Source: Austropuccinia psidii (Eukaryota > Basidiomycota > Pucciniomycetes > Pucciniales > Sphaerophragmiaceae). From it: 64,000 nt of DNA. A program made the position numbers and the translations under genes. The first letter of the stretch is position 1. The number at the start of each line of letters is the position of its first letter. Of the stretch, positions 1-64,000 are shown one piece after another. A model generated the notes under the pieces. That model was not told where the DNA came from. It worked only from the letters and a program-made list of their open reading frames with translations, and searched no databases. The DNA lies in assembly GCA_023105745.1 (NCBI GenBank), contig JALGQZ010000001.1, positions 54,320,937-54,384,936 on the forward strand, in the 5' to 3' direction.

Positions 1-993
1 AGTTTAAAATAGTAAATTCTGACAGAAAAGATGCGCTACAAGAAAAATAATCAAAATAGATTTTTGATGATGAAATGAAATCCTCTTGGAAGCTTAGTAA
101 GGTGATTTAAAGCCATCAGAATTTACTCTCTGAATGGCTGTAGCGGAAATAACTCAAAACCTATTAATGATCAAAGTTAAAGCTTAAAAAGAACCATTTA
201 TGATCACTAACTGTGATCTTCTTTTAGTTTTAACAGTTAAATAAGGGTTTAGGCTGATGGATACTAGTATACTATAGTTAAGACTAATAAGATCCACAAA
301 TCTTAACCTTTTTCCAATCCTATGACGTCAGAAATCTTAGAGTTATAGTGATAACTCTAAATAATGGCATAATAATGAAAGAAGGTTCAACTATGATGTA
401 ATCATCACCAAAACTTAAATTATCACTTTATTCCAGGGGATACCATCAGTACATGTTTACTAGAGGCCTTATGAACTATAGGAGGGAGAATTTTAATTTA
501 AATAGAGCTCTTTTTCCTCTTTTTTCCCCTCAGACACAAAAAAAAGAGTAATAACTCAAATACAAAGATAATTCACTTTATTCTTTAAATATAAATCAGT
601 TATATCTTCAAAGACCAGAGTTTTCTAATAAGTACTCAACTTTCAAAACATTGATTGAGTCAAAAACCTTATTTTTTCTTAAATTATCTCTAAATATCAA
701 ATTTTACATAAAATGAAGAATACTTGTAATTTCTCTTATTTTTATTTGTAAATGCAATTTGAATAAGTTTCATTCACATTATTAGGAGTAAACCCATTCG
801 AAATTATTATAATAACTGGTAAAAGTAGGTTATTTTCTCTTTATTGTGACTTTTAATAATTCTTACAGTAATATAAACAGTATTTCAGTTAATTTATAAC
901 TTTAATATTAGTAATATTATTATTATAAATTGTTTCTTATTATTAAAAAAATATTTAATGCATTAATTATCTGTTGGTAACAATAATCTTTTA
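1..993 (+). repeat. 5' LTR of E1, left part (cut by window start)
   Basis: This stretch aligns by eye with the inside of two other LTRs in the window, 14,554-15,530 and 58,130-59,100. Shared landmarks are an AAAAGATG...AAGAAAAATAATCAAAA block, a GTGATAACTCTAAATAATGGCATAATAATGA-type block and an AT-rich tail. It resumes at 5,101 after the MULE. It is read as a 5' LTR because the resumed part ends in CA and is followed by the same short internal sequence that follows the LTR at 57,539-59,311. No coding capacity is seen. Confidence 0.75.
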
Positions 994-1185
994 GTAAAAA
1001 CACGTAAGTGATCTTATTTTTCAAAACCAATTCCTCAGGCTCAGTTTTGAGGATTTTTTTTAACTTTTTTTGCCATATATTTCCCAACTTGGCATCTCAA
1101 TATGCACAAATTGTTTCAATTTTTTTTTCCAAATTTCACAAATTTGGCCAATATGCCAAAATGGCATATTTTTTTCAAAAATTCA

Positions 1186-1555
1186 TTTAAAATCTTCCCA
1201 CTTATGAATTTCCTTATTTTTTTTAAAATGAAGGGTTCAATCTGAAGAATAAAGCACCAGACGGTCATAATTTTGAGAATCTTTTTGGTGGGACAAGTGA
1301 AGGTGCAAAAAGGTTTTTTTTTCAAATGTTTTTCCCATCATTGTAATATGCCTATTTTGAAAAAGTCAATTTAATAACTTCCCACTTATGAATTTACTTC
1401 ATTTTTTTCGAATTGAAGGGTTCAATCTGGACAATAAAGAACCAGAAGCCCATGATTTTGGGGAATTGTTTTGGTGGGACAGCAATTGCAGGGGCAATAA
1501 GTGTATTTTTTCAGATTTTTTTTCCTTGTTTGTAATATGACTATTTCTAAGTCCA
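1186..1555. repeat. Two-copy tandem repeat, unit about 184 bp
   Basis: Copy 1 (about 1186-1369) and copy 2 (about 1370-1555) share CTTCCCACTTATGAATTT, then GAAGGGTTCAATCTG, AATAAAG..CCAGA, GGTGGGACA, and a T-rich stretch followed by TGTAATATG. It lies in the MULE's subterminal region, where repeated transposase-binding segments are common in this superfamily; that role is inference. Confidence 0.6.
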
Positions 1556-1655
1556 AAAGCTCCACATGTTGGTTGAAAAAGGAGACTGAGGTGGGATTTA
1601 AGCAATAAGTATGACTGAGGAGGGGGATAATTGGAATAAATTGTATATAAAAAAA

Positions 1656-2285
1656 TCAATCAATCAGTATCAACCTCCAAAATAGTGGGCTTTGGCTGAG
1701 AGGGGGAGGAAGATTGGACAAATACAACACTCTGTGTCTCTTAAATTTATCAGCCCACCCCAGGGCTTGTGGGTGGGCATGAAACCCCCAATTCACAGTA
1801 ATGGGGGGGACTGGATAAACTTTAGAAATGATTATGTCCAAAGGAACAAAATGAGCACAGGTATCCAAGAAGAAGATGAAACTGGGGGGATCATCATTTG
1901 GAGGACATAAATAAGGGAAAAAAGAAAGAGATTGGACTGTGGAATAAAAGAGTACTGGCCTTTTATACTTATTTGCAATTGGATCCCCCATGTCAGGCAT
2001 GGACATCCACTTGCTTTTTGGATCCTGGCCAACATCTTCATACCATTCAATTCTGTCCAAATAAGAGGATACTGAGGGAATTAAGGTGTTCATGGCTCCA
2101 TAAAGGTCTTGATTTTGTTGAATTTATTCAGCCAAGTCACCTCTGGCATCAGCCGATTAATCTTGAGTCTTGTAAATGTAGTGGGATACTGTTCTGTAGC
2201 CACAGTTGCCATCACCCTGGCCATTGATGGCCTTGAAGGTGTATTTCAATATAAACTTGGGAAAGTCTTCTGAGCCAGCTATCTG
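1656..2285 (-). pseudogene. OTU-like cysteine protease domain of the MULE (relic)
   Basis: Reading the minus strand from a 3' splice-like CAG at 2283-2285, the frame encodes a GDGNCGYR motif at about 2193-2217. This is the OTU family catalytic Asp-Gly-x-Cys signature. Downstream at about 1,810-2,090 is a segment with a CAHFVPLD-type motif, the likely region of the catalytic His. In-frame stops lie at about 2,145 and 2,105, so the copy is dead. It belongs to the same gene as the transposase upstream and is separated from it by a Lys/Asn- and Ser/Asp-rich linker (about 2,539-2,925). OTU enzymes cleave ubiquitin-like conjugates; why a transposon carries one is unknown. Confidence 0.6.
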
Positions 2286-2538
2286 ATAAAATAAGTTCAA
2301 AAAATGAATAAATATAAAAATAAACAAGAGAAATTTACATCAAAAAGAATCAGAAACTCACAAACAGCTTGGAGCATTCATCACTTGTCTGATAATTGCT
2401 TTGACAATGCTCACAGGTCAAGTCAATTGCATCATAGATATTCAAGCTCGTGGCAGGATTGTGTGATTTTCTTTGTAATGTTTTGATTCCAATTGCCAAT
2501 ATTCTGGACCTTTTAAGGGTTACTTCTGATTTATTGAA

Positions 2539-4560
2539 TTACGTTGCTGAGGGTAGTGAATCTGATGAGCTGATGGATTTAGATAATAAGTCATCAGAAT
2601 ATTCAGAATCTTTAGATGAGTCCACTTCCATAATTGGAGAGGGGAAGTTTGACTGTGATCTTGATGTTGTTGTAATGATCACTTTTGAGGGGGGTCTTCC
2701 TCCTCTCTTGGATTGACTTTCAATAATTTCAAATCTTGAAGGTTCTCTTTTGTTTTGATTTTTGTTTTTATTCTTGGCTCCTTGAGGTCTTCCACAGATA
2801 TTCTTGCATTCTAGAGGGTCTTCATAATATTGATCATCCTCTTGACTCTTGGGAATTTGCTCAAATGGGACTTTTCCAGTCAAAACATCTTGAAAATGTT
2901 GAAGAATTGGGGTGATTTCTGCCATTGGTCTTTGAAAAAGGTCTTCCCCAATAGCTTCAAATATTTTCTGGGCTTCATTCTTTCTTTATTTTTCAACACT
3001 TTGATCATCACCTTGAAAACCAGCCTGAGAAGAATATGAAAAATAAAATCAGTTAATAAGAAAAAAAATAAGAATAAGAGATTTAAAAATCCTCACAGGA
3101 AAATTCAAATGCCATTGAGGATGGAAGTCTGATATTTCAAGCCTTTGGCGCTTGGAAAATGCCTTTTGGGTCTTATTCTTCCAAGGAATGCCTTGATAAT
3201 TGTTGTATTTGTTGGTGCATTTTTCATTGGGAGGAAATTTGGTTTTGAAATTGTCAAAGGCCATCTGTAGAGAATAATGAGACACCTTGCCATTGAGGGC
3301 ACAGATGTGTGGAGAAAAATTCTTGACATAGACAATCATTTCTTTGGAGATTCTGTTGATAATTTCAATAAATTGTTTTCTGAATGCCATGTGGAGAGCC
3401 CTAATTACCTCCAGGAGAGTACCAGTGGACTTTTGGAGCCAAAGGTTCACCATGGCATGGGAACCTTCAGCTCTGGAGGTGGAGCCCACACCCAGGTGGC
3501 AATGGTGGCTGGTCCAGGCTGACACATAATACTCCTTGAGGGGATGCCAGGGATTTTCCAAATACTGCAAGAATTCAGGATTTTTGACTTGCTTTTGAAG
3601 CTTCTTCCAGTTGTCTTTGAAAGACTTTTCAGTGGACAAATACATAACCTGAGAAATGAACCCCAAAGTAATTAATAAAAACAAAAATAAGCAAAAAGGT
3701 GAGAGAAAGTGAACTAAAGTGAAAGAGAAAAATATATTACTTGGTTCTTAAGAGAATATTTCAAGGCCAGATCCCTTTCAATAACAATAAACGGAGGGGA
3801 AACAAGATTGGTGTTGTTGAGGACCTTTTCTATGTATTTATTTAATGCCCAAGTATATGAGGGTTCAGTTTCATTCTCCATAAAACAAAAAGCCCCAGAA
3901 AAGGTCTTATTGGTTGAGCTGAATCCAACAATATGAAAAAGGGGATTTTGTACTTATTGGTTTTATAAGTACAATCCATAAGAATGACATGAGGAAAGCC
4001 ATGAATGAGTTTTATGGCCGGGGGTGAGTGAAAAACAAGGAGGTAATTTGTCTCTGGGAATCCCTTGCAGAGGCCCAAACAAAATTCTCTTATTTGAGAG
4101 TGTCAATAAGAGAATCAACGGGCCTTCTGCCTTGCAGTTTGTCTTTAATGATTTTCTTGCCTTGGTTGTTAATGTCTTGAAGGATTACAGGCCTGTCAGA
4201 CTCCCTCTGGCTGCATAATTAAGCCTGACTTTGCCTTTGCATGAGCAGTGATTCAGACATTTGAGAAATTTGGGATGTTTCTTGCTCATTGCATTTCCTG
4301 AAAACAGGATGTGCCATGATATTTTCAGTGGCATCATGGCTATGTTCAGGATTTTTTACTTTAAGAGTCCAAGTGGTACACTTGGCATATTTTCTGGAAT
4401 AAATTCCAAAAGGACAGTCAATCTTGCTTGATGTGACTTCTCAAAACCTATTTCAATTTGGTTTGTGGGTCATATTGGACCTCAAGGTGGACACATAATA
4501 CCCCTGAGCTCTGGAAACATTATGCACATGTTGCCAAAGAAGCTCAAGGGTCTGAAATTC
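2539..4560 (-). pseudogene. MULE transposase relic with introns
   Basis: Minus-strand segments in order: an N-terminal FAR1-like part (about 4,100-4,440; CPFGIYSRKYAK, NPEHSHDATE), the catalytic-core start with MDCTYKTNKY at 3,842-4,078 (first DDE aspartate), a region with SRAEGSHAMVN at 3,049-3,684, and a GRPQGAKNK linker at 2,539-2,925. Candidate introns with GT...AG ends lie at 3649-3740 (GTAATA...CAG), 3025-3096 (GTGAGG...CAG) and 2283-2361 (GTGAGT...CAG). Stops and frameshifts interrupt the frame throughout, and the middle of the DDE core (around 3,741-3,841) is truncated. The family cuts and pastes its host transposon by binding the TIRs in the nucleus. Confidence 0.7.
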
Positions 4561-5100
4561 ACCTTCAGTGGGGGGGTTGAAGCATTTTTGAGTGAGAAAT
4601 ATGTCTAAAAGTGAAAGAAAGGGGGAATTTGGGGATTTGGAATGGGGTAAGAACCTTTCAAAATATGAAAAATAAGTGAAAAAAGGTGTGAAAAATGAAC
4701 AGAAGTGGTTAAGAGGGAAAAAGTGGTTTAAATGTGGGATTAATGGATGAGGGAAGGTAAAAAATTGAAAATTGAGAGGCTTGAAAGCAGGTCGTGGTGG
4801 TGGAAAATGCAGTCTTTGGGGGAAAAAAGAAAAAAAGTGTGAAAAGCTTTGCAAAATGGCTTTGGTAATGCTGTTTTTCCAAAAAAAAGGTTGGGGTGGG
4901 GATAATGTGGATTATTTGGGTGTTTGGCCTTCTTTTTGGGGGGGGAGGGGGGGGCTTCCCAAAAAATCTGAAACAATTGGGAGTTAGAGAGGTTTTTTGT
5001 GGAAAAAACCTCTTTTGGGCATGTTTTGGCCCAATACAGGCATGGTTGTGTTTCATTTTTGAATAATAATGGGCTCAGGGCACCCCTTCTGTGTTTTTAC

Positions 5101-5276
5101 GTACACCCTATATTTATTTCATTATATTATTTTATTTATTTAAAAATATAAATATCTTTAGGCCATAATTATTATAGTTATTTTTAATATTATTCTTTAT
5201 TTAAATTAGGAAATCTATGGTACAATAAGTAAAATATTAGTAATTTTTACTGATTTTTTCATAGTCAAACCTTACA
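5101..5276 (+). repeat. 5' LTR of E1, right part
   Basis: Matches the last ~170 bp of the LTRs at 13,975-15,723 and 57,539-59,311. Common blocks are TTTATTTAAATTAGGAAAT, AATAAGTAAAATATTAGT and TTTTTTCATAGTCAAACCTT. It ends CTTACA at 5276. The next bases, TTTTGGGGCCTGGCCATG, recur after the E3 LTR, marking the internal/primer-binding side. Confidence 0.7.
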
Positions 5277-5971
5277 TTTTGGGGCCTGGCCATGATATTT
5301 AATTAAAATACATTTAAAAAAAATTCAAATTGGGCTTATTTAGCAATAAATTATATTTAGAATCATAGAATTATATAATAATTTCATATTTATTGATTTA
5401 AAAGCTTTTGAGGCATTTGGAAAGGAATTGTACTGTCTTCCACATGGTTTTTCACATCCTTAGACTTTGAAGAACTTTCTCTGAGTGACTTCAGTTATTC
5501 AACAAGATATTTATCTATTAAAAATAAATTTATATCATGATTTAATTTTAAGAATGATATTAATTTTATGTTATTCTTTGAAAATACAAATATATATAAA
5601 AATAATAAATAATAAACATAATAAAAAAATGATTTTATTATTTTTATTCATTTATTCTACTCATTCCTTTCATTTGGAAAGATATAAAAGCAAGTTTTAT
5701 GTGTAAACTGCAATATCTTCCCAAAAATAACACTTTTGTTAAAAAAACTATATTAATTTGTCTTTTTTAGTGTTTAAAGACAACTAAACAGAGGATAATC
5801 AAGCTAGTGTTGAAAGACTGGTGGAAGAAACCGGAAAATTCTCTCCAACACCAACATCAAATAAGAAAAGAAAGCTAAGAAATTATTTTTCCAGGACCCA
5901 CTATTCAGGACTCTGAAGGGGGTACCTCTCTTAAACTGCCATAAAAGGCTTTTTTTATCTCTTATTATTTC
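5277..5971 (+). other. E1 internal leader, noncoding
   Basis: AT-rich sequence between the LTR end and the first gag-like codons. It begins with the TTTTGGGGCCTGGCC stretch where a primer-binding site is expected. TGGGG followed by CCTGGCC could pair with a tRNA 3' end, but I cannot name the tRNA. Nothing else is recognised. Confidence 0.4.
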
Positions 5972-7345
5972 AATATGCCTACTAGAAGAGGTTCCCAATA
6001 CTCTATAAACTGAGATGGAGATGGACTCAGAAGTAGAAATGATCCCATAAAAGGGAAAAGAAAGGGAAAAATACCCAGTGGAACCTAATCCACATAGGGA
6101 AGTTCCATATCCCAAAGGCAAGCCCCTAGAATTCTTATTATCTCTGAACCTGAATTGGAACTAGTATGAGTCACTCCAACAGAACCCAATCACATTCAGA
6201 GGGCTCAGATAGACATATAAGTGATCCAGTACAATAAATATTACACATTATACAAAGAAAAGACTGCTAAATGTTGCCAAAAATTCACTAAGAAGTTATG
6301 AGCTCCTTGCTTATCCTTAAAAATGTCCTCAAGGAGAAGGAAATAGCTATATACTCTAATGGATGGAATCCACTGTCATCCAAGCACCAAATCCAAAATT
6401 TAAAGAATTGCAAAACCAAAAAAAGGGAGGCAAGCTAGGATGAAGCCCCTGTAACTTCTACCAGAAAGCCACAAGTCAGCCAGCCACCCTAAGAAGGGAA
6501 GAAGAACAAGAAAAGAACTGGAGGGAACCCTATTCCCCCAGTTAAATTATTCCAAAGATCCAAAAATATGCCAGGGAAACTGTTTCCAAAATGGTCAGAA
6601 CTTTTATAGAAGTAAAGGACAAAGAGGAGAAAAGAATGAGAAAACCCCATTTTCCAGAGAAATAACCTTGTCTCCTGATGTTTTAAACCCTTTAACAGAA
6701 AGTAAAAACAGAATATTACCTTTAGAAGACATTGAAAATAGTCTATTATCTTTGAAATGAATAAACAGAATTATATTATCTTTAACACAAATTATTGTAC
6801 AAAATAAAAAAGAAATAGACAATATTAAATTTATGGTTAAAAATAATAAACCCAAAAATTTAATTGAAAATACTCAGAAATTAATACAAGGAAAAGAAGA
6901 AATGTATTGATACATCAGAGATATCAAAAAAAAACTTTGACAATAAATTATAACAAGAGTATTGACAACCTGACAGAAAAACTGATTAAATTAACCATTT
7001 CAGTTAAAACATTTGGAGAAGATACTTCATCACACCAAAAATTACTTCCAGACCATTTAAAAAAAATGCTGAAGCAAGAATGAATCTTTAAGATGCCATT
7101 GAAAGTTAAATGACCCTTATTACTGGGAAAATGGACAAATTAAATGAGGCTAACTTAAATATGCCAAATTTATCAACCCCATTTTCCCATATAAGAAGTC
7201 CTGTTACACCAAAAGAAGAGATAAAAAATCCCTTCATAGCAGACCTAAGCCATTGGGTCTTGATGAAACAGACACCTCAACTTAAATAATTTCCAAAATT
7301 AACAGGTGAAGGTGAATATGACCACATGTGGCTTTGTTGTATTAT
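5972..7345 (+). pseudogene. E1 gag relic (Ty3/gypsy)
   Basis: From an ATG at 5972 the plus strand reads MPTRRGSQYSIN followed by a stop, then GKRKGKIPSGT, a Lys/Gly/Ser-rich start resembling rust gypsy gag proteins. Broken frames continue to about 7,330, where FPKLTGEGEYDHMW resembles the start of a capsid-like gag segment. Many stops are present. The frame is then lost in an AT-rich tandem repeat from about 7,385. Gag would form the particle shell; this copy cannot. Confidence 0.5.
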
Positions 7346-7384
7346 TGAAGTAAGTTTAGAAAAAGAAATATGGTTTTATTTCTT

Positions 7385-7900
7385 TTTCAATTTTTAGTAG
7401 TATTAAAATTATCAATAATAATCATAAAAATAAATTTTCTTATGCCAATTTGGGTAAAAAAATGAATCATAATGGTATTTCTACAAGAAAAAACTTTATC
7501 AATATATACCTTGTATATATTATTATGAAAGAATCAGTAAAAGTAAAGAATATGATTATATATTTTTTGTAGTAGCATTATTGAAATTATCAATAATAGT
7601 TATAATAATCAGCTTTTCACACCTATTTGGGTGAAAAATGAATTATAAGAGTTTTTCTTTAAGAAAAATTCAAAAAATATATACTTTGTATATATTATGA
7701 AAAAAAGATCAATAGTAAAATATGATTATATCTTATTATGAAGTATTATTATTAAAATTGTCAATAATAATGATAATAATCAATTTTTCACACCAACTTG
7801 GATGAAAAAGTGAATTATAAGAGTTTTCTTTGAGAAAATTCAAACAATATATACTTTGTATATCTTATTATGAAAAAAATATGATAATATTTTTCTTAAA
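7385..7900. repeat. Tandem repeat, three copies of about 170 bp
   Basis: Three diverged direct copies start near 7,387, 7,567 and 7,731. Each has AGTA(G)TATTAAAATT-like and TCAATAATAAT blocks, then TTGGGTGAAAAA..GAAT, GAAAAATTCAA, and ATATACTTTGTATAT. The sequence is AT-rich and has no ORF. It interrupts the E1 gag/pol reading region. Confidence 0.65.
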
Positions 7901-9640
7901 AAATAGATTATTGTATAAATATAAATTATATATTTATAACTCTTGAAAATGATGAAAAAATATTATTTTTCACAAAGAATATGTATACATTTTTCTTTTA
8001 TTTTATTATGTTTTTTTATTTCTCTTTTTTAAGTAAAAAACTATAATAGAGAAATACCACAAAATTAATCCCCTTCAGGGTTCTTTATGGCTTAAGAAAA
8101 GTCAAAATAAGCCAGAAAACAATTATAAAAACGCTAAAAGGCATAGAAATAAGCTAAAAATAGTGAGAAAAAGCTAAAAGTTTGTCTAAACTAGGTAAAC
8201 AACCAGGCCAGGCCCCCAGAAATGTCAGGGTGACTCCATGATATAGCTATAAAATGATAATAAAAAGCTATAACTGTGAGTGTGAAACAAAAATAATGAT
8301 AATAATTAAGTGAGTAGATGGTTAAAAGGGCTATACTAAAAGAATTTAGTGATGGTGAGTGCTTTTGATAGCCCTGGGTGCAGTGTTTATCTTTTGGTTT
8401 ACAATAATAAACCCTGAAATAATTAAAGCTATAGCTATACCTGTTTAATTATAAGGGTACCACTTCTGTAAAAAGATATACCATGTAAGAATATTGAGAA
8501 AAGAATGATGGATTGGCGTTCTGGTGAGGAAAGGCCTACTTTTATCTTTTTCTGGGGTAATGGTAGGTTTTTTATCTCTGCACACAACCAAATAGTGAAT
8601 ATTTCCACTACTGTGGGCTGGTTTGTGGTTCTAAACAATCAATAAAGACTGGTATTTGGTTGAAATGTGGTTTTAGAACCACAAGTTGTCATTCTTACCC
8701 TATACAGGGGGGAAATTTTCACCAATGGAGTTTACAGGCGTGTTCTGGTGTTTCTGATGCATCAGAAGGTGTACATAACATTCATGTATGACTCTTATTT
8801 GTCAATTTATGGGAAATTAAAGAATAAACAGAATCTAATTCAATTGATTAGCTGTTAATTCAATTTTATGGACAGCTGTCCCACAGTAAGATCCCATACT
8901 GGCTAGTGTGGGAGTACAATCTTAAATCCTGAATATATTTGTCAGTTTTAAAGATAGAGAGCTCAACAAGTGGTTCATTTTATATCCCTTGATAAGCTCT
9001 ACACAATGAATACTAATTTAGTATATCTAACCTTAAAAATTGCAAAGTTATACCAATTCTAAATTTCATTATAAAGATGTGGATTTATTATTAATCCTGT
9101 ATTTATCTTGTTTGCTACATACCTTTTGCTCTAGAGGATACATGAGGAAATGAATAGCATCATCAGAAACCTCTAATTGTACACTTTTCAAAGAGACCCC
9201 ACTTTGGGTATCTAAAACTAAAACTGTAGAAGTTGGATGTGAGGTGCATATTTTATTCACCCTTATTTGACTCTACTTTGGCCATACCTTCTATAATTTT
9301 GGTGCTATCTCAATTTGGCTAGTACCATTGGATAGCCCTGATTGAGAGCTTAAAATTGAATATCCATTTGATGGGGTTTAGCTTCTTTCTCTGGACTTTA
9401 GATGGGGTCAAAATTAAGTTTTATGCTCAGCAACTTCTTTGAGCTTAAATAACTTTGTTATTCTTTGTCCTATGATTATGGAACTTTCATATTTTGAAAG
9501 AGGTGATTTTCTTTTTCTTTTGATAACTTTTGAGATTGTTTGGCCCAGCTCCATTTTTTGGTGGCATTTTGCTCTACCATTGGTTTATGGTATTCTGGCA
9601 TTCATGATTGTGCTCTGGTTTTGAGTCACAGGTTGTCAAG
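7901..9640. other. Unrecognised insertion within E1
   Basis: About 1.7 kb separates gag-like from RT-like E1 sequence. The only open frames are under 70 codons, on both strands and unlike anything I recognise. By elimination this is inserted or badly decayed DNA. No LTR ends or TIRs were found. Confidence 0.35.
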
Positions 9641-10049
9641 ACTAGAAAAGGTCTTACATAAGATAGTAAAAGTAAATATGAAAATTTCATTTTGCATAAA
9701 GTGAACTAAAGGCACTGGCACATGTTGTATCTGGACTCAGCTTAGGAACACATAAAAACAAAGTAGCAGCAGTACTACTAAAACCAATGCCCCAAACCAA
9801 AAAAGAAATGAAATAATTTTAAGTATTTTCTGGTTATCACAGACAGAATATAAAATACTTTTCAATAATTTCAAAATCCTTGTATGAACTCTGTGACTAA
9901 CAGAAAGTCTATTAATTGAATGAAGAAAGGGTTAAATCATATGAGGAACTGAAAAAATCCCTCACAAATTCCCCATTTCTTATAATTCAATATTAGAAAT
10001 TACCTTTAAAATTGTAGATTTATGCTTGTGGAGATGAATTAGGTGCTAC
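9640..10049 (+). pseudogene. E1 reverse transcriptase / RNase H relic, part 1
   Basis: Plus-strand translation in shifting frames gives RLSRLEKVLHKIVKVNMKIS, then HVVSGLSLGTHKNKVAAVLL, SGYHRQNIKYFSIISKSLY and NEERVKSYEELKKSLTNSPF, and then the RNase H start IYACGDELGAT. This is the RT thumb to RNase H order of Ty3/gypsy pol. Frames are broken by stops. The polypeptide is cut at 10,049 by the F1 solo LTR and resumes at 11,887. Confidence 0.65.
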
Positions 10050-11886
10050 TGTAAGGTGTGGATATGAAACTTTGATTGAAAATCAAGTACTTTTCCTGTC
10101 CTCAAAATTTGTATAAGGTAAAATCAATTAAAAATAGTAAGAAATATTATTTTTAAGAGAAAACACGCCAATTTTATTGTTTATAACTTTATTAGTATAA
10201 AACAATAATATTATAAAAATTTATTGTTTTACCAACAATAAAAATTTATCCAAAAAATACTCTACAAGAGATATTTTAAGGCTACAAAAGAAATTTCTTC
10301 AAGAGCAATTTCAATTGGAATTAATTGAGCAAAGAACTGCAAGCAATTAATTAAAGAACGGAGTCTTTAAAAAGAATATTAAAGAGAAAACACGCCCAAA
10401 AGTGACCAGAGTGAATTTGGAAACAAAGTGACAAAGTTTAAAGTGATGAAAGATGCTTTAATTCACTTTTGGGGTGGTTCAGGGGTAAAAATGATTATAA
10501 GAGTTACAAACAATGATTATAATGATTTTTTTCACGTGGTTAAAAGTATTAAAATGATTTAAAAATGGTGGTTGGAATCTTTTATTGGTTGGTTTAACAG
10601 TGTTTAAACTAATTAATAAAAGGAAAAGATTCTAACATGAAGAGAAAAGTGGGGCAAAGAAGACATTCTTTTATAGCCATCAATTCTCTTACTCCAAAAG
10701 TAAAATTTACTATTGTCAGTCGTGAAAAACAGTCTGACAACAGAAAAGCCAATTATGGCATCATTGAACCCTGGTTTAGACCAAAAGAGGGTTGGTTACA
10801 GCCATTTTTGGCTAATTTTAGCCATTTTAGACCCTCAAATCAGCCATTACTATAGTAATACCTGGCCTAGAGCCTCCAAAACACGTCAGAATGTGTTTCA
10901 GAGGCTAGAAACCAGTTAAAACTGTTTTTACTATGATTGTTTTATCTTAAGGGTAGTTTTACCCACTTGGCAACAGCTAAAACTACCCCAGTTGGTATCA
11001 AAACCACATCATCAATTGAGTTCACAGACCCTGTGACTCAATTCCAGGCCAAAAGTGATGAACGTTTGTGTGAATTTTGACATCCCACGCCTGTCAGCAA
11101 GGATTTTGGGGGTCTGGCTCCCCCTTAGAGCTAGAGCTCCTTTCCCCCCCAAATTTAATCTTTCCAATTTATTTTTCCTTTAATTCCTCATCATGTATTA
11201 TACTTATAATTTACACATGTAATTCAATTGAGTTGTACAGTTCAATACAGTAATAATTGACACCTCATATGTAAATTAAAGTTTGCTTATGTAATACACG
11301 CGCACATTTTGACATTTCAATTGAATTCAATTGAAAATACTTCAATTCCTCATAACTTCTTAACTAAACACAACACCTCAATTTTAACACAAATTTTGGT
11401 GATTAACACTACATGTGATGTGAATTAAATTAAGGTTTTGAGGATTTTTAATTTTTGTATTGAAAATACTAAAAACTTAATTTAAGCTTATTTAGAGTTG
11501 AGTTACAAACATTTCACTCAGAGGTGACCCCACCTGAAATTTTATGAGGAATCCAATGGTGAAATAATTTTTATAAGTTTATTTATTGGATAAAAAGTTA
11601 TAATAATTTTTATTTAACTTTTTTCCAAATTTATTTATTTTTTCACAATTTTCTTAAAATTTCATTTTTACTTAATTTTTTCAAGTATAAATATAATTTT
11701 ATAATTTCAAATTTTATTGTGATTTTATTTTTAAATTATAATTAAATTTTATTTTTTAAATATAAATTTGTATTTATATTTCAATTTTTATTTTTATAAT
11801 ATAAATAAATTTATTTTATTTATATTTATATCTTAATTTATTTTTTGTGGTCTTTTGGGTATATAAAAATACCTCTAAGGCTCACA
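10050..11886 (+). mobile_element. Solo LTR F1 with 5-bp TSD GCTAC
   Basis: It starts TGTAAGGTGTGG and ends GGCTCACA. It is flanked by GCTAC at 10,045-10,049 and 11,887-11,891. It is closely related to 17,820-19,566 and to 52,799-54,985. There is a TATATAAAA box near its right end (about 11,861). No internal coding region follows, so this is a solo LTR left by LTR-LTR recombination. It splits the E1 RNase H frame between ...DELGA and TLHQTQ.... Confidence 0.85.
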
Positions 11887-13850
11887 GCTACACTACACCA
11901 AACACAAATAACTAATGATAAACCTGGTTAAGGACCAATTTGTTTCATTTAAAGACAAATTAAGCCAACCAAAGTAAAATATGGAGCAAGCCAAATGGAA
12001 TTTCTTTCCCTAGTTTGGGCTTTATAAAAATTACATTATTACTTAGATGGCACAGTATTTGATATAATCACAGACTTTAATTCTGTAAAATCTTTATTAA
12101 GCATGAACACACAAAATAGACATATGCTAAGATGGCAGATTGCTATCCAAGAATATAGAGGAAATATGACCATAGCTCATGAATCTGGAGATATTAATAA
12201 AAATTCAGATGGTGTTAGCATATGGGCTCTAGCAAATACACCTGAAACCCCAGCATGGGTACTACAGGAGTAAGCTCATATATAAGGAATATGTGTCACA
12301 GACATTGGCACATAATTCTCCAACCAAGTTAAAGAACCCTATAAGATGGACAAGAACTGTCACATCTTGTTCCAACTCTTAATGAAATATTTTAAAGACA
12401 CATATTTTTCTACCAAACTAGATTAAATATGGAAGAAAGCTCATGATAAAGGAATATTTCACCTCCTTGATGGTATTCTATGTCATACAAACAAGCATGC
12501 ATGTGTCATGGCCCTGACAGATAGAGCTCTAATAAACACTATACTACATGAATTCCATGATAGTGTTGTATCTGGACATATATCAGAAGATAGAACACTA
12601 GAAAGAGTAAAATTGTGCTCTTGGTGGCCAATTTGAAGAAATGATCTTGCAGAATATTTACAGACATGTGAAATATTCCAGAAAGCAAATATAGCTGCAG
12701 AAAAGAAATTTGGAATTAATATCCAAATCCAAGAGCCAAAATCCCCATGGGAGATAGTTCATATGGATTGGGTTACAGCTCCAGCCCCAGGAGGCAATAG
12801 AAGCTATAATTTATGTCTAGTGTTTGTTGGCAGGTACAGAAAGACCCCAATGTTCTTACCATGTCATAAAGATCACACAGCTATGGACACGGCCATAATG
12901 CTATGGAATAGAGTAATTATCCATACAGGCTTATTTTAAAATATCATGAATGATAGAAATCCCACATTCACTTCAACATTATGGACAAACCTCCATAACC
13001 TTTTTGGAAAAAAATTATCATTCTCAACCACTTATCACCCTCTGACTGATGGTTTAACAGAAATAATGATACAAAATTTGAAAGACATGATCAGAAGATT
13101 CTGTCCATATGGCCTATTTGAGGACTGTGATGGCCTTACTCATGATTGATGTACTCTAATACCAGCTCTTGAGCTGGCATACAAGACATAAATTCACTAT
13201 TCAACTGGTAAAACACTAGTGATGTTAGAAAAAGGTTTGAGTCCAAGATTTCCTTATGAAAATCTCAAAAAGGAATTAGTGTTCATGCACCCAACAGAAA
13301 GCAGTTCTAATATAATGCTTGAAAAAGAAAGACATCATGCAAACAGCTTTATGGAAGATTCTTTTAAATATGCAAAAGAAAGATGGGACAAAAGTCATAA
13401 AACACCTGAATTCAACGTAGGAAACTTGGTCTTAGTATCAACTCTGAGCTTTGATAGTATAAAAGGCTCATAGAAATCAAAAGACTACTTCTCAGGACCT
13501 TCCATGATAAGAGCACTAAATGGCCTTAATTCTGTGCAACTACAATTGACAAGTGAATTGATGAGAAAACACCCAAATGTCCCTGTAATTCTAATAAAAT
13601 CTTACAGTTAAATTGATCAGAAATTATTTTCCCTAATAAATGAGCCATCACTTGAAAGTAATCCTATAGAAAAAGGAGAAGAAAAGAAAACTGTAAAATT
13701 CCTCAAATAAATGAGGACAAGAAAAAACAAAGAAAGGCAATACCTTGTAAGGTATAGAACCCCAGCTCAAAACAATGAATGGGTACTTGAGAAAGATATA
13801 AATTATTCTCGTAAGATATTAATGAGGTTTAGAAATTAAAGAAAACATAA
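11887..13850 (+). pseudogene. E1 RNase H (part 2) and integrase relic
   Basis: Continues E1 pol: TLHQTQITNDKP, then RNase H blocks [14 protein letters not shown] and [16 protein letters not shown]. The integrase H2C2 region (ILHEFHDSVVSGHISEDRT) follows. The core has HMDWVTAPAPGG (first Asp), MNDRNPTF (second Asp, about 12,949) and YHPLTDGLTEIM (Glu, about 13,050). A C-terminal tail with KERWDKSHKTPEFNVGNLVL lies to about 13,470, and the pol end to about 13,840. Stops at several points inactivate it. It would have integrated E1 cDNA in the nucleus. Confidence 0.75.
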
Positions 13851-13974
13851 AGAATACAGAATTTAAGCATTATTGAGCTTCAGGCTAAGAAAGTCTATTG
13901 AAAAGGTAAGAAAGCAGATGATACCCTAATTGACTATATCAGATTTTGGTACAATATTTTTTAGTGGTAGGGAA

Positions 13975-15723
13975 TGTGAGCCTTTGGGATATTATAACAT
14001 ATCCAAAAAAAATTCACAAAACCTATTTCGACAACAAGAATTGATATTATAATGTTAAAATAAGTGAAAAATGACATAAAAAAGCTCAAATTCTTGATTA
14101 GTGCAGAAGCCAATGTGGGAAATATGAAATAAATTACAAAGTTAGATTCCCCATCAAAAACTGAAAATATAAAATTTTCTGTGTTCTATCTGGAAATTCA
14201 ATACTTACTGAGATAACCTGAAGATATGCACTTTTATGATCAGTGCATACAATTATGGTTTTCAGCTCATATCTTTTGAAACTTGGATAATAAATAGTTG
14301 ATACAATAATAAAGCTACCACTAAATAACTTTCACAGTACATTCATAAGATTTTTTTTGGAAATTTATAAACAAACCTAAAATTTACAAGGGTTTATTGT
14401 GAAAAATAGCAATAGCTGTTGACCACTTCAATTTGAAAGTGGTCCAAACGGAGAATGAAGTAGATGTTCATATTATACTAGCTCATATTCGAAAAATTAT
14501 TTAATTTTTATCATGATATTGAAGGTATAACCCCCTGAAATCATAGTTTAAATTTTAAAATAGTAAATTTCAACAGAAAAGATGAGTTACAAGAAAAATA
14601 ATCAAAAATAAAAGTTTTTATGATGAAATTAAATTCTCTTTCCAGATTGTCAGGACATTTCAAGCTATTAGAATTCACTCTCTGGATTTCTTTAGCGTGA
14701 ATAACTAAAAAGTTATTGATTATCAAAGTTAAATCTTAAACAGCATCATTTATAATCACTAACTGTGATCTTATTTTATGTTTAACAGTTAAATCAGTGA
14801 TAAAGCTGGTTGATACTAGTATATTATGATTAAAATTCATAAAGTACACCCATTTTAATCTTTTAACAAATGTATGAGGTCAGAAAACTTAGAGTTACAG
14901 TGATAACTCTAAATAATGGCATAATAATGAGAGCAGAAGGTCTGATTATAATGTAATTATCACTAAACCTTAGAATATTAAGAAATTCCATTGGAACCCA
15001 TCAGTAGACATCTATCAGTAGACCTCTGGACACTAGGAGGGAGGATTTTAGTAAAAATAGAGCTCCTTTTACTCTATTTCCCCCTAAGATGCAATAAAAA
15101 CATTAATAAGTCAAATACAAAGTCAATCCCCTTTATTATTTGAATACAAATCAGTCATATTATTAAAGACAAAATTCGTATCAATCAGTAATACCTTTAT
15201 AAAACATTCATTGAGTCAGAAATCTTATTTTTTTCTGAATTCTCTCTAAATCTTTAATTCCGCATGAAATCAAGAAAATTTGTAATTTCTCCTATTTTTA
15301 TTTGAAAATACCATTTAAATAAGTTTATTTACATTGTTAGAAATAAAATCATTCAGAATTATTATATTAAGTGTTAAAATAAGGTTATTTGCTCTTTGCT
15401 ATTACTTTTGATAATTTTTTATTAATATAAATATTATTTATATTCATATATAACCTTAATATTAGTAATATTATTGTTATAAATTGTGTTTTATTATTAA
15501 ATTCCAATTTTTTACACATATATTGTCTATTGGTAAAAATAATGAATGGAAATGAATATGTTTATTTATTTAAATAATATAGAAATCTTTATGCCCTAAT
15601 TATAATAATAATTTATCATTATGATTATTTTTGATCTCATTATTCATTTAAATTAGGAAATTCAGAGCACAATAAGTAAAATATTAGTCATTATTACTTA
15701 TTTTTTCATAGTCAAACCTTCCA
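13975..15723 (+). repeat. 3' LTR of E1
   Basis: It starts TGTGAGCCTTTGGGATAT just after a purine-rich AGTGGTAGGGAA tract (candidate PPT) and ends CCTTCCA at 15,723. Its length is 1,749 bp. It matches the split 5' LTR at 1-5,276 and the LTR at 57,539-59,311. Unlike those two, it is followed by unrelated flank, as expected for a 3' LTR. The other boundary is off-window, so no TSD can be tested. Confidence 0.75.
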
Positions 15724-17819
15724 CTTAAGGTATGCTTAGAATACTCATAAGGTCACAAATAAATTAAAAAGTAGAGTGAATTATATACTCAAAAAGCTTA
15801 TTTCAATCAAAAAGTGAATGAAAATAATTTTTACCTTTCTTTGAACAAAAAGAGTTAGCAATATTATGTCTTCCTTGGAATCTAATCCAAAAATTTCTGA
15901 GGGTATCCTAATAAATCAACATACCTAAAACACATTTTTAAGAGCTACAGAAGAATTAATAATTATTCTGAATTATCCAGAAAAATTACTAATTTATTGA
16001 AAAAAAATATTGAATTCTAACATATTTCAAAGATGAACCTGGAAGGGGATAACTTAAGAAAACGTTAAAATCAAAGCATTTCTTTAGGATAATCAATTTG
16101 CTAAGGATTGACCATACATGTGGTAAATCAGGAGGTATATCAGTTTCAAAGGGTTTAAAGCCATTATTTTGACTATAAATTAATAGCAAAAGGTAAAAAT
16201 CCATACCAAGTGGGGGCAGGAAAAATTGAAAAGGTGCCAAAAAAGGTACCCAATGACTTGGATCTGCAAAAATTCAAATATTTTATTCCCCTTTATGGAA
16301 GGATTTGAAACCTTGAATAAACTTTGATATTGAATTTTGATTAAAAATAAAGTATAATCTAGTGTGACCCAAACAGACAGGAGTTCCAAGCTTCCAATAG
16401 GTTAATTTATTATTTAATGACTTCTAATTGGAGTTAATGTTAAAAATTAAGTTTGACCTTGTTTAATCATTATCAAAGGCTAAGGTTTTGCATAAACTGC
16501 TGATCTTTGTAGAAAAGGACATGGGTTCAAAAATTTATGAAAAACCAAATTTTGATGTATTTTTCTTCAATGTTTATGCATATTGAGAACTTATCTATTC
16601 TATGTATAAGCCAAAGGAAAATCTGAAATTATGAACAATATTATTTTTTATTATCCTAGGAGCTATCAACTTCAAATTTTCTTGAATATATAAAAATAAT
16701 TCTTGTAAAATTAATTCAAAATTTAACCCTCAAGAGTTTCTATGGAAATCTGTTTCTAAATTATTCAAATAAATAAATTTAATAAAAAATATTTATTTTT
16801 AGGTACTAATGTTATAATTAATATACATATATAAGCTTTGACGCTTCTTTTAGTTTATATTAGCGCTATCAATCATAAAATTAGATAAAAAAAAAGCTTC
16901 CTTGGGTTAAGGGCTCTATTTTTAAGTATTTTCCCTCAGGTTTAATCTGAGAATTCCCTCTATATATATTATCTGTCATTTGATCTTTTCTTCCAGGAAT
17001 AATGAGTTTTTTAATCCATAATCATTAAAAAATTCTTTATATATTTTGAATAATTAATAATTCATTGAATATGTAATAATTTATTATTTAAAATAGTTTT
17101 TCAGTTATTTTTTGCTTCATAATTTATAAATAAGGAAGCTACATCTTAGAATTTAGCTTAAATTTTTTTGATAACCAATAATTGATTTTCATATATATTT
17201 TTTTCTAAATCTTTATCGAAAATCCAGAAGCTTTCTCCAAAAGATCCTTCAATTACATTTTATTATAGTATAATTGTATCTCCATTTAAAGTATTGAAGT
17301 AACAAAAACAATTGAATAATATTGATGTTTCTTTTTTACTTACTGTATTAAGTAAATATTCTAAGTAAGGTTCTTTCTTTATTTTTATAATATTTTATCT
17401 TGGAGTTTGAATTATATTTTTGTGATAACTAATAATTTCTTTCAATATATAGCTTTTTCTCTTAAGCTTCCTTTTAAATCCCCAATTTCTGTCTGAAAAA
17501 GTCTTGTATTAAATTTTATCATAGTATTACTGTCTTTCTCTGTAAACTATTTCTTTTTAGGTGTGTCTTGAGCTTATAATAGCTATCCAATAATATTAAT
17601 GTTGTTTTTTGAATGGCCATATTAAGTGTATATAAGTGGTTTTTGTGCTTAATATTTATAAATTTCTATCTTATAGTTAGTTTTTTATATTGAATTTCTC
17701 TAGGAATTCAACCACTGAATGACCTGTGTTAGAAACTCTTATATGCATGATATATATATCACTTAAAAGTGGAAAAATATCATTATTAATTTCATGATCT
17801 CATTGAGAGGTTTCATATT
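15724..17819. other. AT-rich intergenic DNA, no gene recognised
   Basis: Very AT-rich, with only ORFs under 90 codons that resemble nothing known to me. The right-hand part contains a diverged tandem duplication (17,095-17,690). No element boundaries were found. Confidence 0.4.
17095..17690. repeat. Diverged two-copy tandem repeat, period about 275 bp
   Basis: The segments around 17,155-17,330 and 17,415-17,605 share TTGATAACYAATAATT, TTTTATYATAGTAT and AATAATATTRATGTT in the same order. Divergence is high. No function is visible. Confidence 0.45.
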
Positions 17820-19566
17820 TGTAAGGTGTGGAGATGAAGCTTTGATTAAAAAATAAAATACTTTTCCTGTGCTCAAAATCTTTAAAGGGTAAAATTTTGT
17901 TAAAAATAGTAAATTTTGATATTTTTTAGGAGACATGCCATATTTGTTGTTTTTGACCTATTTAGTATTAAAAATAATACTATAAATATTTATTTCTTTA
18001 TCAACAATAAAAATGTATCCAATAATACCATAAAAGAGATATTTTATGGATACAAAAGATATTTCTTCAAAAGAAATCTCAAACATAATTTATTGAGAAA
18101 AGAACTACAGAAAATTAATTTTAGAGAATAACATCTAAAACAATTATTCAAGATAAAACTCACCCAATAATGAACTAAATGAATTTGGAAACAAAGTGAA
18201 AAGGTTAAAAGTGATGAAAGATGCTTTGGTTTACTTTTGGGGTGGTTCAAGGATAAAAATGACTATAAGATCTTTAAACAATAATTATAGTAATTTTCTC
18301 ACATTATTGAAAGGTTTGAAATGATTAAAAAATGAACTTTTTAATCTATTTTTAATTTTTTTAACAGTGTTTCAATTAATTGTAAAAGGAAAAGATCCTG
18401 AAATGAAGAGAAAAGTGGGACAAATAATACATTCTTTTATAGTCACAAATTCTCTTAGTAAAAAACTACAATTTACTCTAATAAGTTGGGAGAAACAACT
18501 GACAAAATAAAAGGCACTTATGGCATCTTTGAGCTCTTTTTTTGGACCAAAAAGGGCTGTTTTTAGCATTGTTTTGCTATTTTCAGCCATTTTTGATCCC
18601 TTGAACAAGTTATTTCTATAGTAATCCTTGACTTATAGCCTTCAAAGAGCTTAATAATGTGCTTGAGAGACCTTAAAGCCAATAAAAACTGTGTTTACTA
18701 AGTTTTTTTACCCTCTTGGAAACAGTTAAAGCTTCCCTGGTTGGTACAAAAACCTCATAATCAATTGAGTCACAGACCCTGTGACTGAACATTTGTGTAA
18801 ATTTTGATATCTCATGCCTTTCAGAAAGGAATCTAGGAAGGTCTGGCACCCTTGGAGCTAAGATTTCCCCCTCCAAAAAGAAATAATCTTTCCAATTGTT
18901 TTTTTCTTTAATTCCTCATCATGTGCTAAAATTAAAATTTACAAATGTAATTCAATTGGAAACTACAGTACACAACTGTAATTTTTAGTTTCTCATATGT
19001 AAATTTGAGTTCACTTATGTAATACATGCACATATTTTGATATTTCAATTTAAAAAACTTCACTTCCTCATAGCCTCTAAACTACACACCACACCTTGAT
19101 TTTAACACAAAAATTGATGGTTAACACCCCATGTGGTGTGAATTTAATTCAAATTTTGAGGATATTAAGATTTTCAGACAGAAAATACTCAAAACTTAAT
19201 TTAAGCTTATTTATAGTTTAGTTATAGAATGTTCACTCGAAGGTGACCCTGCTTGATGTTTTATAAGTAATACATTTGTGGAATAATTTTCATATTTTTA
19301 TTAATTAGAAAAATAGTTTATAATAACTTCTATTAAATTCTTTCCAAAAAATATTTCATATTTAATATTTTTGATAAAATGTTATTTTTACTTCATTATT
19401 TTAAGTAAAAATATTTTTTTATATTTTGAAATTTTGATAAAATTAACAGTTCAATTTTCATTAAAATCTTCATTTTATATCTAAAAATAAATTCAATATT
19501 TTAATTATTAATTATTCAAATCATTTCTGGTCTTTGGGGTATATATAAATGTTGCTAAGGCTCTCG
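17820..19566 (+). repeat. F-family LTR F2 (right end eroded)
   Basis: It starts TGTAAGGTGTGGAGATGAAG and runs collinear with F1, including ACTTTTGGGGTGGTTCAAGG, the AGTCACAGACCCTGTGACT-type block and a GGGTATATATAAA TATA-like box near 19,540. It ends at GGCTC rather than GGCTCACA, against the E2 relic, and no TSD was found. It may be a truncated solo LTR. Confidence 0.7.
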
Positions 19567-19726
19567 TTCCCTCCCCCTAAAACCAGAAAATTACTTTGTA
19601 ATATTTCTATTTCTAGTATCTCTGGAGCTTATGAAGATTTTGGTAGCTTCAAATATTTTCTTTTCTTCTAACCATTAATCTTCACAATCTTGGTCACTGT
19701 ATCTGACAAGGTATTCCCTTACTTTC

Positions 19727-19909
19727 TTACTCCCCAGTTTTCTTTCTTGTTCTATCCTCAGATAAGTGGCCTTTGAAGGGGCTGTCTTGGTATTCTTTTG
19801 ATACAATACTTATCAAGTACCTGTCCACAACTTTCATGAAACATCTGCGTTTTTTTGTATGGTAGCTTATGCCATCAAGTAAATGAAATCTTCCTTCATC
19901 ATATGACAT
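19727..19909 (-). pseudogene. E2 integrase N-terminal (H2C2) fragment
   Basis: The minus-strand frame contains YDEGRFHLLDGISYHT and then DSPFKGHLSEDRTR. This is the segment before and inside the zinc-binding N-terminal domain of Ty3/gypsy integrase, and matches the E1 segment near 12,570. The frame stops before the Cys pair. Confidence 0.55.
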
Positions 19910-20439
19910 TTTCTATATTTAACCCAAGGAATGTTTCTAGGAGCTATCTTTGGAATTCCTAGCAAGTAATAAGCATAAGATTTTTGAATTTTTCTCTTGA
20001 GTCTAATTGTTCATTGCTTACTAAAATAAGGCAGTTTTTAGATCTGTAACACTAATTTTCTATATTGGGATTTGTGGAGAAGCTTCTCCCAGTACATAAG
20101 AAGGATTCTAGATATCATTTGGTACTGGAATCTGCCTTTTTTCAATATTTTCATCTTTGTATACAGTTATCTTATTAACTCTAAATTTCTGTATGGCTAT
20201 TTGCCATATGAATATATGTCTGTTGAGTGTTTTCATTTTCAGAAGAGTCTTAGAGAATTAAAATCTGTTATCACTTCAAAAACACATCCTTAAAGAAAAT
20301 AATTGACTTTTTCCAAGGTCCAAACAGGACATAGACATTCCATCTTACTTTCTCCTTATCTGGATTTAGCTTCCAATATGAATACTTCCACAGTTTTGTT
20401 ATTAATTATTTGGACTTGATGAAGTGCAGCTCCCAGTCC

Positions 20440-21230
20440 TTTTCCTGATGAATTAATTTGAAGCTTGAAGGGTAGCTTAAAATATGGCATTAGTAGAATT
20501 AGAACAGTGGTAAAGGATTTTCTTGGGAATTAAAAGTCTTTGACTCAATCAAAATTCATTTTAAATACTGTATATTTGTCACACAGCTTATGAAGAAGTC
20601 TTTCTATTTATGCAAAAGCTTTAATATACTTCCTGTAGGATCCCAAAAGCCCTAGGAAGGACTGTATTCACTTTTTGGGGGTAATAGGCTTTAATAGGAC
20701 TACTGCAGCTCTATTTTTTCCTAGTCCAAGGGATATACCAGATATAACATCTCTTATTCCTTTGAGTTCTTTAGATTTACAATTACATTTCTTCAAAGAA
20801 GTTTTCATATCTTCTGATTGGAGTTTACCAAAACTCTAGATAATATAGATATATGTTCTTCCCAAGTCTTAGAACACACAATAATTTCATCAATATAAAT
20901 TATTAACCATCCTTCAGAAAGCTCTTCAGGAAATATTTCATTCAGAATTCTTTGGGAGTTTGAAAGTACATTTTTGATACCAAAAGCATCCTCTAGTATT
21001 CATACCCTCTACAATGGTCATAAAGTCTAAAATATTTCCTTTCTCTTACTGTAACTACATTCTGGTGGGATTCCTTAAGGGCATCCATAGTTCTGATGTA
21101 CACTTCTTGAGATATTTGAGTAAGGGTAATTTGGATTTTTGGTCTAGGATACATGTCTGGGAAAGTGTAGGTATTCAAAGCTCTAAAATCCTAAAGCATT
21201 CTTGATTTTCCATTATGCCATGCCACTATG
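20440..21230 (-). pseudogene. E2 reverse transcriptase relic
   Basis: The minus strand reads PRPKIQITLTQISQEVYIRT, MDALKESHQNVV and RKYFRLYDHCRGYEY at 20,993-21,178. It continues into a catalytic motif YIDE (about 20,885-20,905) where YIDD is expected, then KTWEEH, and a thumb segment IQSFLG near 20,660. The second catalytic Asp is replaced by Glu. Frameshifts are numerous. Confidence 0.65.
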
Positions 21231-21933
21231 ACAGGTGTATTTATTTATACTTCTTCATTGCGGCCAATGTTTCTTATTCCACTAAGGTCCCAGAATTCTT
21301 GAATTTGAAGCTCAAAGGCTTCTGTTGGTTTTGGACTCACTGAATGTGCAGGCCTTCTTAATAGTGGTGGGTAAGGTCTCTCAATGTTTAAAACAATGTC
21401 AAATTCATGGCCAATGGCTCTTCATCTGATTCAAATGCTTTCTTATGGTGATATAAAAGGGGAGAGATTTCATTTTCTTGTATGTAATTAAAATGAAGAT
21501 CAAATTCAACTTCATTCATTTTCTCTGCTTTAAAATGTTTTAGCTACAAGCTGAATGGTAATACTTCATTTACTGTAATTTGTCTCTCAAAATGTAAAAA
21601 GGAAATTTTCTGATTCTTACTGTCACCAATAGTAAAGTACCTGTCTTTTTTTATTATGTAGCTCTATTACATACATAATTAAATAATTATTTCCCAATAA
21701 ACAATGGGTACTAGAGCAGTTTTACATAACAACAAATTCAAAAGTTATTCTCATATTTCCTTGATATGTGGAAATATTACAATGGTTTGAAATATTTTGA
21801 ATATTTTGATTATATTTCTTGCACTGTTGACTTTTGTTCCATCAATTGGTTATTATTGATCTTCAAAGGTTGGCAATTCTCAAGAAACTATTTTCTAAAA
21901 CAAGAGAAGAAGCCTTTTGGGTCAAGTAGAAAC

Positions 21934-23339
21934 TTAGTGGGTCTTTTGAACAGAAACTTCAATCTGTATAACCTTTCCCTTGTTTGGTTTGGTTTTCATC
22001 AGTTGTGCATATTGAATTTTTGATAATTCAAGTTGACTATTACTCAAATGTGGTGAGTGGGAGTAAGACTCCATGATTTCAAATGTAAAATTGATATTTT
22101 CCATATTCTCTGAGGATTCAGAACATATTGATGATTTATCAGCTGAATTTTCTTCATTCACATCATCTTGTTCTTCATCAGGTTCTTTTTCAGCTTTCAT
22201 TTCATTTATTTTCCCTCTTTTTAGACATGTGTTAGTCAAATGTGTGGTACTGTGGAAAATATTGAGCTTCCTGATTGCTTCTTCAGATTTTTATTTCATA
22301 TCAATAGAATTTTCTTTGTGTTTTTTTCTCACAGAATCTCATCAAGGTTTATTAAAACTTGTTTTGAGATTCATCCTACTAGAACTGATTTTTTTCTGGC
22401 ACTTACTTCTTCTAATATATTTATGATTTCTTCTGCTGAAGGTTTTCCAGTAATCCTGATTTTTACAGAATTCTCCAAATCACCTCCACATTGTCTCAGA
22501 ATATTTCTATGGATAGTAAATTCTTATCTGTCAGGATATAATGCTGTTAGCTTATCGTTTTGTTGGAAAAACCATAATAAAGTTCCATGATTGTCAGCAT
22601 CAAATTTTTCAGATTCAAAGACTGTTTCAACTTTAAATTCCCAAGAATCATTTGCCCATTTGTTTATTATTTGGTTTTTCCACCAAATCCCGCTTTGGTG
22701 TCTATGTGCTTGTATTAAATTGATATGCCATCTATAAGCTGGTTCGGTAAACAAGGTATTAAGTATTTCTGCTAAAAATCTTTTTGGTAATTAAAATTCT
22801 CCTTTGATAATTTAAATACATCTGATGGATTTCATATGGACATATTCTCCTTCACCACTGATGTGGTGCCATTCTTTCAGCTTTGGTACTGCTTTCAAAG
22901 GTACTTGTACAATTGATGGTTCTAAGTTATGGAAAGAAGTGTAAAATTCATTTTTCATTTGGGAATTTTCTACATTCAATATTTATGGGCTGTAATCTCC
23001 TATAACCTCACTTTGGTTTAGAGCTGTAGACATTCTTGGCCAAGTGTGCAGTAATTTTTGAATTTTCTTCATTTTACTGTTATTACCTCTTGTTTAATTT
23101 CTGACTTCATGTTGTAAACTTTGTATTGAATTCATTAAATCAATTTTATAAATGTCTTCTTTGATTCTTATTTCTTGCCATAATTCTATTTGTCTAGTAT
23201 TGTCAGAGATATTTTGATTCAATCTCCTTGTTGAATTTGATACTTCTTCTTGTGAGTTATCAAAACACCTTTTCAAGGCAATTTTATTTGTCTTTAATTC
23301 AAAAAAATGAGTTTGTAATATCATCATAGGTTCCATCAT
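21934..23339 (-). pseudogene. E2 gag relic
   Basis: Minus-strand pieces: a Gln/Asn-rich helical start (23,094-23,339), a capsid segment AYRWHINLIQAHRHQSG with WWKNQIINKWANDSW (22,524-22,754), and a knuckle remnant STTHLTNTCLKRGK followed by an acidic Ser/Glu-rich tail (21,934-22,239). One expected knuckle Cys is lost. Together they match the gag layout of the E1 type. Confidence 0.6.
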
Positions 23340-24459
23340 TATCTGCTTTGATAATACTTATGGCTTTGTTCCTTCTTGTTTCAATCATGTCATCAATATT
23401 TACTTCAGAATATTTGTTTTTGAAATCTTTCATAATGATAGATTTTTTACTTATTTAATTTTCAAATGAAGTGTCATTATTTGATGTTTTAATAACTCTC
23501 AAAGCCTTTTTAAAACACATAGGTGTTTCATTTATTTGGCTCAAAATTATATAATTGGTCTCAAGATGGTTACAAATATTTGAATTGTTATCAGTTTTCA
23601 AATCATTTATGGCTACATAAAATTATAGAATACCATCCAAAATTGAAGAAATCCTTTCTAATATTTTAATCTGATTTCCTCTCTTTTCTGAAGTTCCATC
23701 ATAGTTCTAGCCATCTGAAACACATTTCCCATGGCATCTTGTTGAATCATTGGGATCTGTTAGCACTTGCTGGTGCTTTGCCTTTGCTTTTGTTCTAAAC
23801 TTGTGGCTGCTTGTTCACATTGTCATTTTGTCTTAGGGCCACTGGTGTTATTTTAGGAGCTACTTTGGGTGGTAGAGAACTTATTTACTCAATTCTTCTA
23901 TCAAAAAAATTGATTTCTTATTTTCCATGAATGGATGCCATCCATTTAGTAACTTGCATGTATCAGGATGGCCCAGAGACTTTCTCACAGTCAGGTAAAA
24001 GTTCATGCAGATATTTCAATGGTCTGCTATTATCTTATCCTCTCTTTGTTTAAGTGCATTGTCTTATCCCTTCTCGCTGGCTTTGAAAATGTCCACTGAG
24101 TCTCTTTGTGGAAGTGTCATCTCTGTTTTAAGGAAGGACAGTTTTATCAGCTTAATAATGGCATAATTTGTCAGTTTTGGCCTCAGTTACTGACACTTGC
24201 CCTTTTGTAACTGGTTTACTGGTGCCATAATCATGTCTATAATATTTTTTGGGAACTCCCTGAGAATTGATAGCTGGCTCCTGCTCTGGTTTAAGGCATA
24301 ATTAATGGTCAAAATCTAAGAAATAGAATTTTCATATCAAAAAATTATTTTTGCAAAAATTCTTTTCTTTTTGGAGAGTAATACTGATATCCAAATCAAT
24401 CAAATCAGAAGAAACTGGCTCTGGTTAAATATTTGGAGCTATAATAACTGTTACATTAT

Positions 24460-25220
24460 TGTAACAACCACTCACCAGGGGTAAGGGTATTCATCAATAC
24501 ACCCACTCAAACACCTCAAATCAGCAGATCCAGTATCTGCATCAGCATTCAGTTTCAGAAATCTTCATTCTGAAACATGCATACAGCTTGGTACATCAAT
24601 ACAGCCTGTCAATACCTGTACAGGCTGGATTCACCCAATACAGTTTCAATACACCAGCATCAAACTGTATGATCACTCAAATACACCACACCTCTTGTAC
24701 AGGTTCTGTACAGCTGTACAGGACCTGTATTGGCCAGACTCAATTCAATAATACAATCCTCTCATGAAAATTCTTCCTCTGGATCAGGGCTGGTGTTTCT
24801 CACATATACCAGCCCCTCTTTCTCCCCCCTGGGGACTTTTCCCCAGTTAATTAATTTAGTTTATTTATTATTTTATAATTACTCTTATCCTTATTTTGGG
24901 TATTATAATTATTTGATTTTAAGTTAGTCTTTGCATTTCTCTCTTCGCCTGTACAGTATGAGTTGGGTGGCCATATCCTTATTAACCCTTCTCTTTCCAT
25001 TCTGACAGGTTGAAACAGTGGACTTGGACTTGTTTGTGGTTGGCCGTTCTATTCTTTCATTCTTATTCTTTTGTTGCTGATTTCTTATATTCATTCTTTT
25101 AGTAATTCATCTTTAACACTCTTAAGTGTATCCTTTCTTACCATATCTTTGAGCCCTCCATAAGTGAGTCCCAGTTTACTGAGTGCCAGGCCCTCTTCAC
25201 TTCGAAGAGCCCCTATGACA
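24460..25220 (+). repeat. 5' LTR of element A
   Basis: It starts TGTAACAACCACTC and ends CCCCTATGACA (TGTGACA in sister LTRs); 761 bp. It is closely related to the LTRs at 42,996-43,739 and 59,330-60,0xx (minus). Internal landmarks are a U3 cluster of TACAG/CTGTA words (24,590-24,745), an inverted repeat around CATATACC (24,787-24,815), a CTGGGGA...TCCCCAG hairpin (24,829-24,846) and AGTTAATTAATTTA (24,845-24,858). The 5 bp on its left are ATTAT, and the 5 bp right of the presumed partner LTR are GTTAC, so no TSD is seen. Confidence 0.8.
24802..24858 (+). promoter_or_regulatory. Element A core promoter and predicted transcript start
   Basis: A TATA-like CATATACC (about 24,803-24,810) lies about 40 bp before AGTTAATTAATTTA. 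The latter is the predicted RNA 5' end because it is complementary to the sequence just inside the LTR (25,222-25,235; 13 of 14). Between them sits a perfect 7-bp hairpin CTGGGGA/TCCCCAG. The same order occurs in the B and D LTRs. Confidence 0.55.
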
Positions 25221-25978
25221 ATAAATTAATCAACTCATAATGATTCTTTCTTTTCATTCTTTTATAATCATTTCTCTCATTCATCAATTATGACTTTTTA
25301 ATTATCTTATGATTCTTAATGATTATGATTTCCTCTCTCATCAATTTTCATCTCATTCATTTCATTTATATAAAGAGTGATTCTTTCTTCTTTCTTAATC
25401 ATTTCTGACCATTTCATTCACTTCATTTTATCTTATCAAATCAATTTCTTCTGTGGTATCATTCATATCTTATTCAGCATTGATTTATTGGTTTAATTGA
25501 TTGGATTATTCATTGGGATTCATTGGATTTATTGATTCAGCGATTCAGAATTTTTCATTTGGATTGGATTAATTGACTTTGAAGTCTCAAGATATTTTAT
25601 TGATCCTCAAGAATTTATTTTGATTATTGATTGATTTGACTCATCAAGATATTTGAATTGATTTCTGAAGATTTTGAATTGATTGATTGATTCCTCAAGA
25701 CCTTGATTTCATATTGAAGACAGTGATTTATTGATTGATTGATTATTGATTGAATATTGATTGACTTTTGATTTACTCAACATTATTGATATTTGATTTG
25801 AATTTGATTTATTGTTGATTATTGATTGAATTGATTAATTGTTTGTTGAAGTTGGTTTCACCTCAAGAATTGAATTGATTCCTCAAGACCCATCAAGATT
25901 TTATTGTGATTGATTTGGCCAAGTTTTGATTTCTGTTCTCAATACCATCAAGTTTCTTTTATTCAACTTCTGTTCATA
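25221..25978 (+). other. Element A 5' leader, noncoding
   Basis: A T/A-rich leader of about 757 nt. It is rich in TTGATTGATT runs and repeated CTCAAGA words, and resembles the B leader at 27,056-27,831. It contains several upstream ATGs, so simple scanning to the gag ATG at 25,979 is not expected. Confidence 0.6.
25222..25235 (+). other. Element A self-primer binding site
   Basis: TAAATTAATCAACT begins 2 nt inside the LTR and pairs with AGTTAATTAATTTA in the LTR at 24,845-24,858, with one mismatch at the C. No TGG-initial tRNA-type PBS is present here. Tf1 of fission yeast primes in this way; the assignment by analogy is inference. Confidence 0.6.
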
Positions 25979-26335
25979 ATGCCAGTTCAGCATAGTCCCC
26001 CAGCAAAGAACACTAGATCCCAAAAAATTCCAGCTGTTCTCACTCCTACAGCAAGGGCTCCTCTTGACCGCACACCATCAGTTCATCAACTGAGTGCAAA
26101 CTTGGACAGAGGACCACCAATGCAAGGAGCAGCACCCTCAAGAAGAGGTGTAATGAAATCTAGAAGATCAAGATCCTTTTCTGGACTTTTGGGTGGCTAC
26201 CCTGGCCTGTCTGAAGGTGCAAGAGCAAGATTAGGGGAAGTTGAAGATGAACAGGGGGAAGAGTCTGTGGAAGAGGAAGATTCTGGGGATACTGAAGTGG
26301 CAGATGCCTTGGAAAATGCTCCAGAGGTGCCTCAG
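25979..26335 (+). pseudogene. Element A gag, N-terminal part (split by B)
   Basis: The ATG at 25,979 opens a frame starting MPVQHSPPAKNTRSQ. It has a basic/Ser stretch SRRSRSFSGLLGGYP and an acidic tract EDEQGEESVEEEDSG. The start is chosen because element B has the same ATG context and protein start at 27,832. The frame is cut after codon 119 by element B. It resumes at 35,322 in the same phase: removing 8,991 nt, which includes one copy of the TSD, leaves the frame unchanged. Confidence 0.8.
26331..26335 (+). repeat. TSD of element B, left copy (CTCAG)
   Basis: CTCAG directly precedes the B 5' LTR and recurs at 35,322-35,326 directly after the B 3' LTR. This is the 5-bp duplication expected from Ty3/gypsy integrase. 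Confidence 0.9.
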
Positions 26336-27055
26336 TGTCACAGCCAAGGAGGCAGGGGCATTACCAATCATATTCAACAATCATTACTTCATTGATACCC
26401 CTCAAAACCCAATCAGCAAGGGGCTTTCATTCAACATTCTCCAAATACAGTTTTCAGAACTCAATACAGTTTCATACAGGCAAGACCCAAATACAGGCCT
26501 GTAATCAATACAGGCACAAATACCTGTATTGCCTGTATAACCTGTATTGGATTCACCAATACAGGATTCAATCCCACATCCAGCTTCTTCCAGCATACAG
26601 ACAAGTACCTCAACACTCAAACTCCAAGGCTGGTATTTCTCACATATACCAGCCCCTCTTCACCCACCTGGGGGTTTTTCCCCCAGTTAATTAAAATATT
26701 GGATTTATTATTTAATATTATTTTATTTCTCATTAAGAAATATTATTTTATTACTTATTAAGTTAGTCTTTGCCTTCCCTCACCTGTTCAGTAGAGTCCT
26801 GGCAGCCATATCCTCTATTAATCCTTTTCTCTTTTCTGAACAGGTTGAAACAGTGGTACAGGATTATTTGTGGTTGGCTCTTTATTATTGCTTTTGTTTT
26901 CCTCTCATATCTTTTAATTCTTATTATTTTATGACTAGGAAATTATTATCTTATTTCATTACTCTTATCAATTGAGTATTTCATTCTGAGCCCTCCATAA
27001 GTAAGTCTGTTCACTGAGTGCCAGTCCCTCTTCATTTAGAAGAGCCCCTGTGACA
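26336..27055 (+). repeat. 5' LTR of element B
   Basis: It starts TGTCACAGCC and ends CCCTGTGACA; 720 bp. U3 holds about eleven TACAG/CTGTA words between 26,450 and 26,605. A 9-bp perfect inverted repeat GGCTGGTAT/ATACCAGCC (26,628-26,654) brackets the TATA-like ATATACC. A hairpin CTGGGGG-TTTTT-CCCCCAG lies at 26,668-26,686. Confidence 0.9.
26628..26698 (+). promoter_or_regulatory. Element B core promoter and predicted self-primer
   Basis: TATA-like CATATACC (26,643-26,650) is followed about 40 bp later by AGTTAATTAAAATA (26,685-26,698), the predicted 5' end of the genomic RNA. The last 14 nt are exactly complementary to 27,057-27,070 just inside the LTR. The G5/C5 hairpin lies between the two. 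Confidence 0.6.
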
Positions 27056-27831
27056 TTATTTTAATTAACTCATAATTGCTTCTTCTTTTCATTCATTTCA
27101 TTCATTTCTCTCATTCTTCAATTATGATCTTTTCATGATTTTATGATTTTTATGATTTCATTATCTCTCATCAATTTTCATCCCATTCATTTCATTCAAA
27201 TGAAAATTGATTCTCTTTCTCATTTCAAAATTTTGCTGACCATTTCATTTTCTCTTAATTCTCAATGAATTTCATTTTCATTTCCTGTCTGAATTCAGTT
27301 TTTTTATAAGGTTTAATTGATTGGAATTTGGGATTAATTGATTTATCGTTTCAGGAGTTATTGAATTGGGGTTATCATTGGTTGATTTTGAAATTTCTCA
27401 AGATTATTTATTTATTGATTGATTTCTCAAGAAATTGATTGACCTCAAGACTCTGATTTTATTTAATTGATTGATCTCATTTGATTCCTCAAGATAGCTG
27501 ATTTATCCTCAAGATTTGATTTGATTGATTGATTTGAATTTTATTCCTCAAGAAAATTGAATTGATTTTTGAAGATATTGATTGAATTCCTCAAGACTTC
27601 ATTGATTTGATTTTGAATTGACTTGATTTACTTGATTTGACTTATTGATTGAAATTGATTATTCATAAGAATTTGACTTTGTCATCTTCACTCTTCAAGA
27701 ATTATTGATATTGATTCATGTCAAGACTATTGATTGATTTCTCAATTTCATCAAGATTCTCATTTGATTGTTTTGGTCAAGCCTTATTTAATTCAAAGCT
27801 TCATCAAGTTTTTATTCATTCTTCTTTCATT
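27056..27831 (+). other. Element B 5' leader, noncoding
   Basis: A 776-nt T-rich leader. Between about 27,395 and 27,600 the word CTCAAGA occurs roughly seven times, separated by GATTGATT-type runs. Multiple upstream ATGs are present. It may contain packaging or translation signals; no direct evidence is visible. Confidence 0.55.
27057..27070 (+). other. Element B self-primer binding site
   Basis: TATTTTAATTAACT starts 2 nt inside the LTR and is a perfect 14-nt complement of AGTTAATTAAAATA in the LTR. In element A both partners differ together (ATTTA with TAAAT in place of AAAATA with TATTTT), which is covariation supporting a Tf1-like self-priming mechanism. Confidence 0.7.
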
Positions 27832-29190
27832 ATGCCAGTTCGGCATAACCCACCAGCCAAGGATACAAGATCCCAGAGACATCAAGCTGTTCTCACTCCT
27901 ACAGCAAGGGGTCCTCTTGACTGCACACCAACAGTTCATCAACTGAGTGCAAACTTGGACAGAGGACCACCAATGGAAGGAGCAGCACCCTCAAGAAGAG
28001 GAGGTGTGAAGTCAAGAAGATCAAGATCATTCTCTGGCTTGTTGGGTGGCTATTCAAGCATTCCTCAAGGGCCTAGAAGCAGATTAGGGGAAGCTGAAGA
28101 TGAAGAGGGGGAGGAGTCTGTGGAAGAGGAGGAGTCTGAAGAAACTGAAGTAGCAGCTGCCTTGGCAGGTGCCCCTGAGGCTTCTGGAGCTCCAAATCTA
28201 GCCCTTTCTAATCAACCTCTTGTCTCTCAAGCACAACCAAATTTTCTCAAAATGATGGAGCAGATGACTCAATTCATGGGTCAACTCACTCAAGCAGTTG
28301 CCCTAAGGGACACTTCAAAAGTCCCTGCATTCAAGACTCCATCAATGAAGGAACCTGATTCTTTTGATGTTACTAAAGCTCATAAATTGAGAGGATTAAT
28401 TCAATCCCGTCAATTAATATTCCATAATGACACAGCAAGCTTCTTCTCTGAAAGGAAGAAGGTCTTATACTCAACTTCTTTTCTTACTAGTAGAGCTGGC
28501 AAATGGATTGAACCCTATCTCTCAAATATCTCCAATGAAGACCCATCTTACCTTCCCAATAACTGGCAGTTATTTGAAGCCCAGTTATTCACTATGTTTG
28601 TTGATCCCAATGAAGTCAGAAAAGCTGAACAAGAGTTGGACAATTTGAGGATGAGGGGAAGTGGTCAAGCTTCCTTGTACATAGCTGATTTCAGAAGTTT
28701 AATGTCAATAATTGGAGACTGGGGGGAAAGGGCCTATATTCATGTATATAGAAGAGGCTTGGCATAAAGATTGTTGGACCAATTGGCTTCTCACCCTGGA
28801 ACCTTTGATAGTCTTCAAGAACTCATGGATATCACCTTGGAATTAGATACCAGGTACCATGAGAGGCAGAAGGAAAAGGGTAGTCATCAAGAGAAGAAGC
28901 CTCCAATCAGTGCATCCAACTCCTGAAAGCCCCCTCAAAGTTCATCATCACAGAAGCCTTATCACAAGAAGAATAAGAAGGGGAAGAATTTTCAAGTGTC
29001 CAAAGACAAACCTCATGCTGCTCTCCTCAATAAGGACAACAAATTAATTGGTTCTGAAAAGGAGAGGAGGATTAAAGAAGGCTTGTGCAATTATTGTGGT
29101 GGTAAACACCCATTTGAGAAATGCTTCAAGAGGCCTGAAAATAGGCAAGGGTCATCAAAAGGCTTCCCTAGCAAGCAGGGAAAAGCCTGA
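27832..29190 (+). pseudogene. Element B gag (two nonsense codons)
   Basis: The ATG at 27,832 opens a frame of 453 codons to TGA at 29,188-29,190, with internal stops TAA 28,765-28,767 (TCA in A) and TGA 28,924-28,926. Order: basic SRRSRSFSGLLGGY region, acidic tract, a Retrotrans_gag-like capsid segment (about residues 140-330; MEQMTQFMGQLTQA, RKAEQELDNL, GDWGERAYIHVYRR), and a Lys-rich segment. A single zinc knuckle CNYCGGKHPFEKC has C-X2-C-X3-H-X4-C spacing, one residue shorter than the usual X4 before His. Gag assembles the particle and binds genomic RNA. Pol follows by -1 frameshifting at the C-terminus. Confidence 0.85.
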
Positions 29191-29242
29191 GTGGGAATCA
29201 TGATGTGTTCAATGGTTCTCACTTATTTCCTTCAAGAGCACA
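29178..29242 (+). promoter_or_regulatory. Element B gag-pol -1 frameshift signal
   Basis: Slippery heptamer G GGA AAA at 29,178-29,184 in gag phase, then a 6-nt spacer containing the gag stop. An 11-bp stem follows, GTGGGAATCAT (29,191-29,201) with ATGGTTCTCAC (29,212-29,222). The 10-nt loop can pair TGTGTTC (29,204-29,210) with GAGCACA (29,236-29,242), giving an H-type pseudoknot with a 13-nt second loop. The pol frame is open from the slip point. Confidence 0.75.
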
Positions 29243-32200
29243 ATTGTGCACTCTGAATACTAGTGTCAAGAAATCTTTAAAATTTCTTATTTTTTCTTCA
29301 ATCTCTGATATTTTTTATAGTATTCTCATTGATTCTGGTGCTACAAAGTCCTTTATTGCAAATAATTTTGTTCTCAAGTACTCATTGACCATGTCAGAGC
29401 TCCCTGAAAAGATTCCTCTTTTCATTTTGGATTCCAATGAATCCACTTCCCTGTTCATCACCCATTATACCAAGTGGGTTGTTGATTTACCTTCCTTCCC
29501 AAGCTTTGAATGGGATTTCTTTATCATAGATTAACCCAAGGGAGAAGACCTGATATTGGGCTATGATTTTGTTTACCATTTTGATCCCATTATTGATTGG
29601 AAAAATGGATTGATCACCTATGATTCTAGTCATAAGGATTCTAGTGGTATTATTTCTTCTACTAGTAATGACTTTTCCACTGCTGTCAACAGTGTTTCTC
29701 TGGTTGGTGAACTTAATACACCTTCCCTTCCTCCTTCTGTCCATAACCCCTCCATTTTTCCCTCTCAGTCATTACTTCAATTAAGAGATGAAGTCTTCAA
29801 AGAGATAAAAGATGTTGGAGAAGATGTTGCTATATCTTCACTTCATCTCTTTCAAGGGGATATGGACCTTCCTCCTTTATCTTTTCATGCCTCCCTGGAG
29901 GAGCAGTGGGATGAGGAGGAAGAGCCAGAAGAGATTGAAACTGTGCTGAAGGTAGTCCCTCCTGTTTATCACAAATATTTGGATGTATTCTTCAAAGTGA
30001 AATCAGAGAAACTTCCTCCACACCGTGCCTGTGATCATCATATCGAGCTGGAGGGTCTTCTACCTCCAGTTGGTGTTATCTACTCTTTATCAAAGAATGA
30101 GTCAGAAACACTGTGGGCCTACATTTCAGAGAATGTAGAGAAAGGTTTCATTAGACCAAGCTCCTCTTCAACAGGAGCACCTGTCCTTTTTGTTAAGAAA
30201 AAGGGTGGAGGTCTTTGTTTGTGTATTGATTACCGCAAACTTAATGCTGTCACTTGGAAGAACAGGTATCCTGTTCCTCTAATGAATCAGCTTCTTACCG
30301 TATTCAACGGTGCTACTATCTTCTCCAAGATAGATCTGCGTGGTGCTTATAATCTCCTGAGAATTAAAGAAGGGGAGGAGCATTTAACTGCCTTTAGAAC
30401 CAAATATGGTAGTTTTGAGTATTTGGTTATGCCATTTGGCTTAACCAATGCTCCAGCTTCATTCCAAAATCTTGTGAATGATATCTTTGCAGATTATTTG
30501 GATATTTTTGTGGTAGTGTACTGAGATGATATTATGGTCTTCTCTAGCTCTTTGTATGAACATGTTGAACGTGTGGCCTCTGTTCTCCAAAGACTGAGAG
30601 ACAATAATCTGTTTGCTAAAGCCTCAAAGTGTGTATTTCATGCCGCAAGTGTGGAATACTTGGGCTATGTTATTTCAAGTGATGGCCTCAAGATGGATTC
30701 TTCAAAGGTTCAACAAATCCTCAATTGGCCTCAGCCCAAGAACATCAAGGCCCTCCTATCTTTTCTTGGATTTGCCAACTTTTATTGTCGTTTCATTAAA
30801 AACTATTCCAAAAAAATCTCTGCTTTAACTTCCCTCCTTCAAAAAGATTCTACCTTTATCTTCAATGAGGAAACCCTTAGTCACTTTCAAATACTCAAAG
30901 AAGCCTTCACCACCGCTCCTATTCTCTCTCATTTTAATCCTTCTCTACCAACTTTTTTAGAGACTGATGCTTTTGATTATGCCTTGGGTGCTGTACTGAG
31001 TCAGGTGAATGACTCAGGAAAGCATCCCATTGCATTTTATAGTCGCAAGCTCTTACCAGCTGAACTCAACTATGAAATTCATGACGAGGAACTCCTTGGC
31101 ATAGTTTGGGCTCTCAAGTGCTGGAGAGCTTTTCTCCTTTCTCTTTCTGATTCCTTTGAGTTCTTGACAGACCATTGTTCCCTTCAGTATTTTATGTCCT
31201 CTAAAGTCCTTACTGGTTGTCAAGCCCGTTGGGCTGAATTTCTATCCGAATTCCATTTTATCCTCACTTACCGCCCAGGCAGGCTGGCCACTTTACCAGA
31301 TGCCTTCTCACGTTGCGACGACGTGTACCCAGAGAGGGTGGTGGATTTCATCAGCAATAATCCTCAAAACTTTCATCAAGTTCTCAAGCAAAATGAAATT
31401 CAAGATTCAAGATTCTTTTCAATAGAAGTTGATATTTTTTCAGATGTAGTTGATCAAATTCAAAGACAAGTATGGCAAGACAAAGATTATAAGGAAATCC
31501 TCAAGAAATTAGCAAGAGGAGAATCAGTCCCAGACTATTCTCTTGAACCTCAAGCAAAATTATTATTTCTCAAAGATAGAGTAGTCATTCCAAGCAGTCA
31601 TGAAATTCAATTGGACATTCTTCAAAAGCATCATGACTCACTGTTGGCTGGCCATCCTGGCCAAGAGAAGACCCTCAAGCTCATCAAGAAGGATTTTGTT
31701 TGGGCTGGAATGAATCAAATCATCAAGGACTATGTGTCCTCATGTCAGCAATGACCAAGAAACAAGAACATTCACCATAAGAAGTTTGGGCTAATCAAGC
31801 CTCTTCAAATTCCATCTGGTCCTTGGAATTATTTATCAATGGACTTTATCACTCAACTGCCCTTGTCAAGCAACTTTGATTCAATTTTAGTAGTTGTAGA
31901 CAGATTTTCAAAAATGGCAATATTTATTCCAACTTATTCAACAATCACTGCTTTGGACTTAGCTCAAATATTCATTAATCATGTCTTTTCCAAACATGGT
32001 CTTCCAATCAGTACTGTTAGTGATAGAGGTTCATTATTTGTTTCATCATTTTGGACTCAATTGTGTCAGCAGCTCAAGATATCAAGAGATCTTTCAACTG
32101 CCTTTCACCCTGAAACAGATGGACAGACAGAGAGGGTAAATCAGATTCTAGAACAGTATCTTTGGATGTATGTCAGTTACCATCAAGATGACTGGCACAC

Positions 32201-32663
32201 CTGGCTCCCTCTGGCTGAATTTGCCTATAATAATGCAGAACATTCATCAACAAAACAGTCTCCATTTTTCACTATTTATGGAAGAAATCCCAGCTTTGAT
32301 TCAATTCACATTTCTCAAGATACACCTGCTGGAAAGTTGTCATCGAAACTCCAATCAGTACAGCAAGTTGTCAAAGAAGAACTAGAGTCAGCAATAAAGC
32401 GATTTAAGAATTATGCAGATAGAAATAGAGCAATTCCACCTGATTTCCAACCTGGGGACAAAGTATGGCTAGCTTCCAAGAACATCAAGACAACAAGACC
32501 CACCAAGAAACCTTCAGAAAGACGGTTGGGACCCTTTCAAGCTCTCAAGAATATTGGCAGCCATGCATATCACCTCAAGTTGCCTCAACAATGGAAGTCA
32601 GTTCACCCTGTCTTCCATGTGTCCTTGTTAGAACCAGTGAAGCAATCATCTATCCCAAATTGA
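29184..32663 (+). pseudogene. Element B pol: protease, RT, RNase H, integrase
   Basis: Lies in the -1 frame to gag. Protease active site DSGAT at 29,331-29,345. RT from about 30,070 with intact [10 protein letters not shown] and [13 protein letters not shown]. The catalytic YLDD has become Y-stop-DD (TGA 30,522-30,524). RNase H with TDAFDYALGAVLSQ from about 30,960. Integrase zinc region HHDSLLAGHPGQEK then SCQQ, with the last Cys lost to TGA 31,752-31,754. Integrase core D, D, E: MDFITQLP (31,839), SDRGSLF, HPETDGQTERVN. A GPF/Y module (RRLGPFQ) follows. Other stops are TAA 29,532-29,534 and TGA 32,661-32,663. Domain order is that of chromoviral Ty3/gypsy. Confidence 0.88.
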
Positions 32664-32835
32664 CACCAATTGCCACCACCTCCAGTCATAGTGGAAGAGC
32701 AAGAAGAATGGGAAGTGGCTCAGGTTCTGGACTCAAAACTCAAGAGAGGTTCGTTATGGTATTTAGTGGAGTGGAAAGGATTCAATGAAGACCCAGAAAG
32801 AACAACTTGGGAACCAGCTCCCCAGACCTTGTCAA
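32664..32835 (+). pseudogene. Element B integrase C-terminal chromodomain
   Basis: After the TGA at 32,661 the frame continues with HQLPPPPV, EEWEVAQVLDSKLKRG, WYLVEWKGF and TTWEPA, a canonical chromodomain with its aromatic cage positions (W-x-V, Y-L-V-x-W, W-E-P). In host proteins this fold binds methylated histone tails, and in chromoviruses it guides integration to heterochromatin. A 16-nt deletion at about 32,820 relative to element A shifts the frame and removes the normal C-terminus. Confidence 0.85.
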
Positions 32836-32893
32836 GGATTTTCACACTTTGTATCCAGACAAGCCTGGCCCAAATGCCTCAAGAGTTTGATTT

Positions 32894-33029
32894 ATGGTGC
32901 TTGGTGGGGATTGGAGTTTATGAAATTAAGTTCCTCTCCTGGCATGTACCTTTAAGGGGGTATTCTACCCAAATTTGTTGTAAGCATCACCTTGGCCACT
33001 TTGTGAGCGCTTGTCAATTCTTTGGACAG
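32894..33029 (+). other. Element B post-pol intron-like module, copy 1
   Basis: Follows the pol end: ATGGTGCTTGGTGGGGA, then TATGAAATTAAGTTCC (the donor-like GTAAGT of sister copies is mutated to ATTAAG), CACCTTGGCCACTTTGTGAGC, and an acceptor-like TTTGGACAG ending at 33,029. It is one of eight related modules in the window. Confidence 0.6.
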
Positions 33030-33193
33030 GTTCAGAAGGCCTTGCAACATCATACCCTCAAGATTTTGGACCTTTCATCAAGATATGGCCCAATCGTTCC
33101 TCTTATATTCTTTCCTTCCTTAATCATGCCATAAATTATCTTTCATAACATTCATTACCAAAATTCATGTTATGGCATAATTTCTTTTCATTT

Positions 33194-33326
33194 ATGATGC
33201 TTGGTGGGGAGTGGAAGTTATGAAAGTAAGTTCCATCTCCTGGTATGCATCCCTGAGGGGTCTACTTCTTGTAAAACAATACCTTGGCCACACTGTGAGC
33301 ATAAAATGCTTGATTTTATCTTTCAG
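33194..33326 (+). other. Element B post-pol intron-like module, copy 2
   Basis: ATGCTTGGTGGGGAGTGG, then TATGAAAGTAAGT. The GTAAGT at 33,226-33,231 is a consensus 5' splice site. CCTTGGCCACACTGTGAGC follows, then the acceptor-like TTTATCTTTCAG ending at 33,326. The donor-to-acceptor span is 101 nt, typical of fungal introns. Confidence 0.6.
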
Positions 33327-34585
33327 AACATTTTGGCCAAAATCAAGCAACTCACCACAAGAAGGACAACCCTCAGGCATTTTCTTATTTCTTTCTTTAC
33401 TCTCTTTTTCTCTCAATTCTTTTTCATTTTTTTTTTATTTCAGTTTCTTTTACTTGTATGTTTTATTTTTTATTTTTTATTTTTATTTCTTATTTCAAAA
33501 GCAGTAGTCATCACTCCCATATCATGTTTGGGGAGTCAATTCAATCAAGAATCAAAGAGCAAATCACTGGTAATGGTAAAGACCAGCTACAGATAACCCT
33601 CATCAAAACTTCTTCAAGTCAGCCTTAAACTCATTTCTTAAGATCAAAATTGAAAGCCAAAACCCAATCAACAAGGCATTTATGGCAATTGACCAGTCAA
33701 GGAGGAGATAAGAAGAAAGACATTCAGGAAGAAATCAAGATAAAAAAAGGAAAACCCTGCTTCAAATGGCCCAATTGGCCAATTTCATGAATTCATGCAC
33801 TTTGGCACAAATGGCCATTTCAAACCTCAAAACTTCAAAATAGCTCATTTTTATCATTTTTCATCAAAATATGCTTAATTATGCAAATTGGCAAATTTGC
33901 GCATTGTTGCGCATTTGTGCACTTTTGCGCAAAAGGCCTGTTTATCTTGTCAAAAGGCTTCAAAAGGCCTTTTTGGCCAATTTCATCATAATTGCGCATT
34001 TGCGCACTTTGTGCAAAAATGCGCAAAATGGCCAGAACACTTTATAGGGCATTTTTCCATCATTAATCAAATTTTGTCAAATTTTTCACCAATATATGCC
34101 ATTATGGCATATATGCGCATTTGCGCAAATTGGCCAAAAACCCCTTTAATCACGAAATCAAGGATTTTGGCCAGGACTTCTGAAATGGTCCAAAACCTCA
34201 AGTATTGGCCACTTTATGCCAACACTCTCAAGATTAAAGTTATGATGAAATCAGGTGTTCTTGGGACATAAACCCAGGTCACCTACTTTTCAAAAGCCAT
34301 GAGGAATCAAGAAACGTTTGGTGAAGACACTCAAGACAAGAAGGAATAAGGTTTAAGAATAATGAAGGCATTTTGAAGGAAAAGAGGGAATTCAGAATCA
34401 AGATCAAGGGGAAAATACCTACAAGTGATCAAATGAAGATTTTGTTTGAGTATTGATTGAAGAAGAACGTTTAATGGGATAAATTTAAGGAATTGGGGGA
34501 AAGAACTGTGTGGATTGTTTGCAAGCTCATCAAGACTCACTGTACTTATGGTGCTCAGAGCTCACCACTTTCAAGAGGGGGATAA
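33327..34585 (+). other. Element B 3' noncoding region with TGCGCA cluster
   Basis: No credible gene. Eight TGCGCA palindromes lie within about 33,895-34,130, striking in such CpG-poor DNA, along with many TTGGCC words. The region ends with the polypurine tract TTTCAAGAGGGGGATAA directly before the 3' LTR. Confidence 0.6.
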
Positions 34586-35321
34586 TGTCACAGCCAAAGA
34601 GGCAGGGGCATTACCAATAATATTCAACAATCATTACTTCATTGATACCCCTCAAAACCCAATCAGCAAGGGGGTTTCATTCAACATTCTCCAAATACAG
34701 TTTTCAGACCTCAATACAGTTTCATACAGGCAAGACCCAAATACAGGATTCACCAAATACAGGCCTGTAATCAATACAGGCACAAATACCTGTATTGACT
34801 GTATAAACTGTATTGGATTCACCAATACAGGATTCAATCCCACATCCAGCTTCTTCCAGCATACAGACAAGTATCTCAACACTCAAACTCCAAGGCTGGT
34901 ATTTCTCACATATACCAGCCCCTCTTCACCCACCTGGGGGTTTTTCCCCCAGTTAATTAAAATGTTGGATTTATTATTTAATATTATTTTATTTCTCATT
35001 AAGAAATATTATTTTATTACTTATTAAGTTAGTCTTTGCCTTCCCTCACCTGTTCAGTAGAGTCCTGGCGGCCATATCCTCTATTAATCCTTTTCTCTTT
35101 TCTGAACAGGTTGAAACAGTGGTACAGGATTATTTGTGGCTGGCTCTTTATTATTGCTTTTGTTTTCCTCTCATATCTTTTAATTCTTATTATTTTATGA
35201 CTAGGAAATTATTATCTTATTTCATTACTCTTATCAATTGAGTATTTCATTCTGAGCCCTCCATAAGTAAGTCTTTTCACTGTGTGCCAGGCCCTCTTCA
35301 TTTAGAAGAGCCCCTGTGACA
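34586..35321 (+). repeat. 3' LTR of element B
   Basis: 736 bp, starting TGTCACAGCC and ending CCCTGTGACA. It differs from the 5' LTR by scattered substitutions and a 16-bp tandem duplication (ATACAGGATTCACCAA type) near 34,745. It is followed by the TSD CTCAG at 35,322-35,326. Confidence 0.9.
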
Positions 35322-36331
35322 CTCAGGGTTCTAATCTAGCCCTTTCTAGTCAGCCTCTTGTCTCTAAAACTGATCCAAGTTTCCTCAAGATAATGGAGCA
35401 GATGACTCAATTCATGGGGCAACTCACTCAAGCAGTTGCTCCCAGGGACAATTACAAGGCCCCTGCTTTCAAGACTCCATCCATGAAGGCACCTCATTTT
35501 TTTGATGGTACTCAAGCTCATAAATTGAGAGGATTTATCCAATCCTGTCAATTAATCTTCCATAATTATCCAGCAAATTTCTTCTCTGACAGGAAGAAAG
35601 TTCTTTACTCAGCTTCTTTTCTCACTGGTGGAGCTGGAAAGTGGAGTGAACCCTATCTCTCAAATATTTCCAATGAAGGCCCTTCCTACCTCCTAAATAA
35701 TTGGCCATTATTTGAATCTCAATTATTCACTCTGTTTGGTGACCCCAATGAAGTCAGGAAAGCTGAACAAGAGTTGGACAATTTGATGATGAAGGAAAGT
35801 GGTCATGTATCCTTGTACATTGCAGATTTCAAAAGCTTAATGTCAAGAATTGGGGATTGGGGGGAAAGAGCTTATATCCATGTTTACAGAAGAAGATTGG
35901 CATCAAGATTATTGGATCAGTTGGCTTCTCACCCTGGAACTTTTGATACTCTTCAAGAACTTATGGATGTCACTTTAGAATTAGACACAAGATTTCATGA
36001 GAGGAAAAAAGAAAAGGGTGGCAATCAAGAGAAGAAGCCTCCAGTCAATGGATCCAATCAATATAGGCCTCCTCAAAGCTCATCTTCAAAGATGCCTCAC
36101 CAGAAGAAGAACAAGAAGGGCAAGCAGTTCCAATCTTCAAAGGACAAACCTCATGCTGCTCTCCTCAATAAGGACAATAAATTAATTGGTTCTGAAAAGG
36201 AGAGGAGGATCAAAGAGGGGTTGTGTACTTATTGTGGTGGAAAGCACCCAGTTGAAAAATGCTTCAAGAGACCTCAGAACAAGGCTGGGTCATCATCAAG
36301 AGGCTTCCCTAGCAAGCAGGGAAAAGCCTGA
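35322..36331 (+). pseudogene. Element A gag, C-terminal part
   Basis: Resumes the A gag frame at the CTCAG duplication and runs open to the TGA at 36,329-36,331. It includes the capsid segment (MEQMTQFMGQLTQA, RKAEQELDNL, GDWGERAYIHVYRRRL) and a Lys-rich stretch. The knuckle CTYCGGKHPVEKC has the same C-X2-C-X3-H-X4-C spacing as in B. Without the nested B, A gag would be one uninterrupted frame, so this gag is broken only by the insertion. Confidence 0.85.
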
Positions 36332-36382
36332 GTGGGGATCATTATGTGTTCAATGGTTCTCACTTATTTCCTTCAAGAGCAT
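36319..36382 (+). promoter_or_regulatory. Element A gag-pol -1 frameshift signal
   Basis: GGGAAAA at 36,319-36,325 in gag phase, then a 6-nt spacer. The stem is GTGGGGATCAT (36,332-36,342) with ATGGTTCTCAC (36,353-36,363): 11 pairs including three G-U. The loop GTGTTC (36,346-36,351) can pair with GAGCAT (36,377-36,382): 6 pairs, two of them G-U. The second loop is 13 nt. Geometry is identical to B and C. Confidence 0.72.
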
Positions 36383-39300
36383 TATTGTGCACTCTGAATA
36401 CTAGTGTCAAGAAATCTTTAAAATTTCTTATTTTCTCTTCTTTCTCTGATATTTTTTATAGTATTCTCATTGATTCTGGTGCTACAAAATCCTTTATTGC
36501 AAAGGATTTTGTTCTCAAGTACTCATTGACTCTGTCAGAGCTCCCTGAAAAGATTCCTCTTTTCATTCTGGATTCTAATTAATCCCCTGCCTTGTTCATC
36601 AACCATTATACCAAGTGGGTAGTTGACTTGCCTTCCTTCCCAAGCTTTCAATGGGACTTCTTTATCATAGATTAACCCAAGGGAGAAGACCTGATATTGG
36701 GCTATGATCTTCTTTGCCATTTTAATCCCATTATTGTTTGAAAAAATGGATTGATCACCTATTATTCTAGTCATAAGGATTCTATTGGTATTACTCCTTC
36801 TACTAGTAATGACTTAGCCACTGCTGTCAACAGTGTTGCTCTGGTTGGTGAACTTAAGACACCTTCCCTTCCTTCTTCTGTCTATATCCCTTCCATCATT
36901 CCCTCTCAGTCATTACTTCCATTAAGAGATGAAGTCTTCAAAGAGATAAAGGATGTTGGAGAAGATGTTGCCATATCTTTACTTCATCTCTTCCAAGGGT
37001 TTATGGACCTTCCTCTCTTATCTTTTCATGCCTCCCTGGAGGAGCAGTGGGATGAGGAGGAAGAGCCAGAAGAAACTGAAACTGTGTTGAAGGTAGTCCC
37101 TCCTGCTTATCACCAATATTTGAATGTATTCTCCAAGGTGAAAGCAGAGAAACCTCCTCCACACCACGCCTGTGATCGCCATATCGAATTGGAGGGTCTT
37201 CTACCTCCAATTGGTGTTATCCACTCCTTATCAAATAAAGAGTAAGAAACACTACGGGCCTACATTTCAGAGAATGTAGAGAAAGGTTTCATTAGACCAA
37301 GCTCTTCTTCAACAAAAGCACCTGTCCTTTTTGTTAAGAAAAAGGTTGGAGGTCTTTGTTTGTGTGTTGATTACCGCAAACTTAATTCTGTTACTAGGAA
37401 GAACAGGTACCCTGTTCCTCCTATGAACCAGCTCCTTACCATATTCAACGGTTCCACTATCTTCTCCAAGATAGCCTTGCGTGGTGCATATACCCTTCTG
37501 AGAATCAAAGAGGGGGATTAGCACTTAACTGCCTTTAGAACCAAATATGGTAGTTATGAGTATTGTGTCATGCCATTTGGTTTGACCAATGCTCCTGCTT
37601 CTTTCCAGAATCTAGTAAATGATATCTTTGCAGATTTCTTGGATGTGTTTGTTGTGGTTTATTTAGATGATATTATGGTCTTTTCCAGGTCTGAGGAGGA
37701 ACATGTCAAACATGTGGCCTCTTTCCTCCAAAGACTGAGGGACAATAATCTGTTTGCCAAAGCCTCCAAGTGTGTATTCCATGCCTCAAGTGTGGAATAC
37801 TTGGGCTATGTTGTTTCAAGTGATGGCCTCAAGATAGATTCTTCAAACGTTCAGCAAATCCTCAATTGGCCTCAGCCCAAAAACATCAAGGCCCTTCAAT
37901 TGTTTCTTGGCTTTGCCAATTTTTATTGTCGTTTAGTTAAAGATTATTCCAAAAAAATTACTTCTCTCACTTCCCTCCTTAAAAAAGATTCTCCTTTCAT
38001 CTTCAATGAGGAAGCTCTTAGTCAGTTTCAAGCACTCAAAGAAGCTTTCACCTCTGCTACTATCCTATCTCACTTTAATCCTTCTCTACCTACTATAGTA
38101 GAGACTGATGCCTCTGATTATGCTTTGGGTGCTGTACTGAGCCAGGTGAATGACTCAGGAAAGCATCCCATTGCATTTGATAGTGGCAAGCTTCTCCCAG
38201 CTGAGCTGAACTATGAAATTCATGACAAGGAACACCTTGGAATAGTTTGGGCTCAAAAGCGCTGAAGAGCATTTCTTCTCTCTCTTTCCAATTCTTTTGA
38301 GGTCTTGACAGACCACTCTTCCTTGCAGTATTTTATTTCTTCCAAAGTTCTTACTCGTCGTCAGGCCCATTGGGCTGAATTCCTTTCAGAATTTCACTTC
38401 ATTATCACTTACTTCCCAGGCAGGCTGGCCACTTTTCCAGATGCCTTGTCACGTCGGGACGACGTGTACCCAGAGAGGGGGGTGGACTTCATCAGCAAGA
38501 ATCCTCAAAATTTTCATCAAGTAATCAAGCAAGATGGAATTCAAGAGTCAAGATTCTTTTCAATCAAAGTGGAAGTGTTTTCAGATTTAGTTGACAAGAG
38601 TCAAAAAGAAGTATGGCAAGACAAAGACCATAAATAAATACTCAAGAAACTAGCAAGAGGTGAATCAATTCCATATTATTCTGTTGAACCTCAAGCCAAG
38701 TTGTCATTATTCAAATATAGAGTGGTAATCCCAAGAAATGAAGAACTTCTACTCAATATTCTTCAAAAGCATAATGACTCACCTTTTGCTTGCCATCCTG
38801 GCCAGGACAAGACCCTCAAGCTCATCAAGAGGGATTTTTATGGGGCTGGCAGGAATCAATTCATCAAGAACTATGTGTCCTCATGTCATAAATGTTCAAG
38901 AAACAAGAACATTCACCACAAGAAGTTTGGGCTACTCAAGCCTCTTCAAATTCCATCTGGTCCTTGGAATTCCTTACCAATGGACTTTATCACTCAATTG
39001 CCCTTGTCAAACAACTTTGACTCAATTCTAGTAGTTGTGGACAGGTTCTCAAAAATGGCAATCTTCATTCCAACTTATGGAACAATCACTGCTCTGGACG
39101 TAGCTCAAATCTTCATTAGTCATGTATTTTCCAAGCATGGCCTTCCAGTCAGTATTGTCAGTGATAGAGGATCTTTATTTGTTTCATCATTTTGGACTCA
39201 ATTATGTCAGCAGCTCAAGATATCAAGAGATCTTTCAACTGCTTTTCATCCTGAAACAGATGGACAGACAGAGATGTTAAATCAGATTCTAGAACAGTAT

Positions 39301-40047
39301 CTTTGGATGTATGTCAGCTATCATCAAGATGACTGGTACACCTGGCTCCCTTTGGCTGAATTTGCCTATAATAATGCAGAACAGTCATAAACAAAGCAAT
39401 CACCCTCTTTCACCATTTATGGAAGAAATCCCAGCTTTGACTCAATCCATATTTCTCAAGACTCACCTGCTGGAAAGTTGTCAACAAAACTCCAATCAGT
39501 ACAGCAAGTTTTCAAAGAAGAATTAGAGTCAGAAATAAGGAGATTCAAGAAGTATGCATATAGAAATAGGGCAATTCCACCTGATTTCCAACCTGGGGAC
39601 AAAGTATGGCTAGCTTCCAAGAACATCAAGACAACAAGACCCACCAATAAATTATCAGAAAGATTGTTGGGACCTTTTGAAGTTCTGAAGAAGATTGGCA
39701 GTCATGCATATCACCTCAAGTTGCCTCAGCAATGGAAGACAGTTCACCCTGTATTCCATGTGTCCTTATTAGAACCATTCAAGCATTCAACTATCCCAAA
39801 TCGGCATCAATTGCCGCCACCACCAGTTTTAGTGGAGAAGCAAGAAGAATGGGAAGTGGCTCAGGTTCTGGACTCAAAACTCAAAAGTGGTAAATTATGG
39901 TATCTTGTAGAGTGGAAAGGATTCAGTGAAGACCCAAAAAGAACCACTTGGGAGCCAGCTTCCAACCTTACCAACTCACCAGACCTTGTCAAGGATTTCC
40001 ATTTGTTATATCCAGACAAGCCTGGTCCAAATACCTCAAGAGTTTGA
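36325..40047 (+). pseudogene. Element A pol: protease to chromodomain
   Basis: Protease DSGAT at 36,472-36,486. RT motif A reads SKIALRGAY (37,465-37,490), so the first catalytic Asp is lost. [13 protein letters not shown] and YLDDIMVFS are intact from 37,570. RNase H has TDASDYALGAVLSQ. Integrase starts near 38,750 with HNDSPFACHPGQDK, CHKC, MDFITQLPLSNN, SDRGSLF and HPETDGQTE. The chromodomain EEWEVAQVLDSKLKSG, WYLVEWKGF, TTWEPA lies near 39,845-39,965 and ends at TGA 40,045. Stops: TAA 36,580ff, TAA 36,673-36,675, TGA about 36,739, TAA about 37,243, TAG about 37,519, TGA 38,263ff, TAA 38,635ff, TAA 39,388ff. Confidence 0.88.
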
Positions 40048-40050
40048 TTA

Positions 40051-40186
40051 TTGTTCTTGGTGGGGAGAAGAAGTTATGAAAGTAAGTTCCTCTCCTTGCA
40101 TGCACCTTTAAGGGGGTATCCTACCCATATGTTGTTGTAAGTATCACCTCGGCCACTTTGTGAGCACTTGTCAATTCTTTGGACAG
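40051..40186 (+). other. Element A post-pol intron-like module, copy 1
   Basis: GTTCTTGGTGGGGAGAAG, then TATGAAAGTAAGT. The donor-like GTAAGT is at 40,082-40,087 and the acceptor-like TTTGGACAG ends at 40,186; the span is 105 nt. It lies directly after the pol stop. Confidence 0.6.
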
Positions 40187-40336
40187 GTTCAGGAAGCATA
40201 CAACATCAATACCCTCTGTTTGGACCTTATCAAGATATGGCCAAATGTTTTCTTTCTTTCTCTTTGTCTTTTCTTTTATTTATCATTTTATTTATGCCAA
40301 TCATCATAATTCAAGACATTTATTACTTCAAGTCAT

Positions 40337-40410
40337 TTACGGCAATTCATTTCAGAAGTTAATTATGGCAATTCATTTCAGAAGTCATTTATGGCAAATT
40401 ATTTCAGTTT
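40337..40410 (+). repeat. Three short tandem repeats between the intron-like modules of A
   Basis: Three near copies of a 23-27 bp unit with TTATGGCAATTCATTTCAG as core. The same arrangement lies, reversed, in element D at about 61,425-61,510. Confidence 0.6.
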
Positions 40411-40545
40411 TATGGTGCTTGGTGGGGAGTGGAAGTTATGAAAGTAAGTTCCATCTCCTGGTATGCATCCCTGAGGGTTTTACTTCTTGTAAAACATTAC
40501 CTTGGCCACTCTGTGAGCATCAAATGCTTCATTTTCATTCTTCAG
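40411..40545 (+). other. Element A post-pol intron-like module, copy 2
   Basis: TATGGTGCTTGGTGGGGAG, then GTAAGT at 40,444-40,449, CCTTGGCCACTCTGTGAGC, and the acceptor-like TTTTCATTCTTCAG ending at 40,545; the span is 102 nt. Confidence 0.6.
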
Positions 40546-40821
40546 GCACTTCTTGGCCAGACTCAAGCAACTCACCACAAGGAAGACCAGCCATCAGGAT
40601 TTTTCTTTATTTCTTTTCTTTACTCTCATTTTCTCTTATTCTTTTATTTCTTTCTTTCTTTAATTGTATAATTTTCTTTCTTTTATTTCTTTAAAGCAGC
40701 AGCATCCCCTTCCCAAATGCATGTATTGGGAGGTTCCATTGTCTTTTTTTTATTTTTATTTTTTAGTAGTTATAAGAGTGGGGATGGAAGTCAAACCAAA
40801 CACAAACAAGGAAAAGGAAAA

Positions 40822-42056
40822 CTAGTTATCTCTACCCAAATCATCAAAAGTTCTCTGGAAGTCATTTATCAACTCATCTTAATACCAGGCAAGTTTAGCA
40901 GCCATCTCTTCAGAAGCAGTCCCTGGAATCATTCTATCATTGGCATACATGATCACCTCTCTGCTATTTTTATCAACCCTTCTGAATAATCTGGCCACAG
41001 CATCTTGATTTTCACTCTCCGCATTGGGATCTTCTCTGGTAACTCGGATAGGCCAACAATCCCTTCTTTGAAACACTTTAGCGGCAGGAAACGGTAAAGG
41101 AGACAAACCATCCCTTTTTCTACTGGAGCTGGCCTCAGGTTGGAGTTGACGAGAGGTGGGCATGGGTGAGATTCTGGAAGGTTGGACTGGTGATGGCCTT
41201 ACTTCTGGATTCAAGGCATGCCTGGCATGGGAGGTAGTTGGTGAAGGAGGAGGAATTGTGGAAGGAATGGAAGCAAGCATTGGTTGGAAGACTCTTGGGG
41301 TACTGGGAATTACTTGGCTTTGTAATCTGTTGGCAAGAGGCTTAGCAGAGGAATTTCTGGATGGATGGCCAACTGAATGAGGGACAACTTCAACTTCTTC
41401 ACCATCCAACTCATCACTCCCCTCAGCGTCTGGATCAGATGGGGAATCAGAAATTCTTCTTATCTTTTTCACTACCTTCACTACTTCATCAGTATTGGTC
41501 CTTGAGATTGGGACTTCTGATCTGTAATGTATGGGCCTACCACCAACTAGAATGGGCCCTCCAACACTAGTCCATCTTGCCACATCCCTCTGCCCCGAAC
41601 CAGTCACTACATCAAAATATCAGTACCAATTCAATCAAGACATGCAAATCACTCACATTGAGAAAATCCTGAGGTTGCATCAGGAGTAGGTTCCTGAAGA
41701 ATGGGGAATTCCTGCCCATAAGGCCCATCTTTCTTGCTCCATAAGTGCCTCCTGATGTTGGACAAAGTTGACCTGGTACGACGACATGGTTTCTCTCCAA
41801 TGAAGCAAAAGTGGCATTTTGATGATCGAGGATTGTAATGTTGAAAGCAATCCTTACCCTTGGCCAAACATTCAGTACAGGCAGGATCAAGAACTTCAAC
41901 TGCTCTGAACCCATCATAGGTTTGGGTGGGATCAAAATGACCATAAGATGCCATGGAAGGGGAGGACAATTGACTGAATACGCCAGAACAACAAAGAACA
42001 GATGGTGGCAGTGCAGAAGGAGAAGATTCAGTGAGTTCAGTCAGTTTGGAACTCAT
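40822..42056 (-). CDS. Antisense two-exon gene for a Zn(II)2Cys6 zinc-cluster protein inside element A
   Basis: Exon 1 is 42,056-41,657. A 50-nt intron (41,656-41,607) starts GTGAGT, has a branch-like TACTGAT and ends TGTAG. Exon 2 is 41,606-40,879. Joining them keeps one frame across a phase-1 junction, giving 375 codons to a TAA at 40,881-40,879. Beyond that TAA the frame stays open for 18 codons to TAG at 40,824-40,822, so the TAA may be a recent nonsense change. Residues 60-91 have six Cys (60, 63, 70, 81, 84, 91) spaced C-X2-C-X6-C-X10-C-X2-C-X6-C, the fungal binuclear zinc-cluster pattern, followed by a basic stretch (CRRTRSTLSNIRRHLW). The middle is Pro/Ser-rich and the C-terminal part charged and helical-looking. 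It runs opposite to pol, between pol and the 3' LTR. Zinc-cluster proteins are usually DNA-binding regulators; the target here is unknown. Confidence 0.72.
41607..41656 (-). other. Intron of the antisense zinc-cluster gene
   Basis: A 50-nt sequence with GTGAGT donor, TACTGAT branch-like element and TAG acceptor on the minus strand. Removing it joins two long ORFs in frame (Gln-Leu-Thr across the junction). Read on the plus strand it has no splice signals, which explains its survival through rounds of plus-strand retrotransposition. Confidence 0.75.
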
Positions 42057-42657
42057 AACTGAATAATATGCAAGCAGAAGATTCAAGATGTCAGAATCAA
42101 TCTACTCCATATCAAGAAAAAAAATTTTGACCTCAAGGAAATGGGGGCCATAACTCAATTATGCCCCCCCTCAAAGCCTCCAAGGTGAAGGTTCATACCC
42201 CTTTGGGGCTGAACCCATCACCCAGGGCCTCCCCTGAAACCTTGGGGAGGCCAGGATCTTGATGGTCCTGGACCCCATCAATGGGTCCAGGCCATGTATG
42301 GTGAAAATTGGATTTGGGCCAATTCTGGGCCCCTTGGTCACCCTGGGTCCCCAGCAAATTTGGGCCCAGGGGCTCCATTTTGGTCCTGGGGGCCTCCAAT
42401 AGCCCCCACGGACCGTGGACCATAGGACCCCAAAGACCCAAAATGCCCAATAATGGCCATAAATCATGAAATGACTAAAACTAACCAAAGCACCCAAAAG
42501 GGCCTAAAAGGCCATAAAAATCAAAAATATCTAGATTCATCAGGGAAGAGGCCACAGCCCAAAAACACCTTTGAGGGCTATTGAGGCCATTTCCATGGAC
42601 AATGGGGACAAGACTCCTTGGAGAAAATTTCTTCATGATCTAATTGGATTAATCCTT
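42057..42657 (+). other. Element A 3' noncoding region, GC-rich part
   Basis: Unusually G/C-rich for the window (42,170-42,430), with GGCCC/GGGCC-rich words. It aligns by eye with the reverse complement of 60,540-61,030 in element D. The overlapping minus-strand frames (42,171-42,497) look like composition artefacts. Confidence 0.55.
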
Positions 42658-42691
42658 GCCCAATGAGTACACTTCATATACTCATTGGGCA
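42657..42691 (+). other. Conserved 13-bp hairpin near the 3' end of element A
   Basis: GCCCAATGAGTA (42,658-42,669), loop CACTTCATA, TACTCATTGGGC (42,679-42,690), with one extra T-A pair outside. In D (60,378-60,410) the stem is GCCAGATGAGTA/TACTCATCTGGC: two base pairs changed on both sides. The loop is identical. Confidence 0.65.
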
Positions 42692-42975
42692 TCATTTTTT
42701 GAGCACAAGAGGTCAGTGGCTATTATTTTGGGATATATCCCAAGGGAAAGGTTAATTGAATCAGAAGAAAAGAAAAGCATATTTCGAAGTGGAATACTTA
42801 CTCAAAACTGGAAAGAAGGGGGAATCAATTTAATTTGACAGAGAAGAATTGAAGAAGGATTTTCAGGATAATGGTAAAGAGGAAAAAAAATTTAAAAACA
42901 AATTTTTTGAAAAAATGTGGGGATATTGAGATGCCACTCAACAGTGGCAGGATATTATGGTGTTCAGGAGCCCAC

Positions 42976-42995
42976 CAGTTTCAAGAGGGGGATAC
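42976..42995 (+). other. Element A polypurine tract
   Basis: AGTTTCAAGAGGGGGATAC ends directly before the TGTAACA start of the LTR. The equivalent tracts in B, C and D share TTTCAAGRKGGGGG. This is the expected plus-strand primer site for reverse transcription. Confidence 0.75.
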
Positions 42996-43739
42996 TGTAA
43001 CAACCATCGATCAGGGGTAAGGGTATTCATTCATATACCAACTCAAACACCTCAAAATCAGAAGATCCACTGTTTCAGCAATCTTCATTCTGAAACAAGC
43101 ATACAGTTTGGTACATTAATACAGCCTGTCAATACCTGTACAGGTTGGATTCACCCAATACAGTTTCAATACACCAGCATCAAACTGTATGATCACTCAA
43201 ATACACCACACCTCTTGTACAGGCTCTGTACAGCTGTACAGGACCTGTATTGGCCAGACTCAATTCAATAATTCAATCCTCTCATGAAAATTCTTCCTCT
43301 GGACCAGGGCTGGTGTTTCTCACATATACCAGCCCCTCTTTCTCCCCCCTGGGGACTTTTCCCCAGTTAATTAATTTAGTTTATTTATTATTTTATAATT
43401 TGTCTTATCCTTATTTTGGGTATTATAATTAGTTGATTTTAAGTTAGTCTTTGCATTTCTCTCTTTGCCTTTACAGTATGAGTTGGGTGGCCATATCCTT
43501 ATTAACCCTTCTCTTTCCATTCTGACAGGTTGAAACAGTGGACTTGGACTTGTTTGTGGCTGGCTCTTCTATTTCTTACTATTATTTTCTGTTGCTGCTT
43601 TTCTCCTATCTTTTATTATAGTAATACATTCCTTACACTCTTAAGTGTATTCAATCCTTCCATATCCTTGAGCCCTCCATAAGCAAGTCCCAGTTTACTG
43701 AGTGCCAGGCCCTCTTCACTTCAAAGAGCCCCTGTGACA
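42996..43739 (+). repeat. 3' LTR of element A (chimeric junction with C)
   Basis: 744 bp, starting TGTAACAACCATCG and ending CCCTGTGACA. It carries the same U3 TACAG/CTGTA cluster, inverted repeat, CTGGGGA hairpin and AGTTAATTAATTTA as the 5' LTR. It is followed without a gap by the middle of element C gag, and the flanking 5 bp do not match those of the 5' LTR. Confidence 0.8.
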
Positions 43740-44078
43740 GTTACCCTGGAACTTGATACCAGGTACCATGAAAGGCAAAAGCAGAAAAATCACTATCAAG
43801 AGAAGAAACCTGAAGCCCCAAGATCAAGTACTTCTCATCCTCAAAATTCCCCAAGTTCAAGTCATAAGAAGGAGAAGAATCTTCAGAAGAGGGACAAGAC
43901 CCATTCTTCTTTGTTGAATAAGGACTTCAAGCTCATGAACTCTGAAAAAGAAAGAAGAATCAAAGAGGGTCTTTGTACCTATTGTGGTGGGAATCATAGT
44001 CTTGAGTCTTGTTTCAAAGGGCCTCAAAACAAGCTTACCCAACTGTCAGGCCAATTTCCCAGCCAGGGAAAAGCCTGA
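43740..44078 (+). pseudogene. Element C gag, C-terminal fragment
   Basis: It begins inside gag (TLELDTRYHERQKQK). It has a Lys/Ser-rich stretch and a knuckle CTYCGGNHSLESC with C-X2-C-X3-H-X4-C spacing, and ends at TGA 44,076-44,078. The first ~320 gag codons, the leader and the 5' LTR of C are not in the window. Confidence 0.8.
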
Positions 44079-44131
44079 GTGGAGACCATGTTGTGCTCAA
44101 TGGTCTTCACAGTTTTCCTTCCAGAGCACAA
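44066..44131 (+). promoter_or_regulatory. Element C gag-pol -1 frameshift signal (best-preserved pseudoknot)
   Basis: GGGAAAA at 44,066-44,072 in gag phase; 6-nt spacer; 11-bp stem GTGGAGACCAT (44,079-44,089) with ATGGTCTTCAC (44,100-44,110), one G-U. The loop TTGTGCTC (44,091-44,098) pairs perfectly with GAGCACAA (44,124-44,131). Loop 1 is 1 nt and the second loop 13 nt. Stem positions 5, 6 and 8 differ from A or B while remaining paired. Confidence 0.78.
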
Positions 44132-47100
44132 TTGTGCATTCTGAATACTGGTGTCAAGAATTATCTTGAATTTTTTGTTTTTTCTTCTCTTTCTGATGTT
44201 TTTTACAGTATTCTCATTGATTCTGGTGCTACACACTCATTTATTGCAAAGAAGTTTGTTCACAAGTAATCATTGACTACGTCAGAGCTTCCAGAGAAGA
44301 TTCCTCTTATCATTTTGGACTCCTCTTAGTCCCCTTCCTTATTTGTGACTCACCATACTAAATATATGGTTGAGCTTCCTTCCTTCCCAAGCTTTGAATG
44401 GGACTTTTTAGTCATTGATACTCCCAAGGGAGAAGAACTCATATTGGGCTTTGACTGTCTTAATCATTTTAATACATCTATTGATTGGAGGCAAGGGCAT
44501 ATCACCTTTAATTCTAATCATAAGGACTATTATGATCCTTCAAAATCTTTCAGTAATGACTTTTCTTCTGCCAAATCATGTGCAGCTCTGGTTGGTGATT
44601 CTAGAACACCATCATTTCCATCTTCTGTCCATATTCCTTTCCTTAATTCCAATCAGTCATTACTATCATCTAGAGATGAAGTCTTCAAAGGGATTCAAGA
44701 TGTTGGAGAAGATAGTTCTGTATCTTCACTTCATCTCTTCTTTGGGAATATGGACCTTCACCCTTCATCTTATCATGACTCCCTGGAGGAGTTGTGGGAT
44801 GAAGATGAAGAGCCAGAAGAAATAGAAACTGTGATGAAGGTTGTTCCTCCTGTCTATCACCAGTACTTGGATGTATTCTCCAAGGTGAAAGCAGAGAAAC
44901 CTCCTCCTCACCGCCCCTGTGATCATCATATTGAGCTGGAGGGGTCTCTACCTCCAGTTGGGGTGATCTACTCTTTATCAATCCAAGAGTCAGATACACT
45001 CAGGGCCTACATTTCAGAGAATGTAGAGAAAGGTTTCATCCAGCCAAGCACCTGTCCATTTTGTCAAAAACAAACATGGGGGCCTCCGTTTGTGTGTTGA
45101 TTACCGCAAACTCAATGCTGTTACTAAGAAGAACAAGTATCCTGTTCCTCCTATGTATCAGCTTCTTACTGTTTTCAATGGTTCTTCTATATTCTCCAAG
45201 ATTTATTTACGTGGTGCATATAACCTGCTCAGAATCAAGGAAGGTGATGAACACTTGACATGTTTTAGAACTAAATATGGCACCTATGAGTATTTGGCTA
45301 TGCCATTTGGGCTCACCAATGCTCCTGCCCCTTTTCAAAACCTTGTCAATGATATTTTTTATGATATTCTTGATATTTATTTTGTGGTTTATTTGGATGA
45401 CATTATGGTCTTTTCCAAATCTGAAGAAGAACATGTCACTCATGTGTCCACTGTTCTTTCCAGACTCAGAGCCAATACCCTCTTTGCTAAGGCCTCCAAG
45501 TGCCTGTTTCATGTTACTAGTGTAGAGTATTTGTGTTATGTTGTTTCTTCTGAAGGCCTCAAGATAGAGCAGGCAAAAGTCCAGCAAATTCTCAATTGGC
45601 CACCTCCAAGAGACCTCAAGGCTCTTCAATCATTCCTTGGCTTTGCGAATTTTTACCGCCGTTTCATCAAGAATTATTCAAAGAAGATTAGTTCACTCAC
45701 AAGTTTCCTCAAGAAAGATTCCCGTTTTCCCCTCAATGAGGAAGTTCTTAGACAGTTTCATAAACTCAAAGAGGCTTTCACCACTGCTCCAATCCTTTCT
45801 CACTTTGATCCTTCTCTACCCACCATTGTAGAGACTGATGCATCAGATTATGCCTTGGGTGCTGTACTGAGTCAGATTTCTGACTCAGGAAAACATCCCA
45901 TTGCATTTGCTAGCTGCAAGATTCTCCCAGCTGAGCTCAATTATGAGATTCATGACAAGGAACTCCTTGGCATAGTCTGGGCTCTCAAGCGCTGGAGAGC
46001 TTTTCTCCTTTCTCTTTCCTCCTCTTTTGAAGTTCTCACCGATCACGCATCACTTCAATATTTTATTTCTTCAAAGATTATCACTCACCGTCAAGCCCGC
46101 TGGGCTGAATTTCTCTCTGAATTCCATTTTTCAATCACCTACCGCCCTGGCCGCTTGGCTACCCTTCCAGATGCTTTATCACGTCGGGACAACGTTTACC
46201 CAGAGAGGGGGGAAGATTTCATCAGCAAGAATCCAATTAATTATCAAAAAATAATCAAGCAAGAGGAAATTCTTTGCAGTCAAGGTGGAAGCATTTTCAA
46301 CTTTGATTGAATCAATTCAGAAGGCATTATGGCAAAACTCTCAATATAGAAGTATCCTTCAATATTTGGGTAAAGGTAAATCTGTCCAAGATTATTCTCT
46401 TGATTCCTCCTCCCAACTTCCTTTGTTCAAAGATCGGGTGGTGGTCCCAAATGACCCCACAATTCAACGTAGCATACTTCAAAAAAGGCATGACTCTCCT
46501 CTAGCTGGACACCCTGGCCAAGAGAAGACTCTCAAACTTGTCAAGGGGGATTTTCACTGGTCTGGCATGACTCAATTTATCAAGGATTATGTATCATCCT
46601 GTCAACAGTGTTCAAGAAACAAAAATATTCATCACAAGAAGTTTGGATTCCTCAAGCCTCTTCCAATTCCAAGTGGTCCTTGGATTTGTCGCTCAATGGA
46701 CTTTATCACTCAACTGCCACTGTCCAATTCCTTTGATTCAATTTTAGTAATAGTGGACAGGTTCTCAAAAATGGCAGTCTCTCTTCCAACAATGTCTTCA
46801 ATCACATCACTAGATTTGGCCCATTTATTCATCAAGAATATTTTCTCAAAGCATGGCCTTTCTTCAAGCATTGTTAGTGATAGAGGTTCTCTTTTTGTTT
46901 CTTCTTTTTGGACCAATCTTTTTCAGAAGCTCAAGATTTCAAGAGATATTTCAACTGCTTATCATCCAGAAACTGATGGACAGACAGAGAGGGTAAATAA
47001 GATACTAGAACAGTACCTTTGGATGTATGTCAGCTATCATCAAGATGATTGGAACACCTGGCTCCCTCTGGCTGACTTTGCCTACAATAGCTCTGACCAC

Positions 47101-47763
47101 TCTTCAACAAAATAATCACTGTTTTTCACTGTTTATGGAAGAGATCCAAAATTTGACTGAGCTCACATCACTCAAGATACTCCTGCTGGAAAGTTATCAA
47201 CAAAACTCCAATCAGTACAGCAAGAGTTCAAGAGAGAACTTGAAGTTGCCATAAACAGGTTTAAGAGGTATGCAGATAAAAGCAGAGCAAGTCCACCTGT
47301 TTTCAATCCTGGTGACATGGTATGGCTTTCCTCCAAGAACATCAAATCAACTAGACCCACCAAAATATTGTCTGAAAGATGGTTGGGTCCTTTTTCAATC
47401 TTGAAGAAAGTCAGCACTCATGCCTACCACCTCAAGCTCCCATCTCAATGGAAGTCCATCCACCCAGTCTTCCATATTTCACTCTTAGAACCAGTCAAGA
47501 CATCAAAAATCACAAATAGGCATCAAGAGCCTCTTCCTCCAATCATCATTGAAGAAGAAGAGGAATGGGAAGTCTCTCAAATACTGGACTCAACGCTCAA
47601 GAGAGGAAAATTATGGTATCTGGTGGAATGGAAAGTTTTCAGTCAAGACCCAGAAAGATCCACTTGGGAACCAACCAAAAACCTCAAGAATTGTCCTGAA
47701 CTTGTCAAATATTTTCATTCATTATATCCTGACAAGCCGGGGCTCAATTCTTCAAAAGCTTGA
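44072..47763 (+). pseudogene. Element C pol: protease to chromodomain
   Basis: Protease DSGATHSF at 44,219. Stops at TAA about 44,266 and TAG about 44,327. A small deletion/frameshift lies near 45,061. RT motif A reads SKIYLRGAYN (Asp to Tyr), while [13 protein letters not shown] and YLDDIMVFSK are intact (45,300-45,420). RNase H has TDASDYALGAVLSQ. A second frameshift is near 46,290. Integrase runs from 46,480 (RHDSPLAGHPGQEK, SCQQC, MDFITQLPLSNS, SDRGSLF, HPETDGQTERVN), with stops TAA about 47,113 and TGA about 47,158. The GPF segment and chromodomain (EEWEVSQILDSTLKRG, WYLVEWK, STWEP) end at TGA 47,761. Confidence 0.87.
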
Positions 47764-47768
47764 TTTTT

Positions 47769-47903
47769 TATGGTGCTTGGTGGGGAGAGGAATTACCAAA
47801 AGTAAGTCCCCCTCCTGGTATGCACCTTTAGGGGTATTCTACTCTTTGTTGTTGTAAGCATCACCTTGGCCACTCAGTGAGCACTTTGCAATTTTGGACA
47901 CAG
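47769..47903 (+). other. Element C post-pol intron-like module, copy 1
   Basis: TATGGTGCTTGGTGGGGAG, donor-like GTAAGT at 47,802-47,807, CACCTTGGCCACTCAGTGAGC, acceptor-like TTGGACACAG ending at 47,903; span 102 nt. Confidence 0.58.
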
Positions 47904-48039
47904 ATCTTTGGAATGACTTTCAACTTCATTTCCAATCTTATGGCCATTTTCACTTGGGACAATGGGCCATTCACCTTTCAATTCATTTCCAAGACTTCAA
48001 AATTCAAATTCATTCCTTCAAATTTTTTTGTTTTTATTT

Positions 48040-48176
48040 TTATGGCACTAGCGGGAGTGGTAGCTACCAAAAGTAAGTTCCTCTCCTGGTGTGCACTTCC
48101 CTGAGGGGTCTAAAATCTTGTCAAAACATCACCTTGGCCACTTTGTGAGCACCTGGCATCAAATTTCTCTTTCCAG
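48040..48176 (+). other. Element C post-pol intron-like module, copy 2
   Basis: TATGGCACTAGCGGGAGTGG, donor-like GTAAGT at 48,073-48,078, CACCTTGGCCACTTTGTGAGC, acceptor-like TTTCTCTTTCCAG ending at 48,176; span 104 nt. The right flank to the PPT (TTTCAAGGTGGGGGGTAC, ending 48,515) is noncoding. Confidence 0.58.
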
Positions 48177-48515
48177 GTCCTTGGCCAATTTCAAAATCAG
48201 TTAACAACCTCCGTGATGAAGATTGGAACCTCCTTAAGATTCAATTCATTTTTCTTTTCTATTTTCTCTTCCTTTTATTTTCATTTTCATTTTATCATAT
48301 CAAAAATTCATTACAACATCATCAATCATGAAGCCAATCTCAAAAGAAGATCAAGCAAGTCCTGCATCATATGACAAATTTTTAATATCAGTTATTATTT
48401 TTTTTTCCTCTGAAAAGAACTTTCCTCTATCCCACTCTCAATCCTTTCCAATAGCCTTAACAGGCTTCACCTTGTATTGGTGCTCAGGAGCTCACCATTT
48501 CAAGGTGGGGGGTAC

Positions 48516-49941
48516 TGTCACAACCATGGCAATTCACCTCCTTGGATCTCCGTATGGCATATCAAGCCACAGTCCTTTTATGGCCAATTGGCCATCTCCA
48601 TCACCAGTGGCCAATATGGCCATGTCATCATATTATGGACCATTTATGGCCATTTGTCTTTTGGGGCCTTCATGGCCCGTCACCTCAATCCAGAAGCCAT
48701 AGCGGCAATTTATGCCCAATTGGGTATTTTTGGTCATTTCCCTCAAAACCAGGGGGAATGGCCCAAGTGGCTGTTTTTTTCCATTTGGACTCATAATGCG
48801 CATTTGCGCAATTTCGCACACTTTGACGCAAAGTGTCCAAAAGACACTTTCCCGCCCTTTGGGCCAGTTTTTGGCTCAGAACCCAAAAGTGGCCAAAAGC
48901 CCCAAAGGACCTGGAAACACCTTTCCAAGCTCTGAAGCCATCACATCCATCTTTTTCCCCTCTGTCTTTCCATCTCAAGACCTTTGGACGTAATCTTCTT
49001 TCCAATGAACCAATATGCCATAAATGATGTTATATATCATTATGCATCATTTTTCAACAGAAATTCAATGGTGGAAATATCAAATGTTCATTTCAATATT
49101 CCAACATATCATCACGTCATCAAGGCACCCAATCATTCAGAGGACTCATCAAGGCTCAAGAGCAAGTGTTTCAGCATCAAAGACCAATAATGCCATCAAG
49201 ACGTTATTGGATAATTTCATTCACAGTATTCCTTCAAATCAATACTCTTCATCAATTCTCAAGGGATTCAAGAGTCATTTCATTCATGTGTCAAGTGTCA
49301 AAGCTCCACTCAATCCATCTTGGAAACCACCTTCATTTCAATACAGTCTGCATCCATCAAGAACTGTATTTCATTTTCAATTATGGGAAATTCATTCAAC
49401 CCATTTCAATTTCAATATTAGCCAGCTGTATCAATTCCCAAAACAATCAATACAGCCTCAAGGATCAATACAGATCAGTTTTCAGCCTGAAGAGCTCAAG
49501 CTCCCAACTTTTCACATATACCGGCTACCCTTTGACCCTGGGGGGTTTTTCCCCCAGTTAATTAATATATTTTGATTTTCTTTTATCTTTATTTATTATA
49601 CCATTTTTGTTAAGTTAATACTGATACTATCAAGTCAGTCATTTAGAACCTTTTCTCTTATTCTTTCTTCGTCTGTCAATGGATATTTGGTGGTCATATC
49701 CTTATTAATTCCATTGTTTATTTTGGCAGGTTGAAACAGTGATTAAGGACTTACTTGGTTGGCTCTTTGGCCATTTGGCTTCTCTTTCCTCTTATTGCAT
49801 CTCATCTTTGTACCTGCATATTTCTTAGAGTAATTTATTCTTTTACTTTTATCTCTTTATTCTTTTGGAGTCTTCCAAGTGAGTTCCCTGATTGCTGAGT
49901 GCCAGGCCACTCTTGTTTTCTGTCCAAGAGCCCCTGTGACA
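48516..49941 (+). repeat. 3' LTR of element C, unusually long
   Basis: It starts TGTCACAACCATGG and ends CCCTGTGACA; 1,426 bp, about twice the LTRs of A and B. The left half is rich in GGCCA words and has GCGCA/CGCA words at 48,797-48,835. The right half holds several TACAG/CTGTA words, CACATATACC, the CTGGGGG...CCCCCAG hairpin and AGTTAATTAATATA (49,556-49,569), and the shared AGGTTGAAACAGTG block. The partner 5' LTR is absent. Confidence 0.78.
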
Positions 49942-52400
49942 ACCACCAAAACATGGATCTGAGCCAAACTAGCTCAAAAGGCATCAAACATAACAGGAAA
50001 ATCACCTGTTTCCAGATATGTCAGTCCCATCATCATAGGACAAAGAATAACAAAGTTATTCCTGCTCAAAGAGGTTGCTGAGCATAAACCGTAATTTTAA
50101 CCTCTCATCTGAAATCCAGAGACAGAGACTTAACCCCAGAAAATGGGTATTCAAATTAAAGCTCTAAGGAAGGGCTATCCAATTGAAATAGCTAAATCAA
50201 GCCGGCACCAAAACTATAGAAGTTATGGGCAAAATAATGCCAAATAAGGATGCACAAAATATTCATCTCTCATCTAACTTCTACAGTTTTAGTGTGAGAT
50301 ACCTAAAGTGGGGTCATTTTGGAAAGAGGAAAATCAAGGCTATCAGATAGTTGCATCCATTTCACTATATCTCATCAAGAACAAAATTCGTGGGGAAAAC
50401 AAGTTTCATACAGATTTTGAGAAAATCAGATATCTGGATAACTAAAATTGAACATGGCATAACCTTTCTATATTCAATACTAGCCATACCAAATGAGGTA
50501 CCATTTTTTAGATATCAACCAGGACTACACAAGTAGCCAAATTTGAGCTCAATATCTTAAAGATTGACAAAGCTATAACAGTTTTAATGTCAAAATCTCA
50601 CGTTTAGACCAATACAGCTTTACTGTGTGATACTATTCCATAACTATGATTATGAGGTTTAAACCAGACAAATAAGCTTTCTTATAATTCAATAACTCAT
50701 ATTTCAGACAATAAAGTGGTCCTATACAGGTTATGTATAGCATTCTACGTGTAATCCATGTTAGAAGAGCGCTGTAAGTTCCCCAGGTGAAATTCTTCAC
50801 CCTGTATTGGGGAAGACTGTCCAGATGGGGTTTCAAAGTCACATCTGAGCCAAATACAGAGTATACAGGCCTTGTGAAACCCACAATCCAGAACTCACAA
50901 GTGAAAAATCTTCATTTCCTCTATGTGGATGGTCTAGAGGACCTTTCCACCCCATTCCAGGATAAAAGGAGGCCTTTTCTCTGCCAGAAAAGGAATCCCC
51001 AGCCTGCTCTTGAATTCCAACCTATTAAAACTGTCAAATACAGCTATACTATTGGGAAATAATCAGATATACCTTAAATTTTAGATTATTGTAGTTCTTA
51101 TTATAGTAATACAACTGGTAAGACTGCACCTGGGACTTTCAACAGCACTCACCACCACTATTTGCTGATAGTAAAGCCCTTAATATTATTATTTAAAACC
51201 ATTTTTATTATAATTATCCACGTAACATTCATAGTTGAAGTTTTAAATACTATTATTACTGCTTCATCATATACTCATCCTGACATGATATTTACTTCCA
51301 TTAAATCTGTTGTATTTTATTTCAAAACTTTTATATATTTAGGGTAATGATGCCCCTTGCCTCCCAATCAATAATCTCCTGTTTTTCATGGGTAAATGAG
51401 TTCTTTCTATAAGGCTATGGACTATCCTAGCTATCTAAAGCTGATAAATACCTTAGTACTTTATTTTCTTTCAATAAATTAAACTCCCCTACCTAGATTT
51501 CAGAATTGTTTCACTCATACTTCTACCCCTTGTCCAGTTTACTTAAATTTGCCATCATCAACTGATTAATTTTTCATACATTTTAGCTTACCTCTATATA
51601 AGGTTACTGCCTTTCAGGAACTTCACCTCTCAGATGATTCAGAAGCCATGTGTATTCACATGGAGCTTATTTAGGGATATTTTACAGCTTTCACCTTTCA
51701 TCATATTTTGTTTTTCCATATATATAATACTTCTGCATACATCTAAGTTCACTTGGAAGAGATTAAATCATGTCTTTGAGTACTTAAAAACCCCAAGGAG
51801 CAACACACAAAGGCATATAGCTTTTTCATATATATTTTAGCCCTTAATGAAATACTTTTGGAATTTGAACTTAATCACAAGACTCCAATTTTTGAAAATC
51901 CATATTTTGACTGTAACCTTATTTTCACTAAAATTTCAATTTAACAGAACTTTTACAACCTGGAAAAAAACATTAAACAGGATTGTTCTACTTCTCAAAA
52001 ATTTTCCCATGGCTCACAGAGAACCAACTCAGAGATTTCTTGAGATCAACATTCAATCCAATATTTTAGTAACACAAATTTACTTTTTAATTACTTAAAC
52101 TATTTAACACAAAAGTTTCTTTTCATATATTAATTATTCTACTATGTACAGATACTCAAAGCATATATTTTGACACTTTTTTATGCATAAAAAGGTTATG
52201 CAGGACTAAAGCCCATTACTTTTAGGAGCTTAAAAGTTTCAGATATTTCCAAAATATAATTTTTTTATTTACATCTATACAGGTATTTCACACAATATGA
52301 AGAAATTGGTACAATGATAGGTGGCCAACCTTTGTAAATAAATACAAAACAAGGAGCAAAGCTTATGAAATTTTACAGGCTATGCATGAATATTCTCAAA
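49942..52400. other. Unrecognised DNA right of element C
   Basis: A 91-codon plus frame at 50,787-51,062 and shorter frames show no family resemblance I can defend. The tract 50,000-51,060 is less AT-rich than its surroundings and looks like part of an unclassified repeat. From 51,100 to 52,400 it is AT-rich with no coding signal. Confidence 0.35.
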
Positions 52401-52424
52401 TTATAAAAGGGTAAGTGGGTTTTA

Positions 52425-52798
52425 CTACCATCCTTTGGGACCACCATTGGCACTAATGAACACCTGAATTTGGTTAATAATCCCAGGGAACAAATCATCA
52501 AAAAAGGATGGGAAGGGTTTGCTCCATGCCTCCTGTATTTAATCTTATGATTCCCTCATTGTGTGAGGCTGTTCATGTCTTATTACTTGTGTCTTTATAG
52601 ATTTCAAAAGAATTTCAATTAAATTAATATAAGGGGAGTGCGCTGGCCAGGGAAGCTTATCAATTGTGTTGAGATCAGGGAAGTGGGCTGGAAAGGGAAT
52701 CTTATTGATCCTATTGGCATCATTCCATTAATTCAAGATCCGGGTTTTGTGAATTGAAGAACTGTCCTCCATAATTTTGTTTTTCTCTTGGGTACAAA
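52425..52798 (-). pseudogene. Tc1/mariner transposase relic, C-terminal part
   Basis: The minus strand reads MEDSSSIHKTRILN (second-Asp region), then IPFPAHFPDLN and, directly after, LPWPAHSPYINLIE. This is the Tc1 WPAxSPDLNPIE motif present twice, and IQEAWSKPFPS and a C-terminal tail follow. Stops and the internal motif duplication show decay. It is interrupted on its N-terminal side by the F3 solo LTR and continues at 54,991. Confidence 0.65.
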
Positions 52799-54985
52799 TG
52801 TAAGGTTTGTCTATGAAACTCTTCATAATAGTAGCAATATCAAGAGTACTATGACTGTCCTCAGTAGAAAAATATAATATAATTAAATATTATAACCACA
52901 AATTTAAATATAATTATTAAAAATAATTATAAAAAAAATAAATTTAATTATTATTATAAAAATATAATAATAATAAAAAATATAATAATAATTATAATAA
53001 ATTATAATTATTCTATTATTGTTATAGTCACTGACAGTTATAACAATAAGAAGTGTAAAGCTCTTAATAAGACAATTACACGTGGAAAATATAAATATTT
53101 AACCACTTATAAATAATATAAATATTATTTATAAAAAGAATTAAACACACACAGTGCAGAAATAATTCTTTATAGAATAAAATTCTATATAAAAAAACTA
53201 TTACTAGATAAAAAAATATATAGAATTTTAGAGAAAACTTACTTATAAGATTTATTTAATACAACAAGTTAAACACAACAGTTATTATATTAAATAAAGA
53301 TTTATAAGTTAAAAACACGCCCAAAATCAATAAAATTAAAGATAAAACAACTTTTTATACTATAAATTATGATTAAAGAGTTTTTGAGAGGAATTTGTGG
53401 ATTTTAAAAGATATTTAAGATGATGATTTTATATAATAAAATTTATTATAGATGATTACAACAATAATCTGAATTCTATGACTTCAATTCTTTAATTTAA
53501 AGAATAAAAATAACTTAAGAATTACTTTTAATAATAAGATTTTATATTTAATAAAACTTTACCTGTTTAAATGTCTAATATGATTGGATTAATTCTGAAT
53601 TTATGGACAAAAACAGTGATGAAAAGACCCTTTTTATGTCTACAGAGCAGCTCTCATGATTCATAATGGATGTAGAGGGCGTGCTCAGGTCAAAACTGAA
53701 AAACCATGCTTAAAAATTAAGTTCTTAACTTAAGGCAACTTATTTTTACTTCCAATTTAAAGTTACCAGTGTTATTCTTAACTCCAAGTAACTTTAATCC
53801 TCATTTAGTTTAATTATTTTAAGTTTTAATATAAAATAAGTTTATTTATATTAAAGTTCATCACATGAACAACATAAAATTAGAGTTTCAAGCAGAAATC
53901 TCTTAAACTCAATTTTTAATTAATTTTTAAAGAAATCATAATTTTCTTTGAGCTTAATTAAAAAGTAATTTTCCAGGCTAATTAACCAGGAAACTTATTA
54001 ATAAAAGATACTTAAAATTTAATTTATATATTGATAATATCAAATTCTAAGCTGTGTGAAATTTTCAAGCAAATCCATTAAGATTTGGATTTTTAATGAA
54101 TTTTTGAAGTTATTGCTATTTTTCCACGTAAAATAGAAATACACACCAAACCTTAGCTTTTGATAAGGTTTCAATGCTTGGAACCTTAAAGTTTTAAGCT
54201 TATTTAAGCTTTTTAAACTCAATTAAGCTTTGACAGTTCTTAAAACCTTAATTTCAAGCCTGCATATTGGGATTTACCCTTTGGCAGCTTGAAATTCCTG
54301 TCCAAATTGGGATAAAACCAGTTTAAACTTTAAGGTTGGATCAAAGTCTAATCTTAAGGTTTAAATAAGGTTGAAAATCCTCCAATACAGGTGGACAACC
54401 TTAATTGAATCATTGCAGATCCAAAAAGTTGGGTACCCCAGCTCTATTTGGTCTTTTTCCTTTGTCCCACCTTTTTGCGTGGATTTTGCCCATTTATTTA
54501 TTTAAAGCCATACTATGGCCTTAAACCCTTTTAAATTGAGCTCACGCAGGATTTACATTCTGTATGGCAGATCCTTAGCCAATTCAGTAAATATACACCA
54601 CACCTCAATTTTAACTAAAATTTTGGTAAAGTTGCATAAACCTTATGTAACTTTAAATTTAAGCTTAATTAAGCTTAAATTTAACAATTTTAAAAAAATG
54701 TTAAAAAAGTTACATTATTACTGTGAGATTCTTAAATATTCTAATAACACAAGAAATAAGTGTTTTTGGGTATAACACCCTATGGGTGTACCCTAGGTTA
54801 TTTTTGGTGTAGAATCCAAAAATGACATAATAATTATAACTTTGTTTATCCAAAAAAAAGTTATACTTATTTTTTATTATTTTTTATTTTAAATTCAACT
54901 AAAAAGTCTGTTTAAGACAAATTTAATTGTTTATAAAGTAATTTGTGGCCTTATGGGTATGTTAAACATACCTCACAGGCTCACA
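52799..54985 (+). mobile_element. Solo LTR F3 with 5-bp TSD ACAAA
   Basis: It starts TGTAAGGTTTGTCTATGAAA and ends GGCTCACA, flanked by ACAAA at 52,794-52,798 and 54,986-54,990. At 2,187 bp it is longer than F1 because of AT-rich simple-sequence growth near 52,870-53,000. Shared with F1/F2 are AAAACACGCC, CACACC(A)...CCTCAATTTTAAC, and the GGGTATGTTAAA / AGGCTCACA end. It splits the Tc1 relic. Confidence 0.82.
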
Positions 54986-54990
54986 ACAAA

Positions 54991-55190
54991 TTTATGGGCC
55001 ATTCACCATGTCTCTGTAAAATGGTAATAAACTTGTTTAATGAAGCTTTTGGACATTTTTTCACATCTAAAAGTAGAAGGGGTCCTTTGGTCCTTCCAAT
55101 GAATGCACCCCAAACCATTATTTATTCTTTTCATGAACAATTGTTTACTTGGAGATTTTCTAATATGTGTCTTTATTGAGCTTTCCACTG
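54991..55190 (-). pseudogene. Tc1/mariner transposase relic, middle part
   Basis: The minus-strand frame contains NNGLGCIHWKDQRTPSTF and KSFIKQVYYHFTE. It resembles the Tc1 catalytic region around the W-G-C-I motif that precedes the C-terminal half found at 52,425-52,798. Removing F3 and one ACAAA restores a continuous alignment path with a few frame breaks. No TIRs were identified. Confidence 0.55.
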
Positions 55191-57538
55191 TGGTGTTACA
55201 TACCATTAGTATCATACCAAGGCTTACCAACAAAAGAAAAGAAAATAAAGGATATAAAAACTTACAAAATTGATAAATAATGGTAATATCAGAAAGGAAT
55301 ATTATTATTGATAACAATAATATAATATGGTATAAACTTCACACGATCTGCATAAATTTAAGAATGATATAACATAAATTTCCTTGAAACATCCATACAC
55401 CAAGCTTCATAAGCTATTATTATCAATTCAAATCTAAAAATATTATCCATGTCAAAAACAAAATTTAATTGTATATTGAATAAACTAAGTAGGACCAATA
55501 GGTTTGAAAATAATTATAAAACTGAAAAAGATGGTAGCCCCACAAACATGGTCAAAATTTGAGACTAAAGATAGTAAACTGTCTGTCTCAGTTGACAAGG
55601 AGGAACTGTTCACCACTGTATTGGATGTTGAACTGGCTCAAGTTTCATTAAAGACATTCTCTAAGCAGCTTTCCCAACAGGTATTTTTTAGAATATATGG
55701 GAAGATCTAGGAATATTTTGAATTTTTTAGTAAAAATTTAGGTAATTTTTTAGGAGGTTTCAAGAATAGTGAAGTATATCTTTGAATAATGATGAAATTC
55801 TTGGAATAAATGGATAAAATTGATTAAACAAAACTAAATTTTAATGTATGAAGCAAAAATTATGCACAAAATACTTACATCTTACAGCTACAAGCTCCAA
55901 AAAGTAATACACACTACATAAAAACAAGTAAATTAAAATTACATAAAATTGCATACAAAGAAAAGACAGGCTCTGTGTAGAAGTAATTCATTGAATAAGT
56001 ACAAAATCACATGTTTCCTCTATTCTATGACATTTTCAGCCCAACAAGTATATTGAGACACTCGAGAACATATTTTATGCAGAATAATTTTACCTGAAAC
56101 AGTACAGTATCACAAAATTTGTCCACATTATTGCATAATCAATGAGAGCTTATGCAATTCAAAGGATTTAAGATCAATGCAGCTATATACAGATTGAGAA
56201 CAGCATCAATACTGTATTTTCCCCAACTCAATTGATATTGAAGAAATAATCAAATTCTATTAAACAAAATTAGAATAAATTTTCTAAGAGAAAATGTCAT
56301 ATTAAAGATAATGAAACACATTAAATTTAATTAAACAATGCAATGTGTGTATAAAATTATGAAATCTTGAAGTCAAAACACCAGAAAGGTCGTCTCAAGG
56401 CTGTGTATCAAATCTTAATTAGTCAAAAAAGAAACAGTTGCCTTTAAACTAATAGTTTCCTCACTCTTTTGAAGCTCAATGGAAGTTTAATCAGAAAAAG
56501 CTCTGTATTTTCCTCACCTTTTCCACTTCCAAGATGAAAATCACCAGCCAAATTCTCTCAAATATAATACATTACTACAGATTATTTCCCTGGCCATAAA
56601 CTGTATTTTCTTCACTTTCTCTGAGAAAAAAACTTATTTTGATAAGAAAAAGTCACCAAAAACCAATCTTATGGGTCAAAGCTAGGTGAATTCCAAGTGC
56701 ATGCCAAAAAAAGCTCCAATTTACTTGAATAATTAAGAATATTTGTCAGGAAATTGGTGGACATGTAACAATGCTACACCAAAATATAGTAATCCCTAAC
56801 TACAAGCTTTCACCACTAAATTTTTGAAGTACTTGATTTTTGGAAGACTATATGGAAGCCCAAAAGGTATAAATAGAGGTCTTCTCTCCCTTATTTTCCA
56901 AATATCTTGAAACAAGCTCTCACCTCCCAGAAGCACAGCTACTCCTGTGCTGGTAGGATATCTAGAGTGGTATTGGCCTTTAATCCATGAAAATATAAGT
57001 ATCTTATAGCTTCCAAATAATAGTAGGATATATGCAATTGAAGATTAGTATCCTTGTTTAGAATATCATTATTGTTGAAAAAATTATTTAATGATTATTC
57101 TTATAACTGAAATGAATTATTATTATTATTTGTATCAGTATTTCAAGACACATTATAACTACAATGGAACTCACCAAAAAAAACATTTTTTTATTTAATC
57201 TCTGCTATCTCATTTTGACTCTCTTATTAAGCTTAGTAAACATATAGGTCAAAAATTCTTGAAACTTACTATATTTTGATATGACATTCTTATGGAAAGA
57301 AAATTATTATTCTTTATTTTATCTACAATTATAGCTTTACATCAGCAGTTTGACTATAGTGCTATGGGTATGTCTCATTTAGAGACAACTGTAATGTATT
57401 CCCTATTTTTTGTTAATATATGCAGGCTGACTCTTCAGAATTATTTTGAGGGGAATCCCAGGATTCTACCACCCATGGTTATCCAACAATCTCAAAATGC
57501 AATACAGACTTAAAAACAATTTCCCCCTCAAGGGACTT
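55191..57538. other. AT-rich DNA, no gene recognised
   Basis: Only ORFs under 90 codons with no recognisable motifs. A clear TATA-type box TATAAATAG at 56,868-56,876, followed by a pyrimidine-rich stretch (TCTTCTCTCCC), looks like the promoter of a decayed LTR. I could not define that LTR's ends. Confidence 0.35.
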
Positions 57539-59311
57539 TGTGAGCCTTTTAGATATGATAAAATATCCAAAAATGTCACAAAACATTTCACAAAACTCAT
57601 TTTAATAGCAAGAATTAACATTCAAATCTTCAAACCAATTAAAATATGTAAAAATGCCATAAAAAGGCATAAATTCTTCATTATCTCAGGAACCAATGGA
57701 TAAAAATGTATGATAAATTAAACCATTTTATTCCCAATTGAAAAGATATATATTTCTCTTTTATTTAATATCTTTGAGCCAAATACTTACTCAGATACCT
57801 GGATTTATGCAATTTTATGATCAATGCATATATTCATGGTTTTTAGCTTGCATCTTTTGAGATAATCATGATAAATACATGATCCAAAATCAATTTCACA
57901 ACAGGATACCTGTGAAAATTGATTTATGAGCTTTATGTGGTAATCCAGAAGTAAGGTTAAAAATAATAAAACGAAATTGTTCAAAATAGCAATACCAGTT
58001 GACCACTTAAAATAAGAAGTGTAAGAGCCTTAAGAGAAGTATATATTGAGATTTTACTAGTTAATATGTTTATAATTAAGTAATTTTTATTGTAATATTC
58101 AAGTTATAACCCTATCAAATCATGTTTTAAAGTCTGAAATAGAAAATTTTGATAGAAAAGATGGGTTAAAAGAAAAATAATCAAAAATAGAATTTTGATG
58201 ATTTAATGAATTCCTCTCAGATCCTTGGTGAGGACATGCCAAGTTATTAGAATTATCTTATTTTTACTGAAGCTTGATGAAAAACATTGAATTCATTAAT
58301 GTTTAAAGTTAAGTTTTAAGAAGGATCACTTTTGATCTTTAACTGTAATCTTATTTTAAGTTTAACAGTTTAATAGAAGATAAAACTGGCGTATCTTAGT
58401 ATTTTATGATTGAAAGTAATTTAATCCCCTAAAATAAACTATATTTCAAGCTTATGATTTCAGAAAATTACAGTTACAGTGATAGCTCTAAAATATGGCA
58501 TAATAGTGAGGTAAAAAGGCTTAATGATGCTGTAATCATCACCAAAATCTACAATATTGATCAATTCTGGTGGATAAAATCAGTAAATTTCTGCTGGAAG
58601 GAAGTATCTTCACTATATAAAGACACCTTCTTCCTCTATTCCCCCCTCAAACACATCAAATTTTATAAAATATTAAATAAAAGGTGAAACGCTTTCTTTT
58701 GTTGTATTATAAAAGACAAAATTCTTAGGTTGTAGTAGTCACCTGATTTTAAATTATTACACCAATATTTTATTATCATTTCTTAAATTCTCTTGAAACA
58801 TTCAAATTGATGTAAAACTTTCAAAAATTGTATTTCTCTCTACTTCTTATTGTAACTAAATTCTAAATAAGCTATAATTACTTTATTGGGATCAAAAACT
58901 ATGAAATCTATTTAATTAATTTCTAAGAGTAGGTTATTTTTTCTATTATAATTAATTAAAAATTATCTTATTAATATTAATAGTACTTATATTAATATGT
59001 GACTTGAATATTAGTAACATTATTGTTATAAATTCTTTTTTATTATTAATTAGAAATTTCTTATGCATTTATTATTTTCTGTAACAATAATAGATTTCCA
59101 TAAATATATCAATTTATCATATATTCATATATCTATTTTATTATATTATTTCATTATTTCTAAATAACATAGATATTTTGTTCCATCATTATGATAATAT
59201 CTTATTATTATAATTATTTCAAATCTTATAATCCATTTCTATTATGAAAATTGGATTAAAATAAGTAATATATTAGTTTTTTTAGTTATTTTTTAAAATC
59301 TAAGCTCTACA
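57539..59311 (+). repeat. 5' LTR of E3 (E family)
   Basis: It starts TGTGAGCCTTTTAGATATG and ends CTCTACA; 1,773 bp. It is collinear with 13,975-15,723. A TATATAA box at 58,614-58,620 precedes a pyrimidine-rich stretch. It is followed by TTTGGGGTCCTGGCCATG, the same internal sequence seen after the E1 5' LTR, and then immediately by element D. Confidence 0.78.
58614..58620 (+). promoter_or_regulatory. TATA box of the E-family LTR
   Basis: CACTATATAAAGACACC lies about 1,075 bp into the LTR and is followed by TTCTTCCTCTATTCCCCCC. The equivalent site in the other two copies has decayed to AAAATAGAGCTC. Confidence 0.5.
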
Positions 59312-59329
59312 TTTGGGGTCCTGGCCATG

Positions 59330-60080
59330 TGTCACAGGGGCTCTTCTAAGTGAAGAGGGCCTGGCACTCAGTAAACTGGGACTCACTTATGGAGGGCTCA
59401 AGGATATGGTAAGAAGGAATACACTTAAGAGTGTTAAAGATGAATTGCTAAAGAATAAATATAAGAAAAGCATCAACAAAGAAATAAGAGTAAGAAATAG
59501 AAGAGCCAACCACAAACAAGTCCAAGTCCACTGTTTCAACCTGTCAGAATGGAAAGAGAAGGGTTAATAAGGATATGGCCACCCAACTCATACTGTACAG
59601 GCGAAGAAAGAAAAACGCAAAGACTAACTTAAAATTAAATAATTATAATACCCAAATATAAGGATAAGAATAATTATAAAATAATAAATATACTAAATTA
59701 ATTAACTGGGGAAAAATCCCCAGGGGGAGAAAGAGGGGCTGGTATAAGTGAGAACCACCAGCCCTGATCCAGAGGAAGAATTTTCATGAGAATAATTGAT
59801 GATTGAATTGAGTCTGGCCAATACAGGTCTTGTACAGCTGTACAAGAGGTGTGGTGTATTTGAGTGATCATACAGTTTCATACTGGTGTATTGAAAACTG
59901 TATTGGGTGAATCCAACCTGTACAGGTATTGACAGGCTGTATTGATGTACCAAACTGTATGCATGTTTCAGAATGAAGATTGCTGAAACTGAATGCTGAT
60001 TCAGATACTGGATTTGCTTATTTGAGGTGTTTGAGTGGTTGTATGAATGAATACCCTTACCCCTGATGGATGGTTGTTAC
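59330..60080 (-). repeat. 3' LTR of element D (minus strand)
   Basis: On the plus strand it begins TGTCACAGGGG and ends near GGTTGTTACA. On the minus strand this is TGTAACAACC...CCCCTGTGACA, matching element A. It contains the TACAG/CTGTA cluster, the GGGCTGGT/ACCAGCCC pair around TATACC, a CTGGGGA/TCCCCAG hairpin and the self-primer AGTTAATTAATTTA (59,694-59,707 reversed). Confidence 0.85.
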
Positions 60081-60377
60081 AGTATCCCCCTCTTGAAACT
60101 GGTGGGCTCCTGAACACCATAATACCCTGCCATTGTTGAGTGGCATCTCACTACCCCACACACTTCTTCGAAAAGTTTTCCTTTGACCATTATTTTGAAA
60201 TCCTTCTCCAACTCTTCCCTGTCAATTAAATTTATCCCCCCCTTCTTTAACTTTGAGTAAATACCCCACTTTGAACTGTGTCTTTTCTTCTGATTTCAAC
60301 AACTGACGTCCTTGGGGCGTGGCCTTGGGTTGTATCCCAAAATGATGGCCACTGAGCTCTTGTGCTCAAAAAATGGT

Positions 60378-60410
60378 GCCAGATGAGTATATGAAGTGTA
60401 CTCATCTGGC
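60378..60410 (-). other. Conserved hairpin in element D
   Basis: Perfect 12-bp stem GCCAGATGAGTA/TACTCATCTGGC with a 9-nt loop, at the position equivalent to 42,658-42,690 in A. Two stem pairs are changed on both sides relative to A. Confidence 0.65.
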
Positions 60411-61283
60411 CAGCCCAATCAAAGAGATTGATAAGAAATGATTCCAGGGGTCTTGTCTCATTGACCTTGAATAACACCTCAAAAGACCTCCACCAGCCTT
60501 AATAATAGTCCTGGGCTGGGGCCTGCTCTATGGTGAATCTTGATGATTCTTGAGTCTATGGCCATTATTGGCCTTTTTTTGGGTCCTTAGTGCCTTGGGG
60601 TGAAATTTGGTTCATGGCCAATTTTGGCCTTTTCTTGGGTCCTTGGTGTTTTTGGGGTTATTTTGGTTCATGGCCATTTTTGGCCTTTCTTGAAGTCTGG
60701 GGTTTTTTGGCCCCTATAGGCCTTTTGGGTGATTTGGGGTCTTGCGATCCGTGGGCCGTGGTTCGCGGTCCGTTGGGGCTATAGGAGGCCCCCTGGGCCC
60801 AAATTTGTTGGGGACCCAGGGGTACCATGGGACCTTAATTGGCCCAAAACAGAAAATTTTCACCTATAGCCTGGACCCATTGGTGGGTTCCAGGACCACC
60901 AAGAACTTGGCCCTCCCCAAACTTGCAGGGGAGGCCCTCCATGCCGATTCCAGCCCCCAAAGGGTTCTTGGACCTTGACATTAAGAGGTTTTGAGGGGGG
61001 CCATAATTGACTTGTGGCCCAATTCCCTTGAGGTCGAAACTTTTGATTTGACGTGGACTTGACGATTTGGGTGGAGTGAAATCCAGTGTCTTGTTCCTGT
61101 TTCCGGTTGGTTTACTCCTATTCATGCTCTTATAACTCCCCATACGTGATTTGGAAAGGGATGCTGCTGCTTTAAAAGAATAAAAAGAAATAAGAGAAAA
61201 AGAGTGTGAAGAAAATAAATAAAGAAAAATCCTGATGGTTGGTCCTTCTTGTGGTGAGTTGCTTGATTCTGGCCAAAAGGTGT
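60411..61283 (-). other. Element D 3' noncoding region (lacks the antisense gene)
   Basis: Aligns with A on both sides of the zinc-cluster gene: the GC-rich block at 60,540-61,030 and the module side at 61,070-61,283. Only about 40 bp lie where A has about 1.27 kb. A piece near 61,050-61,075 (TTGACGATTTGGGTGGAGTG) resembles the last codons of the A gene. Confidence 0.6.
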
Positions 61284-61385
61284 CTGAGAAATGAAAACCA
61301 AGCATTTTATGCTCACAGAGTGGCCAAGGTAATGTTTTACAAGAAGTAGAACCCTCAGGGATGCATACCAGGAGATGGAACTTAC
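61284..61385 (-). other. Element D post-pol intron-like module, copy 2
   Basis: On the minus strand, donor-like GTAAGT (61,385-61,380), CCTTGGCCACTCTGTGAGC, acceptor-like TTTCATTTCTCAG ending at 61,284; span 102 nt. Confidence 0.6.
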
Positions 61386-61634
61386 TTTCATAACTTCCAC
61401 TCCCCACCAAGCACCATAAAATTGAAAGAATTGCCATAAATGGCTTCTGAAACGAATTTCCATAAATGCCTTCTGAGATTCATTGCCATAAATTATTTGA
61501 AGTAACGAATGTCTTGAATTATGATGATTGGCATAAATGAAATGATAGATAAAAGGAAAAGAAAGAAAGAAAACATTTGGCCATATCTTGATAAGGTCCA
61601 AATGGAGGGTATTGATGTTGTATGCTTCCTAAAC

Positions 61635-61739
61635 CTGTCCAAAGAATTGACAAGCTCTCACAAAGGGACCAAGGTGATGCTTACAACAACATATGGGTAG
61701 AGTACCCCCTTAAAGGTGAATGCCAGGAGAGGAACTTAC
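61635..61739 (-). other. Element D post-pol intron-like module, copy 1
   Basis: On the minus strand, donor-like GTAAGT (61,739-61,734), CACCTTGGTCCCTTTGTGAG, acceptor-like TTTGGACAG ending at 61,635; span 105 nt. It directly follows the pol stop at 61,775. Confidence 0.6.
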
Positions 61740-61774
61740 TTTCATAACTTCTTCTCCCCACCAAGCAGCATAAA

Positions 61775-62020
61775 TCAAACTCTTGAGGTATTCAGACCAG
61801 GCTTGTCTGGATATAATGAATGGAAATCCTTGACAAGGTCTGGTGAGTTGGTAAGGTTGGAAGCTGGTTCCCAGGTGGTTCTTTCTGGGTCTTCACTGAA
61901 TCCTTTCCACTCTACAAGATACCATGATTTACCTCTTTTGAGTTTTGAGTCCAGAACCTGAGCCACTTCCCATTCATCTTGCTCCTCCACTAGGATTGGT
62001 GGTGGAGGCAATTGATGTCA
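61775..62020 (-). pseudogene. Element D chromodomain
   Basis: After a TGA at 62,020-62,018 the frame reads PPPPILVEEQDEWEVAQVLD, KLKRG, WYLVEWKGF, TTWEPA, and a tail to the stop at 61,775. It is a complete chromodomain followed by the normal C-terminus seen in A. The TGA upstream sits at the same codon as in element B (32,661-32,663). Confidence 0.85.
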
Positions 62021-62293
62021 ATTTGGGGTAGTTGAATGCTTGACTGGTTCTAATAAGGACACATGGAATACAGGGTAAACTGTCTTCCATTGCTGAGGCA
62101 ACTTGAGGTGATATGCATGGCTGCCAACTTTCTTCAGAACTTCAAAAGGTCCCAACCATCTTTCTGATAATTTCTTGGTGGGTCTTGTGATCTTGATGTT
62201 CTTGGAGGATAGCCATACTTTGTCCCCAGGTTGGAAATCAGGTGGAATTGCCCTATTTCTATCTGCTTACTTCTTGAATCTCCTTATTGCTGA

Positions 62294-63697
62294 CTATAAT
62301 TCTTCTTTGACAACTTGCTGTACTGATTGGAGTTTTGTTGATAACTTTCCAGCAGGTGAGTCTTGAGAAATATGGATTGAGTCAAAGCTGGGATTTCTTC
62401 CATAAATAGTGAAAAAAGGTGATTGCTTGGTTGATGAATGTTCTGCATTATTATAGGCAAATTCAGCCAGAGGGAGCCAGGTGTACCAGTCATCTTGATG
62501 ATAGCTGACATACATCCGAAGGTACTGTTCTAGTATCTGATTTACTCTCTCTGTCTGTCCATCTGTTTCAGGGTGAAAGGCAGTTGAAAGATCTCTTGAT
62601 ATCCTGAGCTGCTGACACAATTGAGTCCAAAATGATGAAACAAATAAGGATCCTCTATCACTGATAATACTGACTGGAAGGCCATGCTTGGAAAATACAT
62701 GACTAATGAAGATTTGCGCTAAGTCCAGAGCAGTGATTTTTCCATAAGTTGGAATAAAGATTGCCATTTTTGAGAACCTGTCCACAACTACTAGAATTGA
62801 GTCAAAGTTGTTTGACTGTGGCAACTGAGTGATGAAGTCCATTGATAATGAATTCCAAGGACCAGACGGAATTGAAAGAGGCTTGAGTAATCCAAACTTC
62901 TTGTGATGAATGTTCTTGTTTCTTGAACATTGCTGACATGAGGACAAATAGTCCTTGATGAATTGATTCATGCCAGCCCAATAGAAATCCCTCTTGATGA
63001 GCTTGAGGGTCTTCTCCTGGCCAGGATGGCCAGCCAAAGGTGAGTCATGACGCTTTTGAAGAATATCGAGTTGAAGTTCTTCATTGCTTGGGATTACCAC
63101 TCTATCTTTGAATAATAACAACTTGGCTTGAGGTTCAAGAGAATAATCTGGAATTGATTTTCCTCTTGCTAGCTGCTTGAGTATTTCTTTATAGTCTTTG
63201 TCTTTCCATACTTCTTTTTGAATCTTGTCCACTAAATCTGAGAAAATCTCCACTTTTATTGAGAAGAATCTTGACTCTTGAATTCCATCTTGCTTAAGTA
63301 CTTGATGGAAATTTTGAGGATTCTTGCTGATGAAGTCCACCCCCCTCTCTGGGTACACGGCGTCCCAACGTGACAAGGCATCTGGTAAGGTGGCCAGCCT
63401 GCCTGGGCAGTAAGTGATAGTGAAATGAAATTCTGAGAGAAACTCAGCCCAACGGGCCTGACAACGAGTAAGAACTTTGGAAGACATGAAATACTGCAAG
63501 GACAAGTGGTCTGTCAAGACCTCAAAAGAATTGGAAAGAGAAAGAAGAAATGCTCTCCAGCGCTTGAGAGCCCAAACTATGCCAAGGAGTTCCTTGTCAT
63601 GAATTTCATAGTTGAGTTCAGCTGGTAAGAGCTTGTGACTATCAAATGCAATGGGGTGCTTTCCTGAGTCATTCACCTGACTCAGTACGGCTCCCAA
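62294..63697 (-). CDS. Element D RNase H-integrase (long open part of pol)
   Basis: A 467-codon uninterrupted minus-strand stretch starting inside RNase H (GAVLSQVNDSGKHPIAF) with TDHLSLQYF and the RNase H end RPG-type motif (CPGRLATLPDALSR). The integrase zinc-binding region RHDSPLAGHPGQEK...CQQC is intact: His, His, Cys, Cys. The core has Asp (MDFITQLP), Asp (SDRGSLF) and Glu (HPETDGQTE), so the catalytic triad is complete. It stops at TAG (about 62,292), just before a segment with a further TAA near 62,270, then the GPF segment and chromodomain. Frameshifts lie upstream near 63,830. It is a fragment of a polyprotein, not a free gene. Confidence 0.85.
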   Translation of the reverse strand: MGAVLSQVNDSGKHPIAFDSHKLLPAELNYEIHDKELLGIVWALKRWRAFLLSLSNSFEVLTDHLSLQYFMSSKVLTRCQARWAEFLSEFHFTITYCPGRLATLPDALSRWDAVYPERGVDFISKNPQNFHQVLKQDGIQESRFFSIKVEIFSDLVDKIQKEVWKDKDYKEILKQLARGKSIPDYSLEPQAKLLLFKDRVVIPSNEELQLDILQKRHDSPLAGHPGQEKTLKLIKRDFYWAGMNQFIKDYLSSCQQCSRNKNIHHKKFGLLKPLSIPSGPWNSLSMDFITQLPQSNNFDSILVVVDRFSKMAIFIPTYGKITALDLAQIFISHVFSKHGLPVSIISDRGSLFVSSFWTQLCQQLRISRDLSTAFHPETDGQTERVNQILEQYLRMYVSYHQDDWYTWLPLAEFAYNNAEHSSTKQSPFFTIYGRNPSFDSIHISQDSPAGKLSTKLQSVQQVVKEEL

Positions 63698-63771
63698 TGC
63701 ATAATCAGAAGCATCAGTCTCTACAATAGTAGGTAGAGATGGATTGAAATGGGATAAGATAGGAGCAGAGG

Positions 63772-64000
63772 TTAAAGCTTCTTTGAGTGCTTGAAACTGA
63801 CTAAGAGCTTCCTCATTGAAGATAAAGGGAGAATTTCTTTGAGAAGGGAAGTGAGAGAAGTGATTTTTTTGGAATAATTTTTAATGAAACGATGATAAAA
63901 ATTGGCAAAGCCAAGAAACGATTGAAGGGCCTTGATGTTTTTGGGCTGAGGCCAATTGAGGATTTGCTCAACTTTTGAAGAATCCATCTTGAGGCCATCA
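63772..64000 (-). pseudogene. Element D RT thumb / connection fragment
   Basis: The minus-strand frame enters at the window end with [36 protein letters not shown] and [13 protein letters not shown]. This is the conserved RT thumb segment, and the frame is lost by a shift near 63,830 before RNase H. Confidence 0.8.

What the first reader, a model, noticed from the sequence alone, without database searches (positions are those of the whole stretch)
40822..42056. Antisense, intron-containing Zn2Cys6 zinc-cluster gene carried between pol and the 3' LTR of element A
Seen in sequence: two long minus-strand ORFs join in frame across a 50-nt GTGAGT...TAG intron with a TACTGAT branch-like site. The product has a C-X2-C-X6-C-X10-C-X2-C-X6-C cluster. 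Established knowledge: this Cys pattern defines the fungal binuclear zinc-cluster family, mostly DNA-binding regulators. Antisense extra ORFs between pol and LTR are described for some plant Ty3/gypsy elements. Inference: the element transports, or is regulated by, its own antisense transcription factor. Antisense placement explains why the intron survived retrotransposition.
Basis: partly seen in the sequence, partly recalled or inferred. Interest (0 to 1): 0.9.

Follow-up and report, generated by a model that had tools for sequence, protein, structure and literature searches.

The report
Retrotransposon's spliced antisense zinc-cluster gene
A very abundant jumping gene of the myrtle rust fungus carries, back to front, an extra intron-containing gene for a zinc-cluster-like protein; its copies show that the protein has been kept by natural selection, and a short CGG repeat beside it may be where the protein binds.

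Summary
The gene is real and more than a chance capture. The host is the myrtle rust Austropuccinia psidii (listed protein hits; a 1.015-Gb assembly). In 20 of 20 copies fetched with flanks, the gene lies antisense on the 3' side of pol in a chromodomain Ty3/gypsy element; 18 of the 20 still show the 3' LTR. The intron keeps GT..AG in 40 of 40 close copies and 17 of 20 divergent ones. Pairwise dN/dS falls from 0.86 between near-identical copies to 0.24 between distant ones, as for pol. The six-cysteine region is most constrained (0.13); wrong frames give 1.2. So selection kept the protein while the element multiplied; single copies then decay. The window copy is one of these, with an in-frame stop 18 codons before the usual end. 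The cysteine spacing fits fungal Zn2Cys6 clusters, but no Pfam, PDB or fold match was found. New here: about 350 bp upstream of the ATG lies an array of 2-8 CGG-headed 7-bp units, rich in CpG in an otherwise CpG-starved element, a candidate binding site. A gene-less sublineage has also multiplied, so the gene is not needed in cis. Transcription, splicing and DNA binding are untested.

The parts
24460..25220 (+). 5' LTR of element A (TGTAAC...TATGACA)
   Evidence: 90.8% identical to the 3' LTR; ends read from the printed sequence
26336..35321 (+). Element B, nested in the gag of element A, flanked by the 5-bp duplication CTCAG (26331-26335 and 35322-35326); LTRs 26336-27055 and 34586-35321; no antisense zinc gene
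   Evidence: 13 of 720 LTR bases differ; tblastn of the gene gives no significant match there
35333..40047 (+). gag and pol of element A in several pieces (capsid, RT, RNase H, integrase, chromodomain)
   Evidence: ORFs; Pfam: Ty3_capsid, RVT_1, RT_RNaseH, Integrase_H2C2, rve, SH3_Tf2-1, Chromo
40822..42056 (-). Antisense zinc-cluster gene, from ATG to the family's usual stop
41657..42056 (-). Exon 1, with the six-cysteine cluster (residues 60-91)
41607..41656 (-). 50-nt intron GTGAGT..TACTGATA..TAG
40825..41606 (-). Exon 2; in-frame TAA of this copy at 40881-40879, family stop TAG at 40824-40822
42057..42995 (+). Noncoding stretch between the gene's ATG and the 3' LTR; upstream region of the antisense gene; purine tract before the LTR
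42409..42422 (+). CGG-headed heptad array (two units in this copy: CGGACCG TGGACCA); 2-8 units in relatives
42996..43739 (+). 3' LTR of element A
59330..64000 (-). Element D (runs off the window): relative with pol 92% and LTR 92.5% identical to A, gene deleted (junction near 61060), CGG array kept (about 60749-60776)

Best explanation
SHOWN: a large Ty3/gypsy chromovirus family of A. psidii encodes an accessory protein from an antisense, intron-containing gene between pol and the 3' LTR. Selection preserved the protein, above all its six-cysteine region and its C-terminal part (predicted helical), through the spread of the family, and single copies decay nearly neutrally after insertion. INFERRED: the gene has its own promoter upstream of its ATG (the stretch toward the 3' LTR). 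The spliced mRNA makes a nuclear zinc-cluster protein that binds CGG triplets. Its site is the CGG-headed heptad array about 350 bp upstream of its ATG and about 570 bp from the 3' LTR. There it would set its own level and the balance between antisense and sense transcription, acting in trans on other copies, gene-less ones included. The intron survives because only the sense genomic RNA is reverse transcribed, and there the intron is not a splicing substrate.
For: Position and strand: 20 of 20 flanked copies have the gene antisense, with integrase/chromodomain on one side and the element's 3' flank on the other; 18 of 20 show the 3' LTR in the expected orientation. A copy whose protein is 61% identical has the same layout. 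In another isolate (MF-1), 4 gene/pol pairs have neighbouring locus tags on contigs of equal length, against a mean of 0.37 and a maximum of 3 in 852 shifted controls. Selection: dN/dS 0.856 at dS < 0.06 (96 pairs) falling to 0.244 at dS 0.6-1.2 (139 pairs), 59 copies. Same trend in pol of the flanked copies. Shifted frames 1.19-1.20, noncoding flank 0.66-1.02. Cluster codons 41-95: 0.134 (bootstrap 0.071-0.215); codons 311-394: 0.178; linker 201-310: 0.454. Splicing signals: donor, branch and acceptor change less (p 0.133) than the intron middle (0.394) in the most distant pairs. CGG array: 98 of 127 CGG/CCG triplets in 23 flanks lie 200-399 bp from the ATG; CpG observed/expected 1.257 in the array, 0.054 in the flank, 0.034 in the LTR (22 sequences); four CGG at 7-bp spacing match 3753 times in the genome, overlaps counted, against 20 for the reversed pattern. 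Zn2Cys6 proteins typically bind pairs of CGG triplets (PMC5559640, passages).
Against: No Pfam match for P0001, P0002, P0007 and exon 2 and none to Zn_clus in 58 relatives. hhalign against Gal4 gave probability 2.3. AlphaFold2 models are poor (mean pLDDT 46.9 and 45.5), with no fold match at E <= 0.001. Of the first 20 arrays listed, 8 lie in another repeat, probably another LTR element, without the gene on the searched side (both sides in 2 of the 8), so the array is not exclusive to it. A gene-less lineage has multiplied: 39 of 39 other scored places align across the deletion junction. Close MF-1 relatives often lose cluster cysteines, and the Cys columns are no more conserved than average among them. 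In the noncoding control too the ratio falls somewhat with divergence (e.g. 0.742 to 0.601), though never near the gene's values. No RNA or binding data.
Confidence: 0.55

Rival explanations
1. The protein is a selected accessory factor but no DNA-binding regulator: its cysteine knuckle binds RNA or a partner protein (packaging, nuclear import, escape from silencing), and the CGG array has another role.
For: No profile, PDB or fold match to Zn2Cys6 proteins. The basic tract after the cluster and a C-terminus predicted helical at low confidence would suit either role. The array occurs without the gene in another repeat family.
Against: Six-Cys spacing as in fungal zinc clusters, with a Lys before the fourth Cys as in Gal4. 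CGG triplets, the usual target, are concentrated in the gene's own upstream region.
Confidence: 0.28
2. Antisense transcription itself is the function (dsRNA or small RNA control of the element); the ORF is incidental.
For: Antisense transcripts of LTR elements can feed small-RNA silencing, as discussed in PMC7264820.
Against: dN/dS 0.26-0.28 in the true frame against 1.2 in the other two; strongest constraint on the cluster codons. RNA function does not predict this.
Confidence: 0.05
3. Chance capture of a host gene in one or a few copies, without selection.
For: Related elements without the gene exist (none found in B and C, deleted in D).
Against: Thousands of first-look candidates (3122 DNA, 9230 protein), same place in 20 of 20, purifying selection. 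No longer host-like protein with exon 1 found: among 105 candidates (414-1316 aa by the tool's length rule) the only 4 hits are MF-1 proteins that run on into the element's flank.
Confidence: 0.02
4. The CGG heptad array is a plain minisatellite that grows by slippage during reverse transcription and binds nothing.
For: Lengths step by exactly 7 bp (21 of 22); hypervariable; shared by two repeat families.
Against: CpG observed/expected 23-37 times that of flank and LTR; CGG in one phase (52 of 54); 87 triplets in the arrays against 53 in shuffled arrays; kept at large divergence (L069).
Confidence: 0.3

Closest known systems
Antisense additional ORFs between pol and 3' LTR (aORF-3R) of plant Ty3/gypsy elements: Grande gene23, RIRE2, Retand ORF4/TRP28 (PMC7264820, two of three parts read; PMC11963269, passages)
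   Same: Place, strand, presence in many copies, conservation like pol, proposed nuclear or DNA-binding role.
   Different: Fungal host; no shared domain named; a conserved spliceosomal intron (the word intron occurs 0 times in PMC11963269); a candidate target array upstream; dN/dS measured here against pol.
Boty/BcGypsy1 antisense gene brtn of Botrytis cinerea (seen only as cited in PMC7264820 and PMC8365987)
   Same: Antisense additional gene in a fungal LTR element.
   Different: Another fungal phylum (recalled); brtn's sequence was not compared here, so homology is untested.
Fungal Zn2Cys6 zinc-cluster regulators (Gal4 type; PMC5559640, passages; PDB list)
   Same: Six-Cys spacing, cluster toward the N-terminus, helical part elsewhere, CGG triplets in the presumed target.
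   Different: No profile or fold match; loop of 10 residues between third and fourth Cys; predicted helical part at the far C-terminus, not next to the cluster.
HTLV-1 HBZ, antisense-encoded retroviral regulator (PMC11963269, passage; its splicing and bZIP nature are recalled)
   Same: Antisense gene of a retroelement whose product acts in the nucleus.
   Different: Promoter in the 3' LTR (PMC7264820, for HTLV); other protein class; no homology claimed or tested.

Membership tests
Antisense aORF-3R accessory genes of Ty3/gypsy elements | Lies between pol and the 3' LTR | tested here: met
   pol and 3' flank on the expected sides in 20 of 20, 3' LTR still seen in 18 of 20; one divergent copy
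Antisense aORF-3R accessory genes of Ty3/gypsy elements | Antisense to gag-pol | tested here: met
   20 of 20
Antisense aORF-3R accessory genes of Ty3/gypsy elements | Present in most copies of the element | tested here: inconclusive
   Copies were found by the gene; gene-less lineages exist, and the share was not counted
Antisense aORF-3R accessory genes of Ty3/gypsy elements | Conserved like gag/pol proteins | tested here: met
   Gene 0.826 falling to 0.273; RT-RH 0.833 to 0.207; IN 1.06 to 0.285
Antisense aORF-3R accessory genes of Ty3/gypsy elements | Antisense transcription from its own promoter | not testable with these tools
   No RNA data
Fungal Zn2Cys6 family (PF00172) | Six Cys as CX2CX6CX(5-12)CX2CX(6-8)C (range recalled) | tested here: met
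   each Cys kept in 53-57 of 59 copies
Fungal Zn2Cys6 family (PF00172) | Match to the Pfam profile | tested here: not met
   0 families for P0001, P0002, P0007 and exon 2; Zn_clus in 0 of 58 relatives at E <= 1
Fungal Zn2Cys6 family (PF00172) | Two-helix binuclear zinc fold | tested here: inconclusive
   Low-confidence models, no fold match
Fungal Zn2Cys6 family (PF00172) | Binds CGG triplets | not testable with these tools
   Only a candidate array
Ty3/gypsy chromovirus (the carrier element) | Order RT, RNase H, integrase, chromodomain; LTRs; 5-bp duplication | tested here: met
   domains; LTRs; 5-bp duplication seen for nested element B, not for A

The most novel reading that the evidence does not exclude
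A retrotransposon family runs its own transcription-factor circuit: a spliced antisense gene makes a CGG-binding zinc-cluster protein that acts on a CGG heptad array beside it. Because the protein acts in trans, gene-less copies of the family and a second repeat family that carries the same array (probably another LTR element) live off it: a regulon made of transposons.
Probability: 0.3. Interest if true: 0.92.

Novelty: new variant of a known kind. Interest (0 to 1): 0.78.

Why it matters
What antisense extra genes of LTR retrotransposons do is an open question (PMC7264820: functions not known). Here one is shown by codon statistics to be a selected, intron-bearing protein gene, with a nearby repeat as a concrete candidate target. 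The question whether these genes are self-encoded regulators becomes a binding assay. If true, it would bear on how elements of this kind filled a 1-Gb fungal genome and on trans-acting control shared between element families.

Tried and rejected
Zn2Cys6 by profile: Pfam on window and relatives, PDB sequences, hhalign with Gal4, Foldseek: nothing usable. Two AlphaFold2 jobs: low confidence, not relied on.

Selection from proteins alone: Cys columns looked no better kept than others. The likely reason is that most of that tree is terminal branch (13.3 against 2.0), i.e. decayed copies. DNA copies changed the picture. I report both.

Other DNA sources: IMG/VR and prokaryote contigs gave no relative.

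RNA hairpin in the array: mean z -0.26 over 20 sequences, not supported. The idea that the array belongs only to gene-bearing elements: rejected, 8 of 20 lie elsewhere.

Dropped rows: L025 from all dN/dS work on the gene (9 frameshift indels, 15 stops); 7 of 121 proteins from the tree; L020 from the array tally (no anchors); copies with less than 85% of a pol piece from the pol yardstick (16, 17 and 19 of 21 sequences used). PF00172 in the host genome did not complete. P0106 was asked once and not repeated.

Full report
1. The observation. The two minus-strand ORFs join in frame across a 50-nt GTGAGT..TAG intron (41656-41607), giving 375 codons up to a TAA at 40881-40879. So this copy is slightly truncated, and copies that run on exist. 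The six cysteines sit at residues 60, 63, 70, 81, 84 and 91.

2. Host. The 120 listed hits of 725 are all A. psidii MF-1 proteins, up to 86% identical over the full length; the other 605 are not shown, so other species are not excluded. The window lies in an assembly of 1,015,390,075 bases. A. psidii is described as just over 1 Gb, GC 33.8%, over 90% transposable elements, predominantly Gypsy (PMC8063080, passages). 'Zinc' and 'antisense' occur 0 times in that main text.

3. The carrier. Element A has LTRs at 24460-25220 and 42996-43739. Its gag was split by a younger element B (26336-35321) with a perfect 5-bp duplication. LTR pairs differ by 62 of 742 bases in A and 13 of 720 in B. Pol has the domains of a chromodomain Ty3/gypsy element. 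Gag-pol of A is broken into several reading frames, so A itself looks dead. No trace of the gene was found in B and C. D, on the other strand, has A-like pol (7.9% different) and LTR (7.5%) but a much more different 3' internal flank (27.7%) and has lost the gene.

4. It is the element's gene. I fetched 20 copies with about 10 kb around each (the 20 best-ranked of the 39 other places scored). In 20 of 20 the gene is antisense, with integrase/chromodomain sequence on its 3' side and the element's 3' flank on its 5' side. The 3' LTR follows in the expected orientation in 18 of 20 (626-771 nt); L027 shows none, and L020 only an 82-nt match the other way round, its flank ending early. A copy from a divergent subfamily (protein 61% identical) has chromodomain and LTR on the same sides. 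In MF-1, four gene/pol pairs have consecutive locus tags and equal contig length; shifting one list gave a mean of 0.37 and a maximum of 3 (852 shifts). Both lists were the 120 best only. A fifth pair of equal contig length is 13 tags apart and is not counted. Five MF-1 proteins (P0006, P0016, P0045, P0076, P0080) have N-terminal extensions that match the translated element flank.

5. The intron. GT..AG and the 50-nt length without indels in 40 of 40 close copies, window included. In the 20 divergent copies, read by eye, 17 keep both ends; two have a broken donor (L048, L058) and one lost the 5' half (L052). At dS 0.6-1.2 the middle of the intron differs at 39% of sites and the splice signals at 13%. 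This is how a used intron evolves. That it survives inside a retrotransposon follows from its being antisense: the sense RNA that is copied does not present it (inference from the known replication cycle).

6. Selection. Codon comparisons of 59 copies (window, 38 close, 20 divergent; L025 dropped) give dN/dS 0.856, 0.557, 0.354, 0.259, 0.273, 0.255 and 0.244 with rising dS (1711 pairs). Near-identical copies evolve almost neutrally; depth shows constraint. Pol of the flanked copies (16-19 of 21 sequences, those with enough of each piece) behaves alike: RT-RNase H 0.833 to 0.207, integrase 1.06 to 0.285, integrase C-terminus 0.867 to 0.293; the gene in 20 of these 21 goes from 0.826 to 0.273. 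Controls: gene in the two wrong frames 1.197 and 1.194; noncoding flank read in six frames 0.662-1.017, itself falling a little with divergence. By region in the 20 divergent copies: cluster 41-95 0.134 (0.071-0.215), C-terminus 311-394 0.178 (0.127-0.261), linker 201-310 0.454 (0.336-0.622). Pairs are not independent and close copies were picked by exon 1 similarity, which lowers exon 1 distances; the divergent set was picked from places where both exons were listed, found by similarity to P0119. Each cluster cysteine is kept in 53-57 of 59 copies. Of 39 fetched close copies, 15 have frameshifts relative to the window and 6 have neither frameshift nor early stop.

7. Against a strong reading. 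Among MF-1 proteins the cysteines are lost as often as other residues, mostly to Phe, which I take as decay of single copies. No profile or fold links the protein to PF00172. I therefore say it looks and may work like a zinc-cluster regulator and do not file it as a member.

8. The CGG array. In the 0.94-kb stretch between gene and 3' LTR, between fixed anchor words, lies an array of 7-bp units, commonest CGGACCG and CGGACCA, in 2-8 copies. Length is a multiple of 7 in 21 of 22 sequences (in D a leading base taken in by the anchor search breaks it). 98 of 127 CGG/CCG triplets of 23 flanks fall in the 200 bp that hold it. CpG observed/expected: array 1.257, rest of flank 0.054, LTR 0.034. In the whole window CGG/CCG is rare (86 against about 630 expected from composition), and the only cluster of three within 40 bp is the array of D. 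Genome-wide, CGGN4CGGN4CGGN4CGG matches 1872+1881 times, overlapping matches counted, against 8+12 for the reversed pattern. Of the first 20 distinct arrays listed, 10 have exon 1 on the expected side and strand, 2 are gene-deleted copies, and 8 sit in a different repeat that shares a 50-55-bp match with window 49019-49073 and is probably another LTR element; on the other side of two of those 8, no gene was found. Zn2Cys6 proteins typically bind paired CGG triplets in inverted, direct or everted order (PMC5559640, passages). Hence the proposal that the array is the protein's site; it is circumstantial.

9. Gene-less lineages. D keeps about 26 bp of the ORF's 3' end and resumes upstream of the ATG; L079 and L089 keep about 56 bp of it and resume at the ATG region, where the word AACTCAT occurs at both ends in A (40871 and 42050), so a jump between short repeats is likely. 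The gene was thus lost, not yet to come. A 251-bp query across D's junction found 736 first-look candidates; of 40 scored, one is D itself and the 39 others all align across the junction at 82-96%. Elements without the gene have multiplied, so it is dispensable in cis; supply in trans is one reading.

10. Novelty. Antisense extra genes in this place are known in plants and in Botrytis (PMC7264820, PMC11963269, PMC8365987). I found no description of this gene, of a zinc-cluster protein in that place, or of a conserved intron in one, in the listings of searches of an open-access library; the listings were capped and subscription papers are mostly not held. I rate it a new variant of a known kind.

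Noticed in passing
window 60749-60776 and G000:C1 loci L070-L072, L074, L076, L078, L084, L088: The same CGG heptad array sits in a second repeat family, probably another LTR element, without the zinc gene on the searched side (8 of the first 20 arrays).
   Followed up: partly
window 59330-64000 (element D); G000 places: A gene-less sublineage with a shared deletion junction has multiplied (39 of 39 other scored places, of 736 candidates).
   Followed up: partly
G000:C2 52.68, 52.86, 53.03, 53.21 Mb; G000:C13 37656579, 37684924, 37713273: Copies with equal or nearly equal scores at regular spacing (about 174-176 kb and 28.3 kb), suggesting large tandem duplications or an assembly repeat.
   Followed up: no
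window 37821-40185 (A lineage) and MF-1 relatives: Private changes of element A are rich in G>T and C>A (20 of 57) against C>T and G>A (10 of 57), and lost cysteines mostly become Phe: an unusual decay spectrum.
   Followed up: partly
window 24455-24460 and 43739-43745: Element A's LTRs have no matching target duplication, and the 3' LTR runs straight into the gag of element C: recombination or loss.
   Followed up: no
window 26336-35321: Element B shares 87.6% identical gag-pol with A but LTRs only about 75% identical and a 3' internal region of which only the first 300 bases match: modular exchange between elements.
   Followed up: no
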